Origin: a virus
Strand: one strand, 5' to 3'
Virus record (IMG/VR): IMGVR_UViG_3300049218_000200
Coordinates: 1 to 44,628 of that record
Length of the DNA: 44,628 nt
The notes under the pieces are model-generated. The model saw only the letters and a program-made list of their open reading frames with translations, did no database searches and was not told the origin of the DNA. The position numbers and the translations under genes were made by a program. Below are positions 1 through 44,628 of the stretch, piece after piece (within the stretch, counting starts at the first letter, position 1; the number at the start of each line of letters is the position of its first letter).

Positions 1-2
1 AC

Positions 3-311
3 GGATATTTCTCCGACGGATCAAACCTCTGGTACGCCGACGGAAGCGCCGTCATCGAGTTCTCTCCGCAAAACCCTTCCTCGGTCCTCAACTCCTTCCC
101 CCTTCAGGTCTACGGACTTGCCTGGGACACGAAGTATCTCTGGACCTATACCGGCAGCACGGTGGAGGTCTTCAACACCGGCGGAAACCTGGTCACTTCT
201 TTTACCGGTTCCGGAATCAACAAGCCCGGAATCATCTTGAACGACGGCAGGCAGAACATCTGGATCGTCAACACCGATAACTCCGTCTCCAGACTTCCAA
301 ACGTTCCGTAG
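3..311 (+). CDS. C-terminal end of a host protein (partial, beta-propeller-like)
   Basis: An open frame enters from the left edge and ends at TAG 309-311, giving 102 residues. It is rich in Trp, Gly, Asn and short beta-strand-like units such as GLAWDTKYLWTYTG and NIWIVNTDNSV. These resemble repeats of secreted NHL/SMP-30-type beta-propellers or streptogramin lyase-like proteins. The family is not certain because the N-terminus is missing. It reads towards the prophage and is probably chromosomal. Confidence 0.6.
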   Translation, partial: GYFSDGSNLWYADGSAVIEFSPQNPSSVLNSFPLQVYGLAWDTKYLWTYTGSTVEVFNTGGNLVTSFTGSGINKPGIILNDGRQNIWIVNTDNSVSRLPNVP

Positions 312-867
312 CCGCATCCACCGCATCGACCGGTTCCAGCCGAAGGCGCGCGCGGCCCAACTCTCTCAACCTGCAGAACACCGGGTGCCCCATGTCTCGA
401 TTCCGAGACATGGGTTCAACCCGGCTCGCAAAGCTTATCCCTTCGCCTCACCCAATCTACCGACGCAACGCCCGGCAAAGGATACGCAAAGCAGCGACAG
501 CGGTCGAATGCCGAGTGCTCTATCCTTCGCTTCCTTCAAGCGAAGGGCGGGAAACGAGAACTCTGTCATCACCATTCCCACCGCACCATAACCGTCCGGG
601 CACCACCCCATCCAGCCCGACCCACCGGCACACATCCTTCCTCTTCCGGTACTCACCTCTCCAGCCTGTGGAAAACGTTGTCAAGGGGGTCGCGTTCGCG
701 CAAACGCCCCATCCTCATCCTTATCAACCACTTACGACCTGTGAGGAGGAAAGAAGTGTTGCAGTGGGGGGATGTGGCGGGATGAGGGGGGAAATGGAGG
801 GATCGGGCAGGAAAGACGCGGGGTTTGGCGAGGTTGGAGGGGTGGGGAGTCGGGTGGAGGCGCGGGA
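312..867. other. Left flanking non-coding region
   Basis: About 555 bases between the host gene end and the first putative phage-end repeat. I see no ORF with coding character here: the open frames on both strands are rich in Pro, Ser and Arg and lack ribosome-binding sites. It holds one perfect hairpin (389-414) and a G-rich stretch from about 765 to 868. It is probably host intergenic DNA. Confidence 0.5.
389..414. repeat. Perfect 11-bp hairpin, possible dispersed intergenic repeat
   Basis: CCCATGTCTCG (389-399) pairs perfectly with CGAGACATGGG (404-414) around a 4-base loop. No T-tract follows on either strand, so it is not an obvious terminator. Its place between genes suggests a REP-like element of the host; copy number cannot be judged from this window. 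Confidence 0.55.
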
Positions 868-882
868 GCGATATTTTGCAGT
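868..882 (+). repeat. Left member of a 15-bp inverted pair, candidate transposase end site
   Basis: GCGATATTTTGCAGT here matches, as its exact reverse complement, 44146-44160 beyond the last tail gene. Inverted sites just inside both ends are what a MuA-type transposase needs. The alternative is a pair of dispersed host repeats in opposite orientation. Confidence 0.45.
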
Positions 883-891
883 GGCGGGTGA

Positions 892-1094
892 GTGTCGCTT
901 GGATGGGCGCGTAAGTCGTTGATTTCTGGTTGGAATCCAAGCGACACGAACGAATCCAAGCGACACGAGGTGGGAGGAGCACGAACCGGCGAGGAAGAAA
1001 TCGCGAATCGCCGCGATTGGCGTGGGTTTTCGAAGAGGGTGAATCCAAGCGACAGGCACTGAGCCGGGCTTTTTAGAGCAAAATCCAAGCGACA
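892..1094. repeat. Five copies of a 12-14 bp word (AATCCAAGCGACA)
   Basis: AATCCAAGCGACA(C) occurs at 934-947, 953-966, 1042-1054 and 1082-1094. One opposite copy, GTGTCGCTTGGAT, is at 892-904. The copies lie between the left inverted-repeat site and the last leftward gene. No copy is seen at the right end. They may be protein-binding sites of the phage left end or a local cluster of a host intergenic repeat. Confidence 0.7.
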
Positions 1095-1108
1095 GCCGAT
1101 TTCGGCTG
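1078..1108 (-). terminator. Probable terminator of the leftward fibre operon
   Basis: Seven bases downstream of the stop codon of the last leftward gene, a 7-bp perfect stem (1093-1099 with 1102-1108) with a 2-base loop is followed on the minus strand by TCGCTTGGATTTTGC. The T-tract is weak and overlaps one copy of the AATCCAAGCGACA repeat. Confidence 0.45.
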
Positions 1109-1115
1109 AGAAAGC

Positions 1116-4100
1116 CTATTGCGGGAACAAGAACTGCGCCAGATAGTGCTCCACTTCATTGGCGAGAGACATCATTCCCCAGTAGGTGCGATGGGAGCCG
1201 TCCTGCCCGATGAGGAGATCGGTGTTGGTGCCCGCTGTACCGACTGGCTTGCCGATGTTTGAGCTGCCTGATACCCCGAAGTAGCTGACGCCGTTGTGAA
1301 AGTTGAGCAGCTGCATGTACGGCCACTGGCCGTTGACGTAAGGCAATGAAGCCTGAGCAGCAGCGTAGAAGATCGCTTCAGAGGGCCATAAGGTCGTTAC
1401 CGCCGGTCCAGTGGTTTCTTCCGTTCCTTGCATCACTTGAACCGCTTGAGGGTACAGCGAGGCAATCGAACCGATGGCGTTTTGAACGATGGTTTGCAAA
1501 CCCATCTCCGCCGTGGGATTGCCGTCGTTCCCGGAGCACTGCCAGTAGAGGATGAAAGGCAGGCCCGGTCCAGCGTTCATCGTGCTTGACGCAACCGTCT
1601 GCGATACGGAGACGTTGTAGGTCCCGGTTCCTCCAGTGCCCGTTCCGAGGCTTGTAATTTGTGCCGGCACCATGCCGAATGCGTTGCCCGCGTTCGCCGC
1701 TGATGTGACTTGGCCCGAGGCGATATTTGCGAGCGCCGGGATGTTGACCCACTGCCCAACTGCGAGAGTGCAGGTCGCGTTCACAGCCGAGACCGTGACC
1801 ACATTACCGGCCTGCGAGCCTATAATCGGGCAGTAGGTCTCGACCGGAATGTTGGGAGCGAGTGAACCGTACCAAGGCCGGATCGAAACGGTTCCAGAGT
1901 TACCCGTCACCGAGATCGTCATCGGTCCGGTGAAGCTGGCGTTTGACCCGGTGCCCGAGATGATGTATCCGATGCTTGGGTATGGAGAGACCGTGAAGGT
2001 CGCCGAGCCGAAGGCAGTCAGCAATGCGGAGGCTATGTTGGCAGCTTGATTCCCATAAATCGAGACCGAGGCGGTTGAGATTCCATTTTGGGTGATAACC
2101 GCAGAGCCAGCAGCCTGTGCTTGTGATGTGTCAATAACCCAAGCGTTAGGGCTAGGCAGCACGCGCTGGATATAGTTCTGGCCGTTGTTCGTCGGAATTT
2201 GGTTGAACCCAGATGATGCTCCCGCTAAATGCCAGCACTGGATTCCCAAGTCGCGACAAACGTTCGAGATAAACCCCGAGGACACAAAGTCCGCAACACC
2301 AGTTGCCGCGCTCCCGAAGTTTGCATCCTGGGAGTCTGTGACCGCGAACATCTGCGTAACTGTCTCGGAAGGTGGTGCGGTCATGAAGCCATTCTGGCTG
2401 ATCGCCACAGACAGGAGCGGGTCCTCTGATTCGATCTTTATGTTGTGCCGGTCGGTAGTTGGGAATGTGAGCGTGAAGTACATGATTCCGGGACTGCTAG
2501 CAGCATTAATCTGTCCATTGGTCAGCCCCGCCCCTCCATAGTATGTCCGCCCCCCGGTGGCATAAGGCATGATGGCGTAGACGCTGGTGGCGTCAGGTGT
2601 CGTGGTCCACGTTGGGACGACGGCTGCGAGGGCTGTCGCCGTGGCTGCATGGGTGTCGGCAACCCCGCTGGCGTTGTTGCACGAGATCGATGCGAGTGTG
2701 ACGACCGAGCAGGTGAAGGTTCCGTTGTTTGCGCTGTTGTCGAAGCCAGCGATGGTCGCGGGAAAAGTGATCCCGGTATAGGTGGCCAGCGTGCCTCCGG
2801 TGACGGTGCAACTGTAGGTAGTGTTTCCGCCGCTGGCGTTGGCTGCCGCAGAGCAGGTGAGCTGTCCCAAGTATCCCAAGACTTTGGCCGTCTGCCCGCT
2901 GCCGGTCCCGGAGAGTATCGAGATGATTTCTCCGTTGTACTGTCCAGTGTTCGTTGACGCGCCAGAGGCAAGCACAAAGGTGGATGAGGTTCCTCCGCCC
3001 GGAGACGTGCCGCCATTGCTTGCCTGAAAAGCGTCTGCTACGTCTTGGTTATCAACCCAGATACGAACGGGATAACCAGTGTTGTAGAAGCGAACCTCCA
3101 CCTGAGATGCAGTGGGTTCCGTTTCGACAGTGCAGTACGTCCCGCCAGACACTGGATCGACCCAGGCCGTGTTGACGATTGGTGTACCGATACCGCTTAT
3201 ATTGAGCTGCAAAGGCTGGCAGCCGGGATAGTTGTAGTGCTCGTAATCGATGCCGAGCGAACTGCTATAGAACGGAAAGACCGTCGGCGTGGTTATGCCG
3301 GACGCATTGCTCAGCGTCACAGTCGGCGCAGCATTCGAGCCTTGGTTGATGGGCTGCTTCGGGCCAAGCTTGCGTTGTGCTGCCGAGAGAATGCGGAACG
3401 TCTGACCAGCGCCGATGTTCTGCGTGGCCGCCGTGCCGAGCCTGGAATTCACTGCCGCCTGCGCGGCCGGCGCGGCGCCAGATGCATCTGCGAACGCCTG
3501 CCAGTAAGCCGTGTTGGTGCCGGGAGTGACTGCGCAGGAGGAGCAGGCCTGCTGCGCCTGGTAGACGGTCGCCGCGCTTCCTGATCCGTAGGTGACGAGC
3601 TCGTACTGGGTGTAGTTGCCGCCGGCGGTGTAGGCGATCGGCGGGGCGATGCTGGCGCCGTTGGTCCCGTTGGTTCCGTTGGTCCCGTTTGCGCCGGCCG
3701 GGATGCCGAGCGTCAGGACGCCTGCGCTGAGGCTGGCGGTTGCGGATTGTCCCGCCGCGAGGGTATTGACTGAGACGGAAGTGATTCCGGCGCCGGGCGC
3801 TCCGGTTGCTCCGGTTGCGCCGGCAGGGATGCCGAAATTGAGCGTGTAGTTGGGCGAGGTGCCGGAGATCGACACCGTGGGCGTGGCACCGGCCGCGAGC
3901 GCGGTCGTAGTGCCGATGGTGAACGTGGGAGCCGAGCCGCTGGCTGCGGGAATGCCGAGCGCGAGGACACCGCCGTTGAGGCTGGCGGTGGGAGTGGCGC
4001 CGGCGGCGAGCGACGTAACGGTGACGCTCGTGATGCTGCTTCCGTTGGGCGACGGGATGACGGGCGTCTGCGCGTAAACTGCCGAGGAAGACAGGAGCGC

Positions 4101-4127
4101 GAGGCAGAGGATGAGGCGTTGCAGCAT
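1116..4127 (-). CDS. Large secreted tail-fibre-like protein with SGNH-hydrolase domain
   Basis: 1003 residues. Residues 1-19 form a clear Sec signal peptide ending VYA before QTP. Residues 30-160 carry three repeats of the type common in phage tail fibres (SLAAGATPTASL, ending GIPAG) and collagen-like GATGATGAPG and GTNGTNGTNG stretches. Residues 165-210 resemble a small carbohydrate-binding module, followed by the fibre motif GTAATQNIG (231-239). The C-terminal part has SGNH esterase signatures: Ser in TDS at about 599, Asn in GND at about 867, and DGSH at 976-979. About 265 residues, including a beta-rich insert, separate the first two blocks. I infer a receptor-binding or surface-glycan deacetylating fibre; the export signal is unexpected. 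Its ATG follows directly on the TAA of the preceding small gene (TAAATG), suggesting coupling. Confidence 0.75.
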   Translation of the reverse strand: MLQRLILCLALLSSSAVYAQTPVIPSPNGSSITSVTVTSLAAGATPTASLNGGVLALGIPAASGSAPTFTIGTTTALAAGATPTVSISGTSPNYTLNFGIPAGATGATGAPGAGITSVSVNTLAAGQSATASLSAGVLTLGIPAGANGTNGTNGTNGASIAPPIAYTAGGNYTQYELVTYGSGSAATVYQAQQACSSCAVTPGTNTAYWQAFADASGAAPAAQAAVNSRLGTAATQNIGAGQTFRILSAAQRKLGPKQPINQGSNAAPTVTLSNASGITTPTVFPFYSSSLGIDYEHYNYPGCQPLQLNISGIGTPIVNTAWVDPVSGGTYCTVETEPTASQVEVRFYNTGYPVRIWVDNQDVADAFQASNGGTSPGGGTSSTFVLASGASTNTGQYNGEIISILSGTGSGQTAKVLGYLGQLTCSAAANASGGNTTYSCTVTGGTLATYTGITFPATIAGFDNSANNGTFTCSVVTLASISCNNASGVADTHAATATALAAVVPTWTTTPDATSVYAIMPYATGGRTYYGGAGLTNGQINAASSPGIMYFTLTFPTTDRHNIKIESEDPLLSVAISQNGFMTAPPSETVTQMFAVTDSQDANFGSAATGVADFVSSGFISNVCRDLGIQCWHLAGASSGFNQIPTNNGQNYIQRVLPSPNAWVIDTSQAQAAGSAVITQNGISTASVSIYGNQAANIASALLTAFGSATFTVSPYPSIGYIISGTGSNASFTGPMTISVTGNSGTVSIRPWYGSLAPNIPVETYCPIIGSQAGNVVTVSAVNATCTLAVGQWVNIPALANIASGQVTSAANAGNAFGMVPAQITSLGTGTGGTGTYNVSVSQTVASSTMNAGPGLPFILYWQCSGNDGNPTAEMGLQTIVQNAIGSIASLYPQAVQVMQGTEETTGPAVTTLWPSEAIFYAAAQASLPYVNGQWPYMQLLNFHNGVSYFGVSGSSNIGKPVGTAGTNTDLLIGQDGSHRTYWGMMSLANEVEHYLAQFLFPQ

Positions 4128-4544
4128 TTATTGTCCCCTTGTGTAGTGCATGGTGACGGCGGTGGTGCCGTCTCCGGCGGTGTAGGTGAGGATGTAGAGG
4201 CGCGCGTAGAGGACGGGCTTGTCGACGATGTGGAACATGCTGGAGCTGGTGCAGGACTGGACGCCGCTGAGCGAGTACCAGTGGACCAGGTCGCTCGATC
4301 CATCGAAGGAAAACGTGCAGGCCGAGGGTGCGGTGCCGGTGACCGACCAGTCGATGGTGTGGTTGCCCGGCGCAATCGCGTTGTTGTAGTACGAGATGAT
4401 ATTGCCGAGTTGGCCCGTGGTGGTGATCGTGCTGACGTTGTAGCCGCCGCCGGGGCTCTGCGCGCGCACCGGGCGGCGGCTGGGCGCGAGCAGAGCGGCG
4501 AGGAGCAGGGCGGGGAGAAGCAGGCGATAGAGGCGGTGTCTCAT
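4128..4544 (-). CDS. Small secreted beta-rich protein between the two fibre genes
   Basis: 138 residues with a long hydrophobic signal peptide ending VRA before QSP (about residues 1-29). The rest is rich in Thr, Ser and Tyr, with two Cys that could form a disulfide (TAPSACTF and VQSCTSS), as expected outside the cytoplasm. AAGGAG precedes the ATG at good spacing. It sits between two large secreted fibre-like proteins and is translationally coupled to the downstream one. I recognise no family. It could be a fibre-associated subunit, a fibre chaperone, or a secreted accessory protein. Confidence 0.7.
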   Translation of the reverse strand: MRHRLYRLLLPALLLAALLAPSRRPVRAQSPGGGYNVSTITTTGQLGNIISYYNNAIAPGNHTIDWSVTGTAPSACTFSFDGSSDLVHWYSLSGVQSCTSSSMFHIVDKPVLYARLYILTYTAGDGTTAVTMHYTRGQ

Positions 4545-4575
4545 GGAGCTCCTTTGAGGCGAATGGCTCGTTGCG

Positions 4576-7395
4576 CTAGTTGACGGTTCGCCAGTAATCG
4601 CCGCCGGTTTGCACGCTTACCAAAGTCGACGTGAAGTTGGCGCAGGTGTTTTGCGCGACCGTGATCGAGGTGCTTCCCGAGAGGCCGTTGAAGGGGAAGT
4701 CGGAGGGAGCGTTGATGGTGAGCGTGTTCGATCCGCCCGAGGAGTTATTGCAGTAGCGCTTGGTCTGGCCGGTTTGATAGAGCGCGGACATCAGATTGAC
4801 GACGACGTTGCCGCCCACCGTGTCCACCGTCCTGCAGCCGTCGGCAGCCTGATCGGCGTAGGGCGAGGCGGCATTGGTGATGGTGGTGGCGTCGCAGTCG
4901 TCGTTGCTGGAGCCGACCGTGATTCGGTCGTACGCCTGGCTGTAGGAGGCTTCTTTGAAGACCTGCGCGGCCGCGGTCAGGTGAGTCCCGTCCGGGGCGT
5001 CGGCATAGTAGGTTGCGTTGACATAGCCGCCGTCCGGAAAGTGCGGGTCCGCGGCCGTGTCGGCGATTCCGTCGAAGTATCTGCGCCATTGCGTGCGAAC
5101 CGTCGTGTTGTAGATGGCGCGGAGCTGATCCTTCGAGTAGCCGCTCGGCGTGATCGTCACGCCGGTTTGCGTCGCAGTGGCGCTCTGGTTGATGGTGATG
5201 GTGCTCGCGCCCGGATTGAGGGCAACGATCTCGGAGTAGGCTGGGATTCCCGCGGCCGCGATCAACTGCCCTTCCGCGAGTCCGGTGAAGCTCGATACGT
5301 TGGTGAGCACCGTGGGATTGGTTGTGGAGGAAGTGTTTGCCGTGAACGTGGAAAGCCCGGTCTGGGTGCAGGGCGAAAGGTTGGCTCCCGAAAGGACCGT
5401 TTCGACGAAGATCTTGAAGCCATAGCTGTGAGCCAACTGTGCCCCGGCAACTGCGTTCTGCCAGACGGCGTTGGCAGTGGCGCTCAAGCTGCTGCCGCAT
5501 GTCCCGATCCCGGTGGCCATATCGTTGGTCCCCGCTTGCCAGAGGGCCACGTTCTGGCCAGTCTGAGGGATGCCGATCTGCCCCAGGCGAATGGGTAGAT
5601 TCGCGACGACGGACGCCCCTGTTATGCCGCCGATGCCCTGGTTGACGGGTGTAAAGGCCAGCTTCGTCGTGAGGTTGAGGATCGCGCACGAAGTGGACGG
5701 CGACACGAGATAGCACGCCATGATGGAGTCGCCGAGTCCAACCAAGGACGGCGTGGGGCCACGATACGGCGGAGGGTTCAGGACGATGCTCCGCGCCGGA
5801 GCCAAGCCCTGCATGTAGAGCGTGATCTGCTGTATCTGCGCCTGGGTGAGTTCGCCGGAAGCGGCGGCACCGAGGGCAATGGTGCCATAAAAATAGCTGG
5901 AGTTCAGGTACCCGCCAAGTTGGTAGTGGCCTCCCGCCGCAGTCTGAAGGCCAGAGCAATAGCCGATGGCGCCGCCGCTCGAACTGGTTGTGAGAACGCC
6001 GTCGATGTATGACTTGTCCTGGTCGGTGGACGTGTTACTGCCGCAGGTGAAGGCGAGGACGTGCCAGCCTACGGCGCGGTCCGAGCTGAAGGTATACACG
6101 GTGTTCGTGGTGTTCTGCATCCCGGGAGACATGAAGTAGGATGCGTTTTGAGTCTGGCTCTCAAAGAGCATGCCACCCGCGGCCGAGGTGCCGAGGAGTG
6201 TCTGGGCGGAGTTACTCGCATAGTTGACGGTACCGTTGTAGGTCGATGTCGGCATCGGGTACTGCTGTGCCAGAAAGACGAAGGTGCGATCGCCATTGAG
6301 CGCTGCTGGCACATCGCACCCGGAGTTGGCGACGCCGCCCGCTGCCGGCACTTCAAAGAACAGCCCTTGAGGCGTCAATGTAGGCGTCGCGAATCCAGAG
6401 GTTCCGGCTGATCCGCAGAGGATGGCGTTGCCGTTGCCTGTCTGGTCTGCCACGGTGTTGCTCGCCATCGTCGAGAAGTCCCACAGCGCGTTGAGCCCAA
6501 CGCTCGAAATCGAGCCGGTGGGTTGCGGCGTGTAGCCGAGTGCCCCGATGATCCCGCCAGGGGTAGCAAGCGCGTTGAGGCTGGTCCGGACGGAGGCAGC
6601 CGCGCCGGCAGCGTCCCACAGCGGAGTCCAGTAGGCGGTGTTTGTAGGCAGATTACCCACAGTACTCGCGGTCGCGATGTAGCCGATGTTGTTATAGAGG
6701 ACGACGTTGCCGGCCGTGTAAGCGGTGGTGTTGCTGTAGGCGGAAAAGGTTGCTGCGCTGCCGGAGCCGGAACTCGGAAAGGGAACATAGACGCCGTTCT
6801 GGCAGAACTCCGGAACCGCGGGAGTGGCGGACGTGGAAGACGGCAGATAGATAGATGTCGTGCAGGAGCTGGGGGCCGAAGACTGCTGGGTGATTGCGGA
6901 CGAGGGTATGACCGGAACATTGGCGGCCGGTGCGTAAGCATCGAGGGCCCAGGCGGCTCCGGTGATGTTCGGAACCGCCTGCAGGAAGATGGCCTGGCCG
7001 ACGGGCGATCCGGTCGAGGTCGTTTGCTGGATCGTGAGGTTGTAGTAGATGGGGCCGCTGAGGTTGGTGTGAGAGGCGTCGGGCACGGTTAGCGGCGTGG
7101 CGAATGCTCCGGCAACTACGTTCTGGCAACCAACGGGCGCACCCTTCAGGATGAATCCCCAGGTCGGAGCGGACACGTTGATCGGGTTGCCCTGGATATC
7201 CGCGGCATAGGCGCAGACCCTGGCGTATGCGACCGGCGCGCTGCCTGTGCCGGAGGGATTTGCCGATTGCATGTCCGCGAGCGTGATGGCGGTGGTGTAG
7301 TTCGTCTGTGCGAAGAGTGGAGCGGCAGCGAAGAGAAGGAGCGCGGCGGCAGCGCGGAGGGCAAAACTCAGGCGGGTGGACGAGACGGATCGCAT
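4576..7395 (-). CDS. Large secreted tail-fibre-like protein with LamG-like and SGNH-hydrolase domains
   Basis: 939 residues. The signal peptide ends at PLFA before QTN (about residue 29). Residues 219-260 resemble a CBM5/12-like module (AYTAGNVVLYNNIGYIA, then W). The tail-fibre motif GALGYTP is at 284-290. Residues 300-525 look like a LamG/concanavalin-type beta sandwich. An SGNH esterase follows: GDS (Ser about 557), block II Gly near 587, GTND (Asn about 624), and DGTH (Asp 802, His 805). Roughly 75 residues of a beta-type module are inserted between blocks III and V. A Cys-containing tail of about 110 residues ends the protein. It is the first gene of the fibre unit and lies 34 bases behind a copy of the proposed late element. 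It may be a virion adhesin or de-acetylase, or an exported lysogen protein. Confidence 0.78.
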   Translation of the reverse strand: MRSVSSTRLSFALRAAAALLLFAAAPLFAQTNYTTAITLADMQSANPSGTGSAPVAYARVCAYAADIQGNPINVSAPTWGFILKGAPVGCQNVVAGAFATPLTVPDASHTNLSGPIYYNLTIQQTTSTGSPVGQAIFLQAVPNITGAAWALDAYAPAANVPVIPSSAITQQSSAPSSCTTSIYLPSSTSATPAVPEFCQNGVYVPFPSSGSGSAATFSAYSNTTAYTAGNVVLYNNIGYIATASTVGNLPTNTAYWTPLWDAAGAAASVRTSLNALATPGGIIGALGYTPQPTGSISSVGLNALWDFSTMASNTVADQTGNGNAILCGSAGTSGFATPTLTPQGLFFEVPAAGGVANSGCDVPAALNGDRTFVFLAQQYPMPTSTYNGTVNYASNSAQTLLGTSAAGGMLFESQTQNASYFMSPGMQNTTNTVYTFSSDRAVGWHVLAFTCGSNTSTDQDKSYIDGVLTTSSSGGAIGYCSGLQTAAGGHYQLGGYLNSSYFYGTIALGAAASGELTQAQIQQITLYMQGLAPARSIVLNPPPYRGPTPSLVGLGDSIMACYLVSPSTSCAILNLTTKLAFTPVNQGIGGITGASVVANLPIRLGQIGIPQTGQNVALWQAGTNDMATGIGTCGSSLSATANAVWQNAVAGAQLAHSYGFKIFVETVLSGANLSPCTQTGLSTFTANTSSTTNPTVLTNVSSFTGLAEGQLIAAAGIPAYSEIVALNPGASTITINQSATATQTGVTITPSGYSKDQLRAIYNTTVRTQWRRYFDGIADTAADPHFPDGGYVNATYYADAPDGTHLTAAAQVFKEASYSQAYDRITVGSSNDDCDATTITNAASPYADQAADGCRTVDTVGGNVVVNLMSALYQTGQTKRYCNNSSGGSNTLTINAPSDFPFNGLSGSTSITVAQNTCANFTSTLVSVQTGGDYWRTVN

Positions 7396-7429
7396 GATGC
7401 AGAGTCACCCGCGCGGAGGCCTCAGCGGG

Positions 7430-7463
7430 TGCGGGGAGTGCGATGCGTGCGAGTGCGTCGATT
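7430..7463 (-). promoter_or_regulatory. Proposed late-control element, copy 3 (fibre operon)
   Basis: Read on the minus strand, AATCGACGCACTCGCA (7463-7448), four bases, then TCGCACTCCCCGCA (7443-7430). The first part matches 13 of 16 bases of the copy at 20224, and the GCA ends are exactly 18 bp apart, as in both other copies. It begins in the TAA stop of the upstream gene, exactly as the copy at 28644 does. It lies 34 bases before the fibre start codon. Confidence 0.5.
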
Positions 7464-7939
7464 TAGCCGGCGAGCTGCTTATACATCTGCTCGAAGAGCG
7501 CAGCGACCGACTTCTTCGAAATGCGCCAGAAGCCGTCCGGAAGCAGCTTGTAGGAGGTGATAACGCCCTCCTCGCAGAGGATCCGAACCTTCTGTTGGCT
7601 GTAGCGAAGGAGCTCTGCCACTTCGGGCACCGTCATGGTGTCGTGGGCAAGCGAGAACGGCAGAATCTCATCGTCACGATAGCGGCCGAAGATGCCGTCG
7701 CGCTTCGGCCGCGTGTCTTCGATGGCATACCGTACCCGCAAGCGATCCGTGTATTCGATGAGCGACTTGTAGCTGATGAAGTGGTTGCCGGTGGGATGGC
7801 GGCGCGTACCCTTGATCTCTTTAGCCTCGCAGAGCGCGACGACCATCAGTCGGGTGACGCCGAGGATCTTGCAGACGCGCGTCACCGATACCTCATCCTT
7901 CTCGGCGAACGGCAGGGCGAATTGGAGGTCATGTCGCAT
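7463..7939 (-). CDS. Protein with two excisionase/MerR-like helix-turn-helix domains (candidate late activator)
   Basis: 158 residues. Two helix-turn-helix units of the excisionase type are visible: VSVTRVCKILGVTRLMVVAL in the first 45 residues and MTVPEVAELLRYSQQKVRIL near residue 100. Each is followed by a short wing ending in (Y/W)-x-I-S-(Y/K)-K-S. I chose the ATG at 7939, 14 bases after the upstream stop with AAGGAG further upstream; an in-frame extension to 8632 lacks coding character. It is the last gene of the early operon, where a Mu-like phage could place its middle/late activator (Mor/C in Mu). It shares no visible similarity with Mor/C, so that role is inferred from position and domain type. 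Confidence 0.72.
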   Translation of the reverse strand: MRHDLQFALPFAEKDEVSVTRVCKILGVTRLMVVALCEAKEIKGTRRHPTGNHFISYKSLIEYTDRLRVRYAIEDTRPKRDGIFGRYRDDEILPFSLAHDTMTVPEVAELLRYSQQKVRILCEEGVITSYKLLPDGFWRISKKSVAALFEQMYKQLAG

Positions 7940-7953
7940 GGTGGATCGTCTGG

Positions 7954-8463
7954 CTACTCCTTCGTGGGTTGAGTGCGCGGCTTGAGGTTCTTCAGGGCCC
8001 AGTGCACACGGTTCGCCTGCCACAACGTGCGGATCTGCAGGGAGCCTTTGATGGGATTGCGTTTGCTGCGCAGAAACGCCTCCAGGCCGGCCTCGTCCCA
8101 GCCGAGACGATCCAGATCCCGACGGAGCATTTCGAACTCGCTGGGGCCGGCGAGCGTTGTCTCCGGGTGGATCTGATCGTGGCGGCCTTCGGTGCCCTTC
8201 TTCTGGCCGTCGCGCGTCGTCTGGCTCCGCTTGCGCTTTTTCGCCGGGAACTTGTTGCCGACAGCGTTCTGCAGCAGATCGATGAGGCGCTTGGCCTCGT
8301 CGAGCGTGAGTTCCGAGAAGCTGGCGATCGGCCGCTTGACCTCGGCCGCTGCCCAGGCGACGCGCTGCTCGCGCGACGGGCCGGGACAGTCGAGTCCGTG
8401 ACGCTCCCACTGCTGGTACAGGGTTTGCAGGCGCGTGCGCTGTGCTGGGGTCAGGAGGCTCAT
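7954..8463 (-). CDS. Early phage protein, GemA (Mu gp16)-like candidate
   Basis: 169 residues. The start at 8463 is chosen because its ATG overlaps the upstream stop as ATGA. The N-terminal part (LTPAQRTRLQTLYQQWERHG, then EVKRPIASFSELTLDEAKRLIDLL) resembles phage early proteins where a conserved IxSFxxLTxxEAxxLI segment occurs. A basic linker (PAKKRKRSQ) and a second helical domain follow. Mu places the regulatory protein GemA in the early region, so GemA-like is possible, but I cannot confirm it. It is cytoplasmic. Confidence 0.6.
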   Translation of the reverse strand: MSLLTPAQRTRLQTLYQQWERHGLDCPGPSREQRVAWAAAEVKRPIASFSELTLDEAKRLIDLLQNAVGNKFPAKKRKRSQTTRDGQKKGTEGRHDQIHPETTLAGPSEFEMLRRDLDRLGWDEAGLEAFLRSKRNPIKGSLQIRTLWQANRVHWALKNLKPRTQPTKE

Positions 8464-9110
8464 TGGTGGCCTCGATTGTGGAACCAGCGGAGGATACAGA
8501 GGCAAGAGCAGACCCGCACGCCTGAAGAATTGAAGACCCAGGAGCTGCCCGCCAGCGCATTAGGGCACGCTGCGCACAGGCCGAGTTGATCTCGGCGGAC
8601 GGCCTCTTCGACGGACACATTTGCCGTCGCACTTGGGACAGAGGCAGCCATGCGTTCGGATGTACTCGCGCAGGGCGGTTTCAACGGCTGCGCGAAAGGC
8701 TGCGCGCTCGATTCGCCGGCGTTCACGATAGTCCGCCTGCTGGCATCGTGGGCCGCAGAAACGTTTGGTTCCGTCGACCTTTCGGCCACATCCTGCCTGG
8801 CAGACGCGCATTCGCGGTTCATCCTCTCTTCCGCTCGCTGGTTGGCGAGCTGCAAGCCGAGCAGGCCGTAGCCTGCGATGTCCTGGTAGGGCGATTCGCC
8901 GTCCTTGTCCGCGCCGGCGGCGATGCGCGAGAGCTTGTCGAAGATGCGCGCGATCGGCAGCACGTCGTCGAGCTGGGCGGCGGTGACACCGTTCGGATAC
9001 AGCAGGCGCAGAAAGTCGCCGGAGCGGCCGAAGCTGTCGCCATACGCGCGCTGTTTGCGGTCGACCAGCAGGCCGACTTCCGCTCCGAGCATTTCGTAGG
9101 TTGGCTTCAT
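8460..9110 (-). CDS. DUF1599/Nmad1-like protein; C-terminal half doubtful
   Basis: The frame encodes 216 residues. Residues 1-95 match the pattern of the phage DUF1599 family (nucleotide modification associated domain 1): KQRAYGDSFGRSG, RIFDKLSRIA and ESPYQDIAGYGLLGL. Its exact role is unknown. From about residue 100 to 167 the sequence turns low-complexity (Ser, Ala, Pro) exactly where another frame (8560-8811) encodes a convincing zinc-ribbon protein. The last 45 residues again look real (CAACPN, then CSCLC). A frameshift or two separate genes in this frame is likely. The ATG overlaps the TGA of the upstream 39-residue ORF. The stop overlaps the next start. Confidence 0.6.
   Translation of the reverse strand: MKPTYEMLGAEVGLLVDRKQRAYGDSFGRSGDFLRLLYPNGVTAAQLDDVLPIARIFDKLSRIAAGADKDGESPYQDIAGYGLLGLQLANQRAEERMNRECASARQDVAERSTEPNVSAAHDASRRTIVNAGESSAQPFAQPLKPPCASTSERMAASVPSATANVSVEEAVRRDQLGLCAACPNALAGSSWVFNSSGVRVCSCLCILRWFHNRGHQ
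8560..8811 (-). CDS. Small zinc-ribbon protein nested in the previous frame
   Basis: 83 residues: CQAGCGRKVDGTKRFCGPRC (CxxxC plus CxxxC) followed by ADYRERRRIER, a pattern seen in short phage and plasmid zinc-finger proteins, and a second cluster CLCPKCDGKC. Its coding character is clearly better than the overlapping frame over the same bases. Starting at ATG 8811 it would begin where the DUF1599-like domain ends. No strong Shine-Dalgarno sequence precedes it, so coupling or a frameshifted fusion is possible. Confidence 0.55.
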   Translation of the reverse strand: MRVCQAGCGRKVDGTKRFCGPRCQQADYRERRRIERAAFRAAVETALREYIRTHGCLCPKCDGKCVRRRGRPPRSTRPVRSVP

Positions 9111-9226
9111 ATAAACCTCCCGCTCTCCGAATCGTCGTCCGGTGTAGGAGCGATATTGCAGCCGAGCGCCAGGCAGATCACACTGCGAACAAGAACGAGC
9201 AGGAAAAGAAACCCGATGGCGATCAT
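9107..9226 (-). CDS. 39-residue membrane peptide
   Basis: ATG 9226 to TGA 9107. The ORF opens with a hydrophobic helix (MIAIGFLFLLVLVRSVICLAL) and ends with an acidic tail (TPDDDSESGRF). It fills a gap that would otherwise be empty, and both ends overlap neighbours as ATGA (with 9223 and with 9110). That makes translation likely. The function is unknown; a single-span membrane peptide in an early operon could act in exclusion or host takeover. Confidence 0.55.
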   Translation of the reverse strand: MIAIGFLFLLVLVRSVICLALGCNIAPTPDDDSESGRFI

Positions 9227-9534
9227 TGCTGTTGAGCTCCTGCTCCGGGCTGCATGGCGAGCGAAGGCGGCGGCGCGGGGAGTTCGATCGTGGGCGGCAC
9301 CAGCCGCGTGTGGCCGAAGTAACCGACGTCGACCAAATCAGCCGAGAGGGTGACGCTCACCACGACGTTGACGCGGTCGTCCTTCGCCCAGCCGTTAATG
9401 TTGACGGCCGTGAGCCGCGCGTCCAGCTCGCCGCGCTCGATGGCGTCGGCGATGGCGCGCAGGCCGTCGACCAGGTTGTGCTGCAGAGATTCGCGGATGC
9501 TGTCGGGTTCGAAGGTGCGGCGTTGTCGGCTCAT
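9223..9534 (-). CDS. Hypothetical early protein
   Basis: 103 residues starting MSRQRRTFEPDS at an ATG that overlaps the upstream stop (ATGA). The N-terminal half is helical (LVDGLRAIADAIERGELDARL), the middle predicts beta strands (VNVVVSVTLSADL), and the end is a Pro/Gln-rich tail. No family recognised. Its stop overlaps the start of the 39-residue membrane peptide. Confidence 0.6.
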   Translation of the reverse strand: MSRQRRTFEPDSIRESLQHNLVDGLRAIADAIERGELDARLTAVNINGWAKDDRVNVVVSVTLSADLVDVGYFGHTRLVPPTIELPAPPPSLAMQPGAGAQQQ

Positions 9535-9827
9535 GCGGTCTTCCTCATCGGGCGGGTTACGGCGACGGGGCCGCGTCGCTCGGTCTTGAATTCGCGGAGC
9601 TGGGCGCGGAGGTCGTCGGCACGATCGTTTGCGGCCTTCAGCTTGTCGCGCAGGTTCTGGTTGGCGGCGTGTAGGCGGTCGAGCGCGGCGTTGGCGTTGA
9701 AGAGCTGCAGCTCGATGCGGTTGCCGCGCTGCTCGAAAGCCTGGGCGACTTCGACCAGGTGCGCGTTCACCGCCCAGTAGTCTTGCGGCGCAATCTTGAT
9801 GTCGCGATGGCAACGCGGGCAGATCAT
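9531..9827 (-). CDS. Short zinc-hook/coiled-coil protein
   Basis: 98 residues. A CPRC pair opens the protein (MICPRCHRDI), and residues 25-80 form a long charged helix (LHAANQNLRDKLKAANDRAD) with heptad-like spacing, probably a coiled coil. The ATG at 9827 overlaps the upstream TGA as TGATG, which I used to set the start. A longer in-frame ORF reaching 10082 is Arg/Leu-rich and non-coding in appearance. Function unknown. Confidence 0.6.
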   Translation of the reverse strand: MICPRCHRDIKIAPQDYWAVNAHLVEVAQAFEQRGNRIELQLFNANAALDRLHAANQNLRDKLKAANDRADDLRAQLREFKTERRGPVAVTRPMRKTA

Positions 9828-10075
9828 CACGCGACTCCTTCGAGCTTCAGCGAGGCTTGGGCCGGCTGCTGGACTTTGTGGCGCGGGCAGTAGTCCAGGT
9901 CTTCGCCGACGCTGGTTGCGCAGCGCGAGCAGATGTCGGCATCGCAGGTCTTGCCGGGACGCACCGGAAAGTCGCAGAGCTTGTCCGCGAAACGATTGCA
10001 GAAGTGGCAGCGCTTGCGTTTCGCGCCGCGCGTGCAGATGTGCATGGAGCCGTGTGGCGTGTCGATCCAGGGCAT
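9827..10075 (-). CDS. Small cysteine-rich zinc-ribbon protein
   Basis: 82 residues from ATG 10075 (TGATG overlap; a GTG three bases earlier is the alternative). CHFCNRFADKLC and CDADICSRC plus CPRH give eight potential zinc ligands, suggesting two zinc knuckles. No catalytic motif is visible. Phages often carry such small proteins in early operons; a role in binding nucleic acid or a host protein is a guess. Confidence 0.62.
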   Translation of the reverse strand: MPWIDTPHGSMHICTRGAKRKRCHFCNRFADKLCDFPVRPGKTCDADICSRCATSVGEDLDYCPRHKVQQPAQASLKLEGVA

Positions 10076-10557
10076 CACTCACCAGCCTTTCCGGCGCGCT
10101 CTTTGCGGATGGCGTCGCGGGTGAAGTTGGCGGCCGAGATCATGCTGTTGCGGGCGTCTTCGGGGTCGAGCGGCTGCTTCCACGCGCAGATGGACGCGGT
10201 GTCGTAGACCAGCACGGCGGCGATCGCGCCGGAGCGCTGGCGCAGGCTGGCGAGCTCGCGTTCGAACTCCGCGGTGCCCAGCAGCGGGACGCCCGGCGCG
10301 TTGCGCACGCCCACGCCGCCGCGGATGGGCGCGATGGGCTGCGGAGGCTTCGGCGGTCCCTTGCGCTGCGCTTCGGCCTTCAGCTCCTCGCGGCTGGGGC
10401 AGTTGACGGCGTGCATCGTCAACTCGTCAAAGTCGCCCTTCGACGGATCGAGCGCGATGGTGACGCCGTTGGTGGTGCGCCACAGCTCGATGGGGCGCCT
10501 GCACTGCTTCCCGCGGCAAGGGCGCGCGGCGAGGAACTGGTAGCCGGCGCGGCGCAT
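10075..10557 (-). CDS. Hypothetical early protein with Cys pair
   Basis: 160 residues from ATG 10557. The N-terminal third, RPCRGKQCRRPIELW, then LDPSKGDFDELTMHAVNCPSREE, looks like a metal-binding domain of the kind where a protein checks small-molecule or RNA ligands. A Pro-rich linker and a helical C-terminus follow. It lies 10 bases after the upstream stop, with no clear Shine-Dalgarno. The start is therefore less certain. Function unknown. Confidence 0.55.
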   Translation of the reverse strand: MRRAGYQFLAARPCRGKQCRRPIELWRTTNGVTIALDPSKGDFDELTMHAVNCPSREELKAEAQRKGPPKPPQPIAPIRGGVGVRNAPGVPLLGTAEFERELASLRQRSGAIAAVLVYDTASICAWKQPLDPEDARNSMISAANFTRDAIRKERAGKAGE

Positions 10558-10567
10558 CTCATGGCGA

Positions 10568-11185
10568 TTATTTGGTAGTGGCAAGGCCGGCCTCCCCTTC
10601 GAGCAGCTCCAGGCGGAGCTGGTTGGCAAACTGATCGGTGGTTATGGAGCCGCGCTGCATGGCGAGGCAGAGGCGCAGCTCGCTGAGCGCCTGGGCGCGA
10701 TACGGCTTCAGCGTCTCTTCCACCTCGGCGGGGTCGGCGGCGATCCAGTAGCCGTCGCCCCCGCGATCGCTGCAGATGAGCACGCCGAAGTGCATGCGCA
10801 GATCGTGCACGAGCTGCTTGACGCCGCGCGGCGTGGAGTGCGTGCGCTCGACCAGGGCGAGCAGCGGGACGGAGCGCTGGCGGCCCTGGTGGATGCGCAG
10901 CATGACGAGGAGCTGGACGTGCTCGGGGTCGGGCGGGAACGGGCAGTCGCGGCCGGCGATCACGTCGTCCACGCGGCGCGCCGCGCGGTGGGCGTAGGTT
11001 TCGAAGAGACTGCCCGGCGGGGGCGCCTGCATCCCCCGGTGTAGCTCGCGTTCGAAGTCGGTATCGATTGCCATCAGTCCTCCTTGGGTTGGTGGTGCGG
11101 CAAGCGCATCGAACGCCGCCAGAACCATGCCGCCGTAGCTGCCGTCGTTCGCCTCGATGGGCTTCCTCATGCGGAGCGCGCTCAT
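10568..11185 (-). CDS. Winged-helix-like early protein
   Basis: 205 residues if started at the ATGA overlap (11185). A second in-frame ATG at 11074 has a much better Shine-Dalgarno sequence (AAGGAGGACTG), so a 168-residue form may be the main product, or both are made. Residues about 100-165 of the long form (VQLLVMLRIHQGRQRSVPLLAL, then GVKQLVHDLRMHFG, then GGDGYWIAADP) have the helix-turn-helix plus YW wing layout of phage winged-helix proteins. A regulatory or replication-accessory role is inferred. Confidence 0.6.
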   Translation of the reverse strand: MSALRMRKPIEANDGSYGGMVLAAFDALAAPPTQGGLMAIDTDFERELHRGMQAPPPGSLFETYAHRAARRVDDVIAGRDCPFPPDPEHVQLLVMLRIHQGRQRSVPLLALVERTHSTPRGVKQLVHDLRMHFGVLICSDRGGDGYWIAADPAEVEETLKPYRAQALSELRLCLAMQRGSITTDQFANQLRLELLEGEAGLATTK

Positions 11186-11574
11186 AGCCGTATTCCCGCT
11201 GCGGGCGTGTTCTTGTAGCTGTTGAAGTCGAAGTAGCGGAAGCCGCGGAAGCCGCTGTAGAAGACGCGTTCGCGGATGCGGTCGCAGCCCGAGGTGCAGA
11301 TCGCGACCCAGTGATCGGGCCGGATATGCCACTCGCTCTCCTGGCCGTCGAGGCGTGACAGCCTCGGCAGCGTTCCGTCGTTCTGCACGATGCGCTTGAC
11401 CTTGAAGCTGCCGAGGATGCGCCCCTGGTAGGTCCACCAGAGGCGCTCGATCGGCTGCTTCGGCTTGCCGCGGCCGAGCGTGAAGTAGAAATCGCCGAAT
11501 GGGATGTCGCTGAAGATCTCGGCGACGGTCTTAGCGGGCACTGCGGCCGGCCAGGTTCTGATGATGTCCGCCAT
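11182..11574 (-). CDS. Hypothetical early protein
   Basis: 130 residues starting MADIIRTWPAA at 11574, where the ATG overlaps the TAA of the upstream lipoprotein (TAATG) and AAGGGGAC lies just ahead. It is rich in aromatic residues (GDFYFTLGRG, ERLWWTYQGRILGSF, GFRGFRYFDFNSY), suggesting a compact beta fold. The pattern of a basic, aromatic surface could fit nucleic-acid binding. I recognise no family. Confidence 0.6.
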   Translation of the reverse strand: MADIIRTWPAAVPAKTVAEIFSDIPFGDFYFTLGRGKPKQPIERLWWTYQGRILGSFKVKRIVQNDGTLPRLSRLDGQESEWHIRPDHWVAICTSGCDRIRERVFYSGFRGFRYFDFNSYKNTPAAGIRL

Positions 11575-11711
11575 TACCGTCCCCTTTTCGCGAGCGGGTG
11601 TGGGCCTGGATGGACGGGGCCTCCCAGCCGCTCGAAGTGCAGGTTTGCGTGGACGCAGCCGGTGAGGCCCAGTAGCAGTGCAGCGCACAGAATCATCTTT
11701 ACGGTTTTCAT
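11574..11711 (-). CDS. 45-residue lipoprotein
   Basis: ATG 11711 to TAA 11574, with AAGGAG eight bases ahead. MKTVKMILCAALLLGLTGC is a textbook lipoprotein signal with the lipobox LTGC, followed by a 27-residue basic, Pro/His-rich mature part. It ends with a TAATG overlap. An exported lipoprotein among early cytoplasmic genes could be a superinfection-exclusion or Cor-like factor or an entry blocker. This is inference from its localisation only. Confidence 0.6.
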   Translation of the reverse strand: MKTVKMILCAALLLGLTGCVHANLHFERLGGPVHPGPHPLAKRGR

Positions 11712-11737
11712 CGTGTTCTCCTTGGAATCGGGCCGGG

Positions 11738-12166
11738 TTAGAGGTGCGTGGAGGGTTGGTCCGCCGGGAACTTCCAGTGGATGAGGTCGCCGTGGAATGG
11801 CAGGACTTCGCGCGGCCAGAAGAGCATCATGGCGCGCAAGTCCGAGAAGCCATCCCTGCGCGCCAGCGCCTCCATCTCGTCGTCAGCTAAGCCGTCCCCA
11901 TCGATTGCTATTCGCGGCTGCACGAGGACAACGTGCTCACCTGCGATGTAGTCGCAGTAGAGGGAGCCGATTTCGATGCCGATGTCCTGCACCCGCGTGA
12001 TCGTCGAATCGAGCAGCTTGCGGCACTGCTTCGTTCGCATGGCGTAGTAGCCGACGAATCTCTGCCCTGCTTTCGGGCGAGACTTCCTCTTGCCGCGGAT
12101 CGTGTGCGTCTTCTCGCCACGCTCCACCGGACCGACGAACTGCTTCTGGAAGCTGTACGCCGGCAT
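11738..12166 (-). CDS. ASCH-domain protein
   Basis: 142 residues. The opening YSFQKQFVGPVERGEKTHTIRGKRK is the ASCH fold signature (lysine and arginine of the KxxTIR segment), followed by AGQRFVGYYAMRTKQCRKLL, then DGFSDLRAMMLFW and GDLIHWKF. ASCH proteins bind RNA or modified nucleosides; YqfB-type members hydrolyse N4-acetylcytidine. The phage role is unknown. The ATG overlaps the TGA of the upstream gene (TGATG). Confidence 0.75.
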   Translation of the reverse strand: MPAYSFQKQFVGPVERGEKTHTIRGKRKSRPKAGQRFVGYYAMRTKQCRKLLDSTITRVQDIGIEIGSLYCDYIAGEHVVLVQPRIAIDGDGLADDEMEALARRDGFSDLRAMMLFWPREVLPFHGDLIHWKFPADQPSTHL

Positions 12167-12528
12167 CAGGCCACCTCCCCGAGCGGTTCGCCTTCGTCGC
12201 AGAATGCGATGAGGCTGGAGCCGCTACGAATCAGCAGCCGTCGCGAGTCGAGGTATGCGATTTCATCGTCGAGATCGTCCGTCGCTGTGGCAAGGTCGTA
12301 CCAGGTGTAGTCATCTCCTGGAACTTCTACCGTCAGACAGCTCGACTCGATGACGCCAGTCGCGCGTTCGTAGGCGAAGGTCATCTCGGCTGCGCGCATG
12401 GGCGACATGGCGGCGCGGCGGTCGATCAGCTCTTCGAGCGCGACGGGGTCGATCAGCTTGCTGCCGATCGAGCGCATCGACTCGGCAAGCGCCTGGAGCT
12501 GGAGGTCGTTGAGGTTAGACAGTCGCAT
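12166..12528 (-). CDS. Hypothetical acidic early protein
   Basis: 120 residues starting MRLSNLNDLQ at 12528 behind a strong AGGAGGCAACG ribosome-binding site, which sets the start inside the end of the upstream gene. The N-terminal half is helical (LQALAESMRSIGSKL, EELIDRRAAM); the C-terminal half is acidic (DDYTWYDLATATDDLDDEIAYLDSRR) with no Cys. No family recognised. Confidence 0.6.
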   Translation of the reverse strand: MRLSNLNDLQLQALAESMRSIGSKLIDPVALEELIDRRAAMSPMRAAEMTFAYERATGVIESSCLTVEVPGDDYTWYDLATATDDLDDEIAYLDSRRLLIRSGSSLIAFCDEGEPLGEVA

Positions 12529-13018
12529 CGTTGCCTCCTGGCTGCTGCATTCTGAGCGCATCAGTTATTTGCTGAAGCAGATCAACTCGTCCGCAAAGCA
12601 TCGCCACGTCCTCGATTGCAGGACCAAAGAACGGCTTCGAGATGACCTTCTGCGGGCCGCCGTGGAAGACCTGGTCGAATACCTCGGCGTGGTAGCGGGT
12701 GGCGCATGCCGGCGCGCTGCAGACGGTGTGGTTGGGGTCCAGCCAGCAGCAGGGCTGGCCGTCCGTGACGCAGGCGCGGGTTTCAGTGCAGCCGCAGAAG
12801 CGGCAGCGCTCCACGCCGTCGCCCAGGTGCTGCTCGTAGATTTCGGCCTTGTCTTCGGGGCTGAGCGAGTGCCACCAGGCGTCGAGCTGCGGCTCCGTGA
12901 GGCAGAGCGCGTTCTCGCCGTCGAGCACGACCGAGTAGATGGCAGCCGAGCCGGCGCGGCGCAGGCCACGATGGCGCAGATGATGACGGATGCGGGATGC
13001 GTTGGTGGGCTGATTCAT
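12515..13018 (-). CDS. Phage zinc-binding protein with CxxC/CCW cluster
   Basis: 167 residues from ATG 13018. After a basic N-terminus (RIRHHLRHRGLRR), a cysteine-rich segment reads CRFCGCTETRACVTDGQPCC and then WLDPNHTVCSAPAC. It is the layout of a widely distributed phage and bacterial zinc-binding module of unknown role. The C-terminal part is helical. It overlaps the next gene by 14 bases, with that gene's Shine-Dalgarno inside its coding end. Confidence 0.62.
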   Translation of the reverse strand: MNQPTNASRIRHHLRHRGLRRAGSAAIYSVVLDGENALCLTEPQLDAWWHSLSPEDKAEIYEQHLGDGVERCRFCGCTETRACVTDGQPCCWLDPNHTVCSAPACATRYHAEVFDQVFHGGPQKVISKPFFGPAIEDVAMLCGRVDLLQQITDALRMQQPGGNDATV

Positions 13019-13086
13019 GGTTTCAGAACTCCGTTCTCCTCGCGGGTGTCGCGATCGGCGATGGTCTTGCAGTGGCGGCGGATGGA

Positions 13087-13146
13087 CTAAAGCTGCGTGC
13101 GCAGGGTCGTCAGGTACTCGGTAGTGTTGCGGTCGGCCAGCTTCAT
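13087..13146 (-). CDS. Possible 19-residue ORF
   Basis: ATG 13146 overlaps the TGA of the upstream gene (ATGA) and the frame ends at TAG 13087, encoding MKLADRNTTEYLTTLRTQL. It keeps the overlap pattern of the operon and fills a 60-base gap. A peptide this short may be fortuitous. Confidence 0.25.
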   Translation of the reverse strand: MKLADRNTTEYLTTLRTQL

Positions 13147-13445
13147 TGCGGCACCGCCGATCCGGGGTGCACGTTGTGCTGCGCAACGTTCATTCCCAGT
13201 TCCCGCGCCAAGGTAATGGCATCGCGCTCCAACCGATCGCCGTCGCCTTCGCAGATTCCCAGCAGACCCTGGAGAAGAATGTGTATGTTGGCGGCTGGGT
13301 CCGTTTTGTCCTTCGCCGACTTCTGAATGCCCTGCAGGAACTTCGCGTTGCAGAGCAAGAGGGTGATCAGGCGGCAATCGCGCTTGTCGTCTTCCGTGAC
13401 CTCGCGCTCCTCGGGTACGACCATTTCGGCGCTGTTGAGCTTCAT
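13143..13445 (-). CDS. Hypothetical early protein
   Basis: 100 residues starting MKLNSAEMVVPEE; the ATG overlaps the upstream TGA as TGATG. The N-terminal half, REVTEDDKRDCRLITLLLCN, and GICEGDGDRLERDAITLARE suggest two helices around a central loop. No family recognised. Cytoplasmic. Confidence 0.55.
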   Translation of the reverse strand: MKLNSAEMVVPEEREVTEDDKRDCRLITLLLCNAKFLQGIQKSAKDKTDPAANIHILLQGLLGICEGDGDRLERDAITLARELGMNVAQHNVHPGSAVPQ

Positions 13446-14017
13446 CAGGCGGCCTTCTTTCCAGCCTTGGCGGCTTTGGCGGCTAGTTCGGCTAACGCCT
13501 CTTCAGCCTTGCGGGTGATCTCTTCCTGCGTCTCGACGGTGAGCGACGGAGAGCTGGTCTTCGCGGAGAAGCAGCGCAGGTAGGCGAGCCGGATGGAGTC
13601 GGCGGCGCTCTTCGGCCACTTGTGCGTGGTGATGAAGCGGTGCGCATCCTTCACCAGCGAGAACTCGCTGCGCTCGGTGAAGAGGTTGCCGAAGAACTTG
13701 CCGAGGCGGGCCTCGCGCATCAGATCGCGGAGATTGGCGGTCGCGTCGTCGTCGATCTCGACCGTGGTGCTGGTGGTTGCGGTGGCGACGTGCGCCGACG
13801 AGGTGAGACGCTTGGACTTGGGGGCGTTATCCGGGACGGTGCCGAAGGCGAGCAGCGCGGCGAGCACCTTGTCCTTGAACGCGTCCTCTTCCTTCTTCGC
13901 GCCCTCGCGAATGCCTTTCCAGTAGAGGTACTTGCCACAGTCGTTATCGAACGACTTCACGTCGAGCGAGGGCGTAGGTACGTCGGGGGCTTGGTTGAGT
14001 TCGATCAGCGGGTTCAT
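13445..14017 (-). CDS. Hypothetical early protein with Ala/Lys-rich helical tail
   Basis: 190 residues from ATG 14017 behind AAGGAG at nine bases. Residues 25-60 are basic and aromatic (FDNDCGKYLYWKGIREG), the middle contains a Thr-rich linker, and the last 40 residues form an Ala/Lys/Glu helix (EEITRKAEEALAELAAKAAKA). Its position after the MuB-like gene matches the semi-essential early region of Mu, which is variable between phages. No function assigned. Confidence 0.6.
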   Translation of the reverse strand: MNPLIELNQAPDVPTPSLDVKSFDNDCGKYLYWKGIREGAKKEEDAFKDKVLAALLAFGTVPDNAPKSKRLTSSAHVATATTSTTVEIDDDATANLRDLMREARLGKFFGNLFTERSEFSLVKDAHRFITTHKWPKSAADSIRLAYLRCFSAKTSSPSLTVETQEEITRKAEEALAELAAKAAKAGKKAA

Positions 14018-14286
14018 CGTGCGGAGTCTCCTTCGGTGGCGGGTTGGGGTTGGGGGATGTGAGCCTGAGCGGGCTCGAAGGTGCCGTTGTGCAGGTAGCG
14101 CTCGATCAGGGCGAGTGCCGAGCCCTGGCCGCAGCAAAGGACTGACTCTGGAAAGAAATCGCCGAGCTGCGGCTCAAACGGCGGTGAAACCTTCAGCACA
14201 CCGACAGAGCTGATCGTCAGCTCGCGCCAGTGTGCGTCCACCGCCTGAGCCTGTCCGCAACCGGAGCAATAAGCAGTCGTCGCCAT
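14014..14286 (-). CDS. Hypothetical protein with N-terminal Cys pair
   Basis: 90 residues; YCSGCGQ near the N-terminus and CCGQG in the middle could bind zinc. The C-terminus is Gln/Pro-rich. Both ends are coupled to neighbours by 1- and 4-base overlaps (TGATG upstream, ATGA downstream). Confidence 0.5.
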   Translation of the reverse strand: MATTAYCSGCGQAQAVDAHWRELTISSVGVLKVSPPFEPQLGDFFPESVLCCGQGSALALIERYLHNGTFEPAQAHIPQPQPATEGDSAR

Positions 14287-14504
14287 CAGCGCACCAGCCG
14301 ATCAAAGACGCCGCTGTACCACGCCCACGCAACATCGCAGGCGAGGGCTGCGCAGACCAGCACGAACAAGGTTTTGAAGGCGAAGTCGATGACTCGGACG
14401 ATGCGCTTCTGGCGGACGATCATGACGTAGGCGACCTCGCTATCGCCGTCGGAGTCGATGGACACGTAGACGTCGTGCTGGCGGATATTCTGTGAGGCTT
14501 TCAT
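14286..14504 (-). CDS. Small membrane protein
   Basis: 72 residues. A polar N-terminus is followed by one membrane span (about 40-62, DFAFKTLFVLVCAALACDVAWAW). It is likely an inner-membrane protein with the N-terminus in the cytoplasm because of the basic residues preceding the span (RQKRIVRV). It sits directly after the MuB-like gene. Function unknown. Confidence 0.6.
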   Translation of the reverse strand: MKASQNIRQHDVYVSIDSDGDSEVAYVMIVRQKRIVRVIDFAFKTLFVLVCAALACDVAWAWYSGVFDRLVR

Positions 14505-14516
14505 GCGGCGCTTCTC

Positions 14517-15572
14517 CTAATTGATTTGGGCTGCGGGAGTAACGGGTCCCGGATGCGACTTGGCGACGCCCATCTTCACGTCGTCGAGCGCGTTGCAGAG
14601 CGTGCGGATGTTGATGTACTGGGCCTTCTTCTCGCCGGGCTTCACGGCGGTGTAGGCGTCCGTCACGGTGGCGCCGCTGATGAGGCTGGCGATGACGCGC
14701 TCGCGCTTCGCGCCCAGGTTGCGGCTGTCGAGGATGGCGCCGACTTCGCGCTCCACAATTCCCCTGGCCTCTTCGAGTCCGCAGCCCGGCAGCCGCACCT
14801 TGCGCACGATGCGGCTGTTCCACTGCTCCATGCGCGCGCTGCTGCGTTCGAACATGAGGAACAGATCGTGCGACCCGGCGATCAGCAGGCTGAAGCCGAG
14901 CCGATCCAGCAGCTCGCGGATGACCTCGAAGCATTCGAGCGAGAGGTGTTGCGCCTCGTCCAGCGTGAGGATGACGCGACGGCCGGCGTGGTCGTGGTGA
15001 AGGTTATTCAGGATGCGATCGATGTCGCCCGAGGTGGACGAACCGCAGGCCTGGGCGATTCGCTTCATCAGGCTTTGCGGCTTGATGCCCTGGCGCGCGT
15101 AGACGTAGATCGCGCGCGCACCCTCCGCGCCCCTGGACATCTCGCGGGCGTTCAACTCGCAGACCAGGTGTTCGAGCACGAAGGTCTTCTGCGAGCCCGG
15201 CGGCGCGTACACCATGAAGGCTCGCGGGCGCGGCAGCAGCGATTCGAAGGTATCGCGCAGCATGCGCACGTTGGCGGTCTCGAACAGCTCGCCGTGGATG
15301 GAGACCTGTGCCGTCACCGGGTGCGAGGCGATGTAGGCGCGGGCCTCGCGCATGATGTGCTCGGCGTTGCCGCTGATGACGTGGTAGTTGTCCGCGAGGA
15401 ACATCCGCATGGTGCTGGGGCTGTAGTTGATGCGCCGGGCGAAGTCGTCGCGGTGCAGCCCGGCGCGGGCCATGTAATCGTTGATCTCCGCGATGCAGGC
15501 GGTGCGGTCTGTGGCGTTGGCGGCGAGCTGCTGTCGCCGTTCCGCGGCCGTGTAGTTATTGGTCGGTGTCAT
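14517..15572 (-). CDS. MuB-like AAA ATPase, target-DNA activator of transposition
   Basis: 351 residues. As in Mu gpB, an N-terminal helix-turn-helix region (about 30-75; LHRDDFARRINYSPSTMRMF) precedes the ATPase. The P-loop at 123-130 reads APPGSQKT instead of GxxGxGKT: the lysine and threonine are kept, but the first Gly is Ala and the Gly before Lys is Gln. Walker B is VILTLDEAQ (about 200-208). In Mu, gpB coats target DNA, delivers it to the transpososome and gives immunity. The gene's ATG overlaps the transposase stop (ATGA). The unusual P-loop could slow or alter ATP use. Confidence 0.85.
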   Translation of the reverse strand: MTPTNNYTAAERRQQLAANATDRTACIAEINDYMARAGLHRDDFARRINYSPSTMRMFLADNYHVISGNAEHIMREARAYIASHPVTAQVSIHGELFETANVRMLRDTFESLLPRPRAFMVYAPPGSQKTFVLEHLVCELNAREMSRGAEGARAIYVYARQGIKPQSLMKRIAQACGSSTSGDIDRILNNLHHDHAGRRVILTLDEAQHLSLECFEVIRELLDRLGFSLLIAGSHDLFLMFERSSARMEQWNSRIVRKVRLPGCGLEEARGIVEREVGAILDSRNLGAKRERVIASLISGATVTDAYTAVKPGEKKAQYINIRTLCNALDDVKMGVAKSHPGPVTPAAQIN

Positions 15573-17782
15573 GCTAAGAGTTCTCCTAAGAATTCAGCGG
15601 CGATGTCGTGACTGCTTTTGGGTGCGCGCGCGTCCTCGCTGGGGCGCGTGTTCTGGCGGATGAGGCGCTGCGAAATCAGCGATTCATCCACCGGATTCGT
15701 TTGGGCGGCGAGCTCCGCCAGGTGTTGCAGGTCGGTCTTGTGGCCGGCCTCGGCAACGGATTTGTGGATCCGCTTCACCGTGCCGGCGGTCGCGGAGAGC
15801 AGGCGGCTGCGCGTCTGCAGCGTCGCGGCGATGAGCGCGGCAGTCTCAGGCGCTTGCGCCGTCAACGAGCCAGCCGGGTGCTCGGTCTGCCGCTCGCGCT
15901 CCAGCCGGTAGCGGTTGCCCTGGTCGTCGATCGCCACGGCCTCGACCGGGTCCAGCGGATCGAAGGCCAGCGTCACGCTGCGGTCGTTGAGCTGGTAGAA
16001 GCGGCCGTAGGTTTCGTGGTCCGCGACCGCGGGAGCGTAGCGCTCGCCGTCGATGGTGACGGCGGTCTTGCGCACCAGCGCTTTGCGGCGCTCGTAAAGC
16101 AGCGTGGCGAGGATCTCCGGGTTGGCGGTGCGGCGCTGCGCGGGCGGGTACAGCTCGTCGAAGACGGCGTTGGGGGTGCGTCCGTCCATGCCTTTGCCGG
16201 TGTGCGCGTGCTGCGCGTTGTAGACCTGCTCCACCCAGGTCTGCGCCAAGCGGATGAACTGGCTGGCGGGAACCAGCTTGGACGCCGCGCCCAGGCCGAA
16301 CTTCAGCAGGCGCCGATGCTCCGCGCCGGCGAGGATGGTCTGGTCCGGCCGTGTGTACGCGTTGCCGGTGGTGTAATGCGGCAACATGGCGTCGAAGTCG
16401 CCGTGCATGGTGCCGAATCCGCGCTCGATGTTCTTCGACTGCGCCGAGTAGGGGCGGCAGAACTGGACCGGGATACCAAGCTGCTGGAGCGCGCCCGTCG
16501 CTTCGAGGAAGCGGTAGGCCTCCTGCTTCTGCTCCGGCGTCAAGCGCAGGCGCTGCGTGCCCTTCGCGGCCTTCTTGAAGTCCTTGCCGTTGTCGCAGTA
16601 GAAGAGCTCCGGCGGACCGTAGCGGGCGACGGCGTTGCGCAGCGCGGCGGCGATCGAGCGGGAGTCGCCCTCGGCAGCCCAGCAGTAGCCGACGAACTTG
16701 CGCGAGCGCATGTCCATGATCGCGGTGAAGCGGATCCTCATCGGCGCGTCGATCGCCACGCCGGCGAAGCAGTCGTTGCGCACCTCCACGTCGTGGATCA
16801 TGTGGTCCGACACCCAGACGCCGTTGGCCGGGATGTCGGTGTATTTGCGCGTGACGTGTGGCGCGCACTTGTCGTGCCATGCCTTCTGGCCGTGGCGGGC
16901 GAGCAGCGCGGCGGGCTTCGGCAACGCCTTCAGGTAGCGCGTGACGGTCTTCAGGTCGGGCAACTCGGCGTCCGGGATGCGCAGCAGCGCCTGGTCGCGG
17001 TAGAGGGCGTTCTGCGCGCGGGTAAAGCTGGCGCTTGGCTTCAGCCACTCGCTTTCGACCAGGCGCGCGGCGGCGGGGTAACGAGTGAAGAAGTTCGAGG
17101 TTCCGCGATCCTTGCGCGGCTTGCGTCCGAGCGCGGCATCGCCGCCCTGGCGCCACAGCTTGACCCAGTTCCACAGCGTGCGCGGGCTCACCGGTTTGCC
17201 TTCCACCTTCACGGTCTCGGCCAGGTAGCGCGCGAGCAGGTCTTTGGTGGTGACAGCGGTGTCATCCTGCAGCCGCAGGGCGGAGTAGACCATGCGCCGG
17301 CCCGGCAGCTCGTATTCGAGCAGGGGCAGGATGGCGGCGTGGCGGGACTCCGCGCGCTTGCGATCGCGTGGCGAAAGTTCCGCCAGCAGAGCGGGGCCAC
17401 CCCCGTGGCCCGCACGCTCTGCGGTGAGCTGCTCCTGTGCGGCGAACTGGCCCTGGGAAAACAAAGGAGCAGCAGCTTGAGCCTTGCGAAGCGCCTTGCC
17501 ATCCAGCACCGCAACCGGCTTCGGCCGCGCGTGGTAAGCGTCCAGCACCTTGTCACGGAGATCCGCGGGTAGCGAGGCCACCAGATAGCGACGGATCGGT
17601 TTGCCATTGCGCCCGTTGCCGCTGGGCGTCACGGCGATCACACCCGGCTGCTGCGTCTTGCGCTCGAACGTCTTGGCGGAGATCCCGGTCAGATGCAGGA
17701 TGTCGGCGCGGGTCAGCTGCAGGCCGCACGCCGAATGCTCCGGCGCAGGCGTTGGGAACCAGGAGAGCGCGGCGGCCGTCAT
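15569..17782 (-). CDS. MuA-like DDE transposase
   Basis: 737 residues. The N-terminal winged-helix region (about 20-70; LTRADILHLTGISAKTFERK) suits MuA-type binding to the genome ends or enhancer. A second helix-turn-helix is seen at 199-225 (SPRTLWNWVKLWRQGG). The integrase-core catalytic triad is visible: Asp326 (VSDH), Asp397 (YCDNGKDF) and Glu453 (SKNIERGF). A beta-barrel domain follows at about 590-660. It catalyses strand transfer for insertion and replicative transposition. The stop is coupled to the MuB-like gene, and the start is coupled to a regulator upstream. Confidence 0.92.
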   Translation of the reverse strand: MTAAALSWFPTPAPEHSACGLQLTRADILHLTGISAKTFERKTQQPGVIAVTPSGNGRNGKPIRRYLVASLPADLRDKVLDAYHARPKPVAVLDGKALRKAQAAAPLFSQGQFAAQEQLTAERAGHGGGPALLAELSPRDRKRAESRHAAILPLLEYELPGRRMVYSALRLQDDTAVTTKDLLARYLAETVKVEGKPVSPRTLWNWVKLWRQGGDAALGRKPRKDRGTSNFFTRYPAAARLVESEWLKPSASFTRAQNALYRDQALLRIPDAELPDLKTVTRYLKALPKPAALLARHGQKAWHDKCAPHVTRKYTDIPANGVWVSDHMIHDVEVRNDCFAGVAIDAPMRIRFTAIMDMRSRKFVGYCWAAEGDSRSIAAALRNAVARYGPPELFYCDNGKDFKKAAKGTQRLRLTPEQKQEAYRFLEATGALQQLGIPVQFCRPYSAQSKNIERGFGTMHGDFDAMLPHYTTGNAYTRPDQTILAGAEHRRLLKFGLGAASKLVPASQFIRLAQTWVEQVYNAQHAHTGKGMDGRTPNAVFDELYPPAQRRTANPEILATLLYERRKALVRKTAVTIDGERYAPAVADHETYGRFYQLNDRSVTLAFDPLDPVEAVAIDDQGNRYRLERERQTEHPAGSLTAQAPETAALIAATLQTRSRLLSATAGTVKRIHKSVAEAGHKTDLQHLAELAAQTNPVDESLISQRLIRQNTRPSEDARAPKSSHDIAAEFLGELLA

Positions 17783-18150
17783 TTGCTCGCCCTCCGAAGC
17801 ACCTTCCGCGCTTCTGCCTGCTGGAGAAATGCGCGCCCAATTTCAATAAGCTTCTCTTCCTCAGGCCCAATCATTCGAAAACCCGCGCGGCGGCAACGGA
17901 GTTCCATGAGGGAGTAATCCCCAAGGATCTCGCAAAGGGGCAGCTCTAACTCAACGGGGAATCTATATTCCTCTTTGGATTCTGCGAGGTAGGCGTTGAT
18001 TCGCCTCTCTGTGACCCGGTCGCCGGTGGCAGAGGTTAGCGCTTCCGCTATCGCTGCACGGGAGAGACTTGAGCGCGACAGAGCCGTCTTCAATTCGCGA
18101 CGGTAGGTGGTGGCTTCTTCGTGGCGGCTGTTCTTGACGGCGTTGCTCAC
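17779..18150 (-). CDS. Early regulator, paralogue of the preceding gene
   Basis: 123 residues from GTG 18150, chosen because it overlaps the upstream stop (GTGA). It shares with its upstream neighbour the words SRAxIA, VTERxI, AESKE, RxP and EEEKLxEIGR, spread over about 90 residues. That marks an old tandem duplication. The region SRAAIAEALTSATGDRVTERRINAYL could be a helix-turn-helix. It lies immediately before the transposase. A regulatory role is likely but unproven. Confidence 0.65.
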   Translation of the reverse strand: MSNAVKNSRHEEATTYRRELKTALSRSSLSRAAIAEALTSATGDRVTERRINAYLAESKEEYRFPVELELPLCEILGDYSLMELRCRRAGFRMIGPEEEKLIEIGRAFLQQAEARKVLRRASK

Positions 18151-18599
18151 AGATCTACCCCATCGAAGTCCAGCTCCAGGCTGCTGATGCGCTTTTCGGC
18201 GTGCTTGCGGCGGAGATACTGCCGTCCGATCTCCAGCAGCTTTTCTTCTTCCTGCGTGATTACCCGGAGCCCGGCGGCCTGAAGGCGGCAATAGAGGAGT
18301 CGGTTGTCGCCGGTTGCGTGGCAGAAGGCGCGGTCCCAAGCACCCGGCCAGCGATGAAGTTCTTTCGATTCAGCGGTGAACGAGGTAATCATTCGCTCGG
18401 TCACATTGAGCGCGAGAAGCTCGCTCATCTCGTCCGCGATATGAGCGCGACTCTTGCCAGACAACTTGATGGAACGTGTGACCACGCTCCGTACCAGCAA
18501 ATCGTCGTTTAGGCTACCGGGGCTGGCACTTTTTTGCCCCAACTCTTCCAGTGACCCCGTTGAGTCGCCTACGCGACACTGAGTGCGTGAAGAACTCAT
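18147..18599 (-). CDS. Early regulator, paralogue of the next gene
   Basis: 150 residues from ATG 18599, preceded by GGAGGAC. Residues about 45-140 align with the neighbouring 123-residue protein (SRAHIADEMS, VTERMITSFTAESKE, RLQAAGLRVI, EEEKLLEIGRQYL). The unique N-terminal 35 residues are Ser/Gly-rich. The conserved unit IxDEMSxLLxLNVTERMI resembles the DNA-binding part of phage regulators that decide transposase expression. Function inferred. Confidence 0.65.
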   Translation of the reverse strand: MSSSRTQCRVGDSTGSLEELGQKSASPGSLNDDLLVRSVVTRSIKLSGKSRAHIADEMSELLALNVTERMITSFTAESKELHRWPGAWDRAFCHATGDNRLLYCRLQAAGLRVITQEEEKLLEIGRQYLRRKHAEKRISSLELDFDGVDL

Positions 18600-18775
18600 T
18601 TGTCCTCCCCGCATGGAAGTTGAGCCGAGGCCGGTGTTTTGCCGAAGCGGGCCTCCGCTTCTTCGTTCGCCATGGCGTCCAGCAGGGACTTGGCGATCTC
18701 GGCCTCGCGGGTGAACACGGCGGCATGGTAGAGGGCGTTGGCGTATTGCAATTGGAGCCGAGTGCGTTCGTTCAT
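18596..18775 (-). CDS. Small early protein (59 residues)
   Basis: ATG 18775 to TGA 18596. MNERTRLQLQYANALYHAAV opens a helical protein that ends PCGEDK. Both ends overlap neighbours as ATGA, and codon use fits the operon. No family recognised. Confidence 0.6.
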   Translation of the reverse strand: MNERTRLQLQYANALYHAAVFTREAEIAKSLLDAMANEEAEARFGKTPASAQLPCGEDK

Positions 18776-18993
18776 GCAGCACGCTCCGTCTGGCGCTCGA
18801 TCCGACGCGCCTCCAAGACAATAGCGTCGAGTACGCGCTTCGACTGGCTCTCGCCCTTGGCCACGCGGATGACGTGGCTAACGCTCAGGTTGAGGTCTTT
18901 CGCGACCCTGCTGAACAGGCCTCTAGACAAAAGCAGTCGCCTGATCTCGGGGTATTCCTTGCTATGCTTCAAGTTCAGAGTTTTGCGTGCCAA
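18772..18993 (-). CDS. Ner/Cro-like DNA-binding protein, first early gene
   Basis: 73 residues starting at TTG 18993, with AGGAG eight bases upstream. Residues 14-45 (YPEIRRLLLSRGLFSRVAKDLNLSVSHVIRVAKG) form a clear helix-turn-helix. As the first gene of the early operon, divergent from the repressor, it fits the place of Mu Ner or a lambda Cro: a small repressor that lowers early and repressor transcription after induction. It lies about 20 bases downstream of the predicted early start site. Its short, basic make-up suits operator binding. Confidence 0.72.
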   Translation of the reverse strand: MARKTLNLKHSKEYPEIRRLLLSRGLFSRVAKDLNLSVSHVIRVAKGESQSKRVLDAIVLEARRIERQTERAA

Positions 18994-19020
18994 AAGTTGG
19001 GGCTCCTATTCGGTTTCACA

Positions 19021-19049
19021 ACACTACGAACGAATTCATAACTTGTCAA
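19021..19049 (-). promoter_or_regulatory. Early promoter (Pe), overlapping the repressor start
   Basis: On the minus strand a consensus -35 TTGACA (19049-19044) is followed after exactly 17 bp by TAGTGT (19026-19021) as a weaker -10. Transcription would start near 19014, about 20 bases before the TTG of the first early gene. The -35 hexamer overlaps the A of the repressor ATG, so repressor or Cro bound here would also affect repressor expression. Operator half-sites cannot be defined by eye. Confidence 0.6.
19037..19048 (+). promoter_or_regulatory. Possible -10 box for a leaderless repressor mRNA
   Basis: CATAAC at 19037-19042 lies seven bases before the repressor ATG (19049), so a transcript from it would start at or next to the start codon. 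The absence of any Shine-Dalgarno sequence fits a leaderless message, as for lambda cI made from PRM. The -35 (TTTCAC, 19014-19019) is weak, so an activator would be needed. Confidence 0.35.
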
Positions 19050-19747
19050 TGGAAAATACGAAAAACCCGATAGAGGGCTTTGCGCCCCTGCCCCTGAAAG
19101 ACCGAATCAGGATGTTTCGGAAGGCGCGAGGCTGGAACCAAACCCAACTGGCTCAAGCAATTGGCGTGACCCAGTCCTTGGTTTCACTCTGGGAAAGGGG
19201 CGATAGTCGACCCACGCCCACGGCGTTCGTAAAGTTCGCGAAGCACTCTGATGAGACAGAGCGTGCGATATGGGTCGGCGAGGCCGGGCTGGCTCAGTTC
19301 GCTGTCGATGACGAGATGAGCGGATTGCGGGATATCCCCGTGCTCAAAGACGCCGCTGCTGCGGGGACGCCGCGTGCGGTGGATCCGGACAGCGCCGCCT
19401 TCACGCTTTCTCTCCCACGCAACTGGTTCCCCAAGTCGGGGCGGCTCTTCGGGGTGAGGTCTACAGGGGACTCGATGGCTCCCATCATCTCCGAGGGGGC
19501 GCTCGTTATCATCAACGTGGCCGAGCGCGACCCGGCCACATTGGAGGACGAAATGGTCGTAGCGGTCGACGCCGAGGGCGGCCTGACCATAAAGTGGCTT
19601 CGCCGGGACGCGGGGGTGTATCTATTGGTCCCGCAGAACACATCACCCCGTCATCCGATTCGTATCTTCCGCGAGGGCGACGGCTGGCGGATAATTGCCA
19701 AGGTCATGAAGATCATTTCTGACCCGCCTGCTCCAAAACGAAAGTGA
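19049..19747 (+). CDS. S24/LexA-type phage repressor
   Basis: 232 residues. An HTH_3-type domain (about 17-70) contains WNQTQLAQAIGVTQSLVSLW. The C-terminal LexA/CI peptidase domain has the cleavage site Ala105-Gly106 (AAAAG), catalytic Ser142 (GDSM) and Lys182 (TIKWL). It should silence the divergent early promoter in the lysogen and cleave itself when RecA is activated. Mu's own repressor is not of this type, so this phage seems to be SOS-inducible. I used the ATG at 19049; the longer in-frame ORF reaching 18551 lies in the early genes and is not coding on this strand. Confidence 0.9.
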   Translation: MENTKNPIEGFAPLPLKDRIRMFRKARGWNQTQLAQAIGVTQSLVSLWERGDSRPTPTAFVKFAKHSDETERAIWVGEAGLAQFAVDDEMSGLRDIPVLKDAAAAGTPRAVDPDSAAFTLSLPRNWFPKSGRLFGVRSTGDSMAPIISEGALVIINVAERDPATLEDEMVVAVDAEGGLTIKWLRRDAGVYLLVPQNTSPRHPIRIFREGDGWRIIAKVMKIISDPPAPKRK

Positions 19748-19754
19748 GGCACTA

Positions 19755-20171
19755 ATGAGAATCCTCTGCTGTCTGTTCCTTGCCGCATCTTCCTGCTTCG
19801 CCCAGTCGAACCCACCCCAAGGTTCTACCGCCGCGCCGCCGCTTCGGCCGGAGTTCACCCAGGCGGTGGAGACCGTAATTGATGCGGATGACGGGACTGA
19901 TTGCACAGCGCCGGAGTCGACCTACGCCGCTCAGCTCCAGAGGGCCAAGGAGGCTATGGGGTTACTAAGCCGCATGGCGGCGTCCGATTATGAGCGCTCA
20001 ATAGCGCGGGCTACCTCCGAGGTGCTGCAGGTCACTAGTACCTGCCGAATTACGGTCGAAATAAGTGGTGATTCGTATGAACGTTGCGAGGACCGAAGGT
20101 TCGCCAAGCGTCGGATTGTGCTTGCCGCAATCAGGATGCATAAGATGGACGGCGTCTGGGAGCCCGACTAA
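19755..20171 (+). CDS. Secreted protein co-transcribed with the repressor (moron candidate)
   Basis: 138 residues with a signal peptide MRILCCLFLAASSCFA before QSN. The mature part has four Cys (TDCTAP, TSTCRI, YERCED) likely disulfide-bonded in the periplasm. It begins eight bases after the repressor stop and is followed at once by a strong terminator. It should therefore be made in the lysogen together with the repressor. That is the pattern of a lysogenic-conversion or superinfection-exclusion gene. No family recognised. Confidence 0.7.
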   Translation: MRILCCLFLAASSCFAQSNPPQGSTAAPPLRPEFTQAVETVIDADDGTDCTAPESTYAAQLQRAKEAMGLLSRMAASDYERSIARATSEVLQVTSTCRITVEISGDSYERCEDRRFAKRRIVLAAIRMHKMDGVWEPD

Positions 20172-20187
20172 CGCTACTCGCGACTAG

Positions 20188-20214
20188 AAAGCCGCCCACG
20201 TCTGGGCGGCTTTT
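20188..20214 (+). terminator. Strong intrinsic terminator after the repressor unit
   Basis: GCCGCCCA (20191-20198) pairs with TGGGCGGC (20203-20210) around a CGTC loop, preceded by AAA and followed by TTTT. It separates the lysogenic unit from the lysis genes and can work in both directions. Confidence 0.88.
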
Positions 20215-20223
20215 CGCTGGGTC

Positions 20224-20257
20224 AATCTACTAACTCGCAATTCTCTACTTACCCGCA
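20224..20257 (+). promoter_or_regulatory. Proposed late-control element, copy 1 (lysis operon)
   Basis: AATCTACTAACTCGCA (20224-20239), four bases, then TCTACTTACCCGCA (20244-20257): two 14-base direct repeats (12 of 14 identical) with an 18-bp period. It lies just behind the terminator and 209 bases before the endolysin. A weaker third unit, CTACTAACTTTCGG, is at 20325-20338. Near-identical elements precede the head genes (28644) and the fibre genes (7463, minus strand). Confidence 0.6.
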
Positions 20258-20466
20258 GACTGAGTGTGGGGTGTGCGCCCTAGTCTCCAATCACGGTCTC
20301 ACGGCCGGCTAGCCGTTCTTGCTGCTACTAACTTTCGGAGAGGAAAGGAGGTCGCGGAGAATCGCCAGAGCTCATACCAGGACCGCCTGCTATCGCGCCG
20401 GGGCCAACCGCGCGCTAGCAGCCTGGATGATCCAGCCCAGACGTGACTCCGCAGGAGGAGACGCGG

Positions 20467-21009
20467 ATGGCGACGCCCGAACAGCTTGCGAGACTACTAG
20501 CCGTGGTCCCTGCCGCGCAGGCCTCCGCCCGCGTGTGGCGGGTTCCCGCGTCGGTGACGCTGGCGCAGTGGTGCACCGAAAGCACCTGGGGCACGTCGCA
20601 GCTCAGCGTCAAATGCAAGAACTTCTTCGGCATCAAGGCTTCGCACCTGGCCGCGCCGAACACGTATGAGGAATTTCCAACGGCTGAGTACGAAAACGGC
20701 CAGCGCGTGATCGTCGAGGCACTGTTCGCGAAGTTCACGACGGAGACCGGCTGCTTCGACGCGCATGCCAGCCTGCTGGCGAATTCCGCGCGCTACAAAC
20801 CCGCGATGCTCGCCGTCGCGCACCCGGACGTGTTTGCCGTCGACCTGCAGCGCTGCGGCTACAGCACGAGCCCAACCTACGGCGCGGACCTGATGACGCT
20901 GATGCGCGAGCACAACCTGTACCAGTATGACCTCGCGCCAGCTCCTGAACCTGAACCCGAAGTCCCGGCCCCGGCTGTGCCGGCATCCCCGAACGCGCAG
21001 GTGCAATGA
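20467..21009 (+). CDS. Glucosaminidase-type endolysin (GH73-like)
   Basis: 180 residues. Residues 20-145 follow the N-acetylglucosaminidase fold: ASVTLAQWCTESTWGTSQLS with the likely catalytic Glu38, then CKNFFGIKA, EYENGQRVIVEALFAKF and YKPAML. The C-terminus is a Pro/Glu linker (PEPEPEVPAPAVPA). It cuts the glycan strand of peptidoglycan during lysis. No signal peptide is present, so release depends on a holin. AGGAGG precedes the ATG at 20467. It begins the rightward late region. Confidence 0.8.
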   Translation: MATPEQLARLLAVVPAAQASARVWRVPASVTLAQWCTESTWGTSQLSVKCKNFFGIKASHLAAPNTYEEFPTAEYENGQRVIVEALFAKFTTETGCFDAHASLLANSARYKPAMLAVAHPDVFAVDLQRCGYSTSPTYGADLMTLMREHNLYQYDLAPAPEPEPEVPAPAVPASPNAQVQ

Positions 21010-21224
21010 CGATGAGACGACGGAAATCCAACGAGGCGGGACGCCAGATTCCCTGCAGCCTGTGCCCGACGACGATGGTCGAGGGTTCGGCACAGGTGTA
21101 CCGCAAGCTGCTGTTCTTCTTCTGCCCGGCGTGCTGGCTCAGGCGCCGCACCGAGTGCAACGACTTCATGCGCCGCGTCGCCGGGCCTGGCATCGGTTCC
21201 GGGGCGCAGAAGGCGGCTGCCTGA
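21006..21224 (+). CDS. Small zinc-ribbon protein
   Basis: 72 residues, start overlapping the endolysin stop (ATGA). Two Cys pairs, CSLC and CPAC, separated by 34 residues, probably bind one zinc ion. The role is unknown. Its tight coupling to the endolysin and to the next gene places it in the lysis module. Confidence 0.55.
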   Translation: MTMRRRKSNEAGRQIPCSLCPTTMVEGSAQVYRKLLFFFCPACWLRRRTECNDFMRRVAGPGIGSGAQKAAA

Positions 21225-21469
21225 TGCAGATCTCGCTTACGCCCGAGCAGCTTGCCGCTGCGGTCGCCAACATCAAGAAGAACTACAAGATCACGGTGGC
21301 GCTCCCCAGCGGCCAGCTCACGCGGCAGGGCGTCACCCTCACCTACATCTACGATGGCGCCGCGCTGCTGCACATCAGCGTGACGAAGAAACCGTTCTTC
21401 GTGGAAGAGAGCTACGTCGAGAGCCAAATTCTCGCGTGGTTTTCGTCGCAGCCCGCGCCCCAAGGTTAG
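21224..21469 (+). CDS. Hypothetical lysis-module protein
   Basis: 81 residues starting MQISLTPEQL at an ATG that overlaps the upstream stop (TGATG). It is amphipathic and beta-strand rich (KITVALPSG, VTLTYIYDGAALLHISVTKK) with no membrane span or signal peptide. Function not recognised. Confidence 0.5.
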   Translation: MQISLTPEQLAAAVANIKKNYKITVALPSGQLTRQGVTLTYIYDGAALLHISVTKKPFFVEESYVESQILAWFSSQPAPQG

Positions 21470-21506
21470 TCCCACCGCAGTTCGCAGCACCCAAAGGAGA
21501 TGCACC

Positions 21507-22142
21507 ATGAAGTTTCGAGAGAAGTTGAAGGGGGTACAGACTCACCTTGGATCCAGCATCGCGCTGGCTCTGATTTGCGCCGTGACGCTGACGGGCTGCA
21601 CGCCGGCCCAGCAGCAGACGACGCTACAGATCGTCACCGAGATCAACACGCACATTCCCGAGGTGGTTGCCGGGGCGCAGACGGTGGCCGCGACCATCTC
21701 CGCGCTGGTGCCGGCGGATGCCGCGGTGATTGGCGTGGCGGATACGGCATTCACGACCGGGGCCGACCTGCTGCAGGCGCTGACGGCGAGCTACCTGAAG
21801 AATCCCACGGCGTCGGTGCTGGCGCAGATTCAGGCGGCGATCACGACGCTCGAAGGGCAGATCAACACGGCGACGTTGAACGCAACCGGCATCAAGAACG
21901 TGGCGCTGCAGAATACCGTTCTGGCCGCGCTGAAGGGCCTGCTGACGGTGGTGACGGTAGTCTTCGGGCTGCTCGCGCCGACGCTGACGACGGCGCAGCT
22001 CGTCCAGTTGCGCGAAAAGAACACGATCCACCTGGCGAAGCTGCGGCCGTACATGGACCAGCGTGTGCTGCAGCAGGAGGCCGATGCCCAGGGCGTCGAC
22101 CTGAACCGAGCTTTCCGGCTGGCTACGGCCGCAGGGCTCTAA
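21507..22142 (+). CDS. Phage lipoprotein in the lysis module
   Basis: 211 residues with a lipoprotein signal peptide ending in the lipobox LTGC (residues about 28-31) and AAAGGAG ahead of the ATG. The mature protein is Thr/Ala-rich with long helices and a hydrophobic segment near 145-165 (LKGLLTVVTVVFGLLAPTL). A spanin-type role in outer-membrane disruption fits the place, but the extra hydrophobic segment is unusual for an o-spanin. Other envelope roles are possible. Confidence 0.65.
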   Translation: MKFREKLKGVQTHLGSSIALALICAVTLTGCTPAQQQTTLQIVTEINTHIPEVVAGAQTVAATISALVPADAAVIGVADTAFTTGADLLQALTASYLKNPTASVLAQIQAAITTLEGQINTATLNATGIKNVALQNTVLAALKGLLTVVTVVFGLLAPTLTTAQLVQLREKNTIHLAKLRPYMDQRVLQQEADAQGVDLNRAFRLATAAGL

Positions 22143-22256
22143 AGGCTCACCAGAGGGACTCCGAACCGCGGGACGGCGGTGATGACGGGTTCTACCGTTC
22201 GCATCCGGGAGGTGCGGCTTAGACCAACGCATAACGCGCCGGGTACAGGGGGTGAA

Positions 22257-22370
22257 ATGTCGCAGCGAACCGGAAGAGTGATGCAGGCAATCGTGTACTT
22301 CGCCGTCGTGTTCTCGCTGCTGGCGATGGCGGCCGGGGTGTTCGCTCCGGCTGTGGTTCCTGGGCGTTGA
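22257..22370 (+). CDS. 37-residue membrane protein
   Basis: ATG 22257 (GGGGGTGAA ahead) to TGA 22368. MSQRTGRVMQ is followed by one strong membrane span (AIVYFAVVFSLLAMAAGVFA) and a short tail. Its site between the lipoprotein and two further membrane proteins suggests a small holin or antiholin. A start at 22281 is possible. Confidence 0.5.
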   Translation: MSQRTGRVMQAIVYFAVVFSLLAMAAGVFAPAVVPGR

Positions 22371-22432
22371 GTGTCCCGGCTCTCAGGACGCGTTCGCGGC
22401 GCTTCAAGGTGGGGTAGGTATCGGAAATAGGA

Positions 22433-22460
22433 GTGCAGGCCTGCACGGTATTTTTCCGTG
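22433..22460. repeat. Perfect palindrome plus adjoining hairpin
   Basis: GTGCAGGCCTGCAC (22433-22446) is a perfect 14-bp palindrome. Its right half also pairs in a second hairpin, GCACGG (about 22443-22448) with CCGTGC around TATTTTT. It lies 60 bases before the next gene and could be a protein-binding site, an RNA switch or attenuator. Nothing in the sequence tells which. Confidence 0.4.
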
Positions 22461-22516
22461 CGACGGCTGGGCGGTGTAGAGGGCGACATGACCCCGGCGA
22501 CGGGCGGAGGAACGAG

Positions 22517-22915
22517 ATGATTGGATTGAAGCAATTCGCGGCGAGTGTCCGCACCTGGTTCCAGGGGAAGAAGACGATCCTCGGCGGGGGCGTGTTGATC
22601 GCCGCCGGCGTGGCCGGCGTGGCGCTGGGCAAGGTGAGTGTCGTGGATGGGATGACGCTGGTTGGCTTCGGCGTATCGATCTGCGGATTCAGTGCCAAGA
22701 CGGAGCGTCATCAGTCCGAGATGCTGTCCGCCCTGCAGGCGGTGGCGACGGCCGGCGTGGACCTTCGCCTGGGCAATAAGGCCGGCGCGATCGCGGCAGT
22801 CGAACCGGTCCTGATCCAGGGCTTCGCGGCCGGAGCGCCAGAGCAGGTTGTCGCGGTAGTCAACGACGCGATCCCGCGACAGTCGCCATCTGTCATCTCG
22901 GGGGGAAAATTCTGA
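22517..22915 (+). CDS. Two-span membrane protein, holin-like
   Basis: 132 residues from ATG 22517, with GGAGG seven bases ahead. Two short membrane spans (about 17-36, TILGGGVLIAAGVAGVALG, and 42-60, GMTLVGFGVSICGFSA) are followed by an amphipathic C-terminal tail. Length, position and topology fit a class II holin or the membrane proteins preceding terminase in Mu-like phages. Confidence 0.6.
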   Translation: MIGLKQFAASVRTWFQGKKTILGGGVLIAAGVAGVALGKVSVVDGMTLVGFGVSICGFSAKTERHQSEMLSALQAVATAGVDLRLGNKAGAIAAVEPVLIQGFAAGAPEQVVAVVNDAIPRQSPSVISGGKF

Positions 22916-23439
22916 TGCAGATTGCTTCAGAGCTGCGCAGCAGCGACGGCAGGTTGCGGATGGCCGTCAAGACCGGCTGGTTCAAGGGTGCGCTGGTTCT
23001 CGGAATCGGGGCGGGCGGCGGCCTTGGGTTGATGTTGGAGATCGCCCAGGTGTTCGGAAAGGACCCGCGCGAAGGCTTCGACGTGCTGAAGGCGTGGGGA
23101 CCTTGGGCTCTGGTCGTCGGACTGGTGGTGTGGCTCGTTTACCAGCTCGCCTCGAAGTCGATCGACACGGCGCGCGACGCGATGAACGCTTGGGTTGGTA
23201 CCGCGAAGACCCAGGCCGAAGCAAGCACGCGCACCGCCGACGCGCTGACGAAGCTGGCGGAGCAGGGCGGACGGCAGGGCGAGGAAGTGAGACGGCTGGC
23301 GATCTACGCCGCTCAGGAGTTCCCCTCGCTTTATGAGCGGTTCGATAAACAGGACGAAACGCTGGCCACGCTGGTCGATGCGGTGAAGGGTCTACACGTA
23401 AAGCTGGATGAGAAGGCGCGAGGGAGGGACGGTTCATGA
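22915..23439 (+). CDS. Membrane protein with coiled coil, Mu gp25/DUF2730-like position
   Basis: 174 residues; TGATG overlap with the previous gene. Two membrane spans (about 25-45 and 65-85) and a C-terminal helical region with heptad character (about 95-170; ASTRTADALTKLAEQGGRQ). In Mu-like phages a membrane protein with a coiled coil (gp25) precedes gp26 and gp27, and the two following genes match that order. Its role in Mu is not well defined. Confidence 0.55.
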   Translation: MQIASELRSSDGRLRMAVKTGWFKGALVLGIGAGGGLGLMLEIAQVFGKDPREGFDVLKAWGPWALVVGLVVWLVYQLASKSIDTARDAMNAWVGTAKTQAEASTRTADALTKLAEQGGRQGEEVRRLAIYAAQEFPSLYERFDKQDETLATLVDAVKGLHVKLDEKARGRDGS

Positions 23440-23759
23440 GCGGCACCGATGCAGAGATTCGCCAGATCAGGCGGCGCAGGGTGGTCATCCTCAAGATGAT
23501 CCGCCAAGGACACCAGCAGCAGCTCCAGCGGCTGGACGACTTTGGCGTTTGGGCTGCGATGCAGGACCTGGGAATGCAGATGGGGCGGAACGCCGTCATT
23601 ACCATGCTGCAGGATCTGTGCGTTCTGGACTACATCAAGTACCGGCAGGGCTTCTCCGACGAGAATGACCGTGTCACCTTGAGCGAGATCGAGCTGACGC
23701 CACGCGGCCTGACCGTGGTGATTCGCAGGCAGAGCAACGACGACCTGCTCTTCGACTAA
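23436..23759 (+). CDS. Mu gp26-like winged-helix protein
   Basis: 107 residues; ATGA overlap upstream and TAATG downstream. The layout AEIRQIRRRRVVILKMIRQG, NAVITMLQDLCVLDYIKY and LSEIELTPRGLTVV is a winged helix ending in the LTxRGL motif of gp26-like proteins. It probably binds DNA near the packaging proteins, but no experimental function is known to me. Confidence 0.65.
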   Translation: MSGTDAEIRQIRRRRVVILKMIRQGHQQQLQRLDDFGVWAAMQDLGMQMGRNAVITMLQDLCVLDYIKYRQGFSDENDRVTLSEIELTPRGLTVVIRRQSNDDLLFD

Positions 23760-24526
23760 TGACAAAGCCCATCTCCAAATCGGGCAAGCGTGCGAAGACT
23801 GGCGTTGCCAGGCTGACGCGGCAGCCGTTCAATCTGGATCGGCTGCCGCCGGTCGTTCACCAGGCAATCGAGCAGCTTCGCGACCCAGGTGGCAAGACGT
23901 GGGTGCAGATCGCCAAGCAAAGCGCGCGCCCCTACAGCAAAGACTTTCTTACGGATGGCGGCGGGTTCATAGATTGGGATTCGCTCGAAACACCTGTACT
24001 CGAACTCTTTCCCGAATGCCGGCTGAACACGAGCAGCCTGCAGCGATGGTTCGACGTGCGGATCGAGCAGGCGCGGGAGCAGACGCTCGCCGAAGGCAAG
24101 GCAGCGCGGGAGTTCGCCCAGCTCTTCGCATCCACTGGCATCGAAGGCGGCAACGAAGCGGTGGTGAACGCGATGCGCGACCAGGTGTTCGCACTGGCGC
24201 GTTCCTCGGCTGTGGGCGACCGCGTGATGTTTATCAAGGGGCTCAACCAGCTTACCCTCGCCATGATGCGCATGGAGCGGCTGACGCTCTCGAAGCGGAA
24301 GATCGAGGCGGAGATCGCGAAGAGCGAGACGGATCGGGCGCGCATCGCGGCGCAGTCCGGCGATCCGCGCGAGGTGTACATGCAGGCCGTCGTGGATCTG
24401 CTGAAGAAGCTGAGGACACGCGACGCCGTCCGCGCCGTGCTGGACCCCATCAAGGACGAGCTCGTACAGGAGATGTCGAATGGCGCAGAGGCCTTCGCAA
24501 GGCAAATCGAAGCGTCAGCGGCTTGA
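23759..24526 (+). CDS. Small terminase-like protein, Mu gp27/DUF3486 family
   Basis: 255 residues. The opening, LPPVVHQAIEQL, TWVQIAKQSA and TSSLQRWFDVR, is a helix-turn-helix of DUF3486 type, followed by a long helical part. Mu gp27 is believed to act as the small terminase subunit that recognises packaging DNA. The next gene is the large terminase, which overlaps it by 47 bases, a strong sign of a joint role. Confidence 0.72.
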   Translation: MTKPISKSGKRAKTGVARLTRQPFNLDRLPPVVHQAIEQLRDPGGKTWVQIAKQSARPYSKDFLTDGGGFIDWDSLETPVLELFPECRLNTSSLQRWFDVRIEQAREQTLAEGKAAREFAQLFASTGIEGGNEAVVNAMRDQVFALARSSAVGDRVMFIKGLNQLTLAMMRMERLTLSKRKIEAEIAKSETDRARIAAQSGDPREVYMQAVVDLLKKLRTRDAVRAVLDPIKDELVQEMSNGAEAFARQIEASAA

Positions 24527-26150
24527 TGCCGCCAGCGCGAAGATCCGCGCTGCGTTCGGCATCAATCCTGAAATCGTCGCGCTGCAAAAGACCGATCCGG
24601 AGGAGCTGCTTGCCCAGGCCTGGGAGGTAGCGCAGGAGATCACCGAGTTCGCGGTGAAGTACCTGGTCCACTTCATGATCGATCCGAAGTCGGGCGAGTT
24701 CACGCCGCCCGCGGACTTCCACCAGGAGGTCTATCGCATCCTGCTCACGGAGCAGTTTGCCGCGATCGCCGCGCCGCGCGAGCACGCCAAGTCCACCGTC
24801 GTCTCGGTCATCTTCCCGCTCTACTGCATCTGCTACAAGAAGCGGCGCTTCATCGTCCTGATCAGCGACACTCAGCCACAGGCCGCGCTGCAGCTCGCCG
24901 CCATCAAGGAAGAGCTGGAGACCAACGACGAACTGCGCAAGGACTTCGGCGACCTGATCGGCGATAAGAAGTGGGATGTCAACGACTGCCGCACCTCGAC
25001 GCAAATCTCCATCGTGGCGCGCGGTGCCGGTCAGAGCCTTCGCGGTCTGCGCTATCGCATGTGGCGTCCGGACCTGGTTATCTGCGACGACCTTGAGAAC
25101 GAAGAGGCTGTCGATAACCCGGACTCGCGCGAGAAACTCATCCGCTGGTTCAAGGGCACCGTCATGAATCTGGGAAAATACTGCCAGATTTGTGTGGTCG
25201 GCACCATCCTCCACTACGATTCTTTCCTTTCGGAGTTACTCGACGAGAGTAAGTTCAAGCGATTTGTGAAGCGGCGGTACATGGCCGTGGACCTCGATTG
25301 GACCCCGGAGTCGGTACTCTGGCCGGCGAAGTGGGATCTCGAATCGTTGCGATTGAAGGAAGGTGACTTAGGCTCCGTCTTTTTCAATCAGGAATTTCGC
25401 AACCTTCCTATCTCGTCCGAGACACAGTTCTTCCAGGAGAACTGGATCAAGCAGCACCAATACTTCCGCGAGGACTTATCCAACTTTGCCGTAGAGAAGG
25501 TGACTTACCACGATCCGGCGATCAGCCTGAAGCGCAAAGCAGACTTCTTCGGTACTGTGATGGTCGGCATTCGTGAGAACGGCAAGATACTCGTCATGCT
25601 CGCGGAGCAGAAGAAGATGCCCTTCACCCAGCAAGTGAATTACATCGTGAACTTGTGGGACGAGCACAGGCCGGCAGTCGTCGGCATCGAGGACCAGGCG
25701 TACCAGGAAGCACTGAAGCAGACGATCGATGAGATCAGCACAACCACCGGACGCTATATGAACGTGGTGGGTGTGTCGCACCTTACCGACAAATTCATGC
25801 GCATCGCGAAGATCAGCTCGCTGGTCGAGAACGGTACTATCCAGTTCTGCCTGGATGGAACGCAGCAGGCGCTCATCAACCAGCTCCTGTTCCTGGGCAA
25901 GATCAAGGACGACCTGGCCGACGCGCTCGAAAGCGCGGTGTCCCTGGCGCGCGAGATGAACTTTCAGCCAGTGATCGCGACGGCGCCGCAGCGCGTTGGG
26001 GTCGGGGAGCGGGCGGCGAACACCGGACGAGGAATGCTCGCGAAGCTATTTGCGCAGCAGGCGTCGCGCAATCAGGGCGAGCGCGCAGCTCCACCACAGG
26101 ACGAATTCGTACAGAGAGCGAGGAAGAGCTTATGGCCGGGAAGGCGTTAG
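24480..26150 (+). CDS. Terminase large subunit
   Basis: 556 residues. A deviant Walker A, APREHAKST (about 98-106, Lys104), and Walker B with DLVICDDLENEE (about 198-209) form the packaging ATPase, as in other Mu gp28-type terminases. The nuclease domain shows Asp345 (YHDPAIS), Glu404 (VGIEDQ) and the DDLADALESAV segment near the end, fitting an RNase H-like metal site. It pumps DNA into the prohead and cuts it. In Mu-like phages it packages by headful from an inserted genome. Confidence 0.9.
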   Translation: MAQRPSQGKSKRQRLDAASAKIRAAFGINPEIVALQKTDPEELLAQAWEVAQEITEFAVKYLVHFMIDPKSGEFTPPADFHQEVYRILLTEQFAAIAAPREHAKSTVVSVIFPLYCICYKKRRFIVLISDTQPQAALQLAAIKEELETNDELRKDFGDLIGDKKWDVNDCRTSTQISIVARGAGQSLRGLRYRMWRPDLVICDDLENEEAVDNPDSREKLIRWFKGTVMNLGKYCQICVVGTILHYDSFLSELLDESKFKRFVKRRYMAVDLDWTPESVLWPAKWDLESLRLKEGDLGSVFFNQEFRNLPISSETQFFQENWIKQHQYFREDLSNFAVEKVTYHDPAISLKRKADFFGTVMVGIRENGKILVMLAEQKKMPFTQQVNYIVNLWDEHRPAVVGIEDQAYQEALKQTIDEISTTTGRYMNVVGVSHLTDKFMRIAKISSLVENGTIQFCLDGTQQALINQLLFLGKIKDDLADALESAVSLAREMNFQPVIATAPQRVGVGERAANTGRGMLAKLFAQQASRNQGERAAPPQDEFVQRARKSLWPGRR

Positions 26151-27745
26151 GTTTGAATTGGGGACGCAATCGAAACACGGTGCTGGATAGCGCGGGCATG
26201 GTGCTGCTGAACCTGAGCGAGGCGAAGGCCGCGATGGCAGAGCGGCAGGCCGAAGAGAAGAAGCTGCTCCAATTGAAGGCGCAGGAGGCGATCGGCCCAG
26301 CGCTGTTCGCGCTTACCAGCGGCGACGGCGAGGATGCGAAGTTCCAACGCATCACGTCGCCGCAGACGCTGCGCGACCTGAACCCGCTGATGCACGACCG
26401 CATGCAGCAGGTCTGCTTCTTCCTCGCCGTCACCACACCGTTCGGCAAGCGGATCGTCGAGATCATCACGAGCTATGTGGTGGGCGAACGATTCAAGGTC
26501 ATCTGCGAAGATCCAGCGGCGCAGGCCATTGTCGATCGCTTCTGGGACGACGAGATCAACGACATGGAAAACCGCGTTCAGGCGATGTGCAACGAGCTGA
26601 CGACGTTCGGTGAGTTCTGCGTTCCGGTGACGGTCAATCCGGTCGACGGCTTCGTGCGCCTGGGCTACATCGATCCCATGCAGATCGACGCGGTCGAGTA
26701 CGGCAAGATGACGACTCCGGGCGGCGATCAGGAGGTCTCGTTTCCGGTGGCCGTCCGCCTGCGCAAAGAGGTGGGCGTTCCGGAGCAGAAGCGGCTCTCG
26801 ATCGTGCGCACCGACGAAGACATCATGTCGGAGTCGTACGGCTATCTGACCGGGGAGACCTTCTACTTCGCCATCAACAAAGCGATGAGCGCGAGCCGCG
26901 GGCTCTCCGAACTCTTTAGCCTGGCGGACTGGATCGACGTCTTCGACCAGATGATCTTCGACTTCGCCGACAAGGTCCGGTTCCTCAACAGCTTCGTGTG
27001 GAAGTACACGCTGAACGGTGCGGACCAGAAGACCGTCGAGAAGTATCAGAAGTCGATCACTGACAATCCGCCACGGCAGGGCGGCGTCCATGTGACCAAC
27101 GACAAGGTGGATATCGAGGCGCTCACGCCGGACTTCAAAGGCGCGGACATGAGCGCGGGCGCGGAGATGGTGAAGAAGTATGGCTTGGGCGGCGCGGGAC
27201 TGCCCGACTGGTTCTTTGGGGACTCAGGCAGCGGCAACCGCAGCACGGCGCAGGAAATGCAGGGACCCACCGGAAAGAAACTGCTGACGAGGCAGAACCA
27301 TCAGGTGAACTGCATCAAGCGCATGACAACCTTCGTGCTGCAGCAGGCAAAGCTGCACGGCACGCTGGGCGTGAACGTGAACACCAACCACACAATCGAG
27401 GTTCCGGAGCTGCTGGTGCGCGACCTCACAGCTGCCTCGAACGTCCTGGTCGACGCGGCAGAGTCTGCCGCGCTGGCGGAAGATCGCGGCTGGATCCGCG
27501 GGGAGACGGCCGCGCGCTTCTTCCATGTGTTGATGGGCAACCTCGGTATCGTCATCGACGACTCGGCCGCGGAGTACAAGGCTGCTCAGGAGGAGCTCGA
27601 ACAGTCGAAGGCGAACAACCAGGATGCGCTCTTCCCGCAGCAGAACCTTGCCGCCGCACTGATGGCGCAGAAGGGCCAATTGCAAGATCCAACCGCGAAG
27701 CCTGATCCGAAAGCATCGGCAGCCGCTGACGCGATGGTGCAGTGA
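26132..27745 (+). CDS. Portal protein
   Basis: 537 residues of the phage portal type: MHDRMQQVCFFLAVTTPFGKRIVEIITSYV, GEFCVPVTVNPVDGFVRLGYIDP, GNRSTAQEMQGPTGKKLLTRQ, and a helical C-terminus. A dodecamer would form the DNA channel at one vertex. It overlaps the terminase gene by 19 bases and precedes a minor head protein. Although its place matches Mu gp29, the sequence does not look like DUF935, so it is a distinct portal lineage. Confidence 0.82.
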   Translation: MAGKALGLNWGRNRNTVLDSAGMVLLNLSEAKAAMAERQAEEKKLLQLKAQEAIGPALFALTSGDGEDAKFQRITSPQTLRDLNPLMHDRMQQVCFFLAVTTPFGKRIVEIITSYVVGERFKVICEDPAAQAIVDRFWDDEINDMENRVQAMCNELTTFGEFCVPVTVNPVDGFVRLGYIDPMQIDAVEYGKMTTPGGDQEVSFPVAVRLRKEVGVPEQKRLSIVRTDEDIMSESYGYLTGETFYFAINKAMSASRGLSELFSLADWIDVFDQMIFDFADKVRFLNSFVWKYTLNGADQKTVEKYQKSITDNPPRQGGVHVTNDKVDIEALTPDFKGADMSAGAEMVKKYGLGGAGLPDWFFGDSGSGNRSTAQEMQGPTGKKLLTRQNHQVNCIKRMTTFVLQQAKLHGTLGVNVNTNHTIEVPELLVRDLTAASNVLVDAAESAALAEDRGWIRGETAARFFHVLMGNLGIVIDDSAAEYKAAQEELEQSKANNQDALFPQQNLAAALMAQKGQLQDPTAKPDPKASAAADAMVQ

Positions 27746-28644
27746 TGGATAGACGCGCCGAGCTCTACGCCGCCCAGGTCCAGCAGCTCATCAATGGATC
27801 CGCTCAGCTTACGCCCCAGAGCGAAGCTGCGATCACCGAGCTGCTTGCGAAGGCGGGCGCGGAGATACTCGGCAGGCTCGCACAGATGAACTCCGGAAGC
27901 TACAGCTCGCTGCAGCTCAACCAGATGCGCGCTGAAATCGATAAAGCGATGCAGCGCTTCAGCCAGGACGCGACAAAGGCGGTGAACGCGCTGCAGGAGA
28001 CGGCGGCGAAGGTGGCAACGCGCGATGTGAGCTCGACGATCGGCGCGGCGCTGGGCAAGCCGGTATCGCTGGGCGCGATCAATCAGCAGACGGTGCGCAT
28101 CGCCCAGGGCTACACGGCCGACCTCATCACCGGGCTTTCGGCCGACGCGTCGGCGAAGATCAAGGGCACCATCCAGCGTGCGTTTCTCGGAGGTCAGGGA
28201 CTGCCGGAGATTATCGACCAGGTGGGCCGCGCGCTCGAAGGCGGAAAGTTCAGCGGGATCTTCACCGAGGTGGGCGATCGCGCGATGCGCGTCGCGATGA
28301 ACGAGGTGCTCCGCGTCCACTCCATTAGCGGCCAAGCCCGCATGTACGAGCTCGCGAAACAGAACCCCGGTGTGAAGAAGATGTGGAAGCACATCCCGGC
28401 CGCGCGTGTGCCGCGCCTTAGCCACATCCTGGCCGATGGCCAGATCCGTGACGTCGATGACGCGTTCTTCGTCGCCGGCGAGGACCTGATGTTTCCGCGC
28501 GACCCAAGCGGAAGCCCGGAGAACACCATCTTCTGCCACTGCGTTTCGGTTCCATACGTCGACGATTCGGCGCTGACGGCGACCCAGTCCGATCGCGATC
28601 TGCTGGCCTCCGTTGGATTGAAAGTGGAGCGCTCCGACGCCTAA
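27745..28644 (+). CDS. Minor head protein, Mu gpF/SPP1 gp7-like
   Basis: 299 residues. The core RVAMNEVLRVHSISGQARMYELAKQNPGV and the end KMWKHIPAARVPRLSHILADGQ with a metal-type PENTIFCHCVSVPY are typical of the phage Mu F-like head morphogenesis domain. It is thought to help attach DNA or portal during early assembly. TGATG overlap with the portal sets the start (GTG 27742 is the alternative). Its TAA stop begins the proposed late-control element copy 2. Confidence 0.8.
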   Translation: MDRRAELYAAQVQQLINGSAQLTPQSEAAITELLAKAGAEILGRLAQMNSGSYSSLQLNQMRAEIDKAMQRFSQDATKAVNALQETAAKVATRDVSSTIGAALGKPVSLGAINQQTVRIAQGYTADLITGLSADASAKIKGTIQRAFLGGQGLPEIIDQVGRALEGGKFSGIFTEVGDRAMRVAMNEVLRVHSISGQARMYELAKQNPGVKKMWKHIPAARVPRLSHILADGQIRDVDDAFFVAGEDLMFPRDPSGSPENTIFCHCVSVPYVDDSALTATQSDRDLLASVGLKVERSDA

Positions 28645-28677
28645 ATCTACCAACTCGCAATGATGTACTCAGCCGCA
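28644..28677 (+). promoter_or_regulatory. Proposed late-control element, copy 2 (head genes)
   Basis: AATCTACCAACTCGCA (28644-28659), four bases, then TGTACTCAGCCGCA (28664-28677); 15 of 16 and 11 of 14 bases match copy 1 with the same 18-bp period. It starts within the TAA of the minor head gene. Degenerate units follow at 28697-28710 and 28719-28732 before the next ATG (28758). Confidence 0.6.
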
Positions 28678-28757
28678 GTCTTCGAGGCATCCCAGCGACT
28701 TACTTTCGAAGCTAGCAATCTACCTACTCGACCCAAGCACTCAACGAGGAAAGACTC

Positions 28758-29231
28758 ATGGCTGATCTCAAGATTCCCCAGGCTCCGGCACACCTGCCGA
28801 AGCATGTTGCCGACAAGTGGCAGGCTACCTACTCCGACACGCTGAAGCGGACTGCAAGGGAGCAGGGCGACAAGCCTGACGAGAAGGCTCAGCATCTGGC
28901 CGCGCGCCGCGCCGCGCATGCCGCCGTCAAGGTCGATCCGCCGGAGACGTTTGAGCAGGCGAATAGCCTCATCGACGAGTTCAAGCGCAAGGGGCCGGAC
29001 GCCTACAAGATCATCGGCCACGGCACGCGGAAGGTTCGCGGCGAAGATCACATCGTCGTCGTCACCAACGCCGGCCAGAAGCTGCTTTTCCCGGTGCCCG
29101 CCTCGGAGATCGCTTCCGCACCGAAGCCCGAGAAGAAGGGCGACGGCAAGAGCAGTGAAGGCAAAGGCAAGGACGGCAAAGCTGCGGACGGCAAGAGCAA
29201 TGATCCCGACAGCAAAGAGCCCACGGCCTAA
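28758..29231 (+). CDS. ChaB-like phage head-region protein
   Basis: 157 residues. LPKHVADKWQATYSDTLKRT, then KAQHLAARRAAHAAV, has the helical layout of ChaB-like domains in phage proteins. A beta unit follows (KIIGHGTRKVRGEDHIVVVTNAGQ), then a Lys/Gly/Asp-rich disordered tail. It has AACGAGGAAAG upstream and lies just ahead of the protease-capsid gene. A role as head-assembly accessory is inferred. Confidence 0.55.
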   Translation: MADLKIPQAPAHLPKHVADKWQATYSDTLKRTAREQGDKPDEKAQHLAARRAAHAAVKVDPPETFEQANSLIDEFKRKGPDAYKIIGHGTRKVRGEDHIVVVTNAGQKLLFPVPASEIASAPKPEKKGDGKSSEGKGKDGKAADGKSNDPDSKEPTA

Positions 29232-29236
29232 CCCTG

Positions 29237-31633
29237 ATGACTCTCGGCATGCATCAACTCGCATGGTTCGCGGTCGCTGAAGCGGCGGCCGCGGACATGT
29301 CGTTTTCCGATCGGTCGTCGCTGCTTGACGCCGCGCTGCGCGAGCAGTTCGGCAACGACACCGACGGCTGCCAGCGCTTCTGGCTGCAGGACATCTTCCC
29401 GTCCTATGTGATTGCGCGCAGCCGCGACGATGGCTCGCTCTACCAGATCAGCTACACGCTCTCCGGCGGCGCCGCAAAGATGGGTGATGCGCAGGAGGTC
29501 GAGACAGCTTACGTTCCGGTAGCTGAATCGGCGTGCTTCGTGATGGAGGCGGATGCGACGGACGGGGACGACTGCGTTTATCCCGTGGTGGTGATGAAAG
29601 CCGGGTGGGCCGGCGGCACGGTGAATGGTGCGGCGCTCCCGCACTATTACACGCCGGAGCTCGTCGCCCAGGTAGCGGAAGCGGTGAACTCCGCGAAGTT
29701 TGGCCGGCAGCATCCGGCGAATGGCTTCGGCGAGGACGATCCCGATCGCATTGCCGGCTGGTACACCGACGGCGTCTTCGTCGGGCAAGAAGCGCGGGCC
29801 AAGCTGAATCTGCTGAAGAGCGAGACCGGCCTTCGTGCGAAGCTGGCCGCGGCGCGCGAAGCGAAGAAGCTGGATATGTTCGGGCTCTCGATTCTGGCGA
29901 GCATCGGCTTCGAAGCTTCTGTGGTCGAGGGTAAGAAGTGTCTGAAGGGCGTCAAGCTCGGCAAACTATATAGCGTGGACCAGGTCTCCGAAGCCGGAGC
30001 CGGTGGACGCTTTCTCCAGGAGATGCGTGTCGCGGCCTCGGCCGACGCCAGCGCGGAGATCTCGGCGGCGCAGTCGGCCGCAATCAAACATGGTTCGCCT
30101 GTCCACCCGGCCAGGCAAAGCAGCGGAGCCAAAGGCCGCGAGGGTGACACGATGAACAAGCTGTTGATGCTGAAGGTGATTGAGGCTCTGCGGGTGCGCG
30201 ATAACGCGCTTGCCACCAAGCTGCTCACCGAACTGAACGCCGCCGGCGATGATGCCACGAAGGTGGAGCTCGTCTTTACGAAAGTTTCGGAGGCTGCCGC
30301 CACGCTCGCCGTTCCGGATACCTCCGCGATTGAGGCGATCAACGCCGCGCTGGCGGAGACGAAGAAGCTCCAGTTCGTCAACGTGATGGAGGCCGCGCTC
30401 ACCGAGTCGAAGCTGCCCGAGCCTGCGCGCAAGCTGGTTCGCCGTCGTTTTGCCACGGCGCCCGGCACCAAGGAAGAGCTCGACGCGGAGATTGTCGCCG
30501 TTCGCGAGTCGTTCGCAGCCGCCAGCAGCACAGGCCGCGTGGCGACCGTCGGCACCGTCACCCTCGAAACCGAAGACAAGATGCAGATCGCCATGGACCG
30601 GATGCTCGGCTGCAAGGTCGATGACAAGTCTGTCCCTGGCTTCCGTGGCGTGCGTGAGGCGTACATGGTCGTCACCGGCGATCGCGACTTCTCGGCGTTC
30701 CGCAACGGCGGCGGCTTCGTGATGAAGCGGGTTGCTGAAGCGATCGTCTCCGCGGACTTTCCGAACCTGCTGCTCAACTCCATGACCAAGAAGCTCGACC
30801 AGGAATACGCCGAGCTGGGCATGGAAGGACTCGACATGCTGTACGAGAAGGCCGATGTCGATAACTACCTGCTGCAGGATCGCGTGCGCGACGGCTACTT
30901 CAATGAGCTTTCGCCGGTCGCTGAAGGCGCGGTTTACACCGAGATCGGCTACCCGACCGACGAACGGATGAACTACCAGGTGTCGAACTTCGGCAACCTG
31001 CTCACCATCACCGAGCAGACCATCCGCAACGACAATCTCGGGGCGATCGCACGGTTTCCCGGCAAGCTGGCTCGCGCCGGACGCAAGACGTTGAAATCGT
31101 TCATCACCAACTTCTTCACCGCCAACCCGAACTATCAGCCTGACGGTGTGAGTTGGTTCAACGCGGCGCACGGCAACCTGGGCGCAAACGCGTTTGGGTA
31201 CGACGCGCTCACGCTGGCCGAGATCGCGCTCTTTCAGCAGACCGAGCCCAACTCCGGCGAGCAGCTTGGCTTCCCGCTCACCTGGATCATGATCCCGATC
31301 CAGTTGAAGCGGCAGGCGATCGCCATCAACCAGACGGATACGGCCGGCAGCAACGGCTTCTACCACGCATTCGGCCCGAACAACGAGCGCATCATCGTGA
31401 ACGAGAAGATGACCGACGACAACGATTGGTGCTATGGCACGGATTCCAACCTCGCGCCTTTCCTCGAAATCGGCTTCCTCGACGGGCTGGAGCAGCCACA
31501 GATTTTCCTGGCGAACAACCCCGTGGTGGGCGTGCAGTTCACCAACGATGAGCTCCAGTACAAGGTCAAGCATGTCTTCGGCGGCAACATGAAGGATTAC
31601 CGCAGCGTCGGCAAAAACGTCGTCGCCGGCTAA
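29237..31633 (+). CDS. Fused prohead protease and major capsid protein
   Basis: 798 residues. The N-terminal 270 look like a Mu gpI-type prohead protease: YPVVVMKAGWAGG, PHYYTPELVAQVAEAVNSAK and AGWYTDGVFVGQEARAKLN. A helical, scaffold-like part follows (about 300-430) and then the capsid, about 440-798, with MQIAMDRMLG, QQTEPNSGEQLGFPLTWIM and a C-terminal beta region. Cleavage near residue 300-440 would release the mature coat. An internal ATG at about 30151 (MNKLLMLKV) might give a separate capsid precursor. The fused layout differs from Mu, where the genes are separate. Confidence 0.82.
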   Translation: MTLGMHQLAWFAVAEAAAADMSFSDRSSLLDAALREQFGNDTDGCQRFWLQDIFPSYVIARSRDDGSLYQISYTLSGGAAKMGDAQEVETAYVPVAESACFVMEADATDGDDCVYPVVVMKAGWAGGTVNGAALPHYYTPELVAQVAEAVNSAKFGRQHPANGFGEDDPDRIAGWYTDGVFVGQEARAKLNLLKSETGLRAKLAAAREAKKLDMFGLSILASIGFEASVVEGKKCLKGVKLGKLYSVDQVSEAGAGGRFLQEMRVAASADASAEISAAQSAAIKHGSPVHPARQSSGAKGREGDTMNKLLMLKVIEALRVRDNALATKLLTELNAAGDDATKVELVFTKVSEAAATLAVPDTSAIEAINAALAETKKLQFVNVMEAALTESKLPEPARKLVRRRFATAPGTKEELDAEIVAVRESFAAASSTGRVATVGTVTLETEDKMQIAMDRMLGCKVDDKSVPGFRGVREAYMVVTGDRDFSAFRNGGGFVMKRVAEAIVSADFPNLLLNSMTKKLDQEYAELGMEGLDMLYEKADVDNYLLQDRVRDGYFNELSPVAEGAVYTEIGYPTDERMNYQVSNFGNLLTITEQTIRNDNLGAIARFPGKLARAGRKTLKSFITNFFTANPNYQPDGVSWFNAAHGNLGANAFGYDALTLAEIALFQQTEPNSGEQLGFPLTWIMIPIQLKRQAIAINQTDTAGSNGFYHAFGPNNERIIVNEKMTDDNDWCYGTDSNLAPFLEIGFLDGLEQPQIFLANNPVVGVQFTNDELQYKVKHVFGGNMKDYRSVGKNVVAG

Positions 31634-31652
31634 CCCCGATTTTCCACCGATA

Positions 31653-31681
31653 GGCCGGAGTCGCCAACCAGCGCTCCGGCC
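31653..31681 (+). terminator. Hairpin behind the capsid gene (attenuator candidate)
   Basis: GGCCGGAG (31653-31660) pairs perfectly with CTCCGGCC (31674-31681) around 13 bases. No T-tract follows, so it may protect the 3' end of the capsid mRNA or partly stop transcription rather than terminate fully. A related hairpin lies behind the tail-tube gene (35255). Confidence 0.5.
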
Positions 31682-31719
31682 GCCACTCTTCACAGCAGAT
31701 GTTTCCGAGGACAGGAACC

Positions 31720-32115
31720 ATGAGCGTACAGCAACTTCGCAAGAGCTACGTCACCCTTCAGCTTCCGGCTTCGCCGGCCGTGGGCGTCGCGCTGGCTACC
31801 TTCATCGCGCGCAATCCGATGCGGATTCTCTCCGCGCAAATCACGGCCTCGGATACCGGCACAGGCGCAGGCGCAACCACAGTCATTGTGAAGAAGAACG
31901 GCGTGCAGATTCCGACGCAAACCGCGCTTTCGATCGCGCAGGGCGCCGCCACGCACGCAACCTCCGGATCGTTCATCGGCAGCCCGATCAGCTATCCGGG
32001 CGGTGAAGGCTTTCTGCCCAACGACGTTCTCACCGTCGACCTGACGGCCGTCCCGGCAACCACGTCTCCGAAGTCCGTTTCCGTCATCCTTCACATCGTT
32101 CAAACCGACGTATAA
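31720..32115 (+). CDS. Small beta-rich protein, possible head decoration
   Basis: 131 residues from ATG 31720 (AGGA upstream). Mostly beta strands and Gly/Thr loops (ASDTGTGAGATTVIVKKNGVQIP, then SVSVILHIVQTDV), with no Cys. It lies directly behind the capsid, where decoration proteins and fibre-like trimers are found. No family recognised. It is separated from the capsid by a hairpin, so its level may be tuned apart. Confidence 0.5.
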   Translation: MSVQQLRKSYVTLQLPASPAVGVALATFIARNPMRILSAQITASDTGTGAGATTVIVKKNGVQIPTQTALSIAQGAATHATSGSFIGSPISYPGGEGFLPNDVLTVDLTAVPATTSPKSVSVILHIVQTDV

Positions 32116-32127
32116 GCGAGCCCTGCG

Positions 32128-32904
32128 ATGCCCGATCTTCAAGACCCGCTCCAGCCCTTTGTCGACGCGATCACTCCTGTGATTCGCGACGAACAGCAGT
32201 GGCTTGAGGTTGAAGAGATCGACCGCTTCATCGAGCAGACGTTGCTGCAGCGCTACTCCAAGGACAACCCGCTGGTGAACGTCTCGGATATCCCCGGCAA
32301 CGGCACCGCGTTCCTGCCGCTGCCGGTCGCCTTTCCGGGGCAAGCTGCCGTCGCCGGACCTCCTGCCGTCGCCGCGATCCCGCCCGCGTACGGCACCTTC
32401 GATCCGCAATTCTCGTTCATTACGCAGATCGAGTGGCCCGTGGGTCTGATCCCGATGGAGACGATTCGCCAGGAAGACTGGAACATCTATCGCTCGCCCA
32501 CCGGCTACCAGCTCCAGGTGCTTTCTTTCGTGCCGATGGTGGGTGACATCATCCGCGTCACCTGGACGTGCCAGCACGCGCCCGACGGTTCAACCATCTA
32601 CCAGGGCGACTTCTATGCGATCTGCGACTTTGCCGCGTCGCTTTGTCTTCAGTCGATGGCGTCGCGCGCGGCGCAGTTCGGCGACTCCACCATCGGCGCC
32701 GACACCGTGAACTATCGAGCCAAATCGGCGGAATATCTGACGCTGGCCAAGGAGATGCGCCGCAAGTATTTCAACCATTTTGGCGTGAATGAAGGCGACA
32801 AGGGCGAGGCGCAGGATTCGCCGGCCATCTCTACCGGCAGCCTGCACAACATCATGGGATCTGCCGGCGTCGACCGGCTGGTTCATTCGAGGTACACGCG
32901 CTAA
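32128..32904 (+). CDS. Probable head-tail connector
   Basis: 258 residues. The helical N-terminus (QPFVDAITPVIRDEQQWLEVEEIDRFIEQ) and C-terminal helices (FAASLCLQSMASRAAQF and AKSAEYLTLAKEMRRKYFN) resemble gp6-type adaptors that stack on the portal. A beta domain (about 60-160) is inserted between them. It sits between capsid and tail-completion genes. Assignment rests on layout and position. Confidence 0.55.
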   Translation: MPDLQDPLQPFVDAITPVIRDEQQWLEVEEIDRFIEQTLLQRYSKDNPLVNVSDIPGNGTAFLPLPVAFPGQAAVAGPPAVAAIPPAYGTFDPQFSFITQIEWPVGLIPMETIRQEDWNIYRSPTGYQLQVLSFVPMVGDIIRVTWTCQHAPDGSTIYQGDFYAICDFAASLCLQSMASRAAQFGDSTIGADTVNYRAKSAEYLTLAKEMRRKYFNHFGVNEGDKGEAQDSPAISTGSLHNIMGSAGVDRLVHSRYTR

Positions 32905-33443
32905 TGGTGAGCATCAAAATCACCGGGTTGGAGAACGCGACCGAAGAGGTGCGCGAGGCAACGCACCGCGGTGTTATCGCCGGGCTGACGGCGCTTGGCA
33001 TCAAGGGCGTGCAGCTCGCCACGGAGGCGACTGCCTCGCCATACAACGGTCTGCCGCCCGCCGTCGCCACTGGCAACCTGGCCAACTCGTACTTTTCGAC
33101 CATTACGCCGGGCATGTTCCTGAGCCGCCTGGCGATCCAGGCGGGAGCGCCGGCGGACACGTATGTGGATCCCATCAACTCTGGCGCCACGCCGCACATG
33201 CCGCCGGTCAACGCGCTCCTCCCGTGGGTCAAGCTCAAGTTCGGCGTCGACGACGCAAAAGCTGCGCTGGGCATCGCGTGGGCCATCGCCACGAACATGA
33301 AGGAGAAGGGCATGCTCGGGCGTCACATGGTCGATCGCGCCCAGGCGGCCATCGAACCGCTCGGGCCTGGGGCTATCGAGCACGGCATCGCCGAGGCATT
33401 GCGCGCAGCGGGATTGGCAGGGGGCAACGTTGCCGCTCAATGA
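32904..33443 (+). CDS. HK97 gp10-like tail completion protein
   Basis: 179 residues; TAATG overlap upstream. MVSIKITGLENATEEV followed by GLTALGIKGVQLATEATASPYNGLPPAVATGNLANSY fits the HK97 gp10 pattern, in which a helix is followed by TGxLxxS and a beta hairpin. Such proteins complete the head-tail joint. It overlaps the next gene by 14 bases. Confidence 0.58.
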   Translation: MVSIKITGLENATEEVREATHRGVIAGLTALGIKGVQLATEATASPYNGLPPAVATGNLANSYFSTITPGMFLSRLAIQAGAPADTYVDPINSGATPHMPPVNALLPWVKLKFGVDDAKAALGIAWAIATNMKEKGMLGRHMVDRAQAAIEPLGPGAIEHGIAEALRAAGLAGGNVAAQ

Positions 33444-33885
33444 AGTCATCACCGCCGTCACCGCGCGACTGGAGTCCGTCGCGAGCGTGAAGAACGTGTA
33501 CAGCTACATCCGCGAAGCGAAGGACGGAAAGAAGTTCATCGACCTTTTCAAGGACCCAGCGGCCGGCGTTATCCACACCTGGATGATCACGCGCGCGGCC
33601 ACCAAAAAAATGGATGACGGCACTGGCTGCACGCGGCACATCCACGACATCAAGATGCTCGGCTACTACGCGCTGAACGATCGCGAGGCCAGCGAATCAA
33701 CTTTTCAGCAGATTATCGAGGATGCCTGCGCGCCGTTCGATTCCCTTCAGGACCGTCAGTACGGCGGCCAGTTCGATTGGAGCCAGCCAGTCCAGGTGAA
33801 CGGTCCCACAGTGCTGATGTACGCCAACGTTCTCGTCCACGCGGTTGAGCTGCTCCACAAAGTTGAGGAGGTAATTTACACATGA
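33430..33885 (+). CDS. Tail terminator-like protein
   Basis: 151 residues from TTG 33430, with GCAGGGGGCAACG just ahead. The alpha/beta layout LNEVITAVTARLESVASV, RHIHDIKMLGYYALND, ASESTFQQIIEDACAPF and VLVHAVELLHK resembles phage tail terminators of the gp37/gpU class. They cap the tail tube and join it to the head. A start at a normal ATG would remove the first helix, so TTG is preferred. Confidence 0.6.
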   Translation: MPLNEVITAVTARLESVASVKNVYSYIREAKDGKKFIDLFKDPAAGVIHTWMITRAATKKMDDGTGCTRHIHDIKMLGYYALNDREASESTFQQIIEDACAPFDSLQDRQYGGQFDWSQPVQVNGPTVLMYANVLVHAVELLHKVEEVIYT

Positions 33886-34175
33886 ATCCCACGGAAGTCT
33901 CGGTTCGTCTTACCGCAGCCGGCAAGGAAGCTGCCGGCGGCGGAACGTTGCTCGTGCATGGCGGCCAACGTGAGCTCAGCTTCACCGGCGACGCCGTCCA
34001 GACGGTGCGGTTCAGCGATTGGAACCAGGTGCTTCGCTCGACCGCTCCGTACGGCAAACCGTTCTTCGAGATCGTGCAGGATGCAGCGCCCGCCCCGGCC
34101 GGAACTCCGACACTCGTCCCGCCGAAGACAACGAAGCCGGTCTCCGCGCCCACAGAAGGCGAAGCCGCCAAGTAG
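33882..34175 (+). CDS. Small tail-region protein
   Basis: 97 residues; ATGA overlap with the tail terminator. One beta-rich domain (EVSVRLTAAGKE, LLVHGGQRELSFTGDAVQTV, YGKPFFEIV) and a Pro/Thr-rich C-terminal tail. It lies between tail terminator and tail tube. No family recognised. Confidence 0.55.
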   Translation: MNPTEVSVRLTAAGKEAAGGGTLLVHGGQRELSFTGDAVQTVRFSDWNQVLRSTAPYGKPFFEIVQDAAPAPAGTPTLVPPKTTKPVSAPTEGEAAK

Positions 34176-34210
34176 TCCCATACTTTTGATCCAAACCGAA
34201 GGAGAATCCC

Positions 34211-35242
34211 GTGCCGCCTCTTTTTCCCGCAACAACGTTTGTCGGTCAGAAAGCGCAACTGCGCCAGATGGTCCTTGCGCCCAACGTCGAAACCACCTGG
34301 GGCACTCCGTGCGCAATCGGTTCGTACCAGGAGGCGCTCTCGTATGACGTCTCCGGTTACGCCAAGTTCGCGCAGCCCAAGGAGAGCAACTACCAGCAGG
34401 CCGGCAACACCAACAGCTTTGCCAGCCAGAACTGGACGATCCAGCGCAAGACCGCACTCGACCTGAGCGGAACGCTGACGGACTGGGTATGCGGATACCT
34501 GCTGGCGCTCGCGCTGGGCAAGGATGTGATTACGGGCGGCGCCGCGCCGTACACGCACACACTCAACTTCATCGACTCCGGCACCATCGCCCAGGCGACC
34601 AGCATCTATGCGCAAGACACCCAGGCGCTCTTCTACCAGTTGCTGGACATGGGCGTCTCGCAGGTGACGATCACCAGCACTGGCACCGGCTCGCTGAAAT
34701 TCAAGGCAACGCTGATGGGCACCGGCCGCACCGTGGATGGCGTGCTCGCGGGAATGCCGCAACCCGCACAGCGGCAGCGCCTGTACGGCAGCGACTCGCA
34801 GATCTCGCTCGGACCGTCCGGCGGCGCGCTCGTCAGCTATTACCCGCGCGTGAAGAGCTGGGAGCTGACGATCGATGCCGGCATGGCCGAGGAGCGTCCG
34901 AGCGGCTCGGGACTCTACGCCTCGCACCTCACCATCTCGATGCCGAAGGTGAAGTTCAAGTTCGTCGTCGCAGCCAATAACGTGGACGACTTCTACGCAT
35001 GGAAGCGCAACGGGACGCAACTAGCGCTCACCTGCAATACCCAGAGCGGGCCGAACAACTCCGCGCTCAATATTTCGCTGCCGTGCTTCACGCTCGACGA
35101 AAACACCGCTCTTTCGAACGTGGGCGACACGAGCTGCTGGACGGTGGACCTGGGCGAGAACGACATCCTGCAGGTGGGCGCCACGCCGCTGATTACGATC
35201 GGCGTCGTCAATTCGCAACCAAGCTACCTGACCGCGGCCTAA
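34211..35242 (+). CDS. Major tail tube protein
   Basis: 343 residues from GTG 34211, preceded by GAAGGAGAATCCC. The sequence is beta-rich (QLRQMVLAPNVETTWGTPC, TLTDWVCGYLLALALGKDV, LKFKATLMGTGR, SWELTIDAGM, KFKFVVAANNV), as in tube proteins of siphoviruses, and its length allows an extra surface domain. It lies between tail terminator and tail chaperones and is followed by a hairpin, as is usual for highly made virion proteins. Confidence 0.75.
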   Translation: MPPLFPATTFVGQKAQLRQMVLAPNVETTWGTPCAIGSYQEALSYDVSGYAKFAQPKESNYQQAGNTNSFASQNWTIQRKTALDLSGTLTDWVCGYLLALALGKDVITGGAAPYTHTLNFIDSGTIAQATSIYAQDTQALFYQLLDMGVSQVTITSTGTGSLKFKATLMGTGRTVDGVLAGMPQPAQRQRLYGSDSQISLGPSGGALVSYYPRVKSWELTIDAGMAEERPSGSGLYASHLTISMPKVKFKFVVAANNVDDFYAWKRNGTQLALTCNTQSGPNNSALNISLPCFTLDENTALSNVGDTSCWTVDLGENDILQVGATPLITIGVVNSQPSYLTAA

Positions 35243-35254
35243 ACCGAAACGTAC

Positions 35255-35282
35255 GCTGGAGTCGCGACTCAGCGGCTCCGGC
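35255..35282 (+). terminator. Hairpin behind the tail-tube gene
   Basis: GCTGGAG (35255-35261) can pair with CTCCGGC (35276-35282), and the enclosed GAGTCGCGACTC is itself a perfect palindrome. TTTTCC follows at once, so partial termination is likely. It shares GGAGTCGC, CAGCG and CTCCGGC with the hairpin behind the capsid gene. Confidence 0.5.
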
Positions 35283-35304
35283 TTTTCCATCGCAGGAGAA
35301 GCCG

Positions 35305-35502
35305 ATGCACCTGATTTCATTCCTGATCGCACTCGTTCTCGTCCAGACGTTGCTCCTCGCTTATCTGCTCTTCCGTTGGCAGCCACGCCCGCGTGAGCCG
35401 CGCATGAAGAAGCCGTTCGTTCCCTCGGTGCCGAAGGGCTATAAGCGCCCTGCTCCGTGCCCTGTGCCGCCCCGTTCCTTTAGCCAGGGAGGGGCGCGAT
35501 GA
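35305..35502 (+). CDS. Small membrane-anchored protein
   Basis: 65 residues from ATG 35305 with CAGGAGAAG upstream. One N-terminal span (LISFLIALVLVQTLLLAYLLF) is followed by a basic, Pro-rich tail (RWQPRPREPRMKKPF). Odd in a tail operon. It could be a spanin-like or assembly-membrane factor. Its stop overlaps the next start. Confidence 0.5.
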   Translation: MHLISFLIALVLVQTLLLAYLLFRWQPRPREPRMKKPFVPSVPKGYKRPAPCPVPPRSFSQGGAR

Positions 35503-36272
35503 CGGAAGAGACACCGACCCTAGCCACCCTCGAACTGACCGCGCCGCGCGTGCTCCAGATCCGCTTCGGCACCTTCCCGTACAAGTGGACGTTCCGCCGC
35601 ATCCTCATCGAGGACTGGCTCAACTTCTTCCGCGCGTTCGAAACCGAAACCGTGCAGCTCCTCGGCGAGCAGATCGAGACCTTCGAGATCGAGACTGCAC
35701 TGGTTGAGCTGGCACGCGAAACCGTCGTCTCAGTCGAAGGCTATTCTTCGCAGGCCCCGGCGAATTTCCGCACGATGCTGCCGCGCGGACACCTGAAGGC
35801 GTTCGGCATGGCGCTGCGCGACGTATGCGTAAGCCGCGAAGGTGACGACGCGCCGATCGACCTGACCGATCTGCACGAGGTGAAGATCGATTGCACCTGG
35901 TCGGCGCCTCCGGAGGGAGGCGGAGTGGTCCAGTTCACCGGGCTCGTGCATCGCTTCCGCTCCCCCACGATGAAGCAGCAGCGCGATTACAACCGCGCGA
36001 CCAACACGTATCGCATCAAGGGTGATTCGCGCGCCGGCCGCACCATCTACCCCGCGCGCCAGGCGCTCATGATCGGGTTCTACGACGCGCTGATCGAGAG
36101 CGTGGACACGCGCTACACGGTCAACGGCGAACCGCTCATAGGTGCGAAGTCGATCGCGCGCGAGATGGATGGATGCCACAAGGTTGCGGCGGTGATGGGC
36201 TTCCTGAACGCCGGCGGCGCGGGCACGGTGGAAAGCGCCAAAGTGGACGGCGGCGAGGAAACGATCCAGTGA
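35499..36272 (+). CDS. Tail assembly chaperone candidate
   Basis: 257 residues, ATGA start. The N-terminus is beta (LATLELTAPRVLQIRFGTFPYKWTFRRI), the rest mostly helical. Position after tail tube and before tape measure is where chaperones (gpG/GT type) sit. I found no clear slippery heptamer near its end, so a translational frameshift is not evident. Confidence 0.52.
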   Translation: MTEETPTLATLELTAPRVLQIRFGTFPYKWTFRRILIEDWLNFFRAFETETVQLLGEQIETFEIETALVELARETVVSVEGYSSQAPANFRTMLPRGHLKAFGMALRDVCVSREGDDAPIDLTDLHEVKIDCTWSAPPEGGGVVQFTGLVHRFRSPTMKQQRDYNRATNTYRIKGDSRAGRTIYPARQALMIGFYDALIESVDTRYTVNGEPLIGAKSIAREMDGCHKVAAVMGFLNAGGAGTVESAKVDGGEETIQ

Positions 36273-36284
36273 GGTTGATGATCC

Positions 36285-36677
36285 ATGATCGACGTGAGGC
36301 GCGACTTCGCGGGGCTGCGGATTGCAGCGGCGGAGCTGTACGAAGAAGCCTTCGTCCGCAAGGAGTTCGAGCACTCGCTGCGCGAATTGCCGCTGGCCGC
36401 GGAGAGCGTACTGGGCGAGGTCGAGAGCTACGCGCCGAGATCCATCAGTCAAGGGTTCTATCTCTGGGTCCAGTACCTGTTGTGGCTCAAGAGCGTGTGC
36501 GCTTTGCCTGGATGCGCGCTGGAGCTGCTGGCGGATGAGGCGGAAGGTCTGCTCGCCGTCACGGACGCCGAGCGTGAGTTTCGCAAGGCTCATCCCTCGT
36601 GCTGGAAATGCGGTGAGCTGAACGTAAGGGACGCAAGCTACTGCCGAAGCTGTTCGGCGGACTTCAAGAACGATTAG
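36285..36677 (+). CDS. Small protein with C-terminal zinc ribbon before the tape measure
   Basis: 130 residues. A helical body (AELYEEAFVRKEFEHSL, QGFYLWVQYLLWLKSV) ends in a zinc ribbon, CWKCGELNVRDASYCRSC. It occupies the site of the second tail-assembly chaperone; a zinc ribbon in this place is unusual. No frameshift fusion with the previous ORF is visible. Confidence 0.52.
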   Translation: MIDVRRDFAGLRIAAAELYEEAFVRKEFEHSLRELPLAAESVLGEVESYAPRSISQGFYLWVQYLLWLKSVCALPGCALELLADEAEGLLAVTDAEREFRKAHPSCWKCGELNVRDASYCRSCSADFKND

Positions 36678-36687
36678 AGAGGGCAGC

Positions 36688-39600
36688 ATGGGAGCGCAGG
36701 CCACAATCAACCTGGTGGTGGACGAGTCGGGGACAGTTCCCGGGCTGACTCGTTTCCAGCAGCGTGCGATGGCTGCCTTCCAGGGAACGCGCAAGGAAGC
36801 GACCAGCCTGCAGGACGAGATTCGCCGCCTCGCGGCGTCGATCGACGCGCTTGCGGAATCCGGCATCAAGGCCGGCAACAAGATGGGCCAGGGCTTCCGC
36901 GAAGCCAATGGGCACGCACTCACCAGCCTCGATTCCGTCCGCTTGCTCCGCGATGACCTGGGCATCCGTATCCCGCGTGCGATGGAGAAGCTGATCGCCA
37001 GCACACAGGCATTCCAGGCGGCGGCGAGCGTGGCGTTCGGAGTGCTTGCCGGGATCGGCGTGGCGGAGCTGATCGGACACATGGGCAAAGAGGTTTACGA
37101 CCTCGGCACGAAGTGGCTGAGCGTAACGGCTGCGCGCGCTGCTTATGACAAACAGGTGCAAGATAATGCGCAGCAAAAGTTTGTCCAGGTGGACAACATC
37201 GAGGATGCGAAGCTGCGCATCGACGAAGCTACGAGCAGCGCGCAGGCCCTAAACAGCGTAGCGAAGGAGCTGGCGCACCAAAGCTGGGGCGACCTGTTGA
37301 AGGGTGGTACGGAGGGCCTGCAGCGGGCACTGACCGACAGGCTTACCGCGAGCCAATTGTCTAAGCAGTCCGTCGTGGGAATGGATCAGCAGGAGAAGCT
37401 GAGCCCGGAATACCTTCGTTTCCAACACGAGCAGAACATCCAGCAGATCGAGCTGAACCATGCACTCGACGACACGCACAACCGCCGTCAGAAGATCAAC
37501 GACGACCTGACGAAACAGAAGCAGCTCGACGCGGAGAACCGCGCTTACCAGCAGCGGCTGAACCGCCTGGACCCGAACGACACATCGAAGGATTCCGGGA
37601 AGTCGGAGCAGATGGCGAAGGACGCGGCGGCTGAGGCGAAGGCTCAGGCGGACCTCATCAATCTGAACGAAGAGACACAGCGTGAGCTGCGGCGCATGCG
37701 GGACGAGACCGCTTCGATCGGACTGAAGGGCGAAAGGGCGCTGATCGCGGCCGAGAAGACTGAGATCGATTCGCTTTCGGTGAAGGACGACGCTTACGCG
37801 CAAAAGAAGGTCGAGATCGAGCGTCGCACCGCAGCGCAGATCGCGAATCTTCACCAGGAGGAAGCACGCAAGACGGAGGAGTTGAACGAGCAGGCCGTCC
37901 TCAGCGGGAAGACGGGTAATGACCGCATCCTGGAAGAGGAGCGGCACACGATCGCCGAGATCAACAAGCTGGTCAATCAGTCGGAGTTGACTGAAAAAGA
38001 AGCCATGCGTCGACGCGCCGCGGCGCATCGGCAGGCGGACAATGAGATTCGCAGGAGCCTGAAGGAATATGCCGACGCCGAGCGCGAAATGCGAGACGCG
38101 AACAACGGTGCGGGCGCCAAGGGTTACGTGCGCATCCATGACGACGATCAGAAGGACCGCGACGACGCAAAGCAGCGCTACGACAAGCTGGTTGAAGGCA
38201 TGGACCAGGACGATGCGCGTCGACTGGAAGCGTACCGAATCTATCAGGCCGAACTCGCGGACATCAGCAAGAAGACGGACGCGGAGATCAAGGACCTGCA
38301 CGATAGGAACACCGAAGAGACGCGCAACATGCAGGATCAGGCTGCAAGCGTCCACTCCGGAGGCCATGGCCGCAATCTGGGTGGCATGTTCGACGCGGAG
38401 CAGGCCCAGACCCAGAAGATCCTCGCCGAATACGACAAGCGGTTGCGCGGGTTGCAGGAGATGGAGAAGGAAGGCGTCCTAAGCCACCAGGAAGCCGTTG
38501 AGCGGAAGCAGGCAATCGATGAGGTCTACAACGCACAGATGGAGGCGGCTGAGTCCCAGATGCGCGATAAGCTGACGGGCGAGATCGAGGGTGCGTTCAA
38601 AAATCCCATGGCTGCCATCCGCAAGGAGATGGAGCACGAGATGGCCGCGATGATCGCGGACTGGGTGATGCAGCTCGGGGCGTTCAAGCGGATCTTCGGA
38701 AGCACGTTCCAGGGCACCATCAGCGGAGGGGCATCGAGCGGGCCGGGTGCCCAGCGCGCGGCGGGACCGGGCGGTTTGCTGAGCGCCATCATGGGACACG
38801 GCAGCACGCTCGGAGGAGGATCTGCCGGGTTCGCCGGTTCTGGGTCGACGTCGGAACTTGCCGGCACCGTCTCCGCTTCGTCGGCTTCATCCGCAACGTC
38901 ATCGCCTTCGAGCCTTTCGCTCGGCGGGTCGGTCTCAGGCGGCATGAACGGCGGCGCGATGGTCTCGGACGCCACATCGCTTGCGGCCACGTCCACGCGG
39001 GCCTACGATGCGCTGAATCCTCCGCCCGTGGCCGCGCTCAGCGGCGGCGTGGCTCAGGACAACACCGGCTTCACCGAAGTTGACAACGGACCGGGCCAGA
39101 TGCCAACCTACAACGCGGACCAGACGGACCAGCTCCCCACGGGTGCGAGCGCTGCAGGAACCCTCGGTGGTTTGGCTGGAGCGGGCATGGCTGCCTACTC
39201 CGGGTTTACGGGTGTCGTCAGCTCGTTCGAGAGTGGGAAGGCCTCGGGGATTCTCTCCGGAGGGATGAGCGGCGCGGAACTTGGCGGCGCCGTCGGTTCG
39301 CTCGCTGGGCCGCTGGGCACGGCGATCGGCGCGGGTGTGGGTGCGGCCGTGGGCGCGACGGCGGGGCTCGTCGGCTGGGCGACAGGCGAAGGCAATCGCC
39401 TGGGCGCCGCGAAATACTACAAGACCACCATGCTTCCGCAGTTTGAGAAGACCGCCAAGGATTACATGCAGGGCACTGGCGGCGACGCGGAGACGGCCAT
39501 CGGCAACGTCACCAGCATCGGGCAAACCGGATACCAGACCATCATGTCGAAGTGGGGCTCGACGGCCGCGGAATGGACGAAAAGCCAGTACATCGAGAAG

Positions 39601-40041
39601 GAACAGAACTTCATCACGCGCGAGATCAACCAGCTCGCCGGCGGCGGCCACGATTACCTTCAGGCGAGCGCCGTCCAGTTCCACACGGGCGGTCTGATCA
39701 GCGACTTCGGCGACCTTTCCACCAGCTCCAACGAAGGCTTCATCCACGCGATGCTGGGCGAGGCTGTAGTCAATCCGGTTGCCGCCGGGATGCATGGATC
39801 CGCGATCAGCGCCATGAACGCCGGCGCGACCCCTTCCGACATCGCCGGCATGTATCTGCGGAGCGGATCCGGTGCAGGATCGACGATGCCTCCAGGCGGC
39901 AGCGTCACGCATCACCACTGGGACATCTCGACCATGGATGCGCACTCGTTTCAGCAGTTCCTCGACCAGCGCGGCGGGATGGACGCGTTTGTGAGGTCGA
40001 ACACCAAGCGCAACAGCCGCTACAACGGGGAAGAGGACTGA
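36688..40041 (+). CDS. Tail tape measure protein
   Basis: 1117 residues, the largest rightward gene, behind AGAGAGGGCAGC. The N-terminal part is helical with one hydrophobic segment (AAASVAFGVLAGIGVAELIG, about 110-130). Residues 230-650 are highly charged with repeated EEARKTEELNEQ-type heptads, typical coiled coil. Residues 690-930 are Gly/Ala/Ser-rich with glycine-zipper runs (GGAVGSLAGPLGTAIGAGVG). It sets tail length and may form a channel during injection. At about 1.5 angstrom per residue the tail would be about 165 nm. Confidence 0.9.
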   Translation: MGAQATINLVVDESGTVPGLTRFQQRAMAAFQGTRKEATSLQDEIRRLAASIDALAESGIKAGNKMGQGFREANGHALTSLDSVRLLRDDLGIRIPRAMEKLIASTQAFQAAASVAFGVLAGIGVAELIGHMGKEVYDLGTKWLSVTAARAAYDKQVQDNAQQKFVQVDNIEDAKLRIDEATSSAQALNSVAKELAHQSWGDLLKGGTEGLQRALTDRLTASQLSKQSVVGMDQQEKLSPEYLRFQHEQNIQQIELNHALDDTHNRRQKINDDLTKQKQLDAENRAYQQRLNRLDPNDTSKDSGKSEQMAKDAAAEAKAQADLINLNEETQRELRRMRDETASIGLKGERALIAAEKTEIDSLSVKDDAYAQKKVEIERRTAAQIANLHQEEARKTEELNEQAVLSGKTGNDRILEEERHTIAEINKLVNQSELTEKEAMRRRAAAHRQADNEIRRSLKEYADAEREMRDANNGAGAKGYVRIHDDDQKDRDDAKQRYDKLVEGMDQDDARRLEAYRIYQAELADISKKTDAEIKDLHDRNTEETRNMQDQAASVHSGGHGRNLGGMFDAEQAQTQKILAEYDKRLRGLQEMEKEGVLSHQEAVERKQAIDEVYNAQMEAAESQMRDKLTGEIEGAFKNPMAAIRKEMEHEMAAMIADWVMQLGAFKRIFGSTFQGTISGGASSGPGAQRAAGPGGLLSAIMGHGSTLGGGSAGFAGSGSTSELAGTVSASSASSATSSPSSLSLGGSVSGGMNGGAMVSDATSLAATSTRAYDALNPPPVAALSGGVAQDNTGFTEVDNGPGQMPTYNADQTDQLPTGASAAGTLGGLAGAGMAAYSGFTGVVSSFESGKASGILSGGMSGAELGGAVGSLAGPLGTAIGAGVGAAVGATAGLVGWATGEGNRLGAAKYYKTTMLPQFEKTAKDYMQGTGGDAETAIGNVTSIGQTGYQTIMSKWGSTAAEWTKSQYIEKEQNFITREINQLAGGGHDYLQASAVQFHTGGLISDFGDLSTSSNEGFIHAMLGEAVVNPVAAGMHGSAISAMNAGATPSDIAGMYLRSGSGAGSTMPPGGSVTHHHWDISTMDAHSFQQFLDQRGGMDAFVRSNTKRNSRYNGEED

Positions 40042-40042
40042 G

Positions 40043-40948
40043 ATGGCAGAGACCGACATCCTCAACCCCGTGCAGGGCTTCTGGGCAGCGCTCGGCGGCA
40101 ATCCAACCTGGAACTACGATTACACGCGCAAGAAAGCGAACAACAAACAGGAGCAGACCGCGCGCCTCGGCTACCCGACTTCGCGCGACATCACGAACGC
40201 CGGCCATGCCTTCACCTGGAACTGGATCAACCGTCCACTGTCCGTCATCGAGCGCGTGGAGAACTTTTATTCCGACTTCAAAGATGGCTACTTCACCGTC
40301 ATCGACTGGGACAACGGTGAGCGTCAGTTCGTCGGACGCTTCCTCGATACGCCCAACACGAAGGAGGTCGAGAACGGCCTTTGGACGATCCAGGGACTTG
40401 CGTTTCAGGAGCGTCCTCGTTCGCGCATGCTGGTGTACCCCGGCGACTTCACGAACTGGGGCCATCCCCTCAACGTAGCCGACGACGACCTAAACCCTCG
40501 TGTCGCGCTGATGCAGGGCACCTGGCTAATTCAGCCGATCCCCATCTCCTCAACATTTACGGCATCGATGCCAGCCACGCTGGAGGCCATCGACGTGACA
40601 CCCGCGGCCGGCGATTGGGCGCAAACGGCGTACGTCGGGTTCGGTTTCCAGTTTGTCTTTCGTCTTGCCGCCAACCTCGGGACCATCACGATCTCGCTCG
40701 ATGGCACCGCGATCGCCACCCTCGATCTGTCGAATGGCACGGCGACCGGCGTGGCCTCCGGAGTGACGGCCGTTGTCACAAACGGAGGAAATTACCCAAA
40801 CCCAGGCTTTTACTACTCCGGATCGTTCTGCACGCTCACCTTCCAGAACGTTCAGTTGGACATGCACTACGTCACGATCGCCTATGCGGGAGCAAGCGCG
40901 GCCGGCGGCGTCTCGATCATCTTCCCGCAACTTACATACATCTACTGA
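40043..40948 (+). CDS. Distal tail protein-like, GTA/DUF2460-type place
   Basis: 301 residues. The first 140 (GFWAALGGNPTWNYDYTRK, RPLSVIERVENFYSDFKDGYFTVIDWDNGERQFVGRFL, VENGLWTIQGLAFQERP) have the layout of a distal tail or DUF2460-like protein that docks on the tube. The C-terminal 150 are a beta sandwich (FQFVFRLAANLGTITISLDG), perhaps sugar-binding. It begins right after the tape measure stop. Confidence 0.6.
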   Translation: MAETDILNPVQGFWAALGGNPTWNYDYTRKKANNKQEQTARLGYPTSRDITNAGHAFTWNWINRPLSVIERVENFYSDFKDGYFTVIDWDNGERQFVGRFLDTPNTKEVENGLWTIQGLAFQERPRSRMLVYPGDFTNWGHPLNVADDDLNPRVALMQGTWLIQPIPISSTFTASMPATLEAIDVTPAAGDWAQTAYVGFGFQFVFRLAANLGTITISLDGTAIATLDLSNGTATGVASGVTAVVTNGGNYPNPGFYYSGSFCTLTFQNVQLDMHYVTIAYAGASAAGGVSIIFPQLTYIY

Positions 40949-41730
40949 TGAACACACTTCCGACACCGACGAAAGCAGCGATGAAGGCCAGCGGCGGACC
41001 CGCGCCCGTGACGCTGATGGAAGTGCTGACGATTGGCAACGCGCTCTATTTCTGGTCAGACGCCAGCATCGTTGCACCCACCGTGCTTTACGCCGATGCC
41101 GTTGCATCCGGAACTCCAAGCACCGGCCTCCCGCACCCGATGCTCGCCGCGTCTTCGCCTGCGTTCATCACCATGAAAGGATCGTCGCCCATTCCTTATG
41201 GCTCGTTCGTGCCTTGGATTCTGGCGCCGCTCGTGCTCACCGAATATAAAAGCACCCAGACCTCGACCTTCAGCGTCACGATCCAAAACCTCACCGGTGA
41301 CACCGTTCGCCGCGACATTTCGCAGATCATGGCGACTCAGATCCTCGTCGGCGCGCTGGTCTACTTTCGCATCTGGCAGGTTTCCAGTTCGACTGCGATC
41401 AAGAGTTTTTTGGGAAAAATCACAGAGGTCGAGGTCGAGGCCGGCGGCACCAAGATGACGGTCTCGGGCATGGGCTTCTGCGCCTGGTCGGCCATCCCCG
41501 CGCCGCGCGAGGATCTCGGCGTCTCGTGTGGGAACATCTTCAACGGTTCGGGCTCCTTCTACGCGTGCGGGAGCACTTCGGCCACGCCTTGTACGAACAG
41601 CTACGGCTCCTGCACCTCGAAGAATCGCTTCAAGGGAATCGTCACCGAATGGATTGGTGCGGTCCAGAGCTTCGACCAGTACGCGCAGCCGAACCCGCTG
41701 CGACTCTATAACCCGGCGGTAAAGAACTGA
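40948..41730 (+). CDS. Tail hub accessory protein with four-cysteine cluster (DUF2163-like)
   Basis: 260 residues; TGATG overlaps at both ends. Near the C-terminus, CGNIFNGSGSFYACG, TPC and GSCTSKNRFKG match the Cys pattern of DUF2163/BR0599-type tail proteins. In gene transfer agents a protein with such a cluster carries an iron-sulfur centre. The N-terminal part, MEVLTIGNALYFWSD, is beta-rich. A similar cluster here is visible, but metal binding is inferred. Confidence 0.62.
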   Translation: MNTLPTPTKAAMKASGGPAPVTLMEVLTIGNALYFWSDASIVAPTVLYADAVASGTPSTGLPHPMLAASSPAFITMKGSSPIPYGSFVPWILAPLVLTEYKSTQTSTFSVTIQNLTGDTVRRDISQIMATQILVGALVYFRIWQVSSSTAIKSFLGKITEVEVEAGGTKMTVSGMGFCAWSAIPAPREDLGVSCGNIFNGSGSFYACGSTSATPCTNSYGSCTSKNRFKGIVTEWIGAVQSFDQYAQPNPLRLYNPAVKN

Positions 41731-44099
41731 TGGCGCTCAATCCCGCATTCGAACAGCAAACAACGCGCAAGCTGCCCTTCTGTGTCGGCTGGAATTATTT
41801 GCAGGGAATCACTGTCAACCAGATGTTTGGTATCCCGAACCTGCCTCCCATCTCGGCCGGGTCGCTTCCGGCCGGGGCAGTTCTCGCACCCGCACAGGTG
41901 AATCAATACGTCCTCGGCGATGGGGAACACGATGGCCCTTACTGCCAAACGGTCTCGCCAACCGAGCCCTACAGCCCTGTCGATAACTACGTCGGTGGGC
42001 AGCCGATCTTTTCGGATCACACCTTCCTGAACGGCTATACGACCTACCCCCTGGACAACGCGAACCGGTTGATGTTCTTCCATTACCACGGTGGCTCCTG
42101 GGCGACCGTCGGCATGCCGAACAACCTCATCTCCATGGGGCCGGATCAGGCTACGGAGGCTTGGCTCAACTACTTCCCCTCGACGACGCCAGCTCTGAGC
42201 TTCAGTGGCATCGCCTACTTTTTCATCCAGGCGGGCAGCATTAGCGGCACCGCACCAACGCTGAATCCGACTGGCATCTATCGCACGCTGCGCTGCCGAA
42301 TCTTCGACGCAAGCGGTGATGTTATCGGTTATGGCTTTACCACCAATCCCACCTGGCAAATGGTCGAGACGCTGCTGCGTTTCCAGATCAAACCGCAACA
42401 GCCTGGACTTGCCGGACTCACTATCGCCGAGAAGGCCCTGTTCGATTGGCCTGCGATCGTGGCACACGCCGCCAGAAACGCCACCATCCTGCCCAACGGC
42501 AATCCGACGTTTGCCGGCAACTTCACCTGGGCTGCAGATGCCTCGCTGAACAACATGATGGAGCAGCAACTCCGCAACTGCCTCAGCTTCCGCCGTATTC
42601 GCGGAGGTCAGATACAGTTCGTGGGCGAGGAGCAGCGCGCATCCACCTTCGTCGTCTCGCAAAAGAACATGTTCGGCGGTTCGCTGATGCTGAACGAGAA
42701 GGATCTGACGAACGTCGCCAACGTATACATTCCGCAGTATAGAGAGCTTGGGATTCCAGCCGTTGCCCAGGTTGCCACCGCGACCACCGTCGCGCCCGGT
42801 GAAAGCACGGCGACTAGCACGCCGATCGGCACGAGCTCCTATTGGACGACGCTGTTCACGACAGTCGGTCCCCAACCCTTCGCGCCAGGCAATATCTTCT
42901 GTTATGGGGGGTCGAGCGATGACGCGGACTTCGCCGGTTTGTACGGCACTCTGGGAATGACCGTGACAGTCAACGGCAACGTGCAGGTTTTGGTCGATAC
43001 GGTGGCGAACCAGATACCAGCGGCTGGCGCGCCGCAGAAGGCTGCGACGGCGACCGGAGGCTTTCTTGGGGCATTGCAGTCGCGCTTTCAAAAGTACGCG
43101 CCAAACGGAGTTCAGCACCGTGCGAATCAGAAGGCCGTCGGCATGGTAGCACCGGGCATTCCGGCTCCGCCGCGCGTCAAGCCTGTTGTGTACGACCTGG
43201 GCAACAATACCTTCGATCAGACGAACCGCATCATGAAGTTTCTGATGGCGCGCGACCTCGGAACCGATGGACCGGGTTGGTTCCCGCCGCTGGCCGGAAC
43301 CATCAAGCTCTTCCTCGAAGCGATCGACGTAAACGGCGCGGCCGTGGCTGAACTTGAGCCAGGCGATGTCATAACGATCGATCCCACGGCTGATCCGACG
43401 TTCGCCGGAACGTATGAGATCGTTGACCCGGTAAAAACCTACGCTCCTTCAGCAGGTGACAACACCGGATCGCTGGTCGAGTTGGCGCTTCAGACCTACA
43501 ACCCGAATGCCTACACAACAGTCTCAGACCCGCCAGGAAACAGCTATCAGACGGTTCCAGGCCAGACTCTTCCCATGGGCGACATACTGCCCGAAGACAC
43601 TCCCTTCTGGCTGCTGCAGGCGACACCAGAGGCTAGCTATAATGGCTCGACAGGCACCGTCACAGTTCCCGATTGCACCATCATGTGGATGGGACAAACA
43701 GCGCCCACCGTGTACCCGGTGATCACCCTGGGCGGTATACCGGTTGGCAGCGCGGTGTGTGTGTTTCTCAACGTCACAAATCAGGCCACCACGCCGACGC
43801 TGTCAATGCTCGCAACCACCAACCCGTACTTCCCTCCTGGGTCGCCTGAGACGGGGCCGCCAACGCCTTTGCCCTACGGCAAGATCGTTCTCTTTTTTGG
43901 CATATTCTCCGACGCCACCACCTTTAGCAGCGGCGAGTATCCGGGTCCGTCGACTCACGACTCAGCTCAGGCTCTTCCGGTTATTTCAGGATACTCGACT
44001 GGCCTCGTCTTTACCCCCAGCGTCGCCTATATGCCGGGCACCCCGATCACCACTGGAGGCACCTATCCACCTGCGATCACACCCGCGATCGTGGAGTGA
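41730..44099 (+). CDS. Tail tip/hub protein, last rightward gene
   Basis: 789 residues. It begins LPFCVGWNYLQGITVNQMFG and contains a central domain, LRNCLSFRRIRGGQIQFVGEEQRASTF, then RIMKFLMARDLGTDGPGWF and ELEPGDVITIDPTADPTFAGTYEIV, consistent with a tail-hub or receptor-facing tip. The last 200 residues are beta-rich and low in charge. As the last structural gene on the plus strand it should complete the tail tip. The true fibres appear to be on the other strand. Confidence 0.65.
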   Translation: MALNPAFEQQTTRKLPFCVGWNYLQGITVNQMFGIPNLPPISAGSLPAGAVLAPAQVNQYVLGDGEHDGPYCQTVSPTEPYSPVDNYVGGQPIFSDHTFLNGYTTYPLDNANRLMFFHYHGGSWATVGMPNNLISMGPDQATEAWLNYFPSTTPALSFSGIAYFFIQAGSISGTAPTLNPTGIYRTLRCRIFDASGDVIGYGFTTNPTWQMVETLLRFQIKPQQPGLAGLTIAEKALFDWPAIVAHAARNATILPNGNPTFAGNFTWAADASLNNMMEQQLRNCLSFRRIRGGQIQFVGEEQRASTFVVSQKNMFGGSLMLNEKDLTNVANVYIPQYRELGIPAVAQVATATTVAPGESTATSTPIGTSSYWTTLFTTVGPQPFAPGNIFCYGGSSDDADFAGLYGTLGMTVTVNGNVQVLVDTVANQIPAAGAPQKAATATGGFLGALQSRFQKYAPNGVQHRANQKAVGMVAPGIPAPPRVKPVVYDLGNNTFDQTNRIMKFLMARDLGTDGPGWFPPLAGTIKLFLEAIDVNGAAVAELEPGDVITIDPTADPTFAGTYEIVDPVKTYAPSAGDNTGSLVELALQTYNPNAYTTVSDPPGNSYQTVPGQTLPMGDILPEDTPFWLLQATPEASYNGSTGTVTVPDCTIMWMGQTAPTVYPVITLGGIPVGSAVCVFLNVTNQATTPTLSMLATTNPYFPPGSPETGPPTPLPYGKIVLFFGIFSDATTFSSGEYPGPSTHDSAQALPVISGYSTGLVFTPSVAYMPGTPITTGGTYPPAITPAIVE

Positions 44100-44121
44100 T
44101 TTATGGACACGATAATCTGCA

Positions 44122-44160
44122 GTGCTGCAAAAAAGCGTGTCCACTACTGCAAAATATCGC
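44122..44160 (-). repeat. Right-end candidate transposase sites
   Basis: GTGCTGCAAAAAAGCG (44122-44137) and CTACTGCAAAATATCGC (44144-44160) are imperfect direct repeats of one another, and the second contains the exact inverse of the 868-882 element. Two same-facing sites behind the last gene suit the R1/R2 arrangement of Mu. GGACACG (44105-44111) with CGTGTCC (44136-44142) also forms a stem around the inner site. Confidence 0.45.
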
Positions 44161-44209
44161 GCCCAGCCACACGACCGAAAAATAAGTGGCATCTCTACCC
44201 TGTTCAACC

Positions 44210-44218
44210 TGCTATACT
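44210..44218 (+). promoter_or_regulatory. Extended -10 promoter candidate
   Basis: TGCTATACT is an extended -10 box with no good -35. Transcription would start near 44225 and meet the terminator within about 45 bases, so only a very short RNA would arise. Confidence 0.35.
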
Positions 44219-44234
44219 GGTAATAGTGAATAAG

Positions 44235-44270
44235 AAAAGGCCCGACTGCTCCCCAGCCGTCGGGCCTTTT
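44235..44270. terminator. Strong bidirectional terminator
   Basis: AAAAGGCCCGAC (44235-44246) pairs perfectly with GTCGGGCCTTTT (44259-44270) around a 12-base loop, giving T-tracts on both strands. It ends the rightward late operon and shields the flanking DNA. Confidence 0.9.
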
Positions 44271-44280
44271 CGTTTCTCGG

Positions 44281-44369
44281 CCCGTAAGTCCTTTGTTTGC
44301 ACGATTTTACCCGTAAGCCCTTTGCTTGCACGAATTTAGCCGGCCTGAATTCGCTAAGTCGTTCATTCC
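44281..44369. repeat. Tandem 29-bp repeat with a third partial copy
   Basis: 44281-44309 and 44310-44338 are adjacent 29-base units with 26 identical positions (core CGTAAG, CCTTTG, TTGCACGA). A related shorter piece, CGCTAAGTCGTTCATTCC, is at 44352-44369. CGTAAGTCGTTGATTTC at 910-926 on the left flank is similar. This could be a family of host intergenic repeats or part of the end structure. Confidence 0.7.
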
Positions 44370-44424
44370 ATTCGCCATTTTACCAATCAGTTAACGGTGG
44401 GGGAGGGGTCCCCCCAGACGCCCA

Positions 44425-44454
44425 TTGACAATCATCTCCCAGCAGGCGGACTAT
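44425..44454 (+). promoter_or_regulatory. Host promoter candidate
   Basis: TTGACA (44425-44430) is a consensus -35; the best -10 at 18 bp is only GACTAT (44449-44454). It lies about 50 bases ahead of the right-hand host gene. Confidence 0.35.
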
Positions 44455-44504
44455 TCCGCCATGCCGCAGTAAGACACCGTCGGCAACGGCAGGAGGTTCT
44501 CTCC

Positions 44505-44628
44505 ATGTTACGTTCGCGACTCATCTTTCCCCTCGCCATCCTCATCGTCTCCACCAGCGCGTTGCTCGCTCAGCAGCCCGCTGCAACCGCCACGGAAGAC
44601 AACCCCGCAGTCGACCGCGCCATGCGCC
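44505..44628 (+). CDS. Host secreted protein (partial, N-terminus only)
   Basis: ATG 44505 with AGGAGG eight bases upstream; 41 residues before the window ends. MLRSRLIFPLAILIVSTSALLA before QQP is a Sec signal peptide, and PAATATEDNPAVDRAM follows. The family cannot be named. It reads in the same direction as the host gene at the left edge, so the phage may have inserted between two collinear host genes. Confidence 0.7.
   Translation, partial: MLRSRLIFPLAILIVSTSALLAQQPAATATEDNPAVDRAMR

Follow-up and report, generated by a model that had tools for sequence, protein, structure and literature searches.

Tandem 34-bp elements ahead of three gene units of a Mu-like phage as probable sites of a two-domain winged-HTH late-gene activator

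The window considered here, that is, the whole stretch of DNA that was analysed, comprises the 44,628 bases of one virus record and represents a transposable phage resembling Mu (Table 1). Three copies of a 34-bp element lie in it: one ahead of the endolysin gene, one between the MuF-like gene and the head genes, and one between a gene for an HTH protein and the large minus-strand gene of a unit called "fibre". The pattern AATCNACNNACTCGCA-N13-CCGCA matches the window exactly at these three places and has 0 matches in 100 dinucleotide shuffles, and a longer form of the pattern, scanned with up to three mismatches, still returns only the same three sites in the window, whilst the reversed pattern, used as a control for the window scan, gives none. 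The first 16-mer alone, with three mismatches, yields 16 matches as compared with 11.7 expected, which is not significant, so that the exactness of the match and the second half of the element matter. In two of the copies the first base is the last A of the TAA of the preceding gene (28642-28644 for the MuF-like gene and 7465-7463 for the HTH gene), and the copies, distributed over both strands, are oriented toward the genes downstream of them. The original prediction had described the three copies, their orientation and the start of two of them inside an upstream TAA; it is confirmed in all these respects.

Table 1. Features of the window discussed in the text
Feature	Position	Strand	Remarks
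First fibre-unit gene, 939 aa	4576..7395	-	Signal peptide, SGNH-hydrolase-like motifs; N-terminal relatives in L035, L038, L040
-10-like hexamer GACTCT, putative fibre promoter	7401..7406	-	57 bp from element start; ATG 5 nt later
34-bp tandem element, putative fibre-unit promoter	7430..7463	-	Exact pattern match; aligned with relatives, same place
Candidate activator, 158 aa, two HTH_17 winged-helix domains	7463..7939	-	Last gene of early operon; ends at fibre promoter
MuB-like transposition gene	14517-15572	-	
MuA-like transposition gene	15569-17782	-	
Repressor	18551-19747		
34-bp tandem element, putative lysis-unit promoter	20224..20257	+	Exact pattern match; four 9-bp sub-sites, order A-B-A-B
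-10-like hexamer TAGTCT, putative lysis promoter	20281..20286	+	Without -35
Endolysin, first recognised lysis-unit gene	20443..21009	+	PHROG endolysin, E 1.7e-31
Terminase	24480-26150		
MuF-like gene	27742-28644		
34-bp tandem element, putative head-unit promoter	28644..28677	+	Exact pattern match; orthologous element in L009 at 14153
-10-like hexamer TACTTT, putative head promoter	28701..28706	+	Without -35
Head unit start	28758..31633	+	Small protein 28758-29231; protease/major head protein 29237-31633 (PHROG head maturation protease/major head protein)

A two-part structure with an 18-bp period had also been ascribed to all three copies. This description applies to the lysis and head copies, which carry the strong 18-bp repeat, and not to the fibre copy, whose second half is weak except for CCGCA. 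The lysis copy is composed of the sub-sites CTAC, CGCA, CTAC and CGCA in steps of about 9 bp, and it is the top-scoring 18-bp-periodic site with a TAnnnT hexamer in the window, tied with one other. The element scan gave no match at the window ends, nor in the interval that separates the transposase operon from the repressor, and readings of the element as a repressor operator or as a feature of the genome ends were dropped on these grounds. An additional half-element (AATCTACCTACTCGAC, 28717-28732) follows closely on the -10 hexamer of the head promoter, inside what is predicted to be the 5' leader of that unit, and a related sequence is present in L009.

Each copy is followed by a -10-like hexamer lying 57 bp from the start of the copy, a feature that had escaped the original prediction. 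When a -35 box was sought at a spacing of 16-18 nt, the window promoters matched TTGACA at only 0 to 2 of 6 positions, and a consensus scan of the lysis region returned no sigma-70 promoter. From this it follows that the end of the element lies immediately 5' of the -35 position. The same 57 bp separate element start and hexamer in the relative G006 (TACTTT, TACTCT and CAAGAT) and in the group of G007, G008 and G030 (TACTCT, TAAGGT and CAAACT); the spacing differs between sites in G023 and G010, and no set of three sites was made out in G011, G024, G026 and G036. This fixed distance speaks for the suggested late promoter class in which an activator is bound side by side. The surroundings of the lysis promoter display further features: a terminator-like stem ahead of the element (about 20189-20216), which is our own reading and falls below the scan threshold; the sequence GAGGAAAGGAGGTCGCGGAGAATCGCCAGAGC at 20340-20371, between promoter and endolysin gene, strongly conserved in the otherwise diverged L010, L033, L017, L019, L026, L029, L089 and L090; and a GC-rich hairpin, of the sequence GCGCGGCGAAGCCGCGC or a similar one, directly 5' of the -10 in the lysis promoters of L017, L089 and L090 (about 4840, 5180 and 5300). 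An Rfam search of the window gave no family match.

Of the units that had been named after fibre, lysis and head functions, the one called "fibre" owes its name to a guess from context, its products bearing signal peptides and one of them SGNH-hydrolase-like motifs. As judged by eye, all three products of this minus-strand unit (4576-7395, 4128-4544 and 1116-4127) start with Sec-type signal peptides, and the export of a tail-like protein would be puzzling. The SGNH-hydrolase-like motifs of the first product read GDS, GTND and DGTH; a similar N-terminal domain in L136-L138 and L172 begins without a signal peptide. The hexamer [TCG]AnnnT stands exactly 6 nt ahead of the ATG in 18 of the 22 fibre genes following an HTH gene, as compared with 3.5% of control ORFs, a fraction slightly favoured by the fact that a few of the 22 start codons were picked by a 5-7-nt rule; in the window the gap is one of 5 nt. 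With a hexamer at about 6 nt from the ATG, the fibre transcript would start at or beside this codon, and the fibre mRNA thus looks leaderless.

The HTH protein encoded next to the fibre unit contains HTH_17 (PF12728) in two stretches (E 4.2e-14, 53 bits against a cut-off of 27), and its AlphaFold2 model, with a mean pLDDT of 85.5, displays two winged-HTH units. The best PDB matches per domain obtained with Foldseek are Pukovnik Xis (4j2n) and BldC (6amk/6ama), the chains of the latter with a TM score of 0.74-0.84 by target length and E of about 0.06-0.1; since the top matches combine a probability of 1.00 with E values of 0.03-0.1, they are to be taken as matches at the level of the fold only. 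The HTH proteins of the relatives comprise either two domains or one, the one-domain versions being 82-103 aa long. In eight out of nine cases the two domains within one chain are similar to each other (z 4-13), and the domain tree can be explained by one duplication, with the one-domain proteins together in a single clade. The gene order GemA-like gene, HTH gene and fibre gene is repeated in relatives, with a GemA assignment that is weak (18 bits, below cut-off). Proteins of the Mor/C family (PF08765) were found in none of 12 records at E 0.1, and viral contigs searched with the sequence of the HTH protein itself yielded no close relatives. The HTH gene is also present in many contigs (L132-L177) that do not match this terminase family over its full length, and the activator therefore seems to be exchanged among phages with different head modules. 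Judged from sequence, this protein is the best-supported candidate for binding the three elements, as had originally been guessed.

Relatives of the phage were gathered by terminase searches (31 contigs, then more) and later by HTH alignments. Genome contigs searched with one terminase gave none, and with the terminase alignment only distant matches of 28-42% identity, so no cultured host was identified in these searches; the exact element had no match among viral contigs. Many relatives carry an element in the equivalent gaps, but with a lineage-specific sequence: TTTCCGCGCGGAAGAGTGTTTCCGCGCG in L010, L011 and L033, with small changes in L036, cores of the CCGCATC type at intervals of 18 bp in L005 and L040, and the AATCGAC/AATTGT type in L009 and L035. 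When anchored on the -10 hexamer, elements of one phage have 21.6 of 34 positions in common and elements of different phages 13.1 of 34, a result reached by 0 of 5000 label permutations, and across phages the similarity of the elements correlates with that of the HTH proteins (Mantel rho 0.36, p 0.0055). A genome-wide search for pairs that required a -10 hexamer ranked the elements first in some phages only, and restriction to syntenic gaps did better. After the MuF gene, several relatives leave no room for a head promoter, and hold-out two-domain genomes searched with their own fibre element showed no clear second site. One relative, L029, carries about 3.6 kb extra (13257-16913) between its portal and MuF-like genes in comparison with the others.

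The number of domains in the HTH protein is matched by the period of the element. In phages with two-domain proteins, the autocorrelation of the elements peaks at lag 18 (z 7.4, with z 1.1 at lag 9), and in phages with one-domain proteins at lag 9 (z 10.0, with a harmonic at 18 of z 5.6), a group that includes G014, a fragment without an HTH gene placed there because of its similar element. As the promoters of this first test were partly picked by eye, two stricter tests were made. With the fibre ATG as the only anchor, lag 18 reaches z 3.2 in eight two-domain phages and lag 9 reaches z 5.0 in three one-domain phages. In the second, a hold-out set of new contigs fetched by HTH alignments after the hypothesis had been formed and anchored on the hexamer before the ATG, lag 9 gives z 5.7 in the one-domain phages (n=5), and the two-domain phages (n=7) give z 3.4 at lag 18 and z -0.1 at lag 9. 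A one-sided rank test on lag 9 returns p 0.001 for all fibre promoters and p 0.025 for the new phages alone. The one-domain proteins form one clade, and the correspondence of domain number and period is accordingly close to a single evolutionary contrast rather than to many independent events.

Blind scans recover part of these sites. In scans for 9-bp arrays with a -10 hexamer, the two highest ranks in G034 and in G035 go to the lysis and head promoters, and the highest rank in G016, G028 and G050 goes to the fibre promoter; the promoters are not at the top in G010, G011, G014, G047, G056, G060 and G062. In scans for an 18-bp period an element has the best score, alone or in a tie, only in G000, G006 and G008; this period is clear in G000, G006 and the G008 group, is reduced to a 6-7-bp core in G002, and is not clear in G004 and G023. 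No consistent dyad symmetry was detected in the elements, the best centre among the 32 tried having z 2.1-2.5, as compared with z 7-10 for the direct repeats. Taken as sequence patterns, these periods suggest one 9-bp direct-repeat unit per winged-HTH domain.

We consider it likely, with good confidence, that a late-gene activator encoded by the phage, namely the two-domain winged-HTH protein, binds at the three elements. Each Xis/BldC-type domain would sit on one 9-bp unit, so that one molecule would cover 18 bp and two molecules, arranged head to tail, the element of approximately 34-36 bp. The 3' edge of the bound complex would then lie at about -36, just upstream of the absent -35 box, from where it could bring the RNA polymerase of the host to the TAnnnT hexamer at -10. 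Early transcription running through the last gene of the early operon would lead to production of the activator, which would in turn open the lysis, head and fibre units on both strands, the predicted start of the fibre mRNA being its own ATG or the adjacent base. Activation is favoured because of the geometry, the position of the gene, which is that of Mor in Mu, and the lack of a -35 box, and the original reading of the sites as late promoters served by an activator also agrees with the fact that relatives have element versions of their own in the three syntenic positions and with a period that follows the number of HTH domains. What is added to that prediction is the fixed position of the -10 hexamer, the assignment of 9 bp to each domain and the family of the protein.

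Alternatively, the elements may be late promoters read by another protein, either a host regulator or a different early phage protein, with the HTH protein serving excision, control of replication or the like. Several early ORFs have no assigned function, and HTH_17/Xis-type proteins often act in recombination (PMC11963761); nevertheless, the repeat period tracks the number of HTH domains, hold-out phages included, the similarity of the elements tracks that of the HTH proteins, and a host factor would have no need for a different element in each phage, all of which makes this explanation unlikely. It is very unlikely that the HTH protein binds the elements in order to repress the late promoters until a later signal. 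P2 Cox is generally known to repress in its own phage. BldC, in turn, is mostly a repressor in Streptomyces (PMC5859096), and activation is for this reason not guaranteed; however, with at most two of six matches to TTGACA the window promoters are expected to be weak unaided, the site has its end immediately 5' of the -35 position, as is typical for activators, and Mor and C of Mu, in the equivalent place, activate (PMC4461284).

Transposable phages are generally known to contain internal enhancers and repeated transposase sites, and the elements could in principle be recombination, transposition-enhancer or packaging sites instead of promoters. This is highly improbable, as they precede gene blocks in the orientation of transcription and at a fixed distance from a -10-like hexamer, and are missing from the scanned window ends and the interval between transposase operon and repressor. 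Finally, chance or the recent duplication of a short sequence, conceivable for only three copies in one genome, is of negligible probability in view of the empty shuffles and of the recurrence of this geometry at these three places in other phages, with unrelated sequences.

In a broader sense, and with somewhat less confidence than for the activator itself, we favour the view that there is a class of transposable phages in which BldC/Xis-type proteins replace the Mor/C switch of Mu, in which the operator period equals 9 bp times the number of fused winged-HTH domains, and in which activator and three late operators change together, resulting in a late-promoter code private to each lineage and a leaderless fibre mRNA. 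If true, this would add a further solution for late control in Mu-like phages beside Mor and C, together with a testable rule, one 9-bp unit per domain, for which natural one- and two-domain versions are available for comparison. The private operator sets, each matched to its activator, would form a naturally occurring series for studying how proteins of the BldC/Xis type recognise DNA, and late promoters in metagenomic phages would become predictable from sequence alone. No description of such a late switch was found in the open-licence papers searched, so that its novelty is not proven; the original statement that there is no named counterpart was partly right, in that the function has an analogue in Mu C/Mor (PMC4461284, PMC4390567) and the structure a counterpart in proteins of the BldC/Xis type bound to direct repeats of 9 bp (PMC5859096).

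Among known systems, TraN of plasmid pIP501 likewise combines two winged-HTH units in one chain with a 34-bp site (PMC10877727), and its structure 4pm3 is among the fold matches; it differs in being a plasmid repressor and in matching the fold poorly over both domains (TM about 0.3-0.4). Recombination directionality factors of the Xis/Cox/RdfS type, which oligomerise on DNA, provide the closest solved structures per domain (Pukovnik Xis 4j2n, P2 4lhf and RdfS 8dgl), and RdfS also activates a promoter (PMC11963761). In contrast to these, the phage studied here has MuA/MuB-like transposition, and its sites are found at promoters, with none at the window ends.

With Streptomyces BldC, which is MerR-like and belongs to HTH_17, the protein shares domain family and predicted fold, and the one-domain phages share the 9-bp unit, each BldC protomer covering a 9-bp direct repeat in a head-to-tail arrangement (PMC5859096). 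On the other hand, the protein is phage-encoded and predicted to activate late genes rather than to regulate development, and has two fused domains with an 18-bp period, a defined length of the two-molecule site and a fixed -10. A single small winged-HTH domain, strictly characteristic of BldC with its 68 residues, is not what the two-domain window protein has; its place is in the HTH_17 winged-helix group, where its architecture sets it apart from BldC.

The closest functional parallel is Mu itself. The HTH gene follows a GemA-like gene, as does mor in the Mu genome. In both cases a transposable phage has an activator, in the window a putative one, from the early/middle region and several late units with an activator site (likewise putative in the window), a -10 hexamer and no good -35 box; in Mu these are lys, I, P and mom, each with the site upstream of the -10 and a poor -35 (PMC4461284, PMC4390567). 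The protein differs from Mor and C (PF08765) in its Xis/BldC-type winged HTH, and the sites differ in their 9- or 18-bp direct repeats, the activator site of Mu being a dyad of 5-bp inverted repeats (PMC4390567). The likeness to C is thus one of function, the protein working like C, and not of membership in the Mor/C family: most likely, it is a late-gene activator that stands in the place of Mor and C in Mu and yet is unrelated to them.
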